Assembly: GCA_022414725.1 (NCBI GenBank)
Contig: CM039464.1
Coordinates: 49,350,499-49,414,498 of the forward strand
DNA from: Microglena sp. YARC
Lineage: Eukaryota > Chlorophyta > Chlorophyceae > Chlamydomonadales > Chlamydomonadaceae
Direction: 5' to 3'
Length of the DNA stretch: 64,000 nt
Under the pieces are notes generated by a model. The model had not been told where the DNA came from and did no database searches. It saw only the letters and a program-made list of their open reading frames with translations. The first letter of the stretch is position 1. Every line of letters begins with the position of its first letter. Below, in pieces: positions 1 to 64,000 of this stretch. A program made the translations under genes and the position numbers.

Positions 1-148
1 GAAAGTGATGCTGTTGGTGGTGGTGGTGGTGGTGGGTAGCCCACTCTTAGAGTCTTAGTGCGTTGAAGAACTGTTTCCATTTATTTTTGCGACGGGTTAC
101 AAATAGAGCTACTCTGCGCGACTCCAGAGCGACCTGCTACCTCCCTCA

Positions 149-176
149 CCCCCCCCCCCCCCCCCCCCCCCCCCCC
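149..176. repeat. Poly-C homopolymer, 28 nt
   Basis: An uninterrupted run of C. Similar runs of C or G longer than 20 nt recur at 8147, 45917, 50309 and 50515. The exact length is unreliable in any sequencing technology. Confidence 0.95.
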
Positions 177-199
177 GGGGCTCCGCGCTCCGCCCTGTC

Positions 200-587
200 C
201 CATGCTACGCCACAATCCTGAAATCAGGCTTGCTTCGCAACTTTTGCTACCCAACTGGACCTACAGAAAGCTGAAACAAAAATCGCTGCTGTTTCCTATG
301 GCGTTGATCAGCAGGGCAATGACAAGGGATCGGTTTTTCATATGTCGGCCAAAGAAGAGTATGATATTTTATTTGAGTGGTAACTTAAGCCTAGCCAGAC
401 TGCCGGCATCATATGAAATCATATGATGACATGATACCATATCACATGATATGCCGATCCCTAGTCATTGCCCTGCTGATCAACGCCACAGGAAACAACA
501 GTGAATTTTCTTTCAGCTTTCTGTAGGTCCAGTTGGGTAGCAAAAGTTGCGAAGCAAGCCTGATTTCAGGATTGTGGCGTTGCATGG
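200..587. mobile_element. Foldback (hairpin) element with arms of about 130 bp
   Basis: The left arm (200-333) and right arm (454-587) are near-perfect reverse complements around a loop of about 120 bp. Both outer ends read CCATGC-ACGCCACAATCC after orientation. No coding capacity and no clear target-site duplication were found. Long arms with few mismatches suggest a young MITE or foldback element. A decayed relative of one arm lies near 985-1045. Confidence 0.85.
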
Positions 588-1753
588 TATGGTATTGCCG
601 TTCCCTAGCAATGACTGGGTCTGTTGGCTGAAATGTTAAGCTGGCTACAGTGGCTGAGTCCCAGAGACCTAGTGGTAGTTACCCCCTCTGGACTGATTAC
701 TCGATCAATATTACGCTTTATGACGATGCGTGAGGTTGAGGGGGCCAGCCCGTTCGCTTGCGCTGGGGCCAACCACCAACCCTCTGGACTGTATATACAT
801 GTTGCAGTCCATGGGTAGCCAATACGCTACAGGGACTTGCCAAACCTTGAATAATCAAGATCACCACCAAATTAGCACGAGGGGCTATAATGGCAAGCAC
901 CTAACTGTATGACGATTTTTATTGCGACGCGCTGCAAATTGAGTGCGACCCCAGTGTGACACGTACTCAGGTGTGGAAGTTTCGCCGGTAATCAGGCTTG
1001 AGTCGCATATTTTGCTACATAACTGGACCTGCAGAAATCTGAAGGAGGGAACTGATTGGCTGGCCCTCAAACAATCGCGATACTACGTTGGAGGATATCC
1101 TTGAAATAGGTTACATGGCTCCAGCTTTTAAGGCTGCTCTCCGTCTTCGGCAATAACATATGTATGTATGTACCGGTATGTATGCTTCAGTCCAGGGGTA
1201 GAACTTGAACTTGGTTACATAGCTTCAGCCAGCAATTTGGCTGCTCGCCGTATTCGGCGGTAAAACAACTATAACCAGGAAAATGTAAACGCGAAAAAAC
1301 CACTTCTCCATTTGTTTCATGTTTTATTTTCTTCTTCTGAGCTGTTGTGATCAATGAAACAACAGTACAAAAAACAAATCATACCTATCTACAAAGACTA
1401 GATCCAATCTCATCATACATTCATGAATGAATGGAGGAAGCTTCGCTCGACCTTAGCCTTCTGGATTGCACATCAGGTAATATAGAGGAATCATTTGACT
1501 CTCAGATTGGGAAATCAGGTTCTGCTATTTTCTTCTCGAATATAGTAAGGCTTCGTCAGTACATTCAAAGACCACATGGTGTTCATCTTGAACGGTTCTA
1601 GAATCACGTAGGTGACACACTCGATCCTTCCAAGGAACTAATGCCCCCCTTCTCTTGCGCGCGTTAGTTCACCGCACCTTAGCCCACCGCACCTTAGCCT
1701 GGCATCCGTACTGCCTGTACTACTGTCTGGCTTGGAGCTGACGCTGTCCCTAG
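588..1753. repeat. Non-coding stretch with pieces of dispersed repeats
   Basis: No gene seen. About 690-778 is a copy of a short dispersed repeat (core GGGGCCAACCACCAA) also found near 16.2, 29.7, 41.9 and 52.2 kb. About 985-1045 resembles an arm of the upstream hairpin. Around 1110-1160 and 1205-1265 are two copies of another dispersed motif (core CAATTTGGCTGCTCGCCG), also present near 8.8, 45.2, 45.7, 45.8 and, inverted, 4.1 and 47.3 kb. Confidence 0.6.
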
Positions 1754-2446
1754 GCCGATAAAAGTGTCGAGATCGCACCGCAGCATAACAGATTATCTTC
1801 CGAGGACTTTCACATCACCCTCGAGCTTGACGACGCTGACCTTGGGTGTAAGCTCGTCTATCTTCAACCAACAACCCACTGCACACTAGTAGATCCCTCT
1901 TCATACGCAGATTCCCTGGCCCACCCAGCTGCCCATGTTAAATTCTACTTCCATGCCTCAAGTGGATCGGTCGTGGGACAGATGCTGGACTTGAAGCACT
2001 GTCCTGTCAGAATCCAAGGTCCTCTCAATATCCAAATCGACCTCATCAAAGGCTTCATTGATCTCATTGGCAAAGAACGGCACCTCTGGACCGCATGCCA
2101 TGGGGCAACTCTCAACCACTACAACTCTGCACAAGTTGAAGGTCGTACCATCCCATCTACTGACATCATCATGAGAGTTGAAGGACTCTCAGACTCAGCG
2201 CTGCCCAAATACCAAGTTGAGCTACCACTCAAACAGATTTTCCTGGATAGACCAAATTCAGAGCACCTCCCCTCCTGCCAGACTTATACCATCTTGATCA
2301 AGTCCAAACGCAACCATCTTCAACCAGCTATGGAGCAACCCCTACCACACCTACCTCATGCTGAGGAGCAACACCAAGCTTCAAGCAACCGCTCCGTCAA
2401 GCGTTCGAGGTCCAATGATGATGGACTCAAGGATATGGTACCTTAG
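1754..2446 (+). CDS. Orphan reading frame or last exon, about 230 aa, unknown function
   Basis: An open frame of 231 codons runs from just after CCCTAG at 1748-1753 to a TAG at 2444-2446. It has no early ATG, so it is either a terminal exon using that AG as acceptor (the preceding sequence is only moderately pyrimidine-rich) or the remnant of a transposon protein. The translation has balanced composition without low complexity. It holds a segment with KFYFHASSGSV, a middle part with LIKGFIDLIGKERHLW, and a basic C-terminus (SVKRSRS) that could be a nuclear localisation signal. I recognise no family. It is followed by a strongly pyrimidine-rich stretch (2450-2730) that could be a 3' untranslated region. 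Upstream exons were not identified. Confidence 0.4.
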   Translation, partial: ADKSVEIAPQHNRLSSEDFHITLELDDADLGCKLVYLQPTTHCTLVDPSSYADSLAHPAAHVKFYFHASSGSVVGQMLDLKHCPVRIQGPLNIQIDLIKGFIDLIGKERHLWTACHGATLNHYNSAQVEGRTIPSTDIIMRVEGLSDSALPKYQVELPLKQIFLDRPNSEHLPSCQTYTILIKSKRNHLQPAMEQPLPHLPHAEEQHQASSNRSVKRSRSNDDGLKDMVP

Positions 2447-5400
2447 TTATCACGATACCTTCCTCCCTCCCTCCATCCTGCCCTTTGTTCCCTGCTTAGT
2501 CCTTCCCTCTTATCCCGTCCTAGCTGAACCAGTCTGTTGTCCCCGTCCACTCTCTCCCTCGGTCTTCTTTCCAGTCTCATAGTCAGTTATTTTGCCTTAG
2601 TTTTAGCTCTTTTTCTTTCACGTACCAGTTAGTTTGGTTTTCTCCTTTTTTCACCGTTCCCTTTGATTCTTCAGTTGTTCATTTCTTTTGTCAGTTGACC
2701 TTCCTTCCTACGTTGCAGTTTTAGTACCCAGCACACTATGATTCCATTGCTAGTTCCAATAGCAATGGCACCGTTCTGTCAAGTACTGCTTTCTTAGGTT
2801 CTAAGGTACCTACTTGGATTTCGACCACTCTGCTCAGTCGGTCAGCCCGCCGATTATCCTCTAGATACCTAGTAGTTCCTAGCAGACCTCGGCCCACCTA
2901 CCCGGTCAAGGGGTAGTTGAACCGTCATACTGCTATGTTCTACCCCTGCTCCCCTCAAGGTACCCGGTAATCCCCGACCCCACTGCTCCATCGGGCAGCT
3001 CGCCGATGTATTGCCATGTACCTTCTGTTTATTTTCATTGTTGCTTCCTTCCTCCTCTCTTTGTAACAATTCTACGATTATCTTCCTCTTTTTACGACAA
3101 TACGTCCTCATTCCTTCTTCCCACAATGCGTCCTCATTCCATGCTTCTAGACAATTATGATAAGGTGCTTCCGACGTTATGATGGACAATTCGTATGAAT
3201 GGACCGGTGCGGAGCTTCCTGGTTGATGGCGCGCGTCCAAAGAAGACTCCTTTCCGCATGAACTTAAGCGAACTGAAAACGGGTGCAAGGCGCAAGCGAG
3301 GTGAGCAATCCTTGTTCATACAGCTAGCTAGTTAGCTCACACCTGAAAGAAGCAAACCACCACCGGTATGAAGCTTCCTAGATGGTGGTGCGTACCCATG
3401 GAAGACTCCTTTCCGTCGCATGAACCTTAACGAACTTGCTTGAAAGCAAGTGCTTAAAAGCATGTTGTAAGCCAAAGTTAGACTACTTGCTACTTCTTGT
3501 CCCTGCTTCTTGTATACTCAGCCATTTCCCAACCGGTATCAACAGTTTCACATCCATTGTACAGGCCACGATATCATGCATGGAGGGAAAGCTGCACTTC
3601 TTTGACCTTATTGGTAAGTTCCTGCTATGGTCTCAAATGTGTGTCTATCTTTCTTTGTACCCTTTAATTTACAAGGGAGCCTTCCAAAACCAGGACTTGC
3701 AAAAGCCTTGTTAAGTGCAGCCGTATCTGTTATATCATACCGTTAGGGATTTTTAGCAGAGCCCCCCCACCAGATTCAACCCGTTGCCCGTTTGACTGAC
3801 CAACCGACCGAAACATTGAAGCCTGACACGTCAGCCAACTGCCTCATAACTAACTGGCTTCGGTCAACTCCATTCCTGTTGCCACCTGTTGTTTCGTTGC
3901 CAACACACTCCGCCAATTTTCTGCGTCACTTGCGACGCTGCATAGGACTTGTCTTTGAGGACTAAGCCTTTAGGACTAGGACTTTAGGACTGCTACACCC
4001 AGAAATTTTGGCAGTATGTACTACGCCCTCACCTGTCTTCTTTTCTTTCCTCGAAATAATTATACAATTGGTTGTTAGCTTCAACTTGCCCTACCTTGCG
4101 TTAGGTTTGGCTGAACAGCTAGTCATTTTCCAGGTTGTCGAAGACGGCGAGCAGCCAAACTGCTGGTCAGAGCTAAACTCAAGTTCAAACTGAATAGACA
4201 GACAGGGGAGCTGTCTAGAAGAGAAAAACTCTGATAGCCGTATATAAACCACCTCAAAGGATCCATTTTGAACCTCTTTTCCCCTGAATGCACAATTTAT
4301 TTCTGAAGAACTTGCTTTATTGCTATGCAGGTGGAATACATGAGGCAGTGCGTGTGTCTGCATGTTGTGGCTTGACAAAAGTTCTAGGAGGACATCTACA
4401 ATTGAAGGATCACTGTCAAGTTGGATGGCTGGTTTATAATGAAAGATGAGACACATGTCAGCATTCCCTGGTTTTAGGATGGCTAGGGCGTGGTCCGCAG
4501 TTTACGATGACCATGGATGCAGTCCCAGGTCTTGAAAATAGCAAGACCAGCACGTGTTTAAGATCAGCGATTCTAAAGGACCGCCTGAAGGATTCTCTAC
4601 TGCATTTATTTTGATGGGACACCTTTCCTTTCTGATTAGGTTTAGATCACAAATTGCTTTTTTGGATCTCCGAATTTTGTCGGGTTCGTTTAGGTGGATT
4701 CCTAATTTTCTGACATTTTCGAGGATGATTTCCCAACATCTGAAAAAATTGAGGAATCTGACCATCATCATGATGATGTCCTACACATATTAGTTGTTTG
4801 ATAGAAATTTCTTTAAAACTTGGACTTCCAATATGTCTTGCTTGCAGTGTCCTGAAAAAATTCATTGCGATTTCTGGATTTTTTCAGGATGATGCTTTTG
4901 AGACCTGGTAATCCCTGATTACTCGATTTTATTTGTTTTTCAGCTTTCTAAAAATTTACTGCGCTTTCTGGAATTTTTCAGGACAATGCGTTTGATATTT
5001 GAGAGATCTCTGATTTCAGCGTGATGATTTCTGGAATTTTCCAGGATGATGCTTTTGACATCTAAAAAATCCCTGATTTTTCGACTTAATTAGCTTTTCA
5101 GCGTTCTGAATTTTTTTGTGCGCTTTCTCTGGCTTTCTAGACATTTTCTGGATGTTGCTTTTGATATGTGGGAAACCCCTGATTTTCCGATGTCATTTCT
5201 GATTTGACCCGGATTCATAAGAAATCCGGGTCCAGTTGGTAGGTGCCGTTTTTCAGGCGTAGACTGTAACACGACTATGAGAGAGAGACTAATGCCTTCA
5301 CATATTGGACCAATTATACGTCTCCATCTATCAGTTTACACCTTGTGAGGTAGGTCTCGGAAGAGACAATTAGGCATCTCAGGTTTCCCACTCTCATCCC

Positions 5401-5567
5401 ATGAGGAGTCGGGTACGCGGCATTCTTCCTTCCTTGTGATCCCGATATTTCATCTCTGGGGCGCGTATCTGATGACTTGGTCCTATAGTCCAGGGGGAGG
5501 CCGAATAGTCGCCATATAATCAATGATTTTTTTCGTTTGAGTCTTATTGTTCGGCAGGCTAGGGGCA
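2447..5567. other. Non-coding region with repeats
   Basis: Pyrimidine-rich to about 2730, then no recognisable gene. About 3757-3965 is one of four copies of a dispersed repeat of about 220 bp (others near 11640, and inverted near 44060 and 50824). About 4130-4190 is an inverted copy of the GGCTGCTCGCCG repeat. About 4660-5235 is a decayed tandem repeat of roughly 60-110 bp built around TTTTTCAGGATGATGCTTTTG. The remainder shows nothing I can name. Confidence 0.5.
3757..3965 (+). repeat. Dispersed repeat (GCGTCGCTTGCGACGC family), copy 1
   Basis: Shares long blocks with copies near 11640-11860 (+), 44060-44290 (-) and 50824-51006 (-), including TGAAGCCTGACACGTCAGCC and a short inverted repeat around GCGTC-CTTGCGACGC. 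Non-coding; probably a decayed non-autonomous transposon. Confidence 0.7.
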
Positions 5568-5764
5568 TAGATTTTATTTTCATCTACAAGCAGCAGCTTC
5601 TAGCAGCTCCTTGATCAAGCCACTAGACTAAGCTCAAAGATTCCAAGATTGCTGGAAAGCTGATTATGCCAGCTTCGAGATGCACCGCGTTGCTTTAGGT
5701 TAGGCTGAATAGCCAGTCAGGGGAGCTGCCTAGAAGCTGCTGCTTGTAGATGAAAGAAAAACTG
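5568..5764. mobile_element. hAT-like MITE, family A, about 197 bp
   Basis: Terminal inverted repeats begin CAG/TAG followed by a T-rich stretch and share CATCTACAAGCAGCAGCTTC. The inner part of the arm, GCAGCTTCTAGGCAGCTCC, recurs in elements near 10.4, 33.1, 44.9, 48.6-49.1, 49.5 and 56.3 kb. No clear target-site duplication at this copy. The family is called hAT-like from its CAGNG ends and the 8-bp duplication seen at 33144. Confidence 0.7.
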
Positions 5765-5829
5765 GTTGGGGGCTCCTATATAATTAGACAATACCCATGG
5801 GCTAAGTCTGGCTGTCAAGGTGGCCATTA

Positions 5830-7030
5830 TTTTAATTACCCACTCCATGTACTACACCCACTCCATGCACTCCATGCACCCACTCCATGAACTACACCCA
5901 CGCCATAAATCACACCCACTCCATGCACCCACCACATTTCACCCTCCAGTGAATGCTGCAAACCCTTGACACCCCCTCCATAGTGAGCACCCACTCAGCG
6001 TACCAATCTATGCAACACACACACTCCATGTGCAACTCCACATATCACTCCATACTATGTACCATACACACTCCATGTACCACTCCATGCAACACACACA
6101 CTCCGCGCAACACTCTGTTTGCCACACACTCTTACATGCCCCACTCCATGTACTTCTCCATACCACGTACTATTCCATGTATCACAAACAGTACACAAAC
6201 CCACTCAATGTGCTACATACAATCCATATATCACACCCACTCCATGCACCCACCACACTCCATATATCACACCCACTCCATGCACCCACCACACTCCATA
6301 TATCACACCCACTCCATGCACCCACCACACTCCATATATCACACCCACTCCATGCACCCACCACACTCCATCATCACACCAACTCCATGCACCCACCACA
6401 CTCCATATATCACACCCACTCCATGCACCCACCACACTCCATAAATCACACCCACTCCATGCACCCACCACACTCCATATATCACACCCACTCCATGCAC
6501 CCACCACACTCCATATATCACACCAACTCCATGCACCCACCACACTCCATATATCACACCCACTCCATGCACCCACCACACTCCATATATCGCACCAACT
6601 CCATGCACCCACCACACTCCATATATCACACCCACTCCATGCACCCACCACACTCCATAAATCACACCCACTCCATGCACCCACCACACTCCATATATCA
6701 CACCCACTCCATGCACCCACCACACTCCATATATCACACCAACTCCATGCACCCACCACACTCCATATATCACACCCACTCCATGCACCCACCACACTCC
6801 ATATATCACACCAACTCCATGCACCCACCACACTCCATATATCACACCCACTCCATGCGCCCACCACATGCCATGTATCACAAACAGTACACAAACCCAC
6901 TCAATGTGCTACATACACTCCATATATCACACCCACTCCATGCACCCACCACATGCCATCGTACAATGTATGCTACAAACACATGACAGCCTTCCATGTA
7001 CAGCATCCACTCTGCGCACCACTCCATGTG
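5830..7030. repeat. 36-bp minisatellite with degenerate flanks
   Basis: The core (about 6223-6860) is some 17 copies of a 36-bp unit containing CCATATATCACACCCACTCC and CATGCACCCACCACACT. Flanks carry looser CCACTCCATG motifs. Because 36 is a multiple of 3 the array is open in several frames on both strands; the long frames are not genes. Confidence 0.9.
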
Positions 7031-7189
7031 TTGCAACAGTCTAAAGACTGGGGAGAATGAGTAGAGGCTACTTCATATTACAATTGACTCTTTCAGTACT
7101 GAGCCCACAAGGGGGCTGACTTCGAAGGGTAGCTACTTGGGCAGTACAGGGGTCCTGCCCCTTAGCAGTACACACACACATAGTCGTGC

Positions 7190-7790
7190 TCCAACACCAT
7201 GAAACACACACACACACACACACACACTCAATGTACAACTCCATACCATGTATCATTCCATGTATCACACACCCACACCATGCACCCACTTAATGTACTG
7301 CACACACTTCATGTTACGCACCCACGTACCACTCCATACAATAAACCACTCCAAGCAAGGCGCCACTCCATGTACCACTCCATTTATCTCACACACACGA
7401 TGCACCCACCAAATGGTATCTTGGAGTGCATGCTTATAAACCTTGACACCCACTCCATGTAGCCACCCCATTCAATCCCACTTTATGCATGCATCCCTCC
7501 ACTTAAAGGCTACATGCACGCAGATAGTGATATCCAGAGTCCAACACGTATCGCAAGCTCAAACACAATATTAACAAATCTATGTAGCCACCCCCATTCA
7601 ATCCCACTCCACGCATGCATCCCCTCTCTCTCACTACATGCACACCAAGACTGGCACTCAGTCCAACACGTATCTCAAGCACACACACGATGGTATCAAC
7701 CCCATGCAACCAACCCTTCACATCCACTTCATGACGCTAGTGATATGCCTTCCCAAAAGTCACAACCAACTCTGATGGTGGATATTTGTT
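7190..7790. repeat. CA microsatellite and related CCACTCCATG repeats
   Basis: A (CA)n run at about 7204-7228 leads into degenerate copies of the upstream minisatellite. Two longer related blocks (about 7455-7560 and 7575-7690) share TCAATCCCAC and CCAACACGTATC motifs. No coding signal. Confidence 0.7.
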
Positions 7791-8144
7791 TAGACACTCA
7801 GATCTGAAGTGAACACCCTTAGTCTGAACATCAGGTACTTAAGAACTCACCTGCACCCTGGGATCATTATCCCTCTCGTCTAAAATCCGGCACAGATTGA
7901 TACTCAGGAACCCCCATCCGATGCCAGCACATATCACGAGAGCAGAGAATCACAGGAGGAAGCCGAACAGATCTAGAGACATCCCATAAACGTTAACGTG
8001 ATGACTATGTTGGTGGCGCACGCTCGAAGCGATGTTGCCTCCTGCATACTACGAAGTAGCCCAGATCTGGGACAGATGGCTAGGCTTTGATGCATCAATC
8101 GTTTCTTGGGGTATCGCGTCAATTTTGGAAGAGTAGTGAGGGTG

Positions 8145-8178
<34 letters not shown>

Positions 8179-9258
8179 ACAAGATCTAGCGCAAATTGCA
8201 CAGTGGAAGGTGGGTTGCTGAGTTACGAGAAAAGAGGTGGGGGAAGATGGCACCGGCAGGGTTGGGGTGGGTTCGAGAGTTTATGGCGCAGTCAGATGCT
8301 ACCTTGGCTGAAAAGGTTGACCGACTCCAGGCTGGAATGGTCACACTACAGTAGTGGCTTTGGTCCTGGGCCAGAAGGCCTGTTGCACATTGAACCAAAG
8401 CTGCGTTCTGTGAGTTCACGCACCTTCTGATCGCAGCGAGAGGCCGTGGAAGCGTGTATCGAGAAAGTTCGCAGTTGTTCGTTGAGTTTCAGAGTTGACT
8501 GAAGTACGCCACCGCCGTACGGCAAACCGGCGACCGCGTCGGCGACGGCTCGCTAAACTCCCGTTTCAAATCAGTAGCTATCGTTTATCTAACTCTGGTA
8601 TTCCAGCTTCCCTTACCCGCTTCCTCTGTCCTTGCTGCTCGTCCAGGTCCCAGTGATCGTAAGCACATCATATCCTCGGATCGCCTCAAGTCTCAAAAGG
8701 TGGGCTGTTTTCTGTAGATCCTTCGCGTATCGCTCCTGAAGTCACACCACGCCGCTGTGCGCTATTTTCTCTTCTATCTAAATATGAGAAAGGGATGATT
8801 TGATCTTGAACTGAACTTGAACTTGAACTAGGTGACGTGGTTCCAACCTCCAGGCTGCTCGCCGTCTCTGGGCTAACGCCCTGCCATGCACACGCGAATA
8901 GCTCATGGGCTGGTGGTTAGACGGGGATTCAACCAACCAACTGCTGTGTTGTTCATGATGCATGTTGCTGAAATTATCTTGTGGGAGGTGCTGAGTGTGT
9001 GTGAAGAGAGAGGGCAGGTGGGAGATGCAGGGTGTGTTGTTCCTAGATGGCAGTTTGCAACACCAGTGCTTGGGGGGTTCAGAGGGCTCTTAAGCATCTA
9101 GACAGTGCCGTTAGGAAGCTACTACCAAGGCAGGTCTACTCTGGCGGTCCCAGGTTTCCTATTCTCTCAACGAAACACAGTGCAACGTAGTGCAAGCAAC
9201 CTGTAGCGTTGCATGGTTTTAGGATTGCTCTCATCCTCGCTACCATCAAATAACCAGC
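7791..9258. other. Intergenic region before SUMO
   Basis: No gene seen. It includes a 31-nt poly-G tract (8147-8177) and a copy of the GGCTGCTCGCCG dispersed motif at about 8820-8870. It may contain the SUMO promoter, but no specific element could be assigned. Confidence 0.5.
8147..8177. repeat. Poly-G homopolymer, 31 nt
   Basis: An uninterrupted run of G. Confidence 0.95.
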
Positions 9259-9274
9259 ATGTCGCACACAGAGG

Positions 9275-9450
9275 ACCCCCCCCCACCCACCCTCACACCC
9301 CACCCCCCCACACACCACACCACCACACCACACACACCACCACCACCACCACCACACACCACCACCACCACCACAACACACACAGCACCACCACTACCAC
9401 CACCATTTGCTACTCCCCCGCCCCCTTTCGCAACCTCTACACCCCACCCC
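9275..9450. repeat. CAC/ACC-rich simple repeat upstream of SUMO
   Basis: Mostly CAC and CCA triplets with C runs. An in-frame ATG at 9259 would add an 85-residue Pro/Thr/His-rich N-terminus to SUMO by reading through this repeat. It shares CCAGCATGTCG with the true start context, suggesting a copied start region rather than a real extension. Confidence 0.75.
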
Positions 9451-9513
9451 CATTCCCACCCACCTCATCTGCTAACCCCCTCTTTTCAAACTCCACATCC
9501 TCTAGAATCCAGC

Positions 9514-9828
9514 ATGTCGGATCAGGCTTCAGAGCAAGCGCCAGAGCAGGAGCAGGAGCAGGAGCAGAAGACCAAGCAGGAGGTGATCAACATCGTTGTC
9601 AAGGACCAGTCCGGTACTGAGGTCACATTCAAGGTTAAGCCGTCCACCAAGTTTGGCAAGATTATGGATGCCTATTGCACCAAGAAGGCTCTCGACCCTA
9701 ACACTGTCAAGTTTCTTTTTGATGGAACGAAAATCCAAAGAGATAAGACACCATTAGAACTGGAGATTGAGGATGGGGACAATGTGGATGCTGTGATGGA
9801 GCAGCTAGGAGGAGCAGCCCGCCACTAA
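9514..9828 (+). CDS. SUMO: SUMO, small ubiquitin-like modifier precursor (104 aa)
   Basis: Small ubiquitin-like protein that is conjugated to lysines of target proteins, mainly in the nucleus, through E1 (SAE1/SAE2), E2 (UBC9) and E3 enzymes. The start MSDQASEQ at 9514 gives an acidic, flexible N-tail rich in Glu/Gln (residues 1-22), as in other SUMOs. The beta-grasp fold follows (about 24-99): INIVVKDQSGTEVTFKVK, then FLFDGTKI and ELEIEDGDNVDAVMEQLGG. The diglycine QLGG is followed by a four-residue tail (AARH) that a ULP/SENP protease would remove to expose the conjugation-competent glycine. The coding sequence is uninterrupted by introns. The alternative ATG at 9259 would add only low-complexity sequence and was not chosen. 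Length and motifs match plant and algal SUMO closely. Confidence 0.95.
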   Translation: MSDQASEQAPEQEQEQEQKTKQEVINIVVKDQSGTEVTFKVKPSTKFGKIMDAYCTKKALDPNTVKFLFDGTKIQRDKTPLELEIEDGDNVDAVMEQLGGAARH

Positions 9829-9959
9829 AAAATGAAAATTCATACGCCTTGCCACTGGGCGTGAAGTTGAGGGAACCTTCCCATTTGCTTGCACTGGGGA
9901 ATGGTTACTATGGTGGGTTTTGGTTTCCTTAACCGGTACTTCACCTGAGCTTGAACTAA

Positions 9960-10282
9960 CGAGAGACAGCACGCAGGGAAGATCTCAACCTGTTCCAAGG
10001 CAGCAGGTCTGAAACCCACCACTGATTTTATTGCTATGTTTTGTCTACATGTAGCATCTGCTGGGCATGTAGACAAAGATGTGGAGGTTAAGAATGGCAG
10101 CAATGTGGATGCGGTGGTGGATGAGATAGGAGGAGCAGCCCACCACTGATTTCGCTGCTGTGTTTTGTCTGGTTGTCTACATGCAGTAGCTGCTGGGCAT
10201 GTAGACACAGATGTGGAACTTGAGGTGACTTAGTGGATGTGATGGTGGAGTAGGGAGGAGAAGCAGCCCACCGCTGATTTAT
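9960..10282 (+). pseudogene. Tandem decayed copies of the SUMO C-terminal coding end
   Basis: Two further copies of the last codons of SUMO lie downstream of its stop, at about 10078-10149 and 10209-10277. The first preserves AATGTGGATGC, GGAGGAGCAGCCC and a stop (TGA in place of TAA). The second is shorter and broken. A trace of the end also lies at about 10005-10024. The copies are separated by a repeated spacer containing TGTTTTGTCTACATG and GCTGGGCATGTAGACA. The upstream ubiquitin fold is not copied, so they cannot encode SUMO by themselves. Confidence 0.85.
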
Positions 10283-11124
10283 AGATTATACTGCCGCAGA
10301 CGGTGAGGAGCCAAGTTGCGGGCTAGAGTCATTTAACCAAGTTAAAGTTCAAGCTGATTTCACTGGTCCTGATTTTGGCTGCAGGCAGCAGCTTCTGGGC
10401 AGCTCCCTGAGCCATCTGTTGGGCCAAAGCCAAGGTCAGGAAGTGCGCAGGAAAGCTGGCAATGTCACATTTCAGACGCACTAGGTAGCTTTGTGTTAGG
10501 CCCTTCATGCTGGCTGGATCTAACATAAGTTCAGCAAATAAACACCAGTGTGGTCTTATGATCTGTTGAGTTTAGGGCTAGCATAGGGAGACCCACCCTC
10601 TGAGGCAAAAAATCTCCTTGAAAGGAAAATAGGTATCCAGATCATGTTAACAACTTCCAAACCCTCATGAGGCGAGGCGAAGTTTTTAACATCGCCGCAT
10701 GTGTGTGTATATTACAGTCTAGGGGTAGCCACATTGGCTAAAGGGACTTGCCCAACCTCATGTTTGAAAGTTGAAGGCTCGAAGTCACTGTAGCTTTTGT
10801 TGAGGACTCAATCTCCTCAAATTTGAGAAGATGTACCTTGACCGAAAGCCAGAATCCGGTAGTCAGCCCCTCCACTATTGAGGGTTCTGAAATTGTTAAC
10901 AACTTTGCCTCACGCTTGAAAGTTGAAGGCTTGAAGCCACTCTAGCGTGAGAAGATGTACCTTGACCGATAGCCAGAATCCGGTAGTCAGCCCCTCCACT
11001 ATTGAGGGTTCGGAAATTGTTAACAACTTTGCCTCATTCTTAAAAGTTGAAGGCTTGAAGCCACTCTAGAGTGAGAAGAGGACTTTGTCTCCTCAAATTT
11101 GACTCGATGGTGTATCTTGAAGTT

Positions 11125-11290
11125 AATTGACCTGAAGAGCACAAACTCAGGGCCCCCGTCGTTTATGATTTGTTGGGGGTTACGTACACAAGTGCTTGTT
11201 CTGTATACAGCCCTTTCCAGTATCGAGGTTGGGCCAGTCTATTTACCGTATCCTATTTGGCTACGTCTTTACCTAGAGTATACGGCTTGA
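11125..11290 (+). repeat. SINE-like dispersed repeat, family B
   Basis: Begins AGCACAAACTCAGGGCCCCC, continues through GATTTGTTGGGG, and ends near a block related to GCCTATTTGGCCTACCCC. Full or partial copies occur near 10710, 28485, 29835, 30420, 32140, 34050 (inverted), 34840, 35240, 44870, 52910, 57210 (inverted), 58000 and 58390. Non-coding. Confidence 0.75.
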
Positions 11291-11639
11291 CTGTAAAAAC
11301 TCACAGATGGGATATATTGAACGACAGTTCGAATCCCCCCCCCAGCATGTGGTACAGATGATCTCAAAACAGGTAGAGTTGATTATGTCGTTACATGTTT
11401 TTCAGCCACATTGGGCTGCTCTGTCTTCCACCTCCCCCGGTGCGAAACTAACGGAAAACAGGGGGGATACTAAGCGTATCATCGACACAATTCTTGAGAA
11501 TAGCGCACGGAGACCCACCCTTTGTGGCGAAAAGCCTTCTTGTAAAAAAAATAGCAGGTAGGGTGGGGCTTCGGGCTTGTCCTTGCCTCCTCGGATTGGA
11601 TCGGAGGGCCACATGTTTTTGGCGGAGCTCGCCCGAGCT

Positions 11640-11860
11640 CGCCCTTCTGGGGAGCGGGAGCACCACGGTTACCCATTTGTCCGTCTGTGCGTCCGAAAAA
11701 TTGAAGCCTGACACGTCAGCCAACTGTCTCATAACTATGGCCACCTGCCTGTCTAACTGGCTTCGGTCAGCTCCATTCTGTTGCCACCTGTCGTTCCGTT
11801 ACCAACACACTCCGCCAATTTTCCGCGTCGCTTGCGACGCTGCATATGACTTGTTCCAGC
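11640..11860 (+). repeat. Dispersed repeat (GCGTCGCTTGCGACGC family), copy 2
   Basis: Closely matches the copy at 3757-3965 through GAAGCCTGACACGTCAGCC, CTGGCTTCGGTCA and CACACTCCGCCAATTTTC. Confidence 0.75.
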
Positions 11861-12929
11861 CGACTCTGGGCTGCCAATTTCAAGGCCTCTCGTCCTTGCC
11901 TGCTATGATACCGAAACAGACTTATGCATCTATGGAGCTCCGATTTGCCCGAGTTTTCACGGGAATAACTTTAGTTTGACGGGAATAGCTTCCCTCCTCC
12001 TGGCCTCCATGCCATTTGACCGTTGTAGTCTGCAGATATTGTGATCTTCACCACCTCCTGCTCTACGTCATAGAACATATACTGCATGACCAGCGGCCTG
12101 TCACACGAAAACACCTCGGATGCTGGGTTCTTCAACAGCACCACTTATTCTGCCTCCCGCACCGCCTTCAGCTTGTTGACACGTACGCCCGCGTACGCCG
12201 ACCACTTCAACCCTGCCCGAGTTATATCGCTACCACCTCGTCGGTTTTGTAAACCCATCCACTCCCTCAGCCAATATCTTCGACTTTTGTTGCAACCCGT
12301 TACTCGAGCCCGCCACTGACTACCAGACAGCTGATTATACCCCATACCTCTCGCCAGCTCGTTTTTCGTGCCTCGTGGCACCTCGGCAATACCAGAACCT
12401 TATGGGGCACCTGTCTCACTAAACCTGTCAGTAACATGCATACAGTAAATATCGAGATTGCCTTGGTTCGTACAGCGTTTTCAGCAAATCTGGGCTGCTT
12501 ACCGTCTTTCAATTCCAAGCCCCCCCGTGCAATAATCTAAATCTTTAGGGGGGCGAGGGGGGCGGACCGTTCCATGGCATGGGCTCACAATCAACCAACA
12601 AAAACTTGACTATTCCTTGCCTGCACAATCGGCTGATCAAACTGATCTCTGTTTGCATCTGCATCGAAATTGTATCAGCGCGCTGGTGCTGACTTCACAT
12701 TTTCCTATCACACCCGAATTCGTCGACCGGTTGTCAGCGGATTCTCCTCTGTAAACGCGCAACTATAGTCGAACGAGCTTCTGTCTGATCCATCCTGCTG
12801 CTTGCACCTTGCGACATTTCCCTAACTACGTTCTGTTTTTGGTATCTTGAAATTGATATCCCGGAATTCCATTAGAAGGGCGGATTTGTGAGGTCCCCCT
12901 CCCCCCTGTAGTGCATTGCTCGAGCCAGA

Positions 12930-14029
12930 ATGAGGCCAGGGCAGACGTGGCGCCTTCTCTCCTACTGCCGATCTTTGATTGGCATGGGCCCTTTCCAGGG
13001 AAGCTCCGCCCGCGGCTTGTACGAGTCCTCACCTGTGATCTCATCCCCTGGAGCGAATTTCGTAGCTGCTTCTACCGTGCCAAGGGTTTCAGGGTGGAAT
13101 TTCACATGGGCAGCATCCTGTGGGTTCGCATGGTCAGCAATGTCTACGGTTGCCTTATGCGAAGAGGATACCGAGGTTGTTAAGGACGAGCCCCTGGGCA
13201 GATATTTCTTCCTCAGCAAGGAAACCCGGCAGCGAATCTTCTTCATGTATGAGAAGCGAATCAGGTAATTAGCTAAAGATCTGGACTGCATATTTGGTTA
13301 TAAGCACTTCCCTAGTCCAGCACTTCAGCCCCTACTAGTCCTAGGCTGCACAGTGATCTGTTTGGCTTGACTTGGCCAAATACCAAAATGATGAGATGCT
13401 ACCCAACAGTTCTCAAGGCTTGAATCCAGGCTTGAGACAGTGACTCCAGAGAGACTCCAACATCTTTATGGGAGTGATCTACTTGGCCGGAGTTACAAAT
13501 TGTACTCCGTTGTACAAATTGTAGGCCTGTTGAAACGGTACGAAGGATCTTCATATTGGTGCTGTTGCTGTTGCTGACGACGATGCACGCTATCATGTTT
13601 TCTCAATGGCTCCAACATGTCGATGCGAGTGATCTACTTAGCCAGAGTTACAAATGGACTTGAGACCTGTTAGAAGGTACACATGAACTTAATGTTGGTG
13701 TTGAATTGCTGGTGCTGAGGATGATTTGGTTTTGTTTGGTGACATGGACTAACAGCCCGCAGGCTGCCCACCGTCTGGGAGCGGAGTAAACAGGGGTAGT
13801 CTAAACACTATTTCACCACACACCTGAGTACAGAATGCAATCTGATGGATGCTGACGATGATGTGTGCTATCATGCTGTCTCAAGGAGCCCTGCTTTTCC
13901 TTAATATATCATTAGCATATCGCCTAACCAATCTGAGCAACCAGGACATAGAGCTGCAGATGCTGTTTATACATAACCAGGAGGTATGGTACATGCACAC
14001 AGGGCCTCCCTGTTCTGTTTGAGCTGTTT

Positions 14030-14062
<33 letters not shown>

Positions 14063-17000
14063 GTGTTGATGATGATTACATTTTTCCTGGTTCCGTACTC
14101 GCCTCCAAATGTGCCCGCATCTTGAGTCTAGGAGGACTTATGAACATCCAAATGTATGACGCAGAGTTTTTTCCGTTTCAGAGAGGGGGTCTTATGGTAG
14201 CAATCAGGGATTTGGTGTCTTTCAAGGTTGGTCTCCTGAAAGCGATTTGGGTAGGGGGGTTCGGGTGGCGAGGCCCAGATTCGAGTCTCATGGTAGCAGA
14301 AACTTTGGCCAAAACAGGGTTCCAGGTGGCAATTGTTACTCGAAGCGGACAAACAACTCTGATATGACGCGATGCCGTTGAGTGATGATGTCTAGGTTTA
14401 CAGGTTCTGATAGACAGTTTTTGTGTGTGTCCTGTCTCCTGTTGTGTCTTGTGTCCTTTTTGTGATCTGTGTCCTGTTTCCTGATGTTTCCTGTGTCCTG
14501 TGTCCTGTGTCCTGTTTCCTGTTTGTGTCCTGTGCCCTGTTTCCTGATGTGTCCTTTTTGCGTTTTGTGTTTTGTGTCCTGTGTCCTTTTTGTGTCCAGT
14601 TTCCTATGTCCTGATGCGTCTTGTTTCTTGTGTCCTTTTTGTGTTCAGTGTCCTGATGTGTTTTGTTTCTTTTGTCCTTTTTGTGTTCAGTGTCCTGTGT
14701 CCTATTACTTTGTGTGTCCTGAGTCCTGTGACCTGATGTGTTTTGTGTCCTGTGTCCTTTTTTGTGTCTTGTTCCCTGTGTCCTGATGTGTTTTGTTTCT
14801 TGTGTCCTTTTTGTGTTCAGTGTCCTGTGTCCTATTACTTTGTGTGTCCTGTGTCCTTTTTGTGTCCAGTGTCCTATGTCCTATTACTTTGTGTGTCCTG
14901 TATCCTGTGCAGTGATGTGTTTTGTGTCTTGTGTCCTTTTTGTGTACAGTGCCCTGTTGTGTCCTGTGTCCTGTGTCCTGTGTCCTATTACTTGTTGTGT
15001 CCTGAGTCCCGTTTGTGTTCAGTGCCCGGTGTTCTACTACTTGTGGTGTCCTGTGTCCTTTTGTTGTTCAGTGTCCTGTGTCCTATCACTTGTTGTGTCC
15101 TGTGTCCTGTGTCCTTTTTGTGTTCAGTGTACTGTGCCCTGGCCTGCTGTGTCCTGCGTCCTGTGTCCTATTACTTGTTGTGTCCTGTGTCCTGTTGTGC
15201 TGTGCCCTATTTGTGTACTGTGCCCTGTGTCCTGATGTGTTTTGTGTCCTGTGTCCTTTTTGTGTGCAGTGCCCTTTTGTGTCCTGTGTCCTGTGTCCTA
15301 TTGCTTGTTGTGTTCTGGGTCCTGTTGTGCCCTGTGCCTTAAGCTTTGCCTCCTGTTGTCCTCTTACCCCACTCAGGGATCTCTCAGCCCTGGAAAAGGT
15401 GTTCGACTACTTCTCTTCTCAGGTCAGGAGGTTTGAACTTGTTTTAATGTCTGATGTTTCATCATCTGGTGATTTAATATCTGATGTTTTGAATACAGTA
15501 TCTGATGTTTCAATGTCTGTTATCATAATGTCTGATGTTTCAGCATGCTTTTTCATCATCTGGTGATTTCATACCTGATGTTTTAATACAGTATCTGATG
15601 TTTCAACGTTCATAATCACTGACACACAGTAAACGTATCTGAATCAGGAGCGTGAGAGAATCGAGTTCCACACCACACCCACACCACACTCCTACACGCG
15701 TAATCATATTCATAATCACTGACACTCAGTAAACGTATCTGAATCAGGAGCGTGAGGGAATCAAGTTCCACACCACACCCACACCACACTCCTACACGCG
15801 TAATCATATTAATAATCACTGACACATTGTAAACGTATCTGAATCAGGAGCGAGAGGGAATCAAGTTCATGAGTCCTACAGACCTCCTCCACTCCATCGT
15901 AGCAACCTACCCACCATCAACTGCTTCTGGTGTTGACCGGGCGGGCTCTTTAGAAGGTATGGTGATGATAGTAATGATGATGATGATGCTGATGGCGATG
16001 CTGATGGTGGTGATGATGATGATGGCATGCTTTCGTTTGTTTCATTTAACCCTCATTTTCTTGATGACAGCAGTGTCATCTTCAATTTGTTGTACCGCTG
16101 GGACAGAGAGTTGTACCGCTGGGTCAAGGTGTCCTTCTTCCATATATGCATCGATATCCGAGTCCATGAGTACATCAATCAAAAGCACGCCTTATTACGA
16201 GTTGTGAGGTTGAGGGGGCCAGCCCGTTTGCTTGCACTGGGGCCAACCGCCACTATCCCAAGGTAAATCAATCAATCAATCAAAAGCACGCCTATTACGA
16301 GGCATGAGCTTGAGTGGCCAGCCCGTTTGCTTGCACTGGGGCCAACCGCCACTATCCCAAGGTAAATCAATCAATCAATCAAAAGCACGCCTTATTACGA
16401 GGCATGAGCTTGAGTGGCCAGCCCGTTTGCTTGCACTGGGGCCAACCGCCACTATCCCAAGGTAAATCAATCCATCAATCAAAAGCACGCCTTATTACGA
16501 GGCACGAGCTTGAGTGGTCAGCCCGTTTGCTTGCACTGGGGCCAACCACTAATATTGATATCGTATTCTTTTTGTGTGGGGTGTGTACGTGGTCTATCAG
16601 CCTTCAGGCTGATCACTGTCTGCGGGCGGAGTAAACGTGGGTAGTAAAAACGCTACTACGCCACACTCACGAGTACTGAATGCAATCACTTATGTGTTCC
16701 CATTGTATCTAGGGGTGTCAATATCGTACTGGTCCCCAATGTTATGTGGGAGATGTTTCATACGATATCGTACAATATATTGATGTATTGATATATCGTA
16801 CAATATGTTGTTATATATTGTACGATGGTGTACAATATGTCACATGATATTGTTGACATGTAATACGATATATCTGTACGGCATCGTACTTGACAGCCCT
16901 AATCATATCATATTCTGTTAGGCTCGTGTATATTCTGTTGGGCTCATACATATTTTGTTGGGCTTGTGTCCACCCGCAGTGGATTCTGTAACGATACACC

Positions 17001-18499
17001 CTCCATCTTCTCTGCTCATTTGTTTTATTGTTAGTGTATTTTATGTCCTTGTTTTATTTTTGTATTTATTTATTTATACAAGGATTTTCACTTAACAAAG
17101 TAGGACCCCGTACCCACACCAGCGCCACCAAAGATTCAGAAAGATTCCTTTATAACTTGGAGGAATACCAATGTGTCCAGATCTCTGCTTGCATTTCTTC
17201 CTGCCTCTGTAATCACATGCCCTTCCATCTTCTCCCCCATGTGTCCAGACCTCCTCCTGCATTTGTTCCTGCCTCTGTAATCATATGCCCTTCCATCGTC
17301 ACTGCCATGTGTCCAGATTCCCTCCTGCATTTCTTCCTCCCTCTGTAATCATATGCCCTTCCAACCAGTTATTTTTCAAATCTGAAAGTGGTTTTTCTAG
17401 CTTTCTGGTTTTAGGCCTCCAGGGACAGTGTTTTAGTGCTTTCTATAGCCTTTTTAACTTTTGTATCGCGATATTTTCCCCTAAAAAACATTCCGGGGTG
17501 AAAACTAGCGATCGCTACATATAATGGTACAAAAAAGCCCTGCTTCCATCTTCTCACCCATGTGTCCAGATCCCTTGCTGAAATGATTTCTCACTGCCCA
17601 GGTGACTCTACTGAGATGGTGATCAACAACCCAACCGAGGTAAGTGAGGTGGCCAGGGTCAGGGTCTGGGCCAGAGTGTCACTGGGCCAGGGGTCTTCAT
17701 GCTCTGCATCTCACAATCCGAATCAAGAAGCTTCCACCAGATGCACCCTCGAGGAAGCTTTTGTTGGCAAGATGACAAAGCAAGGCGTAGTGCTGCTAAA
17801 CAGCCCATTATGCATCATTATAGCAATTCAGGGGATGAACTGGACAAAATGTTTCCGTGAGAATTCGAAATTTGTAATTTGTCGAGAATTTTGGCCTGGA
17901 AATCCGAGAATTCTCGACAATTTGGCCTGGAATTCTCGACAATTCTTGACGAAGTGCGAAACGTTAGTCCAGTTCATCCCCTGAATCATTAAGTGTCTTT
18001 CAGGTGCACCTGTTCATGCTGCACCTGGTTTTGCGGCAGCTGCGATACCAATTCCAAGCTTCCTCGGGTTTGCATCTGGTGGAAACTTCTTGCTTCGTTT
18101 GCTGGGCCTGGGTATGGGTCAGTGAGGGGGCCAGGTCCATTCTGAGCATACTCTGACCAGCCTTTGCTCTGATATAGTCTGTGCTTCACGATGTCTAGTT
18201 GTTTATTATTATTCATTCGTGATGCCTAGGCTTGTTGGACCTCATTAGCATGTGATCCCTCCCCCACCACCACCACGCACCACCACCACCACCACCTTAC
18301 CCCCCACACACACACGCAGCCACTCACGCCCCCACCAACGCACCCATGCACCCACGCCCTTTTCCCTATCCCCCATCTCCCCCCCCCCCCCCCACCCACA
18401 CACACACACACACCACACACACCACCCTCATCCCTCTTTGTGCAGCCCACCAAGCAAAACTCCATCTTCCAACAGATTGACACCGACGGTGATGGCTTG
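12930..18499 (+). CDS. MICU: MICU-type mitochondrial calcium uptake protein, 5' part (five exons)
   Basis: Regulator of the mitochondrial calcium uniporter, an EF-hand protein of the intermembrane space. Exons that join in frame: 12930-13264, 15377-15422, 15848-15956, 17602-17639 and 18446-18499, all GT-AG. Exon 1 (start MRPGQTWRLLSYCRS) encodes an Arg/Ser-rich presequence, a hydrophobic stretch (about 68-87, WNFTWAASCGFAWSAM) and an acidic segment, ending RQRIFFMYEKRIR. Exon 2 gives DLSALEKVFDYFSSQ. Together these match the MICU block seen as EYENRIR-STPDKIFRYF in human MICU1. Exon 3 (EREGIKFMSPTDLLHSI) corresponds to the VFMTP-DL motif. Exon 5 (SIFQQIDTDGDGL) is the first EF-hand loop with a DxDGDG core. 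The remaining EF-hands and C-terminus are not visible; the gene runs into a repeat array and the assembly gap. An additional exon between 4 and 5 (for instance 18013-18111) cannot be excluded. Confidence 0.85.
13265..15376 (+). other. Intron 1 of the MICU gene, repeat-rich
   Basis: Donor GTAATT at 13265 and acceptor CCCCACTCAG ending at 15376. It contains a dispersed repeat about 13735-13850 (GGAGTAAAC and GAATGCAAT motifs), a (GAT)n run near 14033-14066 and the GTGTCCT array (14420-15350) abutting the acceptor. Confidence 0.75.
14420..15350. repeat. GTGTCCT-based minisatellite
   Basis: Degenerate heptamer repeat (GTGTCCT, GTTTCCT) organised into larger blocks with TTTTTGTGTTCAG and CCTATTACTTGTTG. 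The cysteine-rich frames it opens are artefacts of the repeat. It ends about 25 bp before the exon 2 acceptor of the MICU gene. Confidence 0.9.
15604..15866 (+). repeat. 100-bp tandem duplication of the MICU exon 3 acceptor and exon start
   Basis: The acceptor CTGAATCAG followed by the first 21 nt of exon 3 occurs three times at exact 100-bp spacing (GAATCAG at 15641, 15741, 15841). Only the last continues into the open exon. In the upstream two, the copied exon start (GAGCGTGAG...) runs into CCACACCACACCC. Confidence 0.92.
16170..16550 (+). repeat. Four tandem copies of a dispersed repeat, 100-bp unit
   Basis: The unit contains ATCAATCAATCAAAAGCACG, TTATTACGAGGC, GCCAGCCCGTTTGCTTG and CACTGGGGCCAACC. 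Elsewhere in the window the same sequence occurs as single insertions (29699-29779, 41891-41991), so a mobile repeat has here been amplified in tandem. Confidence 0.9.
16710..16901. mobile_element. hAT-like MITE, 192 bp, A/T-rich and palindromic
   Basis: Ends are TAGGGGTGTCAATATCGTAC on the left and the reverse complement of TAGGGCTGTCAAGTACGATG on the right. Flanking 8-mers ATTGTATC and ATCATATC match at six of eight positions, consistent with an aged 8-bp target-site duplication. The interior has many ATCGTAC/GTACGAT palindromes. Confidence 0.75.
17166..17365. repeat. 68-bp tandem repeat in MICU intron 3, about 3 units plus a split unit
   Basis: Unit contains GTGTCCAGATC, GCATTTCTTCCTGCCTCTG and TAATCATATGCCCTTCC. 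The array resumes at about 17543-17600, where it runs into the exon 4 acceptor. The interruption is the hAT-like element at 17366-17542. Confidence 0.85.
17366..17542. mobile_element. hAT-like element, 177 bp, inserted into the 68-bp repeat
   Basis: Ends CAGTTATTTTTC on the left and AAAAAAGCCCTG on the right. Flanking 8-mers are CTTCCAAC and CTTCCATC (seven of eight identical). Removing the element and one flank restores a continuous 68-bp unit, which strongly supports insertion. A related sequence lies near 30068-30300 and 52552-52790. Confidence 0.85.
17826..17986. mobile_element. Short inverted-repeat element, 161 bp
   Basis: Perfect 19-bp terminal repeats, TTCAGGGGATGAACTGGAC at 17827-17845 and its reverse complement at 17967-17985. 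The interior is rich in GAGAATTCTCGA palindromes. No convincing target-site duplication. It lies in MICU intron 4. Confidence 0.8.
18246..18425. repeat. CA/CCA-rich simple sequence before MICU exon 5
   Basis: CCACCACCAC and CACACACA runs with C tracts, pyrimidine-rich on the + strand. It ends in the exon 5 acceptor CTCTTTGTGCAG. Confidence 0.8.
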
Positions 18500-20106
18500 G
18501 TAAGTCCTTAGGTGTGGGTGAGGCTGGGTGTGGGGTGGGATGGGATGGGTCTGCCAACAGATTGACACCGACGGTGATGGCTTGGTAAGTCCTTAGGTGT
18601 GGGTGAGGCTGGGTGTGGGGTGGGATGGGATGGGTCTGCCAACAGATTGACACCGACGGTGATGGCTTGGTAAGTCCTTAAGTGTGGGTGAGGCTGGGTG
18701 TGGGGTGGGATGGGATGGGTCTGCCAACAGATTGACACCGACGGTGATGGCTTGGTAAGTCCTTCAGGTGTGGTGAAAAGGCTGGGGTGTGGGGTGGGAT
18801 GGGATGGGTCTGCCAACAGATTGACACCGACGGTGATGGCTTGGTAAGTGCTTAGGTGTGGGTGAGGCTGGGTGTGGGGTGGGATGGGTCTGCCAACAGA
18901 CTTGAACAACCGCGTGACGGCTTGGTAAGTCCTTGGTGGTTGGGTGAGGCTGGGTGTGGGGTGGGATGGGATGGGTCTGCCAACAGATTGACACCGACGG
19001 TGATGGCTTGGTAAGTCCTTAGGTGTGGGTGAGGCTGGGTGTGGGGTGGTATGGGATGGGTCTTCCAACAGATTGACACCGACGGTGATGGCTTGGTAAG
19101 TGCTTCGGTGTGGGTGAGGCTGGGTGTGGGGTGGGGTGGGATGGGTCTGCCAACAGATTGACACCGACGGTGATGGCTTGGTAAGTCCTTAAGTGTGGGT
19201 GAGGCTGGGTGTGGGGTGGGATGGGATGGGTCTGCCAACAGATTTGACAACGCGACTGTGATGGCTTGGTAAGTGCTTAGGTGTGGGTGAGGCTGGGTGA
19301 GGGTGGGGTGGGTCTTCCAACAGATTTACACCGACGGTGATGGCTTGGTAAGTCCTAGTGTTTGGGTGAGGCTGGGTGTGGGGTGGGGATGGGATGGGTC
19401 TCCAACAGATTTGACACCGACGGTGACGGCTTGGGTAAGTGCTTAGGTGTGGGTGAGGCTGGGTGAGGGTTGGGGTGGGTCTGCCAAACAGATTGACACC
19501 GACGGTGGACGGCTTGGTAAGTGCTTAGGTGTGGTGAGGCTGGGTGTGGGGTTGGGATGGGATGCGGGTCTGCCAACAGATTGAAACACGACGGTGATGG
19601 CTTGGTAAGTCCTTAAACAGGTGGTGGGTTGAGGCTGGGTGTGGGGGTGGTATGGGATGGTCTGGCCAACAGATTACACCGACGGTGATGGCTTGGTAAG
19701 GATGCTTAGTGTGGGTGAGGCTTCGGGTGAGGGGTGGGGTGGGTCTTCCAACAGATTGACCACGACGGGTGGATAGGCTTGGTAAGTCTCCATATAGGTG
19801 TGGGTGGGAGGCTGGGTGGTGGGGTGGGATGGGTGGGTCTGCCAACAGATTTGACCGAACGGTTGAACGGCTTGGTAAGTGCTTAGGTGTGGGTGAGCTG
19901 GGTGAGGGTGGGGGTGGGGGTCTGCCAACCTAGATTGACACCGACGGTGATGGCTTTGGGTAAGTCCTTAGGTGTGGGTGAGGCTGGGTGTGGGGTGGGA
20001 TGGGGGATGGTCTGCCACAGATTGACACCGACGGTGATGGCTTTGGTAAGTCCTTAAGGTGTGGGTGAGGCTGGGTGTGGGGTGGATGGGTCTGCCACAG
20101 ATGACC
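18470..20106 (+). repeat. 85-bp array of an EF-hand micro-exon with splice sites, about 19 copies
   Basis: Each unit is a 24-nt coding block (ATTGACACCGACGGTGATGG plus CTTG, translated IDTDGDGL), preceded by CCAACAG and followed by GTAAGT, with about 61 nt of GT-rich intron-like sequence between. The first copy is the 3' end of MICU exon 5. The first five copies are essentially exact. The sixth (about 18900) has a damaged coding block. After about 19230 single-base insertions and deletions multiply toward the gap, as in unpolished reads. Because every coding block is a multiple of three with both splice signals, each could in principle be spliced in. Confidence 0.92.
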
Positions 20107-21106
20107 NNNNNNNNNNNNNNNNNNNNNNNNNNNNNNNNNNNNNNNNNNNNNNNNNNNNNNNNNNNNNNNNNNNNNNNNNNNNNNNNNNNNNNNNNNNNNN
20201 NNNNNNNNNNNNNNNNNNNNNNNNNNNNNNNNNNNNNNNNNNNNNNNNNNNNNNNNNNNNNNNNNNNNNNNNNNNNNNNNNNNNNNNNNNNNNNNNNNNN
20301 NNNNNNNNNNNNNNNNNNNNNNNNNNNNNNNNNNNNNNNNNNNNNNNNNNNNNNNNNNNNNNNNNNNNNNNNNNNNNNNNNNNNNNNNNNNNNNNNNNNN
20401 NNNNNNNNNNNNNNNNNNNNNNNNNNNNNNNNNNNNNNNNNNNNNNNNNNNNNNNNNNNNNNNNNNNNNNNNNNNNNNNNNNNNNNNNNNNNNNNNNNNN
20501 NNNNNNNNNNNNNNNNNNNNNNNNNNNNNNNNNNNNNNNNNNNNNNNNNNNNNNNNNNNNNNNNNNNNNNNNNNNNNNNNNNNNNNNNNNNNNNNNNNNN
20601 NNNNNNNNNNNNNNNNNNNNNNNNNNNNNNNNNNNNNNNNNNNNNNNNNNNNNNNNNNNNNNNNNNNNNNNNNNNNNNNNNNNNNNNNNNNNNNNNNNNN
20701 NNNNNNNNNNNNNNNNNNNNNNNNNNNNNNNNNNNNNNNNNNNNNNNNNNNNNNNNNNNNNNNNNNNNNNNNNNNNNNNNNNNNNNNNNNNNNNNNNNNN
20801 NNNNNNNNNNNNNNNNNNNNNNNNNNNNNNNNNNNNNNNNNNNNNNNNNNNNNNNNNNNNNNNNNNNNNNNNNNNNNNNNNNNNNNNNNNNNNNNNNNNN
20901 NNNNNNNNNNNNNNNNNNNNNNNNNNNNNNNNNNNNNNNNNNNNNNNNNNNNNNNNNNNNNNNNNNNNNNNNNNNNNNNNNNNNNNNNNNNNNNNNNNNN
21001 NNNNNNNNNNNNNNNNNNNNNNNNNNNNNNNNNNNNNNNNNNNNNNNNNNNNNNNNNNNNNNNNNNNNNNNNNNNNNNNNNNNNNNNNNNNNNNNNNNNN
21101 NNNNNN
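20107..21106. other. Assembly gap of 1000 N
   Basis: Exactly 1000 undetermined bases, a conventional scaffold gap whose true size is unknown. The left flank is the EF-hand array and the right flank is unrelated sequence, so the join may hide a large repeat array and the rest of the MICU gene. Confidence 0.99.
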
Positions 21107-21400
21107 CGCCCCAATCCCCCTCACCATCCCTCACCCTACCTCCACTCTTACCCCCCTTTTACCTACCCCCTTCCCCTCTCCCTCACCTACCGCCCTCCCG
21201 CAGAATGGGGAAAAGTTGGTGATAACAGAAACCCTTGGCCGTTAACCATTTGGGCTCGCATCTTTGCATACGACCATCAATGGGAAAGGAGAACCACCTG
21301 AAAAACCTGACCTTCCAGCCCCCTCCCCTGTACAAGGGCAAAGAAGCGCTCAGAAAGGAGTTTTGGACCCCAAATACTTTTGCTATGAGCATGGAACGCA
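21107..21400. other. Sequence between the gap and the 136-bp array
   Basis: C-rich leader, then CCGCCCTCCCGCAG resembling a splice acceptor, then about 200 bp whose translations look partly protein-like (for example ARIFAYDHQWERR in one frame, KGKEALRKEFW in another) but are broken by frame changes. It may be an exon damaged by sequencing errors. No family recognised. Confidence 0.3.
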
Positions 21401-24400
21401 TGGCAACGAAGAAGAATTTCCCCGCCTGGTACCCTAAGGTGGTCCGAGGGGACGTGTGGTAAAGAAACCTATCTTGCCACTATGACAGGGACGAAACTTT
21501 CCGTAATTTTAGAAAAAGAAGAAAAAATGGACCCAGTTAACTTAATGATAATGAACAGTCTAAAACTTAACAAGTAAAAATGGGAACAGGGATGGAATTT
21601 TTGTTTTTGCAGTCCAGCCCCTACGCTATTGGACGTACTGACGAGTGGCAAAAAGCAAAATTCCCCTGGCTGTACCGAAGCGGGTGGAAGGGGGCCGCCG
21701 GTGGAAAGAACCCAGAAAGTAGTGGTGGTACTAGCTGGAAAATTAGAGGAAGAGTTTTGTCCCCCAAATTTAATTGAATGAATATTTGTTTGTAGTGGGT
21801 GGTTAGTCCTGTATATGGCCTGACGCCTATGAACAGCATCTGAGATAAAACGGGTTGCACGAGGAAAGATTCCCTGCTGTTCCCAAGGTTTGTTTGAGGG
21901 ACGCGGTGAAGAACAAGACAAGTAAATCATGGGTAAATGAATAACGCCCTGGTGGGGGGCGTGGTTGTTTTGTTTTGGTTAAGAAAAGCCGTCCGTACGC
22001 GGGTGGGGAGGGTCCTTCCTACGTTCAACTGGGACACTACCCATGCGCGGTGAGCAAACGCTGCACGCTAACGAGCGACAGAAGGGGGTAAAAAAGTCGA
22101 ATCCCCGACTCTTTTCCCTCCTAAAAGGATCTGGTCCCTACCACCAGACCATTGTTAATATTGTGGCTTGGCCTGACAGAAAGCAGTACTTGTATTGCTT
22201 GATTAGGGAATAGACCATTTTTCCCAATTTTTGGGATGGGGAAATTTTGTTTTTTTTGGTCCGTTACTTTTTGCTTAGGACAAGCAAACTGGACGCGTGG
22301 CAGAAGAGATTCCCCCCGCTGTAACCAAAATATGCAGAACACGGTAAAGGGCCTTGGTTATCTGTATCTGTAACTGGTACTTGGTACTGTACTGTAACTG
22401 TAAACGTAGAACTGGGTACTGTACTGTCTGTTACTGTAAAAATGAAACGAGGATGGCATTAGAAATATTTGTTTTTTAAAGTCCCAGCACCTTTGCGTAA
22501 AGTGACCATGTCTGACACGTGGGCCCCGAAAAAAGAATATTTCCCTGCCTGTAGACCCCCAGGTTATAAGGAACGCCGGTTTCCCAAGGACAGAATAGTA
22601 AGTTAGACTGTTAACTGCTGATAAGGGAATAATTTCAATTTAGGAGTTTTTTCATGAAATATAGTCTTGTAAAGGGGGGGGGGGGGGGGGGGGGAGGTAA
22701 TCAAAAATCAAGACGATATGGGTGACACTTTTGGTTTTTGGTACAAGTACTATTGCTATGAGAATTGACGAAGCCAAAGTTCATGAAATACGTCCTGGTA
22801 AGGGGGGGGGAGGGGGGGGTCTACAGGAATGTTTTTTTTTAACTTCAAGATCAAGACCCCTGGATATTGAATGTCCCACTTTGTTTTTGGTGCATTTAAA
22901 CAGGGAATGGCAAACTTTGTTTTGGTAGCAGTATGACGCGTGGCACGAGAAAGAAATTCCCGCCTGTAAACCAAGGGTGGCTAAAGGACGGGTAGAAGTT
23001 AATATGTACAAATGACAGGAAGAATTTTAATTTAAGGATTTTTAATTGTTACCCAATACCTATAGTATCTTAGACAGAAACTGAACGCGTGCACAAAGAA
23101 TTTTCACCGCGTGTTATCCAGGTTGCTAAGACGCAGTTAAGACCTTAATCTTGGTTACAAATGAACAGGGAGAATTTAAATAATTTTAAGTTTTGTAATT
23201 TTGGTTAACCAAAACCTATGCCTATGACGCACTGACGCCCGTGGGCGGAAGAAAAGATTCCGCTGTATCCAAGGTGGTGCAGGAAACGCAGTTAGACTAT
23301 CTGTTACAAATTGAAACAGGGAAAGATTTCCTTATTTAGGATTGTATTTTGGTAACCAAAAACCTATGCTATGGCAGCAACCTGACGCGGGTGCACGGAG
23401 AAGATTTTCCCGTGTATCCAAAGGTTTGCCTAAAGGACGCGTAAAGATATCTGTAACAAAATGACAGGGAATTGAAAATTTCCCACTAATTTAAAGGAAT
23501 TTTGTAATTTTGTACAAAACCTATTCTTAAATGAAAAAACACTGACGCGTGGCAAAGAAGAAATTCCGCTGTATCCAAGGTGCTTAATGGGGTGTAAAGA
23601 CTTCCCTGTACAAATGGAACAGGGATGAAATTCCCTAATTTTGGATTTTGTTAATTGTAACCAAAAACCTATGCTTGAACAGCAATTGACCGCGTGGCAA
23701 ACGAAGGAAGATTCCGCTGTAATCAAGGTTGTAAGGACGCAGTAGACTAAATCTTCGTAAATGACAGGGATTGAATTTTTCTTAATTTTTAGGAGATTTG
23801 TTTTTTGGTAAACCAAAACCTAAATGCATGACCACAACTGAACGCGTGCCAGAAGAAGTTTCCCGTGATCAAAGGTGCCTAAGGACGCAGTAAAGAATAT
23901 CCTGTACAAATGCAGGGATGAAAATTTTTCTAGTCTATTGGTTTAGAAGAGAGGATTTGTATTTGTAACCAAAACCTATGCTATGACAGCACTGACGCGT
24001 GCAAAACGAAGAAGATTCCCCGCTGTATCCAAGGTGCTAGGATTACGCCAGGTAAAGACTATCTGTAACAAATGGACAGGGATTGAAATTTCTTAATTTT
24101 AGGATGTATTTGTAAACCAAAACCTATGCTATGACAGCACTAAGGACGCGTGCACGAAGAAGACTTTCCCGCTGTATCCAAGGTGGGTGGGGCTAAGGAC
24201 GCAGTAAAGACTATCTGTACAAATGACAGGGATGAAAATTTCTAATTTAGGATTTGTATTGTAACCAAAACCTATGCTTATGACAGCATGACGCGTGCAC
24301 GAAGAAAGAAGATTTTCCCGTGTATCCAAGGTGCTAAGGACCGCAGTAAAGACTATCTGTACAAATGAAGGGATGAATTTCTAATTTAGGATTTGATTTG

Positions 24401-27400
24401 TAACCAAAACCTATGCTATGACAGCAACTGACGCGTGCACGAAGAAGATTCCCCGCTGTTAAATCCAAGTGTGCAGGACGCAGGCAAAGACTAGTTCCTG
24501 TACAAATGACAGGGGGAAAAATTTTCTAATTTAAGGATTTGTATTTGTAAGCCAAAACCTGATGCTATGACAAGCAAAACTGACGCGTAGCACGAAGAAG
24601 ATTCCCGCTGTATCCAAGGATGGCTAAGGAAACGCAGTTAACAGACTATCTGTACAAAATGACAGGGATGAAATTTCTAATTTAGGATTTGTATTGCTAA
24701 CCAAAAACCTATGCTATGACAGCACTGACGCGTGCACGAAGAAGAATTCCCGCTGTATCCTAGGTGCTAAGACGCAAAGTAAAGACTATCTGCAGTACAA
24801 ATGACAGGGATGAAATTTAATTTAGGATTTGTATTGTAACAAACCTATGCTATGAGCACACTGACGCGTGCACGAAGAAAGATTTCCCCTGTATCCAAGT
24901 GCTAAGGACCAAGTTAAGACTATCTGAAAGTCAAACTGGACACATGAAAACTCTCTTGAAAATTTCTAATTATTTTTATTGAGCTAACAAAACCTATGCC
25001 CTGATGAGACCAAGCACTGACGCGGCACGAAGAAAGTTTCCCGCGCGTATCCCCCCAGGTACGGCTTAAGGACGCCAGTAAAGACTATCTGTACAAATGA
25101 AATGAAATTCAATTTAGGATTTATTGTAACCAATGGAGTGGAACTATGCTATCTGTGACTAATTGGGGACGTGTTGTTTGTAACCAAAACCTGCTATGAC
25201 GCACGACGCGTGCACGACAGAATTCCCGATTCCCTGTTCCCAAGGTGTGCAGGACGCCGGTCAAAGACTAAAATCTGTACAAATGACAGGGAAGAAATGT
25301 CCAATATTAGGATTTTTATTGCTAACCAATACCTATAGTATGCCTTTAGGCTTAACAGAACTGACACTGCACAAAGAAGATTTCCGCTTATCCAAGGTGC
25401 TAAGGACGCAGTAAAGCACTATCTGTACAATGACAGGGATGAAATTTCTAATTTTAGCATTTGTATTTGTAACCAAAAACATTGCCTATGACAGCACTGA
25501 CGCGTGCACGAAGAAGATTCCCGCTGTATCCAATGGTGCTAAGGACGCAGTAAAGACTATTGTACAATGACAGGGATGAAATTTCTAATTTAGGATTTTG
25601 TATTTGTAACCAAAACTATGCTATGACAGCACTGACGCGTGCACAAGAAGATGTCCGCTGTATCCTAGTGCTAAGGACGCAGTAAAGACTATCTGTACAA
25701 AATGACAGGGATGAAATTTCTAATTTAGGATTTGTATTTGTAACCAAAACCTATGCTATGACAGCACTGACGCGTGCACGAAGAAGATTCCCGCTGTATC
25801 CAAGGTGTGCAGGACGCGGTAAAGACTATCTGTACAAATGACAGGGAAGAAATGTCCAATTTAGGATTTTTATTGCTAACCAATACCTATAGTATGCTTA
25901 GACAGAACTGACGCGTGCACAAAGAAGATTTCCCCCGCTGTAATCCAAGGTGCTAAGACGCAGTAAAGAACTATCTGTTACAAATGAACAGGGATGAAAT
26001 TTTTTCTAATTTAGGGATTTGTATGTTGTAAACCAAAACCTATGCTATGACAGCACTGACGCGTGCACGAAGAAGATTCCCGCTGTATCCAAGGTTGCTA
26101 AGGACGCAGTAAAAAGACTATCTGTACAAATGACAATATGAAATTTCTAATTTAAATTTGTATTTGTAACCAAACCTATGCTATGACAGCACTGACGCGT
26201 GGCACGAAGAAGATTCCCGCTGTAATCCAAGGTGCTAAGGACGCCAGTAAAAGACTATCTGTACAAATGACAGGGATTGAAATTTCTAATTTAGGATTTG
26301 TATTTTGTAACCCCAAAACCTATGCTATGACAGCACTGACGCGTGCACGAAGAAGTTTACGCTGTATCCTAGGTGCTAAGGACGCAGTAAAGACTATCTG
26401 TACAAATGACAGGGATGAAATTTCTAATTTAGGATTTGTATTTGTAACCAAAACCTATGCTATGACAGCACTGACGCGTGCACGAAGAAGATTCCCGCTG
26501 TATCCAAGGTGCTAAGGACGCAGTAAAGACTATCTGTACAAATGACAGGGATGAAATTTCTAATTTAGGATTTGTATTTGTAACCAAAACCTATGCTATG
26601 ACAGCACTGACGCGTGCACGAAGAAGATTCCCGCTGTATCCAAGGTGTGCAGGACGCGGTAAAGACTATCTGTACAAATGACAGGGAAGAAATGTCCAAT
26701 TTAGGATTTTTATTGCTAACCAATACCTATAGTATGCTTAGACAGAACTGACGCGTGCACAAAGAAGATTTCCGCTGTATCCAAGGTGCTAAGGACGCAG
26801 TAAAGACTATCTGGTACAAATGACAGGGATGAAATTTCTAATTTAGGATTTGTATTTGTAACCAAAACCTATGCTATGACAGCACTGACGCGTGCACGAA
26901 GAAGATTCCCGCTGTATCCAAGGTGCTTAAGGACGCAGTAAAGACTATCTGTACAAATGACAGGGATGAAATTTCTAATTTAGGATTTGTATTTGTAACC
27001 AAAACCTATGCTATGACAGCACTGACGCGTGCACGAAGAAGATTCCCGCTGTATCCTAGGTGCTAAGGACGCAGTAAAGACTATCTGTACAAATGACAGG
27101 GATGAAATTTCTAATTTAGGATTTGTATTTGTAACCAAAACCTATGCTATGACAGCACTGACGCGTGCACGAAGAAGATTCCCGCTGTATCCAAGGTGTG
27201 CAGGACGCGGTAAAGACTATTTGTACAAATGACAGGGAAGAAATTTCTAATTTAGGATTTGTATTTGTAACCAAAACCTATGCTATGACAGCACTGACGC
27301 GTGCACGAAGAAGATTCCCGCTGTATCCAAGGTGTGCAGGACGCGGTAAAGACTATCTGTACAAATGACAGGGAAGAAATTTCTAATTTAGGATTTGTAT

Positions 27401-27690
27401 TTGTAACCAAAACCTATGCTATGACAGCACTGACGCGTGCTCGGAGAAAAAATCCCGCTGTACCAAGGTTTTGCAGACGCGGTAAAGACTATCTGTACAA
27501 ATTACAGGGAAGAAATGTCTAATTTAGGATTTGTATTGCTAACCAATACCTATAGTTTGCTATGACAGGACTGACTCGTGCACGAAGAAGATTCCTGGTG
27601 TACCCAAGGTGCTAGGGACGCGGTTAAGATTATCCGCACACCTGACAGGAAAGAAACTTATAATTTATGAAGAAGAAAAATACCCAGAAA
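21400..27690. repeat. 136-bp tandem array, roughly 45 units
   Basis: Unit contains CTATGCTATGACAGCACTGA, CGCGTGCACGAAGAAG, GTATCCAAGG, GACGCAGTAAAGACTATC and AATTTAGGATTTGTATTTG. Units from about 25450 on are clean and close to identical. From 21400 to 25400 nearly every unit carries different insertions and deletions, including poly-G stretches (22674-22695). Some units carry a deviating variant (GTGTGCAGGACGCGG, CCAATTTAGGATTTTTATTG), giving a higher-order pattern. 136 is not a multiple of three, so no frame stays open. Confidence 0.92.
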
Positions 27691-27779
27691 AATACTGTCC
27701 AGACTCTCTCTTCATCCAAACCTGAGGCAACCTAGTGCGCCTGAAAGCTTGTGCTCGTAGCTGAAAAGACAAGCTATGA

Positions 27780-28110
27780 ACAACCCTGGCACTCGCCCAA
27801 TACACCACACCAATCACCCCACTCTCCCCCCACCACACACCAAACCCATCACCCCAACCCTCCCCACCCTCCTCCAACCACCCTCCCCATCCGACCCACC
27901 CATCACCCAACCACCCTGGCACTCGCTCAATAAACAGTCAGAATCCTCCACACTCGCCCCACCCATCACCCACCCACCCAGCACTCTCTCAATTAACAGC
28001 CCAGCTCCTCCATACCCACCCACACCGACCCACCCACTCCACACCCACTCACCCCACCCATCACCCACCCACCCTGGCACTCGCTCAATAAACAGGTCAG
28101 CTCCTTCAGT
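27780..28110. repeat. C-rich tandem repeat, about 90 bp, four units
   Basis: Unit contains CCTGGCACTCGCTCAATAAA followed by CCACCCATCACCCACCC-type sequence. Non-coding. Confidence 0.75.
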
Positions 28111-28154
28111 GAATTGCACGGTTACTTAATCTTTCAAGTTCTCCTAAAAAATTT

Positions 28155-28402
28155 GAGCTTGACCCAGTGGTAGTCTCATGTACTCACAAGCGTGCTTGGC
28201 TTGGCCCAGTGGTAGTCTCATATACTCACAAGCGTGATTGGCTTGGCCCAGTGGTAGTCTCATATACTCACAAGCGGGTTTGGCTTGGCCCAGTGGTAGT
28301 CTCATATACTCACAAGCGTGCTTGGCTTGGCCCAGTGGTAGTCTCATATACTCACAAGCGTGTTTGGCTTGGCCCAGTGGTAGTCTCATATACTCACAAT
28401 CA
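28155..28402. repeat. 42-bp tandem repeat, six units
   Basis: Unit contains GCTTGGCCCAGTGGTAGTC and TCATATACTCACAAGCG. Open in several frames only because 42 is a multiple of three. Confidence 0.9.
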
Positions 28403-28482
28403 TGTTTGTTATATTTGTAGCTGATACATGATGTAGCTGATATATTTGTAGCTGATACAATTACATTTCCACTGTAGCACAA

Positions 28483-28625
28483 GCTCAGGGCCCACGTCGG
28501 TAAAACGATCGTTTGGGGTTCAGTTCATCAGTGCTTTTTCGCTCTAGTCCCTCCTGTCACACCTGGTCCAGCCCCTTTAGCCTATTTGGCCTACCCCTGG
28601 ACTGTAACAACATACTACGGTTGTG
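28483..28625 (+). repeat. SINE-like dispersed repeat, family B
   Basis: Carries CTCAGGGCCCACGTCG, GTTTGGGGTTCAGTTCATCA and GCCTATTTGGCCTACCCCTG, as in the copies at 11125 and 30415. Confidence 0.8.
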
Positions 28626-28632
28626 ACTGCAG

Positions 28633-28816
28633 GACCGCAAGCCTGGCTCAGCTTTCCAGCCTAGGACTCGGAGGAAGTAATTCGCTATAAAATGTTGAGA
28701 ACATACTACTGTTGTGAATGCAGGACCCCAAGCCTAGCTCAGCTTTCCAGCCCATGAACTCGGAGGAAGTGACTTGCTATTAAATTTTGAGAACATTACT
28801 ACGGTTGTGAATGCAG
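28633..28816 (+). repeat. Duplicated acceptor and exon start before gene B exon 1
   Basis: GTGAATGCAG plus the first 70 or so exon bases occur at 28633, 28724 and (the real exon) 28817. The upstream copies contain stop codons or frame changes. The left end of the 12-kb segmental duplication falls inside the second copy. Confidence 0.88.
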
Positions 28817-31800
28817 GACCGCAAGCCTAGCTCAGCTTTCCAGCCCATGGACTCTGAGGAAGTGACTCGCTATAAAATGTTGAGAACTATGAAAGAGAAT
28901 GGGATGAGCGGGACCATGTACGACCGTGACTCCATCTTGGATGAGATGGAAATGATGAAGGAGGAGATGGGGGATGATTTCCCTGGGGAATTTGACCAGG
29001 ATATGCAGGGGGCGGTGAGTGTCTGCGTGTGCGTGTGCGTGTGTGTTTGTATGTGAGCGTGTGAGTGGATGCGCCTGTGTGTGAGTGATGGGGTGATGGA
29101 GGAGGTGGGGATGATTAACATGGGCAAGTTGATCAGGATATGCTGAGGGCGGTGAGCGTCTGAGTGTGCGTTGTGTTTTTATGTATATATGCACGTGTGA
29201 GTGGTTTGCGCCTGTGTGTGTGTGATGGGTGATGGAGGAGGTGGGATGATTAACATGGGCAATTTGTTCAGGATATGCAGGGGGAGGTGAGCGTCTGATT
29301 GTGCGTGTGTGTTTGTATGTAAGCGTGTGAGTGGATGTGCCTGTGTGTGAGTGATGGGGTGATAGAGGAGGTGGGGATGATTAACATGGGCAAGTTGATC
29401 AGGATATGCAGAGGGCGGCGAGTGTCTGTGTGTGCTCGTGTGTTTGTATGTATTTGTGCACGTTGTGAGTGGATGCGCCTGTTTGTGTTTGTGTGTGTTG
29501 GGATGGTGGAGGAGGTGGGGATGATTTCCTTGAGGAATTTGATCAGGATATGCAGGGGACGGTGAGTGCATGCGTATGTATGTCTGTATCTTTGTGTGTG
29601 TGTGTATTTATGTGCAGGGGGCGATGACTGTATGCATCAAAAGCTCGGGTCCTCTGCCGTGTATGTTGTGTCAACTATTCGTTGTGGACAGGTTCATACT
29701 AAAAATCAATAGCAAGCCTATTACGAGCGTGAGGAGGTGGTGGCCAGCCCGTTTTCTTTCACTGGGGCCAACCACCAATCAGGTTCATAACGAGTTTCTT
29801 TAATTTACCCCCCCTCCCTTCCAGACTTTATCTTGATTGTTTGAGGTTGGGCTAGTCCATTAAGGCTATCTGACTACCCCTTGACAGTAACATACATACA
29901 CAAATGGTTGGGCAAGCCAATTTAGCCTGTTTGACTACCCCTTGACCCTTTTTTTGATGACGGATTGCCATTTCCATCGCTGCATGGCGAAGCATGGGTC
30001 TGGCTGAACTCGTCAGAAATGCCCCTCCAAATCCCACTGGGGTTGCACCAAGTCGCTCAACTCGCGACACTAAGGATTTTTTTTCAAATCTGTAAGTGGT
30101 TTTTTTTAGCTGAATGGTTCCAGGCTTCCTCAAGGGACAGCGCTTATATAGCTTGTTACAGCTTTTCCGGGCCATTAAGGGCCATTAGGGGCATTTAGGG
30201 CCATTTAGGGGCATTTATGGCCACAACTGTTTTTCACGGAAATAAGGGCCAAAACGGTGTCAAAAATAGCTATAGCTATACACAGCGGGGGGGGAAATCC
30301 CTGCCTGGACTACAACGTACATACCATCCTACACCGTACATACCATCCTTGTGACTCGTGAAGAATTGAATCGTCATCCCATATGAGTTTGATGATTTGA
30401 TTATATTGTTGCATTTAATGAGCACGAACTCAGGTCCCCCATTGGAAAGTCGATTGTTTGGAGTTCAGTTCATCCGTGTTTGTTTCTTTTTAGCCCTACC
30501 GGTCATGGTTGGGCAAGTCCCTTTAGCCGATTTGGCCAACCTCTGGACTGTGACTGACAGACTGACAAACAGACAGACAGAGAGACAGACAGACAGACAG
30601 ACAGGCAAACGATCATTGACACATGCAGATGCACACAACGTTCAAACCCTGTCCTTGTGACCTTGTGTCACATGCAGAAGGAGAGCGTTGATACATGCAG
30701 ATGCACATAACTTACATACCATGTCCGTGTGTCACATGCAGAAGGAGATCCTTGACACATGCAGATGCACATAACTTACATACCATGTCCGTGTTTCACA
30801 TGCAGAAGGAGAGCCTTGACACATGCAGATGCACATAACTTACATACCATGTCCGTGTGTCACATGCAGAAGGAGAGCCTTGACACATGCAGATGCACAT
30901 AACTTACATACCATGTCCGTGTGTCACATGCAGAAGGAGAGCCTTGACACATGCAGATGCACATAACTTACATACCATGTCCGTGTGTCACATGCAGAAG
31001 GAGAGCCTTGACACATGCAGATGCACATAACTTACATACCATGTCCGTGTGTCACATGCAGGACAGCCTTGACACATGCAGATGCACATAACTTACATAC
31101 CATGTCCGTGTGTCACATGCAGAAGGAGAGCCTTGACACATGCAGATGCACATAACTTACATACCATGTTCGTGTGTCACATGCAGAAGGAGAGCCTTGA
31201 CACATGCAGATGCACATAACTTACATACCATGTCCTTGTGACACACGCAGAAGGAGAGCTTTGCAGCTGAGGCCGAGGCCGAGGGTGGAGGGCTGGGCGC
31301 TGATATTGGCAAAGCTGCAGGTGAGATTGGTGTTGGGTCCAGGTCATGTTTCTTTATGTTTTTCATGCTTCTTAATGTTTTGTCGTGCTTCTTAATCCTA
31401 AGGTGAGATTGGGTCCAGATAATGTTTATTTATGTGTATTAATGTTTCTTAATCTAGCCTCTCCTGTCGGCAGTCCAGGGCTCTGACTTACCCCACCCAC
31501 CCACCACCACCCACCACCACCCACCACCCCACCCACCACCCACCCACCCCACCACCCACCCCAACATACACACACCTCATCTTCAAGTAGCCCAGGGCTC
31601 TGACTTACCTCCCACCCAACCACCCAACACACACCCACCCCAACACACACACACCTCATCTTCAAGTAGTCCAGGGCTCTGACTTACCTCCCACCCACCC
31701 ACCCACCCACCACCCACCCACCACCCACCCCAACACACACACCTCATCTTCAAGTAGTCCAGGGCTCTGACTTACCTCCCACCCAACCACCCACCCACCA

Positions 31801-34800
31801 CCCACCCACCATCCACCCAACACACACACACCTCATCTTCAAGTAGTCCAGGGCTCTGACTTACCTCCCACCCAACCACCCACCCACCACCCACCCACCA
31901 TCCACCCCAACACACACACACCTCATCTTCAAGTAGTCCAGGGCTCTGACTTACCTCCCAACCAACCACCACCCACCACCCACCCACCACCCACCCACCA
32001 CCCACCCCAACACACACACACCTCATCTTCAAGTAGTCCAGGGCTCTGACTTACCTCCCACCCAACCACCTACCCACCCACCTACCCCAACACACAGTGT
32101 TTCTTAATCCAGCCCCTCCTGTCGGTAGTCTCAATTATCTTCATAAGTCGAGTTTGTAGAAGTCCCTTCAGCTTAGGCTTAGGCTTTTTCCTACCCCTGG
32201 ACTGTAACATACATATGTACACACATGCAGTCCCTTAAGCTTCATTGGCTATCCCTGAACTGTAACATATATATGATATATCATATATGTACATACATAC
32301 AGGCACTAACACTGCTTGCTCACTGTTCAACCCTTTGGCATTCAACATACAGGTGGCTTGGCTTGATGCTAGGTTGCACGCTCACTGCTTGCTCACTGTT
32401 CAACCCTTTGGCATTCAACATACAGGTGGCTTGGCTTGATGCTAGGTTGCACGCTCACTGCTTGCTCACTATTCAACCCTTTGGCATTCAACATACAGGT
32501 GGCTTGGCTTGATGCTAGGTTGCACGCTCACTGCTTGCTCACTGTTCAACCCTTTGGCATTCAACATACAGGTGGCTTGGCTTGATGCTAGGTTGCACGC
32601 TCACTGCTTGCTCACTGTTCAACCCTTTGGCATTCAACATACAGGTGGCTTGGCTTGATGCTAGGTTGCACGCTCACTGCTTGCTCACTATTCAACCCTT
32701 TGGCATTCAACATACAGGTGGCTTGGCTTGATGCTAGGTTGCACGCTCACTGCTTGCTCACTGTTCAACCCTTTGGCATTCAACATACAGGTGGCTTGGC
32801 TTGATGCTAGGTTGCACGCTCACTGCTTGCTCACTGTTCAACCCTTTGGCATTCAACATACAGGTGGCTTGGCTTGATGCTAGGTTGCACGCTCACTGCT
32901 TGCTCACTGTTCAACCCTTTGGCATTCAACATACAGGTGGCTTGGCTTGATGCTAGGTTGCACGCTCACTGCTTGCTTACTGTTCAACCCTTTGGCATTC
33001 AACATACAGGTGGCTTGGCTTGATGCTAGGTTGCACGCTCACTGCTTGCTCACTGTTCAACCCTTTGGCATTCAACATACAGGTGGCTTGGCTTGATGCT
33101 AGGTTGCACTCGCACTGCTTGCTCACTGTTCAACCCTTCAACTCAGGGTTTTTCTTCTTGGCTTATCATAGCAGCTTCTTGGCAGCTCCCTGAGCCGACC
33201 ACTTGGCTACACACAACCATTCCAGCAGTTCTTGAAAGCTGATTATATCAGCTTCAAGATGTTCGAGGTTACGCCAAGTTTGGCTGAATAGCCTTTCAGA
33301 GGAGCTGCCTAGAAGCTGCTGCTCGTAGCTGAAAAGGAAATCACTGATTCAACTTGCAGACCGCACTAGTTGATCAGGCCTTACCAGCCAGGGTCCTACC
33401 TTTTGTCTAATTGGTCAGTGCTTAAAGCGCACAAACATCAAATTGGTCAGCGCTTCATCGTGCAAAAAGCGCAAAAACTGCGCGCTGCGCCCACAGGGGG
33501 TAGAAAAAACTGTGTGAAACGCGCTGTGGGGATCAAAAAGTGTGTGCAAAATCGCGCTACCGCGCGCGCTTTGTAGTACCCTGTTCAGGCCTTACCAACG
33601 CGAGCACCTCAGGTTCTCTCTGTCACAATGTTAGGTTGTACTCACACTGCTTGCTCACTGTTATCACTGTTCAACCCTTTGACATTCAACATACAGATGG
33701 CTTGGCTTGATGCTAGGATGCACTCACACTGCTTGCTCACTGTGCTCACTGCTCAGCACACTAACACACATGCACTGCTTGTTAAGCCTTACCAGCACGA
33801 GCACCTCAGGTTCAATCTGTCACTCTGTTAGGTTGGCAGCACCCTCACTGCTTGCTCACTGTTCAACCCTTTGGCATTCAACATACAGGTGGCTTGGCTT
33901 GATGCTAGGCAGCACCCTCACTGCTTGCTCACTGTTCAACCCTTTGGCATTCAACATACAGGTGGCTTGGCTTGATGCTAGGTTGCACGCTCACTGCTTG
34001 CTCACTGTTCAACCCTTTGGCATTCAACATACATTCAGCTGCTATGTGTTTTTACAGTCTAGCTGGTTAAGGTGTGGCCAAATAGGCTAAACAGACTTGC
34101 TCAACCTCAATATTGGGAAGGGCTATATACAAAACCAACACTGATGAACTGAACTCCAACAAATCGTAAACGATGGGGGCCCAGAGTTGGTGCTGTGTAG
34201 ATGATTTAACTTAAAGTTAAAAGACAAAAATCATTACTATTATCGCTATTATCCATATATTGATGAATGTCATATATCTTCACCATATCAACTCTTCAAC
34301 ATCGAGGTGCTGTGTAGATGATTTAACGTTAAGATTAAAAGTCACATGCCATTACTACAATGCATATATTGATGAATATGTCATATATCTTCATCATACC
34401 ATTTCTTCAACAGCCAGGTGCTGTGAAGATGATTTAATTTGTAGTTTATAAGACGCAAGACGTTATTATTATGCATGTATTGACGAATATGCCATATAGC
34501 TTCCTGAGCACACCTAGCTGGCCTGATGAATATGTCATATATCTTGTATCCACCATCATACCAACTCTAGCTGGCCTGATGAGTATGTCATATATATTGT
34601 ATCCACCATCATACCAACTCTATACCAACTCTAGCTGGCCTGATGAATATGTCATATATATTGTATCCACCACCATACCAACTCTTAAACATACAGGTTC
34701 TGTGAAGGATAATTAACGTTAAGATAAAAAGTCGCATGTTATTACTATTATGCATATATTGATGAATATGTCATATATCTTCAACATACCAACTCTTCAA

Positions 34801-35191
34801 CATACAAGTGCTGGTATATTGTAGAATTAAGCCCTTCCTAAACGGTTGGGCAAGTCCCTGTAGCCTATTTTGCCTACCCCTGGACTGTAACATATGTTAT
34901 CTTTATTATACAGGTGCAGTGAAGGATGCTGCTGGCAAGATTAAAAAGCACATGTCATTACTATTACCATTACATGACATTACATTACATTACATTACAT
35001 TAACCACTATGCATATATTGATGAATATGTCATATACCATACCATACCATACTAACCACTTCACCATATCAACTCGTCAACATCCAGGTGCTGTGAAAGA
35101 TGCTGCTGGCAAGATGGCCGGCTCCGCCAAGAAGATGGCCGAGAAGATGTACAACAAGATCATTGGTGGGGGAGGGGAGGGGGAGCTCTAG
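28817..35191 (+). CDS. Gene B, three 3' exons of an unrecognised gene (copy 1)
   Basis: Exons 28817-29014 (198 nt), 31251-31320 (70 nt) and 35088-35191 (ending in TAG) join in phase through GT-AG introns with donors GTGAGT and GTGAGA. The encoded C-terminal part is about 122 residues: a Met/Glu-rich acidic segment (start DRKPSSAFQPMDSEEV, then RYKMLRTMKENG and ILDEMEMMKEEMGDDF), an acidic/glycine link (ESFAAEAEAEGGGLG), and a basic amphipathic end (AAGAVKDAAGKMAG, AKKMAEKMYNKI, then GGGGEGEL). The last part resembles the Ala/Lys-rich helices of LEA-like proteins, but that is composition only. Exon 1 begins at an acceptor, so 5' exons are missing or unrecognised. Exon 3 has an alternative in-frame acceptor at 34913/34914, adding 58 residues. 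Function unknown. Confidence 0.6.
29015..29630 (+). repeat. Tandem duplication of gene B exon 1 donor, about 135-bp unit
   Basis: The exon end (GATCAGGATATGCAGGGGG) and its GTGAG donor recur at about 29152, 29287, 29419 (GC in place of GT) and 29562, separated by TGTGTG-rich intron sequence and GATGGAGGAGGTGGGGATGA. The last copy is closest to the true exon end. Confidence 0.9.
29699..29779 (+). mobile_element. Short dispersed element (81 bp) with 10-bp target duplication
   Basis: Flanked by CAGGTTCATA at 29689-29698 and 29780-29789. The interior carries ATTACGAGCGTGAGG, GGCCAGCCCGTTTTC and CACTGGGGCCAACCACCAA. The same family is present singly near 700 and 41891 and in tandem at 16170-16550. 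Confidence 0.88.
29835..30330. repeat. Family B fragments and a decayed hAT-like element
   Basis: 29835-29945 contains two partial family-B ends (GACTACCCCTTGAC). About 30068-30305 is related to the 17366-17542 element (TTTCAAATCTGTAAGTGG and a right end GAAATCCCTG). It includes a GGCCATTTAGGGGCATTTA minisatellite at about 30165-30220. Confidence 0.6.
30415..30604 (+). repeat. SINE-like family B repeat plus (CAGA)n
   Basis: Family B copy from GCACGAACTCAGGTCCCCC to GCCAACCTCTGGACTG, followed by a CAGA microsatellite of about a dozen units at 30555-30604. The matching microsatellite in the second segmental copy is roughly three times longer. Confidence 0.85.
30655..31250 (+). repeat. 63-bp array of the gene B exon 2 acceptor, about 10 units
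   Basis: Every unit holds TGTCACATGCAG followed by AAGGAGAGCC, the acceptor and first bases of exon 2, then ACACATGCAGATGCACATAA and CTTACATACCATGTCCG. Only the last, with CACACGCAG and AAGGAGAGCTTT, continues into the open exon at 31251. Confidence 0.92.
31465..32100. repeat. C-rich tandem array of about 100 bp, about 6 units
   Basis: Unit contains CACCTCATCTTCAAGTAGTC, CAGGGCTCTGACTTACCTCC and a variable CCACCCACC block. On the minus strand each unit shows GGAGGTAAGTC, a donor-like motif, but no gene is recognisable there. Confidence 0.85.
32305..33130 (+). repeat. 75-bp array in gene B intron 2, about 11 units
   Basis: Unit contains CACTGCTTGCTCACTG, CCCTTTGGCATTCAACATAC and AGGTGGCTTGGCTTGATGC. 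The stretch CAACATACAG followed by GTGG..GATGCT resembles the exon 3 acceptor and exon start (CAACATCCAG, GTGCTGTGAAAGATGCTGC), so it may derive from that junction. The second segmental copy has about 17 units. Confidence 0.9.
33144..33346. mobile_element. hAT-like MITE, family A, 203 bp
   Basis: Ends CAGGGTTTTTC and GGAAATCACTG; arms share AGCAGCTTCTNGGCAGCTCC. Flanking 8-mers CTTCAACT and ATTCAACT match at seven of eight, as expected for hAT elements. Non-coding. Best-preserved member of this family in the window. Confidence 0.88.
33389..33583. mobile_element. hAT-like MITE, family H, 195 bp
   Basis: Ends CAGGGTCCTACC and TTTGTAGTACCCTG. The interior is rich in GCGC motifs (AAAACTGCGCGCTGCGCCC). 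A second member in reverse orientation at 47842-48006 has a perfect 8-bp target duplication. Flanks here share TCAGGCCTTACCA on both sides, but this belongs to a local repeat. Confidence 0.8.
33584..34250. repeat. Stray 75-bp units and an inverted family B repeat
   Basis: 33625-33740 and 33840-34030 hold five or so more units of the 75-bp repeat. About 34050-34190 is a minus-strand family B copy (reverse complement of GTTGGAGTTCAGTTCATCAG). Confidence 0.75.
34255..35087 (+). repeat. Duplicated acceptor and exon start of gene B exon 3
   Basis: The motif CAACTCTTCAACATACAG plus GTGCTGTGAAGGATG recurs with decay at about 34306, 34418, 34697, 34806 and 34914 before the real exon at 35088. Spacers share TATTGATGAATATGTCATAT. 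The copy at 34914 is still fully open in frame into the real exon. Confidence 0.88.
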
Positions 35192-35894
35192 GGACTCTCG
35201 GGCCCTCTTTCTTTTCGGTTTTAGCTGTGTGTAGTCCCTTTTCGTTTTAGCCCCTCCCGATATCACGGCTAGGCAATTCCCGTTAGCCTATTTGGCCTAC
35301 CCCTGGACTGTAATAACATACATACATATAGTGTAGAACTCTGTTTCTGTCTCGTTACGTGCAGCACCTTGTTGGAAGCTCACCTAGCTGGCACCTCACC
35401 TAGCTGGCAACTCAACTGGCTGGCAACTCACCTATCTGGCACCTCACCTAGCTGGCAACTCAACTAGCTGACAACACTGCTAATCTTGATCTTCAGATGA
35501 GATATTAAAATAAACGTGCATGGGCTTAAAATTTGGGGACCCTAGTAACAATCAAATAACATGGGTGCAAACATGGCAACGTTCATATGGCGACAGCTTG
35601 GACCTGTAGGCTTGTTCAAAAGTCTTGGGATTCTTCCTGATTCTTCTAAAAAATAAATCAGGCCAGTACCATTCTTTTAACCTCACAGGCACTAGTTAAT
35701 ATGAGTGCTTGTGCGGGCTCGTGTGATGATTTATTTTATGCATGGCCCATCATATTGTAAAAAGCCTTGACATGGCAGATGTAAGCCAGTTGATGATTTT
35801 TCCATTGGGCTAGACAAGTAATATGTGATGGGTGTATGGGCATTCCACAAGTCCCCTCTGGTACACAATGCACCCCCAACCCAAATCCCCTGTT
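35192..35894. other. Region downstream of gene B, copy 1
   Basis: Probable 3' untranslated region. About 35235-35330 is a partial family B repeat containing TGTAA (35309-35313), the green-algal polyadenylation motif, though it belongs to the repeat. 35365-35470 is a short repeat of CACCTAGCTGGCAACTCAA. The rest shows nothing. Confidence 0.5.
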
Positions 35895-38417
35895 GTTACA
35901 TTACATTACATGTTAAAGTCTACTTGACACCGCGAGGGTGTATGAGACTCTGTGCTTTAAACAAAAAGAAAAAGCACCTACAAAGCAAAAAACCCCATTA
36001 CATCAGGGGTGTGTCGAGGACAAACAAACCAAGCTCCCAACCACCGTTTTGGTGGCGTAGGTATTAAACCCCCTAGAGCCGGACCCAGATCTCAACCACT
36101 TACAGTGGCGGAGGTAAGAAGCTAACAAATGAGAAGTCACAAGAAGAAAAGAAAAAAAAAGGGATAATAAATTACGGTGCCACTAAGCAGTCCAGGGCTT
36201 CCTGTCTTGCTCTTCTACAAGTAGAAAGATAGTCGGCTAGGTTGCTCCAGAAAGTCTTAGTGCCATTTCCATTCATAAAGGTTCTGAATGTGGAATCGCA
36301 GAATTCCACATTCCATACGGTTAAGTCGGTATCCTCATGGACATGCCTATAAATATCTGTAAACAGCTTCTGGTAGCGGAGGCGAATATCATTATAAAAA
36401 GGGCACTCAAACATATGCATTTCATCCTCAGGTTTTTGGAACCCACACATTTGACAGTGTCTCATTGAACGAGGGATGTGTGCTCTATCCACCACCCTCA
36501 TTCTTTCTGTGTTCAGCCAATGGGAACCCATTCTAAACTGTGCTATATAACGAATCTGATCCTGCTTATGTAAGGCAGATGTAAAGGGAATCAAGCCATT
36601 CTCATCATTGCTGTTGGCTGCGAACCATTTCTGGTATCGGAGGCGTTTAAAGCCAACCCTTCTCTCATCAGGTATGTCTCTGACTGTATTGGTGTCACTT
36701 GGGTACTTAAACCTCCATGACTCAAAAACTTCAGACGTAATACCTTCGACATCGACAGCCTCCAAAATGTTGAGGTTTTCACTGGATCCTAGCTTGTGGA
36801 GAGCACAACGTAAGTCAAGAACCCAGCCAGTGTTGGAATCAAAAGATTCCTCAAGAGCCATTCTAATGAGATCCTCAGATTCTTTATCTATGGTCTTGTT
36901 CCAGAAGCGCAAAGCTTGTTTAAGCCAAGCAAAACACAACGGGGTTCTACCCAGCTCTTCCATGATAATATTAGATGTAGTAGATTGGCAAACACCCAAC
37001 ATTTGTTTAAGTATACCTCTATGCCATTTCTCACAAGCATGGTCATTTGAGATAAGTGTGTTGTTCAGAATAGAAGGAGCCCACACCCCACAGCCAAAAT
37101 TCAGGATAGGTTGTACAAGAGAATCAAACAGGTGGGTGGGAATATCAATATTGTATATCTCCATAGTATGGCATCGCCTACGGAGCATGTGGTGAGCCTT
37201 TTGGGCCTTACCGAGCATCCTAGAAAAAGCAGCTTTTGCACGATTGCTTGAGTCACCATCCACAAAGAGGGATCCCAGGTAGATAAAATATAACTTTGTA
37301 GAAAGCTGTGCTCCATCATAGAAAAATTTGTAATCAGGATCCATACGGGCCTCATCACAGAATTGCTTGTTGAAAACGACAATCTCAGTTTTCTTTATAT
37401 TCACAGCCATCTTAGTAGCCTCGCAGAAATCTCTCAGGCAGTTAAGCATCGCTTGCATATCTGCCGGGGATTCTGCCATTATAGCTAGGTCATCAGCATA
37501 AAGTAACAATTGCAGAATCTTTCCCCTAAGCTGAGCCCCTACATTTGGGAGCTTGGATTGGAGGAACGATTCAATTCTATCAATGAACAGACCGAATAGG
37601 AGTGGGGATAGGGGGTCTCCTTGTTTAACTCCTACAAGGGATGGAAAGGAGGATCCAATGTCCCCATGTAGGCGAACTTGGAAAACGACATGATTATACA
37701 TTACATTACATTACATGTCAAAGTCTACTTGACACCGCGAGGGTGTATAAGACTCTGTGCTTTAAACAAAAAGAAAAAGCACCCACAAATAAAAAAACAT
37801 GGACTTCAGAATACTAAGATAGGGGTCTTTGACTCCTAGCCTTGCTAAGCAATCCCATAGCAAGTCTCTGTTGACCCAATCATAAGCCTTCTTGAAATCG
37901 ACAAAAGCCACAAAGAGTGGTTTTTTCTTCTCTCTATATTTATCTACAATATGGTTAAGAATGAATGATGCATCCGCAGTACCCCTACCACTTCTAAATC
38001 CATATTGGCCAACGGCTCCGAGGTTGAATTCTTCTGACCAATCATCTAGTCTACGTAGCATGCAAAGGGAGAAGATCTTTCCTATGGAGTTGCTCACCGC
38101 AAGACCTCGATAGTTGTCCTTGTCATAAACACTGCCTTTGGATTTGGGTACGGGTACCAAGGCAGCTGCAGCCCATTGGCTAGGGTAAGAGGTCTTCCAG
38201 ATGAGATTAAACAGGTTAGTCATAGCTTGTACAAATCGGGAGTTGGCCTCATGGGAAGCAAATCTGTACCATTCTGCAGGGATACGGGGGTACCATTCTG
38301 CAGGGATGTTGTATGCATGGATGTATCTAGAAACCAGGCTACATAACATGGCGTGATACTCTGATGTTGGTGTGTGCCGTGGGTACACATGCTCACTTGA
38401 ATACCTCTAGTCTCCAT
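35895..38417 (-). mobile_element. Non-LTR retrotransposon remnant with reverse transcriptase, copy 1
   Basis: Minus-strand LINE-like element. The 5' part of the reverse transcriptase (about 38400 to 37803) shows ALVPVPKSKG, DNYRGLAVSNSIGKI, GFRSGRGTADA and FVDFKKAYDWVNR. After an interruption the frame 37701-36172 (509 residues) continues with GVKQGDPLSPLLFGLF and the catalytic LLYADDLAI, then a long connection domain and a C-terminal zinc-knuckle-like CQMCGF..DEMHMFECP. No endonuclease domain or 5' end is present, so the element is 5'-truncated. The element is expected to copy itself by target-primed reverse transcription. Its 3' end has a short TGTAA-type tail (35895-35913). A 21-bp internal duplication gives IPAEWYPRIPAEWY. 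Without an insert and with a 5' end it might be functional; as seen it is not. Confidence 0.9.
37699..37800 (-). mobile_element. Insertion of the LINE 3' tail inside the reverse transcriptase
   Basis: About 100 bp matching the element's own 3' terminus (35895-35985) and ending in the same ATGTAATGTAATG tail, in the same orientation. It splits the RT frame between ..YLSILKSM and MYNHVVFQV. Either a 5'-truncated LINE copy or a SINE that shares the LINE tail. Confidence 0.85.
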
Positions 38418-40129
38418 TTCCTAGCACCCTATATGAGCACTTAGCACCTTGCATGGAACCCCATCCCCAAGTGACAGTTCAGATACCCGAATGAAAGAAA
38501 TCTCCAGATTTTTTGAAGAGGGATTAGCCCCATTAAAATGTCCGTTAGTTCGTTCGTCCGTGTGTCACCAACCACATTTTCAGGTTTTATGAAAAACATA
38601 AAAAAGTTAAACATTCTATAATTTTGATGAATTATAAGACTTATTCATACCGGAAAAATTCTCACCAGAGCACATATGAGCATCGCAATTCACGAAAAGG
38701 AGCTCAGGTTGGGCCAAAAAGCTACAATTAACGGTTAACAAATTGATTTCAGGGTGTTTTGAGCTAACATTTCGAATTTGAAGCACTTAGACATGTGCGT
38801 ATACATAGGTTTGGGAGCAGAATAGTCGTCAAAAAACCGAGGCGAAACATGTACGCATCACAATGGACGAAACATTCCCCTAGGGCACTTCAGGTGCTAT
38901 AAGTAGCCCACGGACCCACCTCAGGGCAGGGGCGGGGGCCACTGGGCGGGGTCGGGGGCAGGGGCAGGGGCGGGGGCGGGGGCGGGGCCACCGGGCGGGG
39001 GCAGTGGCGGGGGCAGGGGCAAGCCACGCCACCTGCCGCTGGCCAAAAACCCGTTCAGGAGGACGGGACATACCGTTCACGGGGGCAGGGGCAAGCCACG
39101 CCACCTGCCGCTGGCCAAAAACCCGTTCAGGAGGACGGGACACACCGTTCACGTCTGGGCTGGGCCGAAACATGTAATATCTTGTACAAATCCCGTAAAA
39201 TCAACCATACACCTGATTGGCCTCATTTTTCTTGCATCAAATTCTTAAAAAAGGCCAATCTACGTAGATGATTTCATTACATTACAGAAACGTTCGATAC
39301 TGCTTAAAATCAACAACCCTTCAAAAACTCTCTTTTTCGTCACTTTATAGTTAGCAATGCTAAATCATCAATCGATTCATTGGAATTCAATTAATTTAAT
39401 GCCTCCAAGCGCCCTTCAACTTTAATCCTATTCGAATTGATACAATTTAAAGCAATTACATGCATTCAAATCACGTAAATTAAATTAAATGGAAAGGAAT
39501 AAACCGAATTAAAATAACACAACATTAAATACAATTCAATTTAATTAATATATTACCCGTATATTACATTAAATTAAGGATTCGAATAATTTCATTCGGG
39601 ACGCGCCTCCAGGCGCCCTTAATTTTATTTCAATGGGCGTCTCATGTGTATGCAAAACGAGTCTAGAATACTAACCGTGCGGAAACACTTGAATTCCTCC
39701 GTGCTACGGCATGCTTGCGGGGGACTTGAAAGCGGCGAAGTACAAAAACGGCCGAAGCCGCGTGGTATAGATCACAAATAAAAAACTCTTATACTGGACC
39801 TGGCTCGGGTATTGGAGAAAGATGAAGTGCAGCGCATTAAGTCGGCGACGTGTTTTCCCCTTACAGCTCAGTGTGGAAGATGAAAGGTACGGAAAACTTG
39901 ATAGGTTAATTATTTTTCGATAGCATCGCGACTTGTGATCAAGGCTACGGTAAAACCAGGGTAAAACCTAATGCTCCTGTACCGAAGAAAAACTGGAAAC
40001 CCTAATCGTGACACCGTGCGATTTACTAGCTACAAAGCCATCCACCGGCTCCCGGTAGTTACTTTTCGTTTGGAAGCATTCGGCAATATCCCTCCCTCCG
40101 GATAGCTTCTTCATTCGAAAGCAGTCGGA
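38418..40129. other. Region upstream of the phosphatase-GPDH gene
   Basis: 38460-38880 shows nothing recognisable. 38920-39030 is very G-rich (GGGGGCGGGG). 39018-39150 is a 67-bp tandem pair containing CACGCCACCTGCCGCTGGCC. 39230-39620 is A/T-rich (AATTAAATTAAAT). 39700-40129 probably contains the promoter and 5' untranslated region, but no defined element could be assigned. Confidence 0.5.
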
Positions 40130-43121
40130 ATGATGTTGTCGTCCAGGGCCGTGTCCTCTCGTGCCATGATCGGTCGTGGCCGCTCGATCGTTCCAGCATC
40201 AAGGGGTACCTCAGCTCTCGCAGTCGCTTCTCCCTCCCGGCCCATTGACCGATGCCGCGCTCCCAGAGGCTGCGTCGCACAAGCTCTTGGTATGGCCAGG
40301 GAGAAGTGGGAGGCTGTCGCTGCGCCGGTCCACAAACAAGAGAAAGATGGAGTTCGTCTCACCCCAAGCATGGAGCATTTGGAGATCTGGAGGACCGCTG
40401 ACGCGGTTTGCTTCGATGTAGATTGCACATGCGTGAAAAACGATGGCTTGGATGTGCTTGCGGAGTTCATGGGTGTCGCCAAGGAGGTGGAGGAGCTGAC
40501 CAACAAGGCCATGGATGGGACTATGGACTTGGATGAGGCCTTGGCTGAACGTCTGAAGATCATCAACTGCACTCCAGCAGATGTGAAGAGGTTTCTCAAA
40601 CAGCACCCTCCTGAGAGCCGAATCAACCCTGGCATCAAGAAGCTCATTTCATCTCTCATGGCCCGAGGCATTCACGTCTACCTGATCTCCGGAGGCTTCC
40701 GAGAGATCATGCTGCCCGTTGCCAAGTACCTGGGAGTTCCCTATGGCAATGTGTTTGCCAACCGGATGAACTGGCAGTGGGACGATGAGACTGGAGAGCC
40801 CACCAAGCTTGTGGGCTTCGACTTGTCTGAGCCAACGGCTAGGAACCAGGGCAAGCCCGAGGCTATTGCCCAGCTTCGCAAGAACTTCCCATACAACTCC
40901 ATTGTGATGATTGGTGATGGGATCACTGACCTCGAGGCAGTGCAGTTCAGTGGAGGAGCTGACCTGTTTATTGGGTGAGTCGAACTTACTACTAGCAGGG
41001 TTTTTTCTAAGGAAATTAACCAGTCTCTTAATGTAGCACCATAGTGCTCCTAGCAGCTTCTTTGGCCCCCAACCGGCTGTCATGTAGCACCCAAAATACA
41101 CCAAGGTGGAACCTTCGCCCACAACCCCCAACCCCTCTCTGCACCACGACCCCACAACCCTTGCCCACAACCCTATCTCTCTGTGCCTCCCAGGTATGGC
41201 TACAACGTGGCTCGTCCCACTGTCATGGCACAGGCTGACTGGTTTGTGTATGACTTCGATGTGCTCACGTCCGCACTCAAGCGCAGCAAGATTGCAATGG
41301 TTGGCTCAGGAGCCTGGGCTTGCGCCGCCATGCACATGATCTCACAGTCTGTCCTCCAAGAGAACTCCAATGAGAACCTCTATGGCGTCTTTGACCAGGA
41401 AATCAAGATGTGGGTGTTTGAAGAGGATTACAAGGGTCAGAAACTGACTGACGTCATCAACGAGAAGAACGAGAACCCTAAGTACTTGCCTGGCGTTGCT
41501 CTGGGTAGCAATGTGACAGCTGTACCAGATTTAGTGTCGGCTGTGTTCGATGCTGACATCCTGGTCATTTGTGCACCTCATCAGTTTGTCCACGGCATCT
41601 GCAAGAAGATGATGGGAAAGGTTCGTGATGCCGTACTATGTCTCCTGCAAAATTATCTATGCAAGTCTTATATGTGTCTCAACTATTACCAATCTCTCCA
41701 CCTTCAGGATCAGTTGCGAACACGTAGACATACTCATCTCTAAGCTGCACAGCGAATCTATTGCCTCGTGTACCAGCATTCTTGTCACACGTTGCATGAA
41801 GGAGTCCCTACCGCAAGTTTTATTTTTGGTCTCAACCACTTAACGACGTGATCATTGTTCCTAAGGGAAAGCTTCGCGGTTCGGTCTTATGCATCTTGTT
41901 ATAAGCAAATAAAATAAACAGTACGCCTTATTACGATGCGTGAGGTTGAGGGGGCCAGCCCGTTTGCTTTCACTGGGGCCAACCACCAAGCGTCTTATTA
42001 CATTGCTATGCCCGCCTGTCTTTCTGGACTCATATCTATCTCTGTTCTTCATAATTAAGTCTGCCGCATCTATTGTTGGTCTACGGCTATTCTTGTCATC
42101 TGAACTGTGCAATTCCTAAACGTCTGCTTTCTAAACTCATCAAACTGCATTCAAAATTGCATCCTAAACTCAGCAACTTAGCAATCTTAAAAGTCTGCAT
42201 TCTTTTGAATTAGGTTCATTTGCAATTAATTCTTATAATTCAATAGCTTCAACAGATAGAGTTGTCAAGACTCAATTATAACGACAGCAGCTTACCCCAA
42301 TTCATACGGCCATTATTTTGCAGATAAAGGAGAATGCCATCGCCATCAGTCTCACAAAGGGCATGCGGGTCAGGCCAGACGGACCCCAGCTCATCAGCCA
42401 GATGATCAGCAAGAACCTCAACATAGACTGCTCGGTGCTGATGGGAGCCAATGTGGCAACCAACATAGGGGATGAGGAGCTGAGTGAGGCCACCATCGGG
42501 TACTACAAGCTCGAGAACGCCAAGATCTTCAAAAAGATGTTTGAGCGTGATTACTTCCACGTCACCCTCATCCCGGATGCGCCTGGTGCAGAGATGTGCG
42601 GCACTCTGAAGAATATCGTAGCCCTAGCGGCCGGCATGATTGACGGCCTAGGGCTGGGGAGCAACTCCAAGGCAGCTATCATGAGACAGGGTCTCAGTGA
42701 AATGAGGAAGTTAGCCAAGGCGCTGTACCCCGCCATCCGGGATGAAACATTCATGGAGTCATGCGGAGTTGCCGATCTGATCGCCACATGTATTGGTGGC
42801 CGAAACCGCTTGTGTGCTGAGAAGTGGGTCCAGGAGCTGCTGGCAGGCTCCCCCAGGAGCTTTGAAGAGCTGGAAGTTGAGTTACTTGACGGCCAGAAGT
42901 TGCAAGGCACCCTCACCACCATGGAGGTCTATGCGATCATCGCGGAGAGGGGTTGGGAGTTGGAGTACCCGCTGTTCACCACAACCTACCGGGTGATCAA
43001 AGGCCAACTGCACCCAGAGATGATTGGGAACTATCTGCAAGGCGCTCGCCAGAACGTTGGGGTGGTGGAGGAGGAGGGGCCTGTGGCTAAGGTCAACCCC
43101 TTCCCTACAATGGATGTGTGA
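40130..43121 (+). CDS. GPD: Plastid bidomain phosphoserine-phosphatase-like / glycerol-3-phosphate dehydrogenase (689 aa)
   Basis: The HAD phosphatase domain can dephosphorylate glycerol-3-phosphate made from dihydroxyacetone phosphate by the NAD-dependent dehydrogenase domain, giving glycerol directly; this is the role reported for chlorophyte homologues. Exons 40130-40974, 41194-41620 and 42324-43121 join in frame with GT-AG introns. Residues 1-60 are Ser/Arg/Ala-rich, typical of a chloroplast transit peptide. The phosphatase domain (about 85-300) shows motif I FDVDCT, motif II YLISGGF, the lysine in NQGKPEA and motif III MIGDGITDLEA. The dehydrogenase domain (about 320-680) shows the nucleotide-binding GSGAWACA, VICAPHQFVHG, and the catalytic-lysine region CGTLKNIVALAAG with LGLGSNSKAA. 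The end is NPFPTMDV. Residue five of motif I is Cys where typical phosphoserine phosphatases have Ser. Length matches the family. A second copy begins at 63294. Confidence 0.95.
41891..41991 (+). mobile_element. Short dispersed element in GPD intron 2, about 101 bp
   Basis: Carries CGCCTTATTACGATGCGTGA, GGCCAGCCCGTTTGC and GGGGCCAACCACCAA. Flanked by GTCTTAT on both sides (41884-41890 and 41992-41998), a probable 7-bp target duplication. Intron 2 (41621-42323) otherwise shows nothing. Confidence 0.75.
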
Positions 43122-43600
43122 ACCGTGGCGTCTTTGGACCGAGGAGCCTCCACAGATGATAGGGGACTATCTGCAGGGTGCTTGCAATAAAGTTGGGATG
43201 GTGGAGGAGAAAGGGGCCTGGGGGCAAGGTCAACCCTTCCCTACAATGGATGTGTGATCTGTTGCATCTTTGGACCAAGGTGACGCCTTCTGAAGGTCCA
43301 GTTGCCCCCACAGATGATTGAGAACTATTTGCTGGGTGCTTGCAATAAAGTTGGGGTGGTGGAGGAGAAGGGACCTGGGGCTAAGGTCAACCCCTTTCCT
43401 TCAATTGATGTGTGATCTGTGGCGTCTCTGGACCAAGGCGACACTTCTAGAGCTCCAGCTGCTGTTACATATGATCGGGAACTGCAAGAAGGTTCAGTGT
43501 GTGAAAGTAGGCGTGGTGGAGGAGAAGGGACCTGGGGGCAAGGGCAACCTCTTCCCTTCAATGGATATGTGGCGCATATGGGCTTCAACAAGAGAGCGTG
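43122..43600 (+). pseudogene. Tandem decayed copies of the GPD C-terminal codons
   Basis: After the stop at 43121 the last 35 or so codons recur at about 43155-43257, 43312-43414 and, more decayed, 43470-43570, at spacings of about 140-155 bp. The first copy reads MIGDYLQGACNKVGMV...FPTMDV and ends in TGA in one open frame. The first two are preceded by CCCACAG- or TCCACAG-like acceptor motifs. They might be alternative terminal exons or simply pseudo-copies. A last trace (CCCTTCCCTCCGATGGATG) is at about 44350. Confidence 0.88.
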
Positions 43601-43635
43601 AATTAAAGTTGGCGGGGAGGTGGAGGTAAGGGTAT

Positions 43636-43795
43636 CCCTACGGCAGCCTGCACCTTGTTCAGATTGTTCTACAGGTGTTCAAGGCGTTAGACACCTGTTT
43701 ATGTACATCATTGGTTAGGCATGTAGGTGGTTAACAAGTGTTGAACACTCTGAACACCTGTTTAACAACCTGAACAGGTGCAGGCTGCCGTAGGG
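43636..43795. mobile_element. Inverted-repeat element, 160 bp, long arms
   Basis: Arms of about 60 bp begin CCCTACGGCAGCCTGCACCT on one side and its reverse complement on the other, with GTTCAG and ACAGGTGTTCA shared further in. A solo copy of one end lies at about 43961-43993. No clear target duplication. Confidence 0.85.
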
Positions 43796-44640
43796 GGGGA
43801 GGGGCAGCCCATGTTATAACAATCGATGTGCGATTGATGATTAAGCTACTTGAGTTGGTTTGATCGCTCGTTCTATCAACCAGGTTTCTGGATGCCAACC
43901 ATTTTTCAGCCCAAGGAAAATGAGTAGCAGGGCTGTTCTGGGGGACTCCAAAATATGAACCTGAATAGGTGCAGGCTGCCGTAGGGATAGTTACATCACA
44001 TCACCACCATAAACACCACCACCCGCTGCCTTATCGAGGGCAAACTCCCCCCCAGATGATGAGGACAAGTCCTAGGCAGCGTCCCAAGCGACGCGGAAAA
44101 TTGGCGGAGAGTGTTATCGGAGCGACAGGTGGCAACAGAATCAAATGGACTGAAGCCAGTTAGATATGAGACAGTTGACTGACGTGTCAGGCTTTGTCTC
44201 AGTCACACGTCGGTCGATCGGTCAACCGGACAACGGGGTGACCCTGGAGGCTCCCGCCCCCCAGAAGGGGGGGCTTTGCCGAAGATGAGGGAGAGAGGGT
44301 GTGTGAAAACGGCGCTTAGGTGCAGTAGGGACCTGGTGGTAATATCACCCCCTTCCCTCCGATGGATGTTTGATTGGAACAAATTGATTGGTTTGGAATA
44401 ATTGGATTATATCGGTCGGTTTGATGTAATTGGATCGAATTGATTGGTGTGGAATATCTGCATTGGATCATCATGGTCTGTCAGTCATGAAGGAGTCCCT
44501 ACCGCCTGGAGGGTGACACTTGCTATGTCTGCCATATTGACTGGAGTAAACATGGATAGAGCAAATACCACTGTACCACACTACTGAATGCAGAATGCAA
44601 TTAAGTGGATGTGGACACTTAGGGAGGTGGGGGGGGGGGT

Positions 44641-44672
<32 letters not shown>

Positions 44673-44922
44673 GGGGGTAGTGTGGGTGTTATCAAGCAAA
44701 ATCCATGTTTAATTTCCTTATATATTTGAAATGAACGCCATCATATACCGCTACTTATTATTGCTAGTCGCTACCATACAAAGGTATTTCCTATTTTTGG
44801 AAATAGAAGTCCATTCTCTTGGGTTGGGAAGCGTGGTTAATCCATTCTCTCACGATTGTCTATAATTATCTTGATTATTCGAGGTTCGGCAAGTCCCTTG
44901 AGCCTAATTGGCTACATATGGT
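43796..44922. other. Intergenic region with dispersed repeat and G tracts
   Basis: 44060-44290 is an inverted copy of the GCGTCGCTTGCGACGC family. 44310-44370 has a trace of the GPD end. 44627-44677 is G-rich (two G runs around a TG repeat). About 44865-44920 is a partial family B repeat. No gene seen. Confidence 0.55.
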
Positions 44923-45127
44923 CTCTGATTCACTTTTCGGCTATGCGTAGCAGCTTCCACCCAGCTCCATTACCCAGCTGAGCTGAGCCGAGCCCAAAGA
45001 TTACAGCTGCATTGGAATGCATGTCATGCCAGCTTCTAGATGCACTAGCCAGCTTCAGGTTTGGCTCAAGGGTACGTGAAAGGAGCTGCCTAGAAGCTGC
45101 TACATATAGCCGGAAAAAGAAGCAGTG
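44923..45127. mobile_element. hAT-like MITE, family A, about 205 bp
   Basis: Arms TTTTCGGCTATGCGTAGCAG and the reverse complement of TTTTTCCGGCTATATGTAGC. The middle shares AGCTTCTAGATGCACTAGCC with the copy at 5568. Flanking target duplication not preserved. Confidence 0.75.
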
Positions 45128-47841
45128 CCTGAAGACTTTAAACATACTTGAACTTTGTTTCATGGCTCCAGCCAGCAAGTTGGCCGCTCGCTGTCTTCTG
45201 CAGTTCAATTAATTACACGTTACGGAAATGTACACGTTACCAAAAAAATAAAAAATCTTAGCATTCCTATCATACTAAAAACATGCTTGATCCATATTTC
45301 CTCATGCAAAAAATCAGAGTTAGCACGACCTTCCGCTTCTGGATTGGATCATATTATGTAGAGAAACATATGATTAGTTTCATTATCGGGGGTTGTTTTG
45401 TATTTGTTTTGATACGGTAACATGGTCCATCGGCCTTCAGGCTGCTCACCATCTGCTCGCTGAGTAAACATTGGTGGCAGGGTTGTTCAGGACGCTGCCT
45501 CCTCTGTCGCAGACGCAACATGGGGAGGGTCCGCTGACCAGAAGGAAGGGTCTGTTGCCTCGCTGGAAGCAAGCTATGAAATTTGTTGAGTCTCAGGCAG
45601 CAGAGCTGGGGGTCCTCCTGGACAACCCTGCTGCTCACGCCCAGAGTAAACATGGGTAGTATGAACACTACTTCTTGGTTTGTCAATTGTATGTTTCAAT
45701 TTGAATTTGGTTGCATAGCTTCAGCCAGCAATTTGGCTGCTCGCCGTTAGTTTCAATGAACCCCTCCTGGTGATCTAAGTGCTATCTGGAGTGTTTGAGG
45801 TTTGTAAGATACAACAGGAGCTACTTGAACTTGAGCATTGCTACATGGCTCCAGCCACTAATTTGCTGTCTTCAGCGGTTAAAAAAAGAACCCATGAAAA
45901 TGAACAAATCGCCCCTCCCCCCCCCCCCCCCCCCCCCCCCCCCTTCACAATTCACTAATTCAGTAGCAGTATGTCAGTCAGTACATTCAAAAACAAATGA
46001 TGTTCATCTTGAACGGATTCAGAATCACGTAGGTGACACACTCGATCAAAGGAATACAAGCATATTGTTGTTAGCAACAGCTGCTTATAGCCGAAGTGTT
46101 AATTTATGTAACTTCTTTTCAAAATGGGTAGTGGTGCTCGTTTGTTTGGTCGTAGGTCGGTATCTTGAGTATCTTCCGTCAACCCAAATAGCGCCTACTG
46201 TTTTGTAGGAGTGGTCGCACCATTCGAACTGAATCCTCGGTACCGCTGGTTGGTGTCGGGAGACCCACCTCCTGGGGTGAAATTCCATTCATAAATAAAT
46301 AAAAAGTGTGTTGGGGTGCTACAAAGTCTGTTGGGGGCAAAAAACTGCTATAGCACCCCATAGGCTACTAAGAGCACGACGGTGCTGCGCAAAGAAGCTA
46401 GATCACTGATTCATTTCCTTAAATAAGTTAAAGTTAAATTATACAATATAAGTATATAACCCTGGGCGCCAGGTAACCCACTTCTCCAGTATTTATTTAT
46501 TTAACTGGATCCCAAACAATGGTTTTACCGGCGGGGGCCATGAGCTCGTTAGAGCTCGTTGAGAGTTAGCTGAAAAAGCATGTAACTATCCATTCCGATC
46601 CATATCCGTTTACCTAATTCTAGTCTCTTAACTAGGACAGGAGGACCAGCCAACCTGGAATCCTGGATATGCCTCTCAACATTCTGCAGCCCCGGTGCAG
46701 CCCTATGATTACATTCTGTACTCGGGTTTAGGGTTTAGGGTTACCACTCTGGAAATGTGGTGTAGCAGTTGAATTTATTTATTTCAATGAAACCCATGTT
46801 GACTTCGCCAGCAGACGGTGAGCACCACGCTCCAGAGGGGTAAGTGCGTGTATTCACATACATTTCCAGCTGTTTTTAATGTGCGCGATCCCCCTGTTTT
46901 CACGGGGGTTCACGCAAAATTGGGTGGGCCTTCTAATGTGTCACGTTAACACACATAGGGCTTTGAACCCTGAAATCAGCAATGGTCGTCTAGCTAACGC
47001 TAGCTTGCAGCTGTGCAACCACAACCCACTTCATACATTATAGATTGAGCTATTCTATCAACCAGGTCTACTTTATTTTTGCTTTGTGTGATGCCCGCCG
47101 GCTGTACAGTGAGAAATACACTGAATTGAACTTAAGTTGTCGGTGGTGGTGAATGACCAAGTCTCAAGTAAGAGGCGCGTGATCGCATTCTGCAATCAGG
47201 AGTGTGGTGTATCTCTACGGTAGTTGTGTTTTGAAGAGGGAGCAAAAATTGAAGAAGAAAGAACAATTTGTTTGCGTTTACATTTTCCCTGGGAAATTTG
47301 TTTTTTACTGTCAAAGATGGCGAGCAGCCAAATTGCTGGCTGAAGCTATGTCACCAAGTTCATGTAGCGTTTCTACTGCCCAATGTTCACTGTGCTTGAG
47401 TGAGGTGAGTTGCCTACATCCACACTATTGCATGCTGCACTCAAGAGTGTGGTGCAGCAGGGTTTAAACTAGCCAGCTCCACTATGACTATGACTTAAAC
47501 ATGTAATGTAATGTAATGCCTGCAGAAAGTTTGTGCGTGAAAGCGAGAAGGCTGTCAGACCTTGTCATCGGCAAATCCAACAGACCCAATTGTCCGCCAT
47601 CATGACCACGCATACCACTATATCACATATTGAGACCACGCATACCACTATACCACAGATGTATCTAATCAGATGATTATCAAGTGCATTGGCGCGGTAT
47701 AGGTCACACGGTGAGCAGCCTGTAGGCTGTTGCACCATGTAAAATAAAAACAAGAACAACGTCGCACGCAAGAAAAACCGTGGCCCAAGACTTGAGTGGT
47801 AAGTCGCAACAAGGAGGTTGATGCTGCAGAATGACCCAGGG
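45128..47841. other. Repeat-rich region without an identified gene
   Basis: GGCTGCTCGCCG-family copies at about 45145-45205, 45700-45750, 45825-45885 and (inverted) 47310-47360. GGAGTAAACATGGGTAGT-family copies near 45420-45480, 45640-45670, 46790-46850 and 47400-47465. Between two of these, about 45500-45640 has a protein-like frame (RWKQAMKFVESQAAELGVLL), possibly an exon fragment, not identified. A 27-nt poly-C tract lies at 45917-45943. 46730-46752 holds two TTTAGGG motifs. The rest shows nothing. Confidence 0.5.
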
Positions 47842-48006
47842 CAGGGTACTACAAAGGGCGCGCACGGCAGCGCGATTTTGCGCACGCTTTTTGAGCCCCA
47901 CTGCGCGATTCGTGTAGTTTTTTCAACCCCCTGTGGACGCAGCGCGCAGTTTTTGCGCTTATTGCACTAAAAAGAGCTGACCAATTCGACAACATGTATT
48001 CCCCTG
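47842..48006. mobile_element. hAT-like MITE, family H, 165 bp, perfect 8-bp target duplication
   Basis: Ends CAGGGTACTACAAAG and GTATTCCCCTG, flanked on both sides by ACCCAGGG (47834-47841 and 48007-48014). GC-rich interior with ACGCAGCGCGCAGTTTTTGC, reverse orientation to the copies at 33389 and 56530. Confidence 0.92.
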
Positions 48007-49635
48007 ACCCAGGGAAAGCCACCATTGTAATGTGTGGAATCTTGTTAATCCAACAAGTTTTCTCCATTTTTGTACTTTTATCTGTACTTGACAAGCTCAT
48101 AGCTAGCGCCAGCTTTTTGTGTGCGATGCGTCGCAATTTGAGCAACTGGATGCGACGCTCAGGTGTGGAAGTTTTCTAGGAAATGGGCTATGCGTCGCGG
48201 CGTTTGCGACGCCAGTGAAGTGATCTGAGCCCTCCGTCGCACCATAGTCACCTGGGTTGCGCCTGGGCTAGCAAACCCACGGCCAACCCAAGTGATAGTC
48301 AGAAACCCAGAATCGTGAAAGCGACCTTTTGGGCCAACTACCTAAGCTAGACAGTACATACATACAGTCTAGTTCGACCCATGCATTTTGAACATGGAAC
48401 CATGAGCAAAATGCATGTTTCCTAAGGGACCCCTAAAACAATCCCGGGGGGCTACGACCCCCGCCCCCCATAAAAATAAGCGGCGCTTTGCGCACATTTT
48501 ACGAACCAACCAGACCTACAGACACTTCAAAAAATAAAACTGGCTAGGGCAAGGGTGACTGATTAGCAGAGAACGGGAGGCCATGGGGACTCGTGCCACC
48601 CCTGTAGGGGGATCCGATAGAAAAAACGGTAATACGCATAGCAGCTTCCAGGCAGCTCCTGTAACCCCTCGTTGAATAGTTACTCCTGGATTATTACTCT
48701 ATTACGTTTTACCTCAATTGTTCAGCCCGGTTTCACATCCGGCATCAGGCCTTGACAGTGAGTTCACTTGCTTTCGTTTTCACTCCTTAATGCCGTGCAT
48801 GTGTGTCCGGCACTATTTCTTTTTTGGGCTACACGTAGCAGCTTCCACCCAGCTCCTCAGCCAGCGACCTAGTCAAGCTTCCACCCAGCTCCTTAGCCAG
48901 CGACCTAGTCAAGCCCACAGGTTACCAACAGCTTCCGCCCAGCTCCTAAGCCAGCGATCTGGTCAAGCCCACAGCTTCCACCCAGCTTCTTAGCCAGCGA
49001 CCTAGTCAAGCCCACAGGTTACCACAGCTTCCGACCAGCTCCTAAGCCAGCGATCTAGTCAAGCCCACAGGTTACTAGCTGCCAAGAACCTACTACGCGA
49101 AGCCCCCAAAAGAAACAGAGGTGTGTACGGCTCATATCCAGCGCGAGGTCTGAATAACTTGCTGAGTGGCTACTGACCATGGCTTGCATTGCAGGGCAGC
49201 AAGCACTCCAGCACCCATTTTGGGGCAGATAGCACTCCAGGGCCCAAATCACAACACTACGGCCTCCAACGGATTGATGAACAAATTCTGACAGACAACA
49301 GAAATACGGCGTCCAACCAGTGGCACTACAGCGCCCAACTGTAAGCACTACAACATCCAACTTTCAGCACTATATAAGTTACCAACTACCATCACTGCCG
49401 CGTCTAATTTGGAGCACTACGACACCCAATTAACGGCACTACAACGCCAGAATCAACGCATTATGACGTCCAACGTTATCCAGTGCAGCTGACAGCTTTG
49501 GGATTTACCAGGTGGCTGGCTAATGGAGCTGGCTGGAAGCTGCCATGCGTAGCCCCCGGAATCAACACATTATGACGTCCAACTAAGAGCACTACGGCAT
49601 TTAGCCGACAGCACTACGGCAACTAACGCGAGGCA
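48007..49635. repeat. Region of repeated MITE ends and degenerate short repeats
   Basis: 48095-48180 is related to the hairpin element at 200-587. 48630-48665 is a family-A MITE end. 48835-49075 has about five tandem copies of a 30-50-bp unit from that end (GCTTCCACCCAGCTCCT, AGCCAGCGACCTAGTCAAGC). 49185-49635 is a degenerate repeat of GCACTACRRCGYCCAAC. 49505-49555 is another family-A end. No gene recognised. Confidence 0.6.
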
Positions 49636-49761
49636 CTACGCCATGTCAAAGGCCCTGATATTTTCAAGGCAATACGGACACTGTGGAGGCTTATGGAGGT
49701 CCAGTTGGCAGCACAGTTTCCTGGCACACACTAGACACAGCCGATGTGAGCATGGAATCAT
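49636..49761 (-). CDS. Last exon of a RING-finger protein
   Basis: Minus-strand exon after acceptor CTCGCAG, 41 codons plus TAG. It encodes IPCSHRLCLVCARKL, then PPQCPYCLENIRAF, the second part of a RING-HC domain (C-x-H-x2-C-x2-C, then C-x2-C). These would be zinc ligands 3 to 8. The first two cysteines must lie in an upstream exon to the right. RING proteins are usually E3 ubiquitin ligases, and this form at the extreme C-terminus is common in plant and algal proteins. The upstream intron is filled by a minisatellite. A possible upstream exon around 50222-50300 (ERIFNKVSDSDGSW in one frame) lacks the expected CxxC, so the rest of the gene is unresolved. Confidence 0.65.
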   Translation of the reverse strand: MIPCSHRLCLVCARKLCCQLDLHKPPQCPYCLENIRAFDMA

Positions 49762-50100
49762 CTGCGAGGTTGGAGGTTGGATGGAAGGTGTGGGAGGTTG
49801 GAGGTAAGGTGTGGGAGGTTGGAGGGAAGGTGTAGGAAGTTGGAGGTAAGGTGTGGGAAGTTGGAGGTAAGGTGTGGGAAGTTGGAGGTAAGGTGTGGGA
49901 AGTTGGAGGTTAGGTGTGGGAAGTTGGAGGTAAGGTGTGGGAAGTTGGAGGTTAGGTGTGGGAAGTTGGAGGTAAGGTGTGGGAAGTTGGAGGTAAGGTG
50001 TGGGAGGTAGGAGGTAAGGTGTAGGAGTTAGGAGGTAAGTTGTAGAAGGGTGGAGGTAAGGTGTGGGAGGTTGGAGGTAGGAGATAAGGTGTGGGAGGAT
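49762..50100. repeat. 22-bp minisatellite upstream of the RING exon
   Basis: About 14 copies of GGTGTGGGAAGTTGGAGGTAA with drift (+ strand). On the minus strand it is a pyrimidine-rich tract reaching the RING exon acceptor. Frames opened in it are spurious. Confidence 0.9.
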
Positions 50101-50513
50101 AGGGCATGAAAAGATCTTTCGAACGTCTCCCATTTTAGGCGGGGTAGGGGAGGGGAGGGATTTTTAGAGGGTGTGGTGTGGTGTCGGGGCAAACACTTAG
50201 ATTTTTCAACTTTATTTCCCCCCTCCTTGTGCCAGAAACTTCCACAATTCCAGCTCCCATCTGAATCGGACACTTTATTGAAGATGCGCTCCAACGTCTG
50301 TCTTCCTGCCCCCCCCCCCCCCCCCCCCCCTCCCCCCCTTGGTTGACTCCACCAGCAGACGGCGAGCACCACACTCCAGAGTGGTAAGTGCGTGTATTCA
50401 CATTCATTTTCCAGTTGTTCTAGCGTGCGCGATTTCCCTGTTTTTCACGGGGGTTAAATCACGTACGATGCACAAGCAATACTGTACCGACCTGCATGAG
50501 AGGCTAGCTATCA

Positions 50514-50549
<36 letters not shown>

Positions 50550-51212
50550 ACAAACACCCACACAACCCTTTTTAGGTTCAGAATATAAAATGAAAAACAT
50601 CATCATCTCAACATCTGCACCCACCTGCATGTGCGGCTTGTTATCCCCCCCCCCCCACACACACGCACCTTATAGCTTCAGAATAAAAGGCGAAAAAACA
50701 TCAGCAGCAGAAAATTTTGCACCCATCTGCATGTGAGGCTTGTTATCATCATCACCTACCCCCCACCCCCCACCCCACAAACCTTTTTTTGTTCAGAATA
50801 TAAGGTGAACAAGTTCTATACAGCGTCGCAAGCGACGCTAAAAAATAGCGGAGAGTGTTCGCATCGGAGCGACAGGTAGCAACGGAAGGGAGTTAGTTAC
50901 GATCCCATTATCTGTTGTGTCGGGCTTCGTCTTGGTCAGTCAGTCACACGGCCAAAGGGGTAACCCTGGGGGCTCCCCCGCCCCCTTGCAGAGGGGGCTC
51001 CGCCAAAAACACCATCATCATCACCAGCTCAACATCTGCACCCACCTGCATGGGAGGCTTGTTAATCATCATCATCATCATCATCACCCCACCCACCTCT
51101 TTAGATTCAGAATAGAAGGTGACAAAACAACATCATCATTATCAGCTCAACACCTGCACCCACCTGCATGTGAGGCTTGTTATCATTGCACAAACCACAG
51201 ATGTCCTCTCCT
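50101..51212. repeat. Poly-C tracts and tandem repeats before segmental copy 2
   Basis: Poly-C at 50309-50330 and 50515-50547. A tandem unit of about 100 bp (AACATCTGCACCCACCTGC, GAGGCTTGTTATCATC, TTCAGAATA) recurs at about 50580, 50690, 51020 and 51110, interrupted at 50824-51006 by an inverted copy of the GCGTCGCTTGCGACGC family. About 50345-50400 is a GGAGTAAAC-type repeat relative. No gene seen apart from possible upstream RING-gene exons on the minus strand. Confidence 0.6.
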
Positions 51213-51297
51213 GCCTAGCTCAGCTTTCCAGCCCATGAACTCGGAGGAAGTGACTTGCTATTAAATTTTGAGAACATTACTACGGTTGTGAATGCAG

Positions 51298-58344
<7,047 letters not shown>

Positions 58345-59047
58345 GGACTCTCGGGCCCTCTTTCTTTTCGGTTTAGCTGTGTGTAGTCCCTTTTCGTTTT
58401 AGCCCCTCCCGATATCACGGCTAGGCAATTCCCGTTAGCCTATTTGGCCTACCCCTGGACTGTAATAACATACATACATATAGTGTAGAACTCTGTTTCT
58501 GTCTCGTTACGTGCAGCACCTTGTTGGAAGCTCACCTAGCTGGCACCTCACCTAGCTGGCAACTCAACTGGCTGGCAACTCACCTATCTGGCACCTCACC
58601 TAGCTGGCAACTCAACTAGCTGACAACACTGCTAATCTTGATCTTCAGATGAGATATTAAAATAAACGTGCATGGGCTTAAAATTTGGGGACCCTAGTAA
58701 CAATCAAATAACATGGGTGCAAACATGGCAACGTTCATATGGCGACAGCTTGGACCTGTAGGCTTGTTCAAAAGTCTTGGGATTCTTCCTGATTCTTCTA
58801 AAAAATAAATCAGGCCAGTACCATTCTTTAACCTCACAGGCACTAGTTAATATGAGTGCTTGTGCGGGCTCGTGTGATGATTTATTTTATGCATGGCCCA
58901 TCATATTGTAAAAAGCCTTGACATGGCAGATGTAAGCCAGTTGATGATTTTTCCATTGGGCTAGACAAGTAATATGTGATGGGTGTATGGGCATTCCACA
59001 AGTCCCCTCTGGTACACAATGCACCCCCAACCCAAATCCCCTGTTGT

Positions 59048-61570
59048 TACATTACATTACATGTTAAAGTCTACTTGACACCGCGAGGGTGTATGAGACT
59101 CTGTGCTTTAAACAAAAAGAAAAAGCACCTACAAAGCAAAAAAACCCATTACATCAGGGGTGTGTCGAGGACAAACAAACCAAGCTCCCAACCACCGTTT
59201 TGGTGGCGTAGGTATTAAACCCCCTAGAGCCGGACCCAGATCTCAACCACTTACAGTGGCGGAGGTAAGAAGCTAACAAATGAGAAGTCACAAGAAGAAA
59301 AGAAAAAAAAAGGGATAATAAATTACGGTGCCACTAAGCAGTCCAGGGCTTCCTGTCTTGCTCTTCTACAAGTAGAAAGATAGTCGGCTAGGTTGCTCCA
59401 GAAAGTCTTAGTGCCATTTCCATTCATAAAGGTTCTGAATGTGGAATCGCAGAATTCCACATTCCATACGGTTAAGTCGGTATCCTCATGGACATGCCTA
59501 TAAATATCTGTAAACAGCTTCTGGTAGCGGAGGCGAATATCATTATAAAAAAGGGCACTCAAACATATGCATTTCATCCTCAGGTTTTTTGGAACCCACA
59601 CATTTGACAGTGTCTCATTGAACGAGGGATGTGTGCTCTATCCACCACCCTCATTCTTTCTGTGTTCAGCCAATGGGAACCCATTCTAAACTGTGCTATA
59701 TAACGAATCTGATCCTGCTTATGTAAGGCAGATGTAAAGGGAATCAAGCCATTCTCATCATTGCTGTTGGCTGCGAACCATTTCTGGTATCGGAGGCGTT
59801 TAAAGCCAACCCTTCTCTCATCAGGTATGTCTCTGACTGTATTGGTGTCACTTGGGTACTTAAACCTCCATGACTCAAAAACTTCAGACGTAATACCTTC
59901 GACATCGACAGCCTCCAAAATGTTGAGGTTTTCACTGGATCCTAGCTTGTGGAGAGCACAACGTAAGTCAAGAACCCAGCCAGTGTTGGAATCAAAAGAT
60001 TCCTCAAGAGCCATTCTAATGAGATCCTCAGGTTCTTTATCTATGGTCTTGTTCCAGAAGCGCAAAGCTTGTTTAAGCCAAGCAAAACACAACGGGGTTC
60101 TACCCAGCTCTTCCATGATAATATTAGATGTAGTAGATTGGCAAACACCCAACATTTGTTTAAGTATACCTCTATGCCATTTCTCACAAGCATGGTCATT
60201 TGAGATAAGTGTGTTGTTCAGAATAGAAGGAGCCCACACCCCACAGCCAAAATTCAGGATAGGTTGTACAAGAGAATCAAGCAGGTGGGTGAGAATATCA
60301 ATATTGTATATCTCCATAGTATGGCATCGCCTACGGAGCATGTGGTGAGCCTTTTGGGCCTTACCGAGCATCCTAGAAAAAGCAGGTTTTGCACGATTGC
60401 GTGAGTCACCATCCACAAAGAGGGATCCCAGGTAGATAAAATATAACTTTGTAGAAAGCTGTGCTCCATCATAGAAAAATTTGTAATCAGGATCCATACG
60501 GGCCTCATCACAGAATTGCTTGTTGAAAACGACAATCTCAGTTTTCTTTATATTCACAGCCATCTTAGTAGCCTCGCAGAAATCTCTCAGGCAGTTAAGC
60601 ATCGCTTGCATATCTGCCGGGGATTCTGCCATTATAGCTAGGTCATCAGCATAAAGTAACAATTGCAGAATCTTTCCCCTAAGCTGAGCCCCTACATTTG
60701 GGAGCTTGGATTGGAGGAACGATTCAATTCTATCAATGAACAGACCGAATAGGAGTGGGGATAGGGGGTCTCCTTGTTTAACTCCTACAAGGGATGGAAA
60801 GGAGGATCCAATGTCCCCATGTAGGCGAACTTGGAAAACGACATGATTATACATTACATTACATTACATGTCAAAGTCTACTTGACACCGCGAGGGTGTA
60901 TGAGACTCTGTGCTTTAAACAAAAAGAAAAAGCACCCACAAATAAAAAAACATGGACTTCAGAATACTAAGATAGGGGTCTTTGACTCCTAGCCTTGCTA
61001 AGCAATCCCATAGCAAGTCTCTGTTGACCCAATCATAAGCCTTCTTGAAATCGACAAAAGCCACAAAGAGTGGTTTTTTCTTCTCTCTATATTTATCTAC
61101 AATATGGTTAAGAATGAATGATGCATCCGCAGTACCCCTACCACTTCTAAATCCATATTGGCCAACGGCTCCGAGGTTGAATTCTTCTGACCAATCATCT
61201 AGTCTACGTAGCATGCAAAGGGAGAAGATCTTTCCTATGGAGTTGCTCACCGCAAGACCTCGATAGTTGTCCTTGTCATAAACACTGCCTTTGGATTTGG
61301 GTACGGGTACCAAGGCAGCTGCAGCCCATTGGCTAGGGTAAGAGGTCTTCCAGATGAGATTAAACAGGTTAGTCATAGCTTGTACAAATCGGGAGTTGGC
61401 CTCATGGGAAGCAAATCTGTACCATTCTGCAGGGATACGGGGGTACCATTCTGCAGGGATGTTGTATGCATGGATGTATCTAGAAAACAGGCTACATAAC
61501 ATGGCGTGATACTCTGATGTTGGTGTGTGCCGTGGGTACACATGCTCACTTGAATACCTCTAGTCTCCAT
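59048..61570 (-). mobile_element. Non-LTR retrotransposon remnant, copy 2
   Basis: Counterpart of 35895-38417 with the same RT motifs (YADD, FVDFKKAYDW) and the same internal insertion at about 60852-60953. It has an additional frame break near 59586 (T run one base longer) that separates the C-terminal 92 residues, and an A run one base longer near 59550. Non-functional as it stands. Confidence 0.88.
60852..60953 (-). mobile_element. LINE 3'-tail insertion, copy 2
   Basis: Same insertion at the same site as 37699-37800, so it predates the duplication (or both are one locus). Confidence 0.85.
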
Positions 61571-63293
61571 TTCCTAGCACCCTATATGAGCACTTAGCAC
61601 CTTGCATGGAACCCCCATCCCCAAATGACAGTTAAGATACCCGAATGAAAGAAATCTCCAGATTTTTTGAAGAGGGATTAGCCCCATTAAAATGTCCGTT
61701 AGTTCGTTCGTCCGTGTGTCACCAACCACATTTTCAGGTTTTATGAAAAACATAAAAAAAGTTAAACATTCTATATTTTTGATGAATTATAAGACTTATT
61801 TATACCGGAAAAATTCTCACCAGAGCACATGTGAGCATCGCAATTCACGAAAAGGAGCTCAGGTTGGGCCAAAAAGCTACAATTAACGGTTAACAAATTG
61901 ATTTCAGGGTGTTTTGAGCTAACATTTCGAATTTGAAGCACTTAGACATGTGCGTATACATAGGTTTGGGAGCAGAATAGTCGTCAAAAAACCGAGGCGA
62001 AACATGTACGCATCACAATGGACGAAACATTCCCCTAGGGCACTTCAGGTGCTATAAGTAGCCCACGGACCCCACCTCAGGGCACTGGGGCGGGGGGCCA
62101 CTCAGGGCGGGGTCAGGGCGGGGGCAGGGGCGGGGGCGGGGGCGGGGGCCACCGGGCGGGGGCAGTGGCGGGGGCAGGGGCAAGCCACGCCACCTGCGCT
62201 GGCCAAAAACCCGTTCAGGAGGACGGGACATACCGTTCACGGGGGCAGGGGCAAGCCACGCCACCTGCCGCTGGCCAAAAACCCGTTCAGGAGGACGGGA
62301 CACACCGTTCACGTCTGGGCTGGGCCGAAACATGTAATATCTTGTACAAATCCCGTAAAATCAACCATACACCTGATTGGCCTCATTTTTCTTGCATCAA
62401 ATTCTTAAAAAAGGCCAATCTACGTAGATGATTTCATTACATTACAGAAACGTTCGATACTGCTTAAAAATCAACAACCCTTCAAAAAACTCTCTTTTTC
62501 GTCACTTTATAGTTAGCAATGCTAAATCATCAATCGATTCATTGGAATTCAATTAATTTAATGCCTCCAAGCGCCCTTCAACTTTTAATCCTATTCGAAT
62601 TGATACAATTTAAAGCAATTACATGCATTCAAATCACGTAAATTAAATTAAATGGAAAGGAATAAACCGAATTAAAATAACACAACATTAAATACAATTC
62701 AATTTAATTAATATATTACCCGTATATTACATTAAATTAAGGATTCGAATAATTTCATTCGGGGACGCGCCTCCAGGCGCCCTTAATTTTATTTCAATGG
62801 GCGTCTCATGTGTATGCAAAACGAGTCTAGAATACTAACCGTGCGGAAACACTTGAATTCCTCCGTGCTACGGCATGCTTGCGGGGGACTTGAAAGCGGC
62901 GAAGTACAAAAACGGCCGAAGCCGCGTGGTATAGATCACAAATAAAAAACTCCTATACTGGACCTGGCTAGGGTATTGGAGAAAGATGAAGTGCAGCGCA
63001 TTAAGTCGGCGACGTGTTTTCCCCTTACAGCTCAGTGTGGAAGATGAAAGGTACGGAAAACTTGATAGGTTAATTATTTTTCGATAGCATCGCGACTTGT
63101 GATCAAGGCTACGGTAAAACCAGGGTAAAACCTAATGCTCCTGTACCGAAGAAAAACTGGAAACCCTAATCGTGACACCGTGCGATTTACTAGCTACAAA
63201 GCCATCCACCGGCTCCCGGTAGTTACTTTTCGTTTGGAAGCATTCGGCAATATCCCTCCCTCCGGATAGCTTCTTCATTCGAAAGCAGTCGGA
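61571..63293. other. Upstream region of the second phosphatase-GPDH copy
   Basis: Counterpart of 38418-40129, including the G-rich block (62080-62180), the 67-bp pair and the A/T-rich stretch. Presumed promoter; no defined element. Confidence 0.5.
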
Positions 63294-64000
63294 ATGATGT
63301 TGTCGTCCAGGGCCGTGTCCTCTCGTGCCATGATCGGTCGTGGCCGCTCGATCGTTCCAGCATCAAGGGGTACCTCAGCTGTCGCAGTCGCTTCTCCCTC
63401 CCGGCCCATTGACCGATGCCGCGCTCCCAGAGGCTGCGTCGCACAAGCTCTTGGTATGGCCAGGGAGAAGTGGGAGGCTGTCGCTGCGCCGGTCCACAAA
63501 CAAGAGAAAGATGGAGTTCGTCTCACCCCAAGCATGGAGCATTTGGAGATCTGGAGGACCGCTGACGCGGTTTGCTTCGATGTAGATTGCACATGCGTGA
63601 AAAACGATGGCTTGGATGTGCTTGCGGAGTTCATGGGTGTCGCCAAGGAGGTGGAGGAGCTGACCAACAAGGCCATGGATGGGACTATGGGACTTGGATG
63701 AGGCCTTGGCTGAACGTCTGAAGATCATCAACTGCACTCCAGCAGATGTGAAGAGGTTTCTCAAACAGCACCCTCCTGAGAGCCGAATCAACCCTGGCAT
63801 CAAGAAGCTCATTTCATCTCTCATGGCCCGAGGCATTCACGTCTACCTGATCTCCGGAGGCTTCCGAGAGATCATGCTGCCCGTTGCCAAGTACCTGGGA
63901 GTTCCCTATGGCAAATGTGGTTTGCCAACCGGATGAACTGGCAGTGGGACGATGAGACTGGAGAGCCCACCAAGCTTGTGGGCTTCGACTTGTCTGAGCC
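63294..64000 (+). CDS. GPD: Second copy of the phosphatase-GPDH gene, 5' part, frame disturbed
   Basis: Matches the first exon of the gene at 40130, with the same transit peptide (one change, Leu to Val near residue 26), FDVDCT and YLISGGF. Compared with copy 1 it has one extra G at about 63690 (TATGGGACTTGG) and two extra bases at about 63914-63920 (GGCAAATGTGG). The first shifts the frame and the other two restore it. All three extend short homopolymers, so errors at a scaffold end are as likely as a real pseudogene. The gene is cut by the window end before the dehydrogenase domain. Confidence 0.8.

Follow-up and report, generated by a model that had tools for sequence, protein, structure and literature searches.

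The MICU-A gene

The window, the whole 64,000-nucleotide stretch of DNA analysed here, is taken from the + strand of a 63.2-Mb sequence, C3, in a green algal assembly of 568,105,699 bases in 2390 contigs. Its G+C content is 47%. It holds the 5′ half of a gene, here called MICU-A, whose EukProt model P0001 is gene21031; the next lower number, gene21030, is a SUMO gene at 9.5 kb. A two-domain phosphatase-GPDH gene was also observed, with its best PDB match to 6iuy, which we take to be a Dunaliella protein. The MICU-A exons placed in the window are:

12930..13264, + strand: exon 1 (MRPGQTWRLL...RIFFMYEKRIR), donor GTAATT, phase 2; identical to EukProt P0001 residues 1-112
15377..15422, + strand: exon 2 (DLSALEKVFDYFSSQ), from tblastn and the sequence
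15848..15956, + strand: exon 3 (EREGIKFMSPTDLLHSIVATYPPS...), from tblastn with P0002-P0005 and alignment; absent from EukProt model P0001
17602..17639, + strand: exon 4 (DSTEMVINNPTE), from tblastn and the sequence
18446..18499, + strand: exon 5 (PTKQNSIFQQIDTDGDGL), phase 0, by MICU homology; absent from the EukProt model; its homologue in the paralog MICU-B is KLNSVFTQFDVDGDGL

By eye, the N-terminus resembles a presequence. Exons 3 and 5 were restored to the protein, giving a query made of the joined exons and the C-terminal part of P0001, with most of exon 1 dropped. With this query, the best PDB match improved from E 2.8e-13 to 9.8e-20 (9k6m, labelled simply as an EF-hand domain-containing protein), the match to MICU1 6wdn improved from E 3.4e-10 to 3.5e-15, and the MICU1 chain 6lb7 was matched at E 3.1e-15. 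Judged by its N-terminal region and its EF-hand match to MICU chains, the gene is a member of the MICU family, and the repeat array described below lies beside its EF-hand, as originally proposed. The octamer IDTDGDGL, at the end of exon 5, aligns with the first half of the EF-hand loop, which 9k6m continues as ISFGEF. A single copy of this loop is present in P0002, P0004 and P0005, that is, in all three relatives that span it.

The rest of the gene lies elsewhere. Searches by tblastn with P0001-P0006 gave no credible match for the following exons past the array within the window. The later residues of P0001 map instead to contig C1151, at about 0.3 to 17 kb, where the tandem paralog MICU-B then follows. 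Exon 6 is an EF-hand-like exon ending in DKDGDG, seen by eye at about 301-418 at the start of C1151; it is error-ridden, and a second copy of its end is present. Since the 3′ half of MICU-A is on C1151 and not past the gap, the sequence after the gap is probably not the true neighbour of the array. Gene models in this genome are unreliable, because the EukProt model of MICU-A lacks two conserved exons.

The repeat unit is a copy of the exon 5 donor junction

From within exon 5, a tandem array extends through intron 5 up to an assembly gap:

18465..20106, + strand: 85-bp array of at least 19 units, each the last 35 nt of exon 5 plus the first 50 nt of intron 5
18500..18549, + strand: intronic portion of unit 1, rich in G and containing a G-quadruplex-type motif
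20107..21106, unstranded: assembly gap of 1000 N, at which the array breaks off; no MICU 3′ half was found in the part of the window past it

TRF reported a period of 85 and 18.9 copies at 18465-20090, and wrap-around alignment gave 19 full 85-bp units with an 11-nt remnant up to the gap at 20107. This agrees with the original prediction of about 19 units of 85 bp, and 19 is a minimum, since the array is cut off by the gap. The predicted phase 0 of the 24-nt core was also correct, as IDTDGDGL follows PTKQNSIFQQ in frame, and the cores are separated by the expected 61 nt (85 − 24). A pattern of the core plus GTAAG, allowing up to 2 mismatches, had 9 reported matches in the 568-Mb assembly, all of them within the array, and none was found at a second site; the reversed control pattern had 0 matches in the same assembly. 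The array is not due to chance.

Comparison of the exon 5 end with the unit sequence identified the copied segment. The real exon ends in ATCTTCCAACAG, the core and GTAAGT, and the array units read GGTCTGCCAACAG, but 3 of the 19 carry the exon's own T (TCTTCC). The copied segment therefore comprises 35 bases from the exon's end and 50 from the intron's start: the unit's donor is MICU-A's own exon 5 donor, and its AG is part of the exon's glutamine codon CAG. The proposed AG and GTAAGT flanks were confirmed, with one correction. The exact 36-nt string CAACAG, ATTGACACCGACGGTGATGGCTTG, GTAAGT occurs in 8/19 units, and GTAAGT is present in 18/19, but the CAACAG of the first "unit" is coding and no acceptor, because this unit is the genuine end of exon 5 (18446-18499). 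The array, G-rich with a skew of 0.50, accounts for 18 of the 35 G4-type motif starts that the whole window has on its + strand. In MICU-B, the equivalent exon KLNSVFTQFDVDGDGL is followed by GTGAGT, and the loop is present once, with no octamer array in the equivalent intron; the array is thus not common to the MICU-A/MICU-B pair.

Copies of other exon edges in MICU-A and MICU-B

Similar copies were observed at acceptor boundaries. Upstream of the real exon 3, TRF identified a second array:

15609..15868, + strand: 100-bp tandem array of 2.6 copies, in which the exon 3 acceptor is repeated with roughly 21 nt of the exon's start

Exon 3 is preceded by two such copies, with 98% and 89% identity. 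The acceptor-side copies, CAG followed by GAGCGTGAGGGAATCAAGTTC (exon part from 15748) and, on C1151, CAG followed by CAACATAGAGACTG, run into C-rich sequence, and none of these copies on the exon 3 side or on C1151 has a donor where the copied exon sequence ends. Copying is therefore independent of making a complete cassette.

Of 32 boundaries tested in MICU-A and MICU-B, 15 have intron-side copies; the set omits both edges of the noisy exon 6 and the MICU-A and MICU-B ends that were not placed. The initial count was 16/32, from which the match of the exon 3 donor was excluded (1.9 kb off, on the other side); among the remaining 15, the MICU-B exon 8 donor is misplaced, with no GT there (14/31 without it), and the MICU-A exon 12 acceptor match is weak (30 bp at 87%). 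On C1151, the edges with copies belong to MICU-A exons 7 to 12 and MICU-B exons 3, 6, 8 and 10. Affected acceptors include 15848 in the window and 4332 and 24626 on C1151, and affected donors 18499 in the window and 5777, 13289 and 24724 on C1151. MICU-B exon 6 is affected on both sides: three copies of its acceptor precede it, and its donor end recurs downstream in three copies and a partial one.

As a control, local copies were found at 181/300 random intronic and 33/117 exon-internal positions. Compared with these frequencies, exon edges are neither spared nor singled out. A founding-unit null gave a mild excess, with 7 clusters at edges vs 3.1 expected (P = 0.034, 38 listed boundaries); despite this, we make no claim that arrays are targeted to exon edges, given the higher proportion at random intronic positions. 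We read this as tandem duplication that ignores exon edges, with purging mainly inside exons. Along C3, 20 evenly spaced 10-kb stretches, one of them half N, consist on average of 31% arrays with a period of at least 20 (range 0 to 71%).

Sequence quality beside the gap

The sequence just after the gap is probably of lower quality than that farther on:

21107..25500, unstranded: probably low-quality sequence, measured only from 23079 to 24749, on a 136-bp array

In that part of the 136-bp array, we counted 215 indels in 1705 columns (182 insertions, 33 deletions), compared with 19 in 1419 columns (17 insertions, 2 deletions) farther on, at 26250-27667, and 83 in 6505 columns (47 insertions, 36 deletions) in 12 other arrays of the window. 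Bins 24750-26249, which hold a two-array break and transition (139 insertions and 29 deletions in 1529 columns), were excluded from these sums.

Within the 85-bp array, the near-exactness originally attributed to the first units applies to 6 of units 1-9: units 1-3 and 7-9 are free of indels and differ by 0-3 substitutions. Each of the ten units 10-19, by contrast, contains 4 to 11 indels. The indels on both sides of the gap probably reflect raw, unpolished long-read quality. The case for low quality is weaker on the array side, because the 53 insertions and 45 deletions of the array are nearly equal and come partly from real-looking shorter unit variants. Recurrent variants, C37G in 7 units and T24C in 4, were also present. 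The decay of the later units is probably an artefact; the array itself is not.

Constraint on the core and splice-site context

The original prediction included a special preservation of the coding block, which was not borne out. Core and intron part have similar rates of change, both for substitutions (11/464 vs 31/931, p = 0.41) and for indels (25/464 vs 64/931, p = 0.30), and neither measure revealed constraint on the coding block relative to its flanks. The two splice hexamers (12 columns) had 0/234 substitutions vs 42/1395 elsewhere (p = 0.003, one of four tests) and 9/234 indels vs 89/1395 elsewhere (p = 0.18). Five variants, each recurring in at least 3 units, make up 20 of the 42 substitutions.

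The context of the array acceptors was then compared with that of real ones. Pyrimidines make up 35% of it in 6/7 units and 45% in the remaining unit, whereas four real MICU-A acceptors have 50-80%. On a small matrix built from 14 acceptors, the array acceptors scored -3.7 in 5/7 tested units and -2.6 and -4.6 in the other two. The 14 real acceptors scored -3.7 to 7.7; a score of -3.7 is the 58th percentile of 1666 AGs, whose median is -4.6. One of the 14 is itself at -3.7, and three (-3.7, -3.1, -2.6) score no higher than the best array unit, which is at -2.6. Real and array scores thus overlap, so that context alone would be no bar to use, and we dropped the poor polypyrimidine tract as proof of non-use, since some real acceptors are equally weak. 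Reading through from the exact cores, a stop was reached within the 40 codons shown in 7/8 units, and the first three units stop right after LVSP.

Interpretation of the array

The units could be alternative micro-exons, as first proposed, so that some MICU mRNAs would carry extra IDTDGDGL octamers and the loop would become a DTDGDGLIDTDGDGL ladder. Such a ladder is somewhat like thrombospondin type-3 repeats, and a four-octamer peptide resembles EF-hand_5 (E 0.0043) and TSP3_bac (E 0.14), both weakly and under the curated cut-offs. The core is a multiple of 3 in length and in phase 0, it is bracketed exactly by AG and GTAAGT in the 8 units given above, and the absence of substitutions from the splice hexamers counts for this reading. 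Against it, the acceptor context is weak and G-rich, the core shows no more conservation than the intron part, and the array is conserved neither in MICU-B nor in the three relatives. In addition, each added octamer would, from the sequence, place G at loop position 12, the EukProt model (a prediction, not RNA) skips both exon 5 and the array, and acceptor-side copies in the same genes have no donor at their end. Inclusion of units in transcripts is thus unlikely on these sequence features, and we regard the micro-exon reading as very improbable. Slightly less probable again is an extension of it, by which variable octamer numbers in some MICU-A transcripts would let a somatically or allelically unstable minisatellite adjust how the first EF-hand loop responds to calcium.

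Alternatively, the array may be a functional intronic element, whose GTAAGT motifs and G-quadruplex-type tracts would bind U1 snRNP or G-run proteins and modulate intron 5 splicing. The near-universal GTAAGT and the concentration of sense-strand G4-type motif starts are consistent with this, but the equivalent MICU-B intron has no such array, and the introns of these genes hold many other arrays of different composition, making such a role highly unlikely. Least probable of all is that the array is mostly an assembly artefact, with an inflated copy number and later units that are sequencing error. The indels in every one of the last ten units and the error-rich 136-bp array past the gap would fit, as would the C1151 end with exon 6, which by eye also looks error-ridden. 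However, the clean units 1-3 and 7-9 argue for a genuine array, C37G and T24C look like real array history, and the balance of insertions and deletions is unlike the insertion excess past the gap.

The reading that we favour, with a probability of about 0.87, is a junction-spanning minisatellite whose copies are silent intronic passengers. A tandem duplication would first have taken in the final 35 nt of exon 5 and the adjoining 50 nt of its intron; slippage or unequal exchange would then have expanded the duplicated pair to at least 19 copies within the intron. The donor most likely used is the outermost one, at 18500, where the unique exon ends, paired with the exon 6 acceptor past the array. 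All copies would then be removed with the intron, leaving the protein unchanged. The 24-nt "micro-exons" would be passengers, in that the copied exon end brings a real donor and the exon's CAG codon gives the AG. The original prediction had raised two possibilities, and its alternative, an array of decoy sites that splicing has to pass over, fits better.

Comparison with known systems

Alternative splicing of MICU1 in muscle is regulated by RBFOX2, according to the title of PMC8909990; both are MICU genes, with regulated splicing there and probable passenger copies of an exon end here. A closer parallel in structure is potato RdRp, in which, as described in excerpts of PMC4974935, a duplicated segment crossing an intron-exon boundary supplied new splice sites and made a new intron. 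The MICU-A unit likewise crosses such a boundary; unlike in the excerpted potato case, there is no sign that the copies are used, and they stay within an existing intron. With decoys at about half of the tested edges in two genes, this locus is a natural test of how the spliceosome chooses among identical sites, and such a genome is also a test of intron gain and exon creation by duplication.

The closest likeness is to the "mirage" minisatellites of amphioxus, described in excerpts of PMC3087553 for Adh3 and the globin genes BflGb6 and BflGb9, where RT-PCR suggested no effect on splicing. In the literature searched, which was judged by its listings and leaves subscription papers mostly outside, there was no report of mirages in an alga or plant; PMC3902484, PMC7710358 and PMC3188502 also use the word "mirage", and excerpts of PMC11228838 were silent on repeats of this kind. 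According to the same amphioxus excerpts, mirages are minisatellite-like tandem duplications of exon/intron boundaries, as is the MICU-A array with its 35 nt of exon and 50 nt of intron per unit. Both 5′ and 3′ boundaries are affected there, and here both donors and acceptors; many units carry AG and GT in both systems; and one amphioxus locus was misassembled in the draft genome, which we count as a further likeness. What differs from the amphioxus cases, as excerpted, is the host, a green alga, the at least 19 copies at one edge, and the spread of copies over 15/32 edges of two adjacent genes. By its structural features, the array is best filed as a new, repeat-rich case of amphioxus-type mirage minisatellites.

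Tandem copies at other gene ends and repeat content

The tandem paralog MICU-B lies on another contig, C1151, at 17463-28989 (L010:7463 to L011:8989), and has exon-edge copies of its own, that is, tandem copies that span an exon-intron boundary and lie on its intron side. The assembly separates the 5' half of MICU-A, the MICU gene in the window, from the MICU-A/MICU-B pair. The window further contains:

23079-27667, 136-bp array, ~29 units in two runs
28609-29566, presumed exon (QDRKPSSAFQPMDSEEV...) with flanking copies
40106-43118, two-domain phosphoserine phosphatase-like/glycerol-3-phosphate dehydrogenase gene (best PDB match 6iuy)
59583-60863, minus strand, RVT_1 reverse-transcriptase open frame

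The presumed exon, for which Pfam gave no match, is preceded by acceptor-side copies (93 bp) and followed by donor-side copies (137 bp), and the 137-bp array recurs at 51435-52046. Tandem copies of the final coding stretch of the phosphatase-like/dehydrogenase gene were observed 3' of its stop (43014-43571); a second copy of this gene starts at 63270 and is truncated by the window end. At 10072-10149, 3' of the SUMO gene, its last codons are present in a diverged copy that carries a stop (NGSNVDAVVDEIGGAAHH).

Across 20 stretches of C3, the sequence holding the window (L020-L039; 10 kb each), tandem arrays with a period of at least 20 occupied a mean of 31%, and their share exceeded 60% in three. 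The 136-bp array was used as a yardstick for sequence quality; its indel rate decreased with distance from the gap (1000 N, 20107-21106). ORFs and arrays recur ~22.5-23 kb apart, in 28609-41000 and 51000-64000; this repetition suggests a candidate segmental duplication of large size or, alternatively, a haplotype that was left unmerged.
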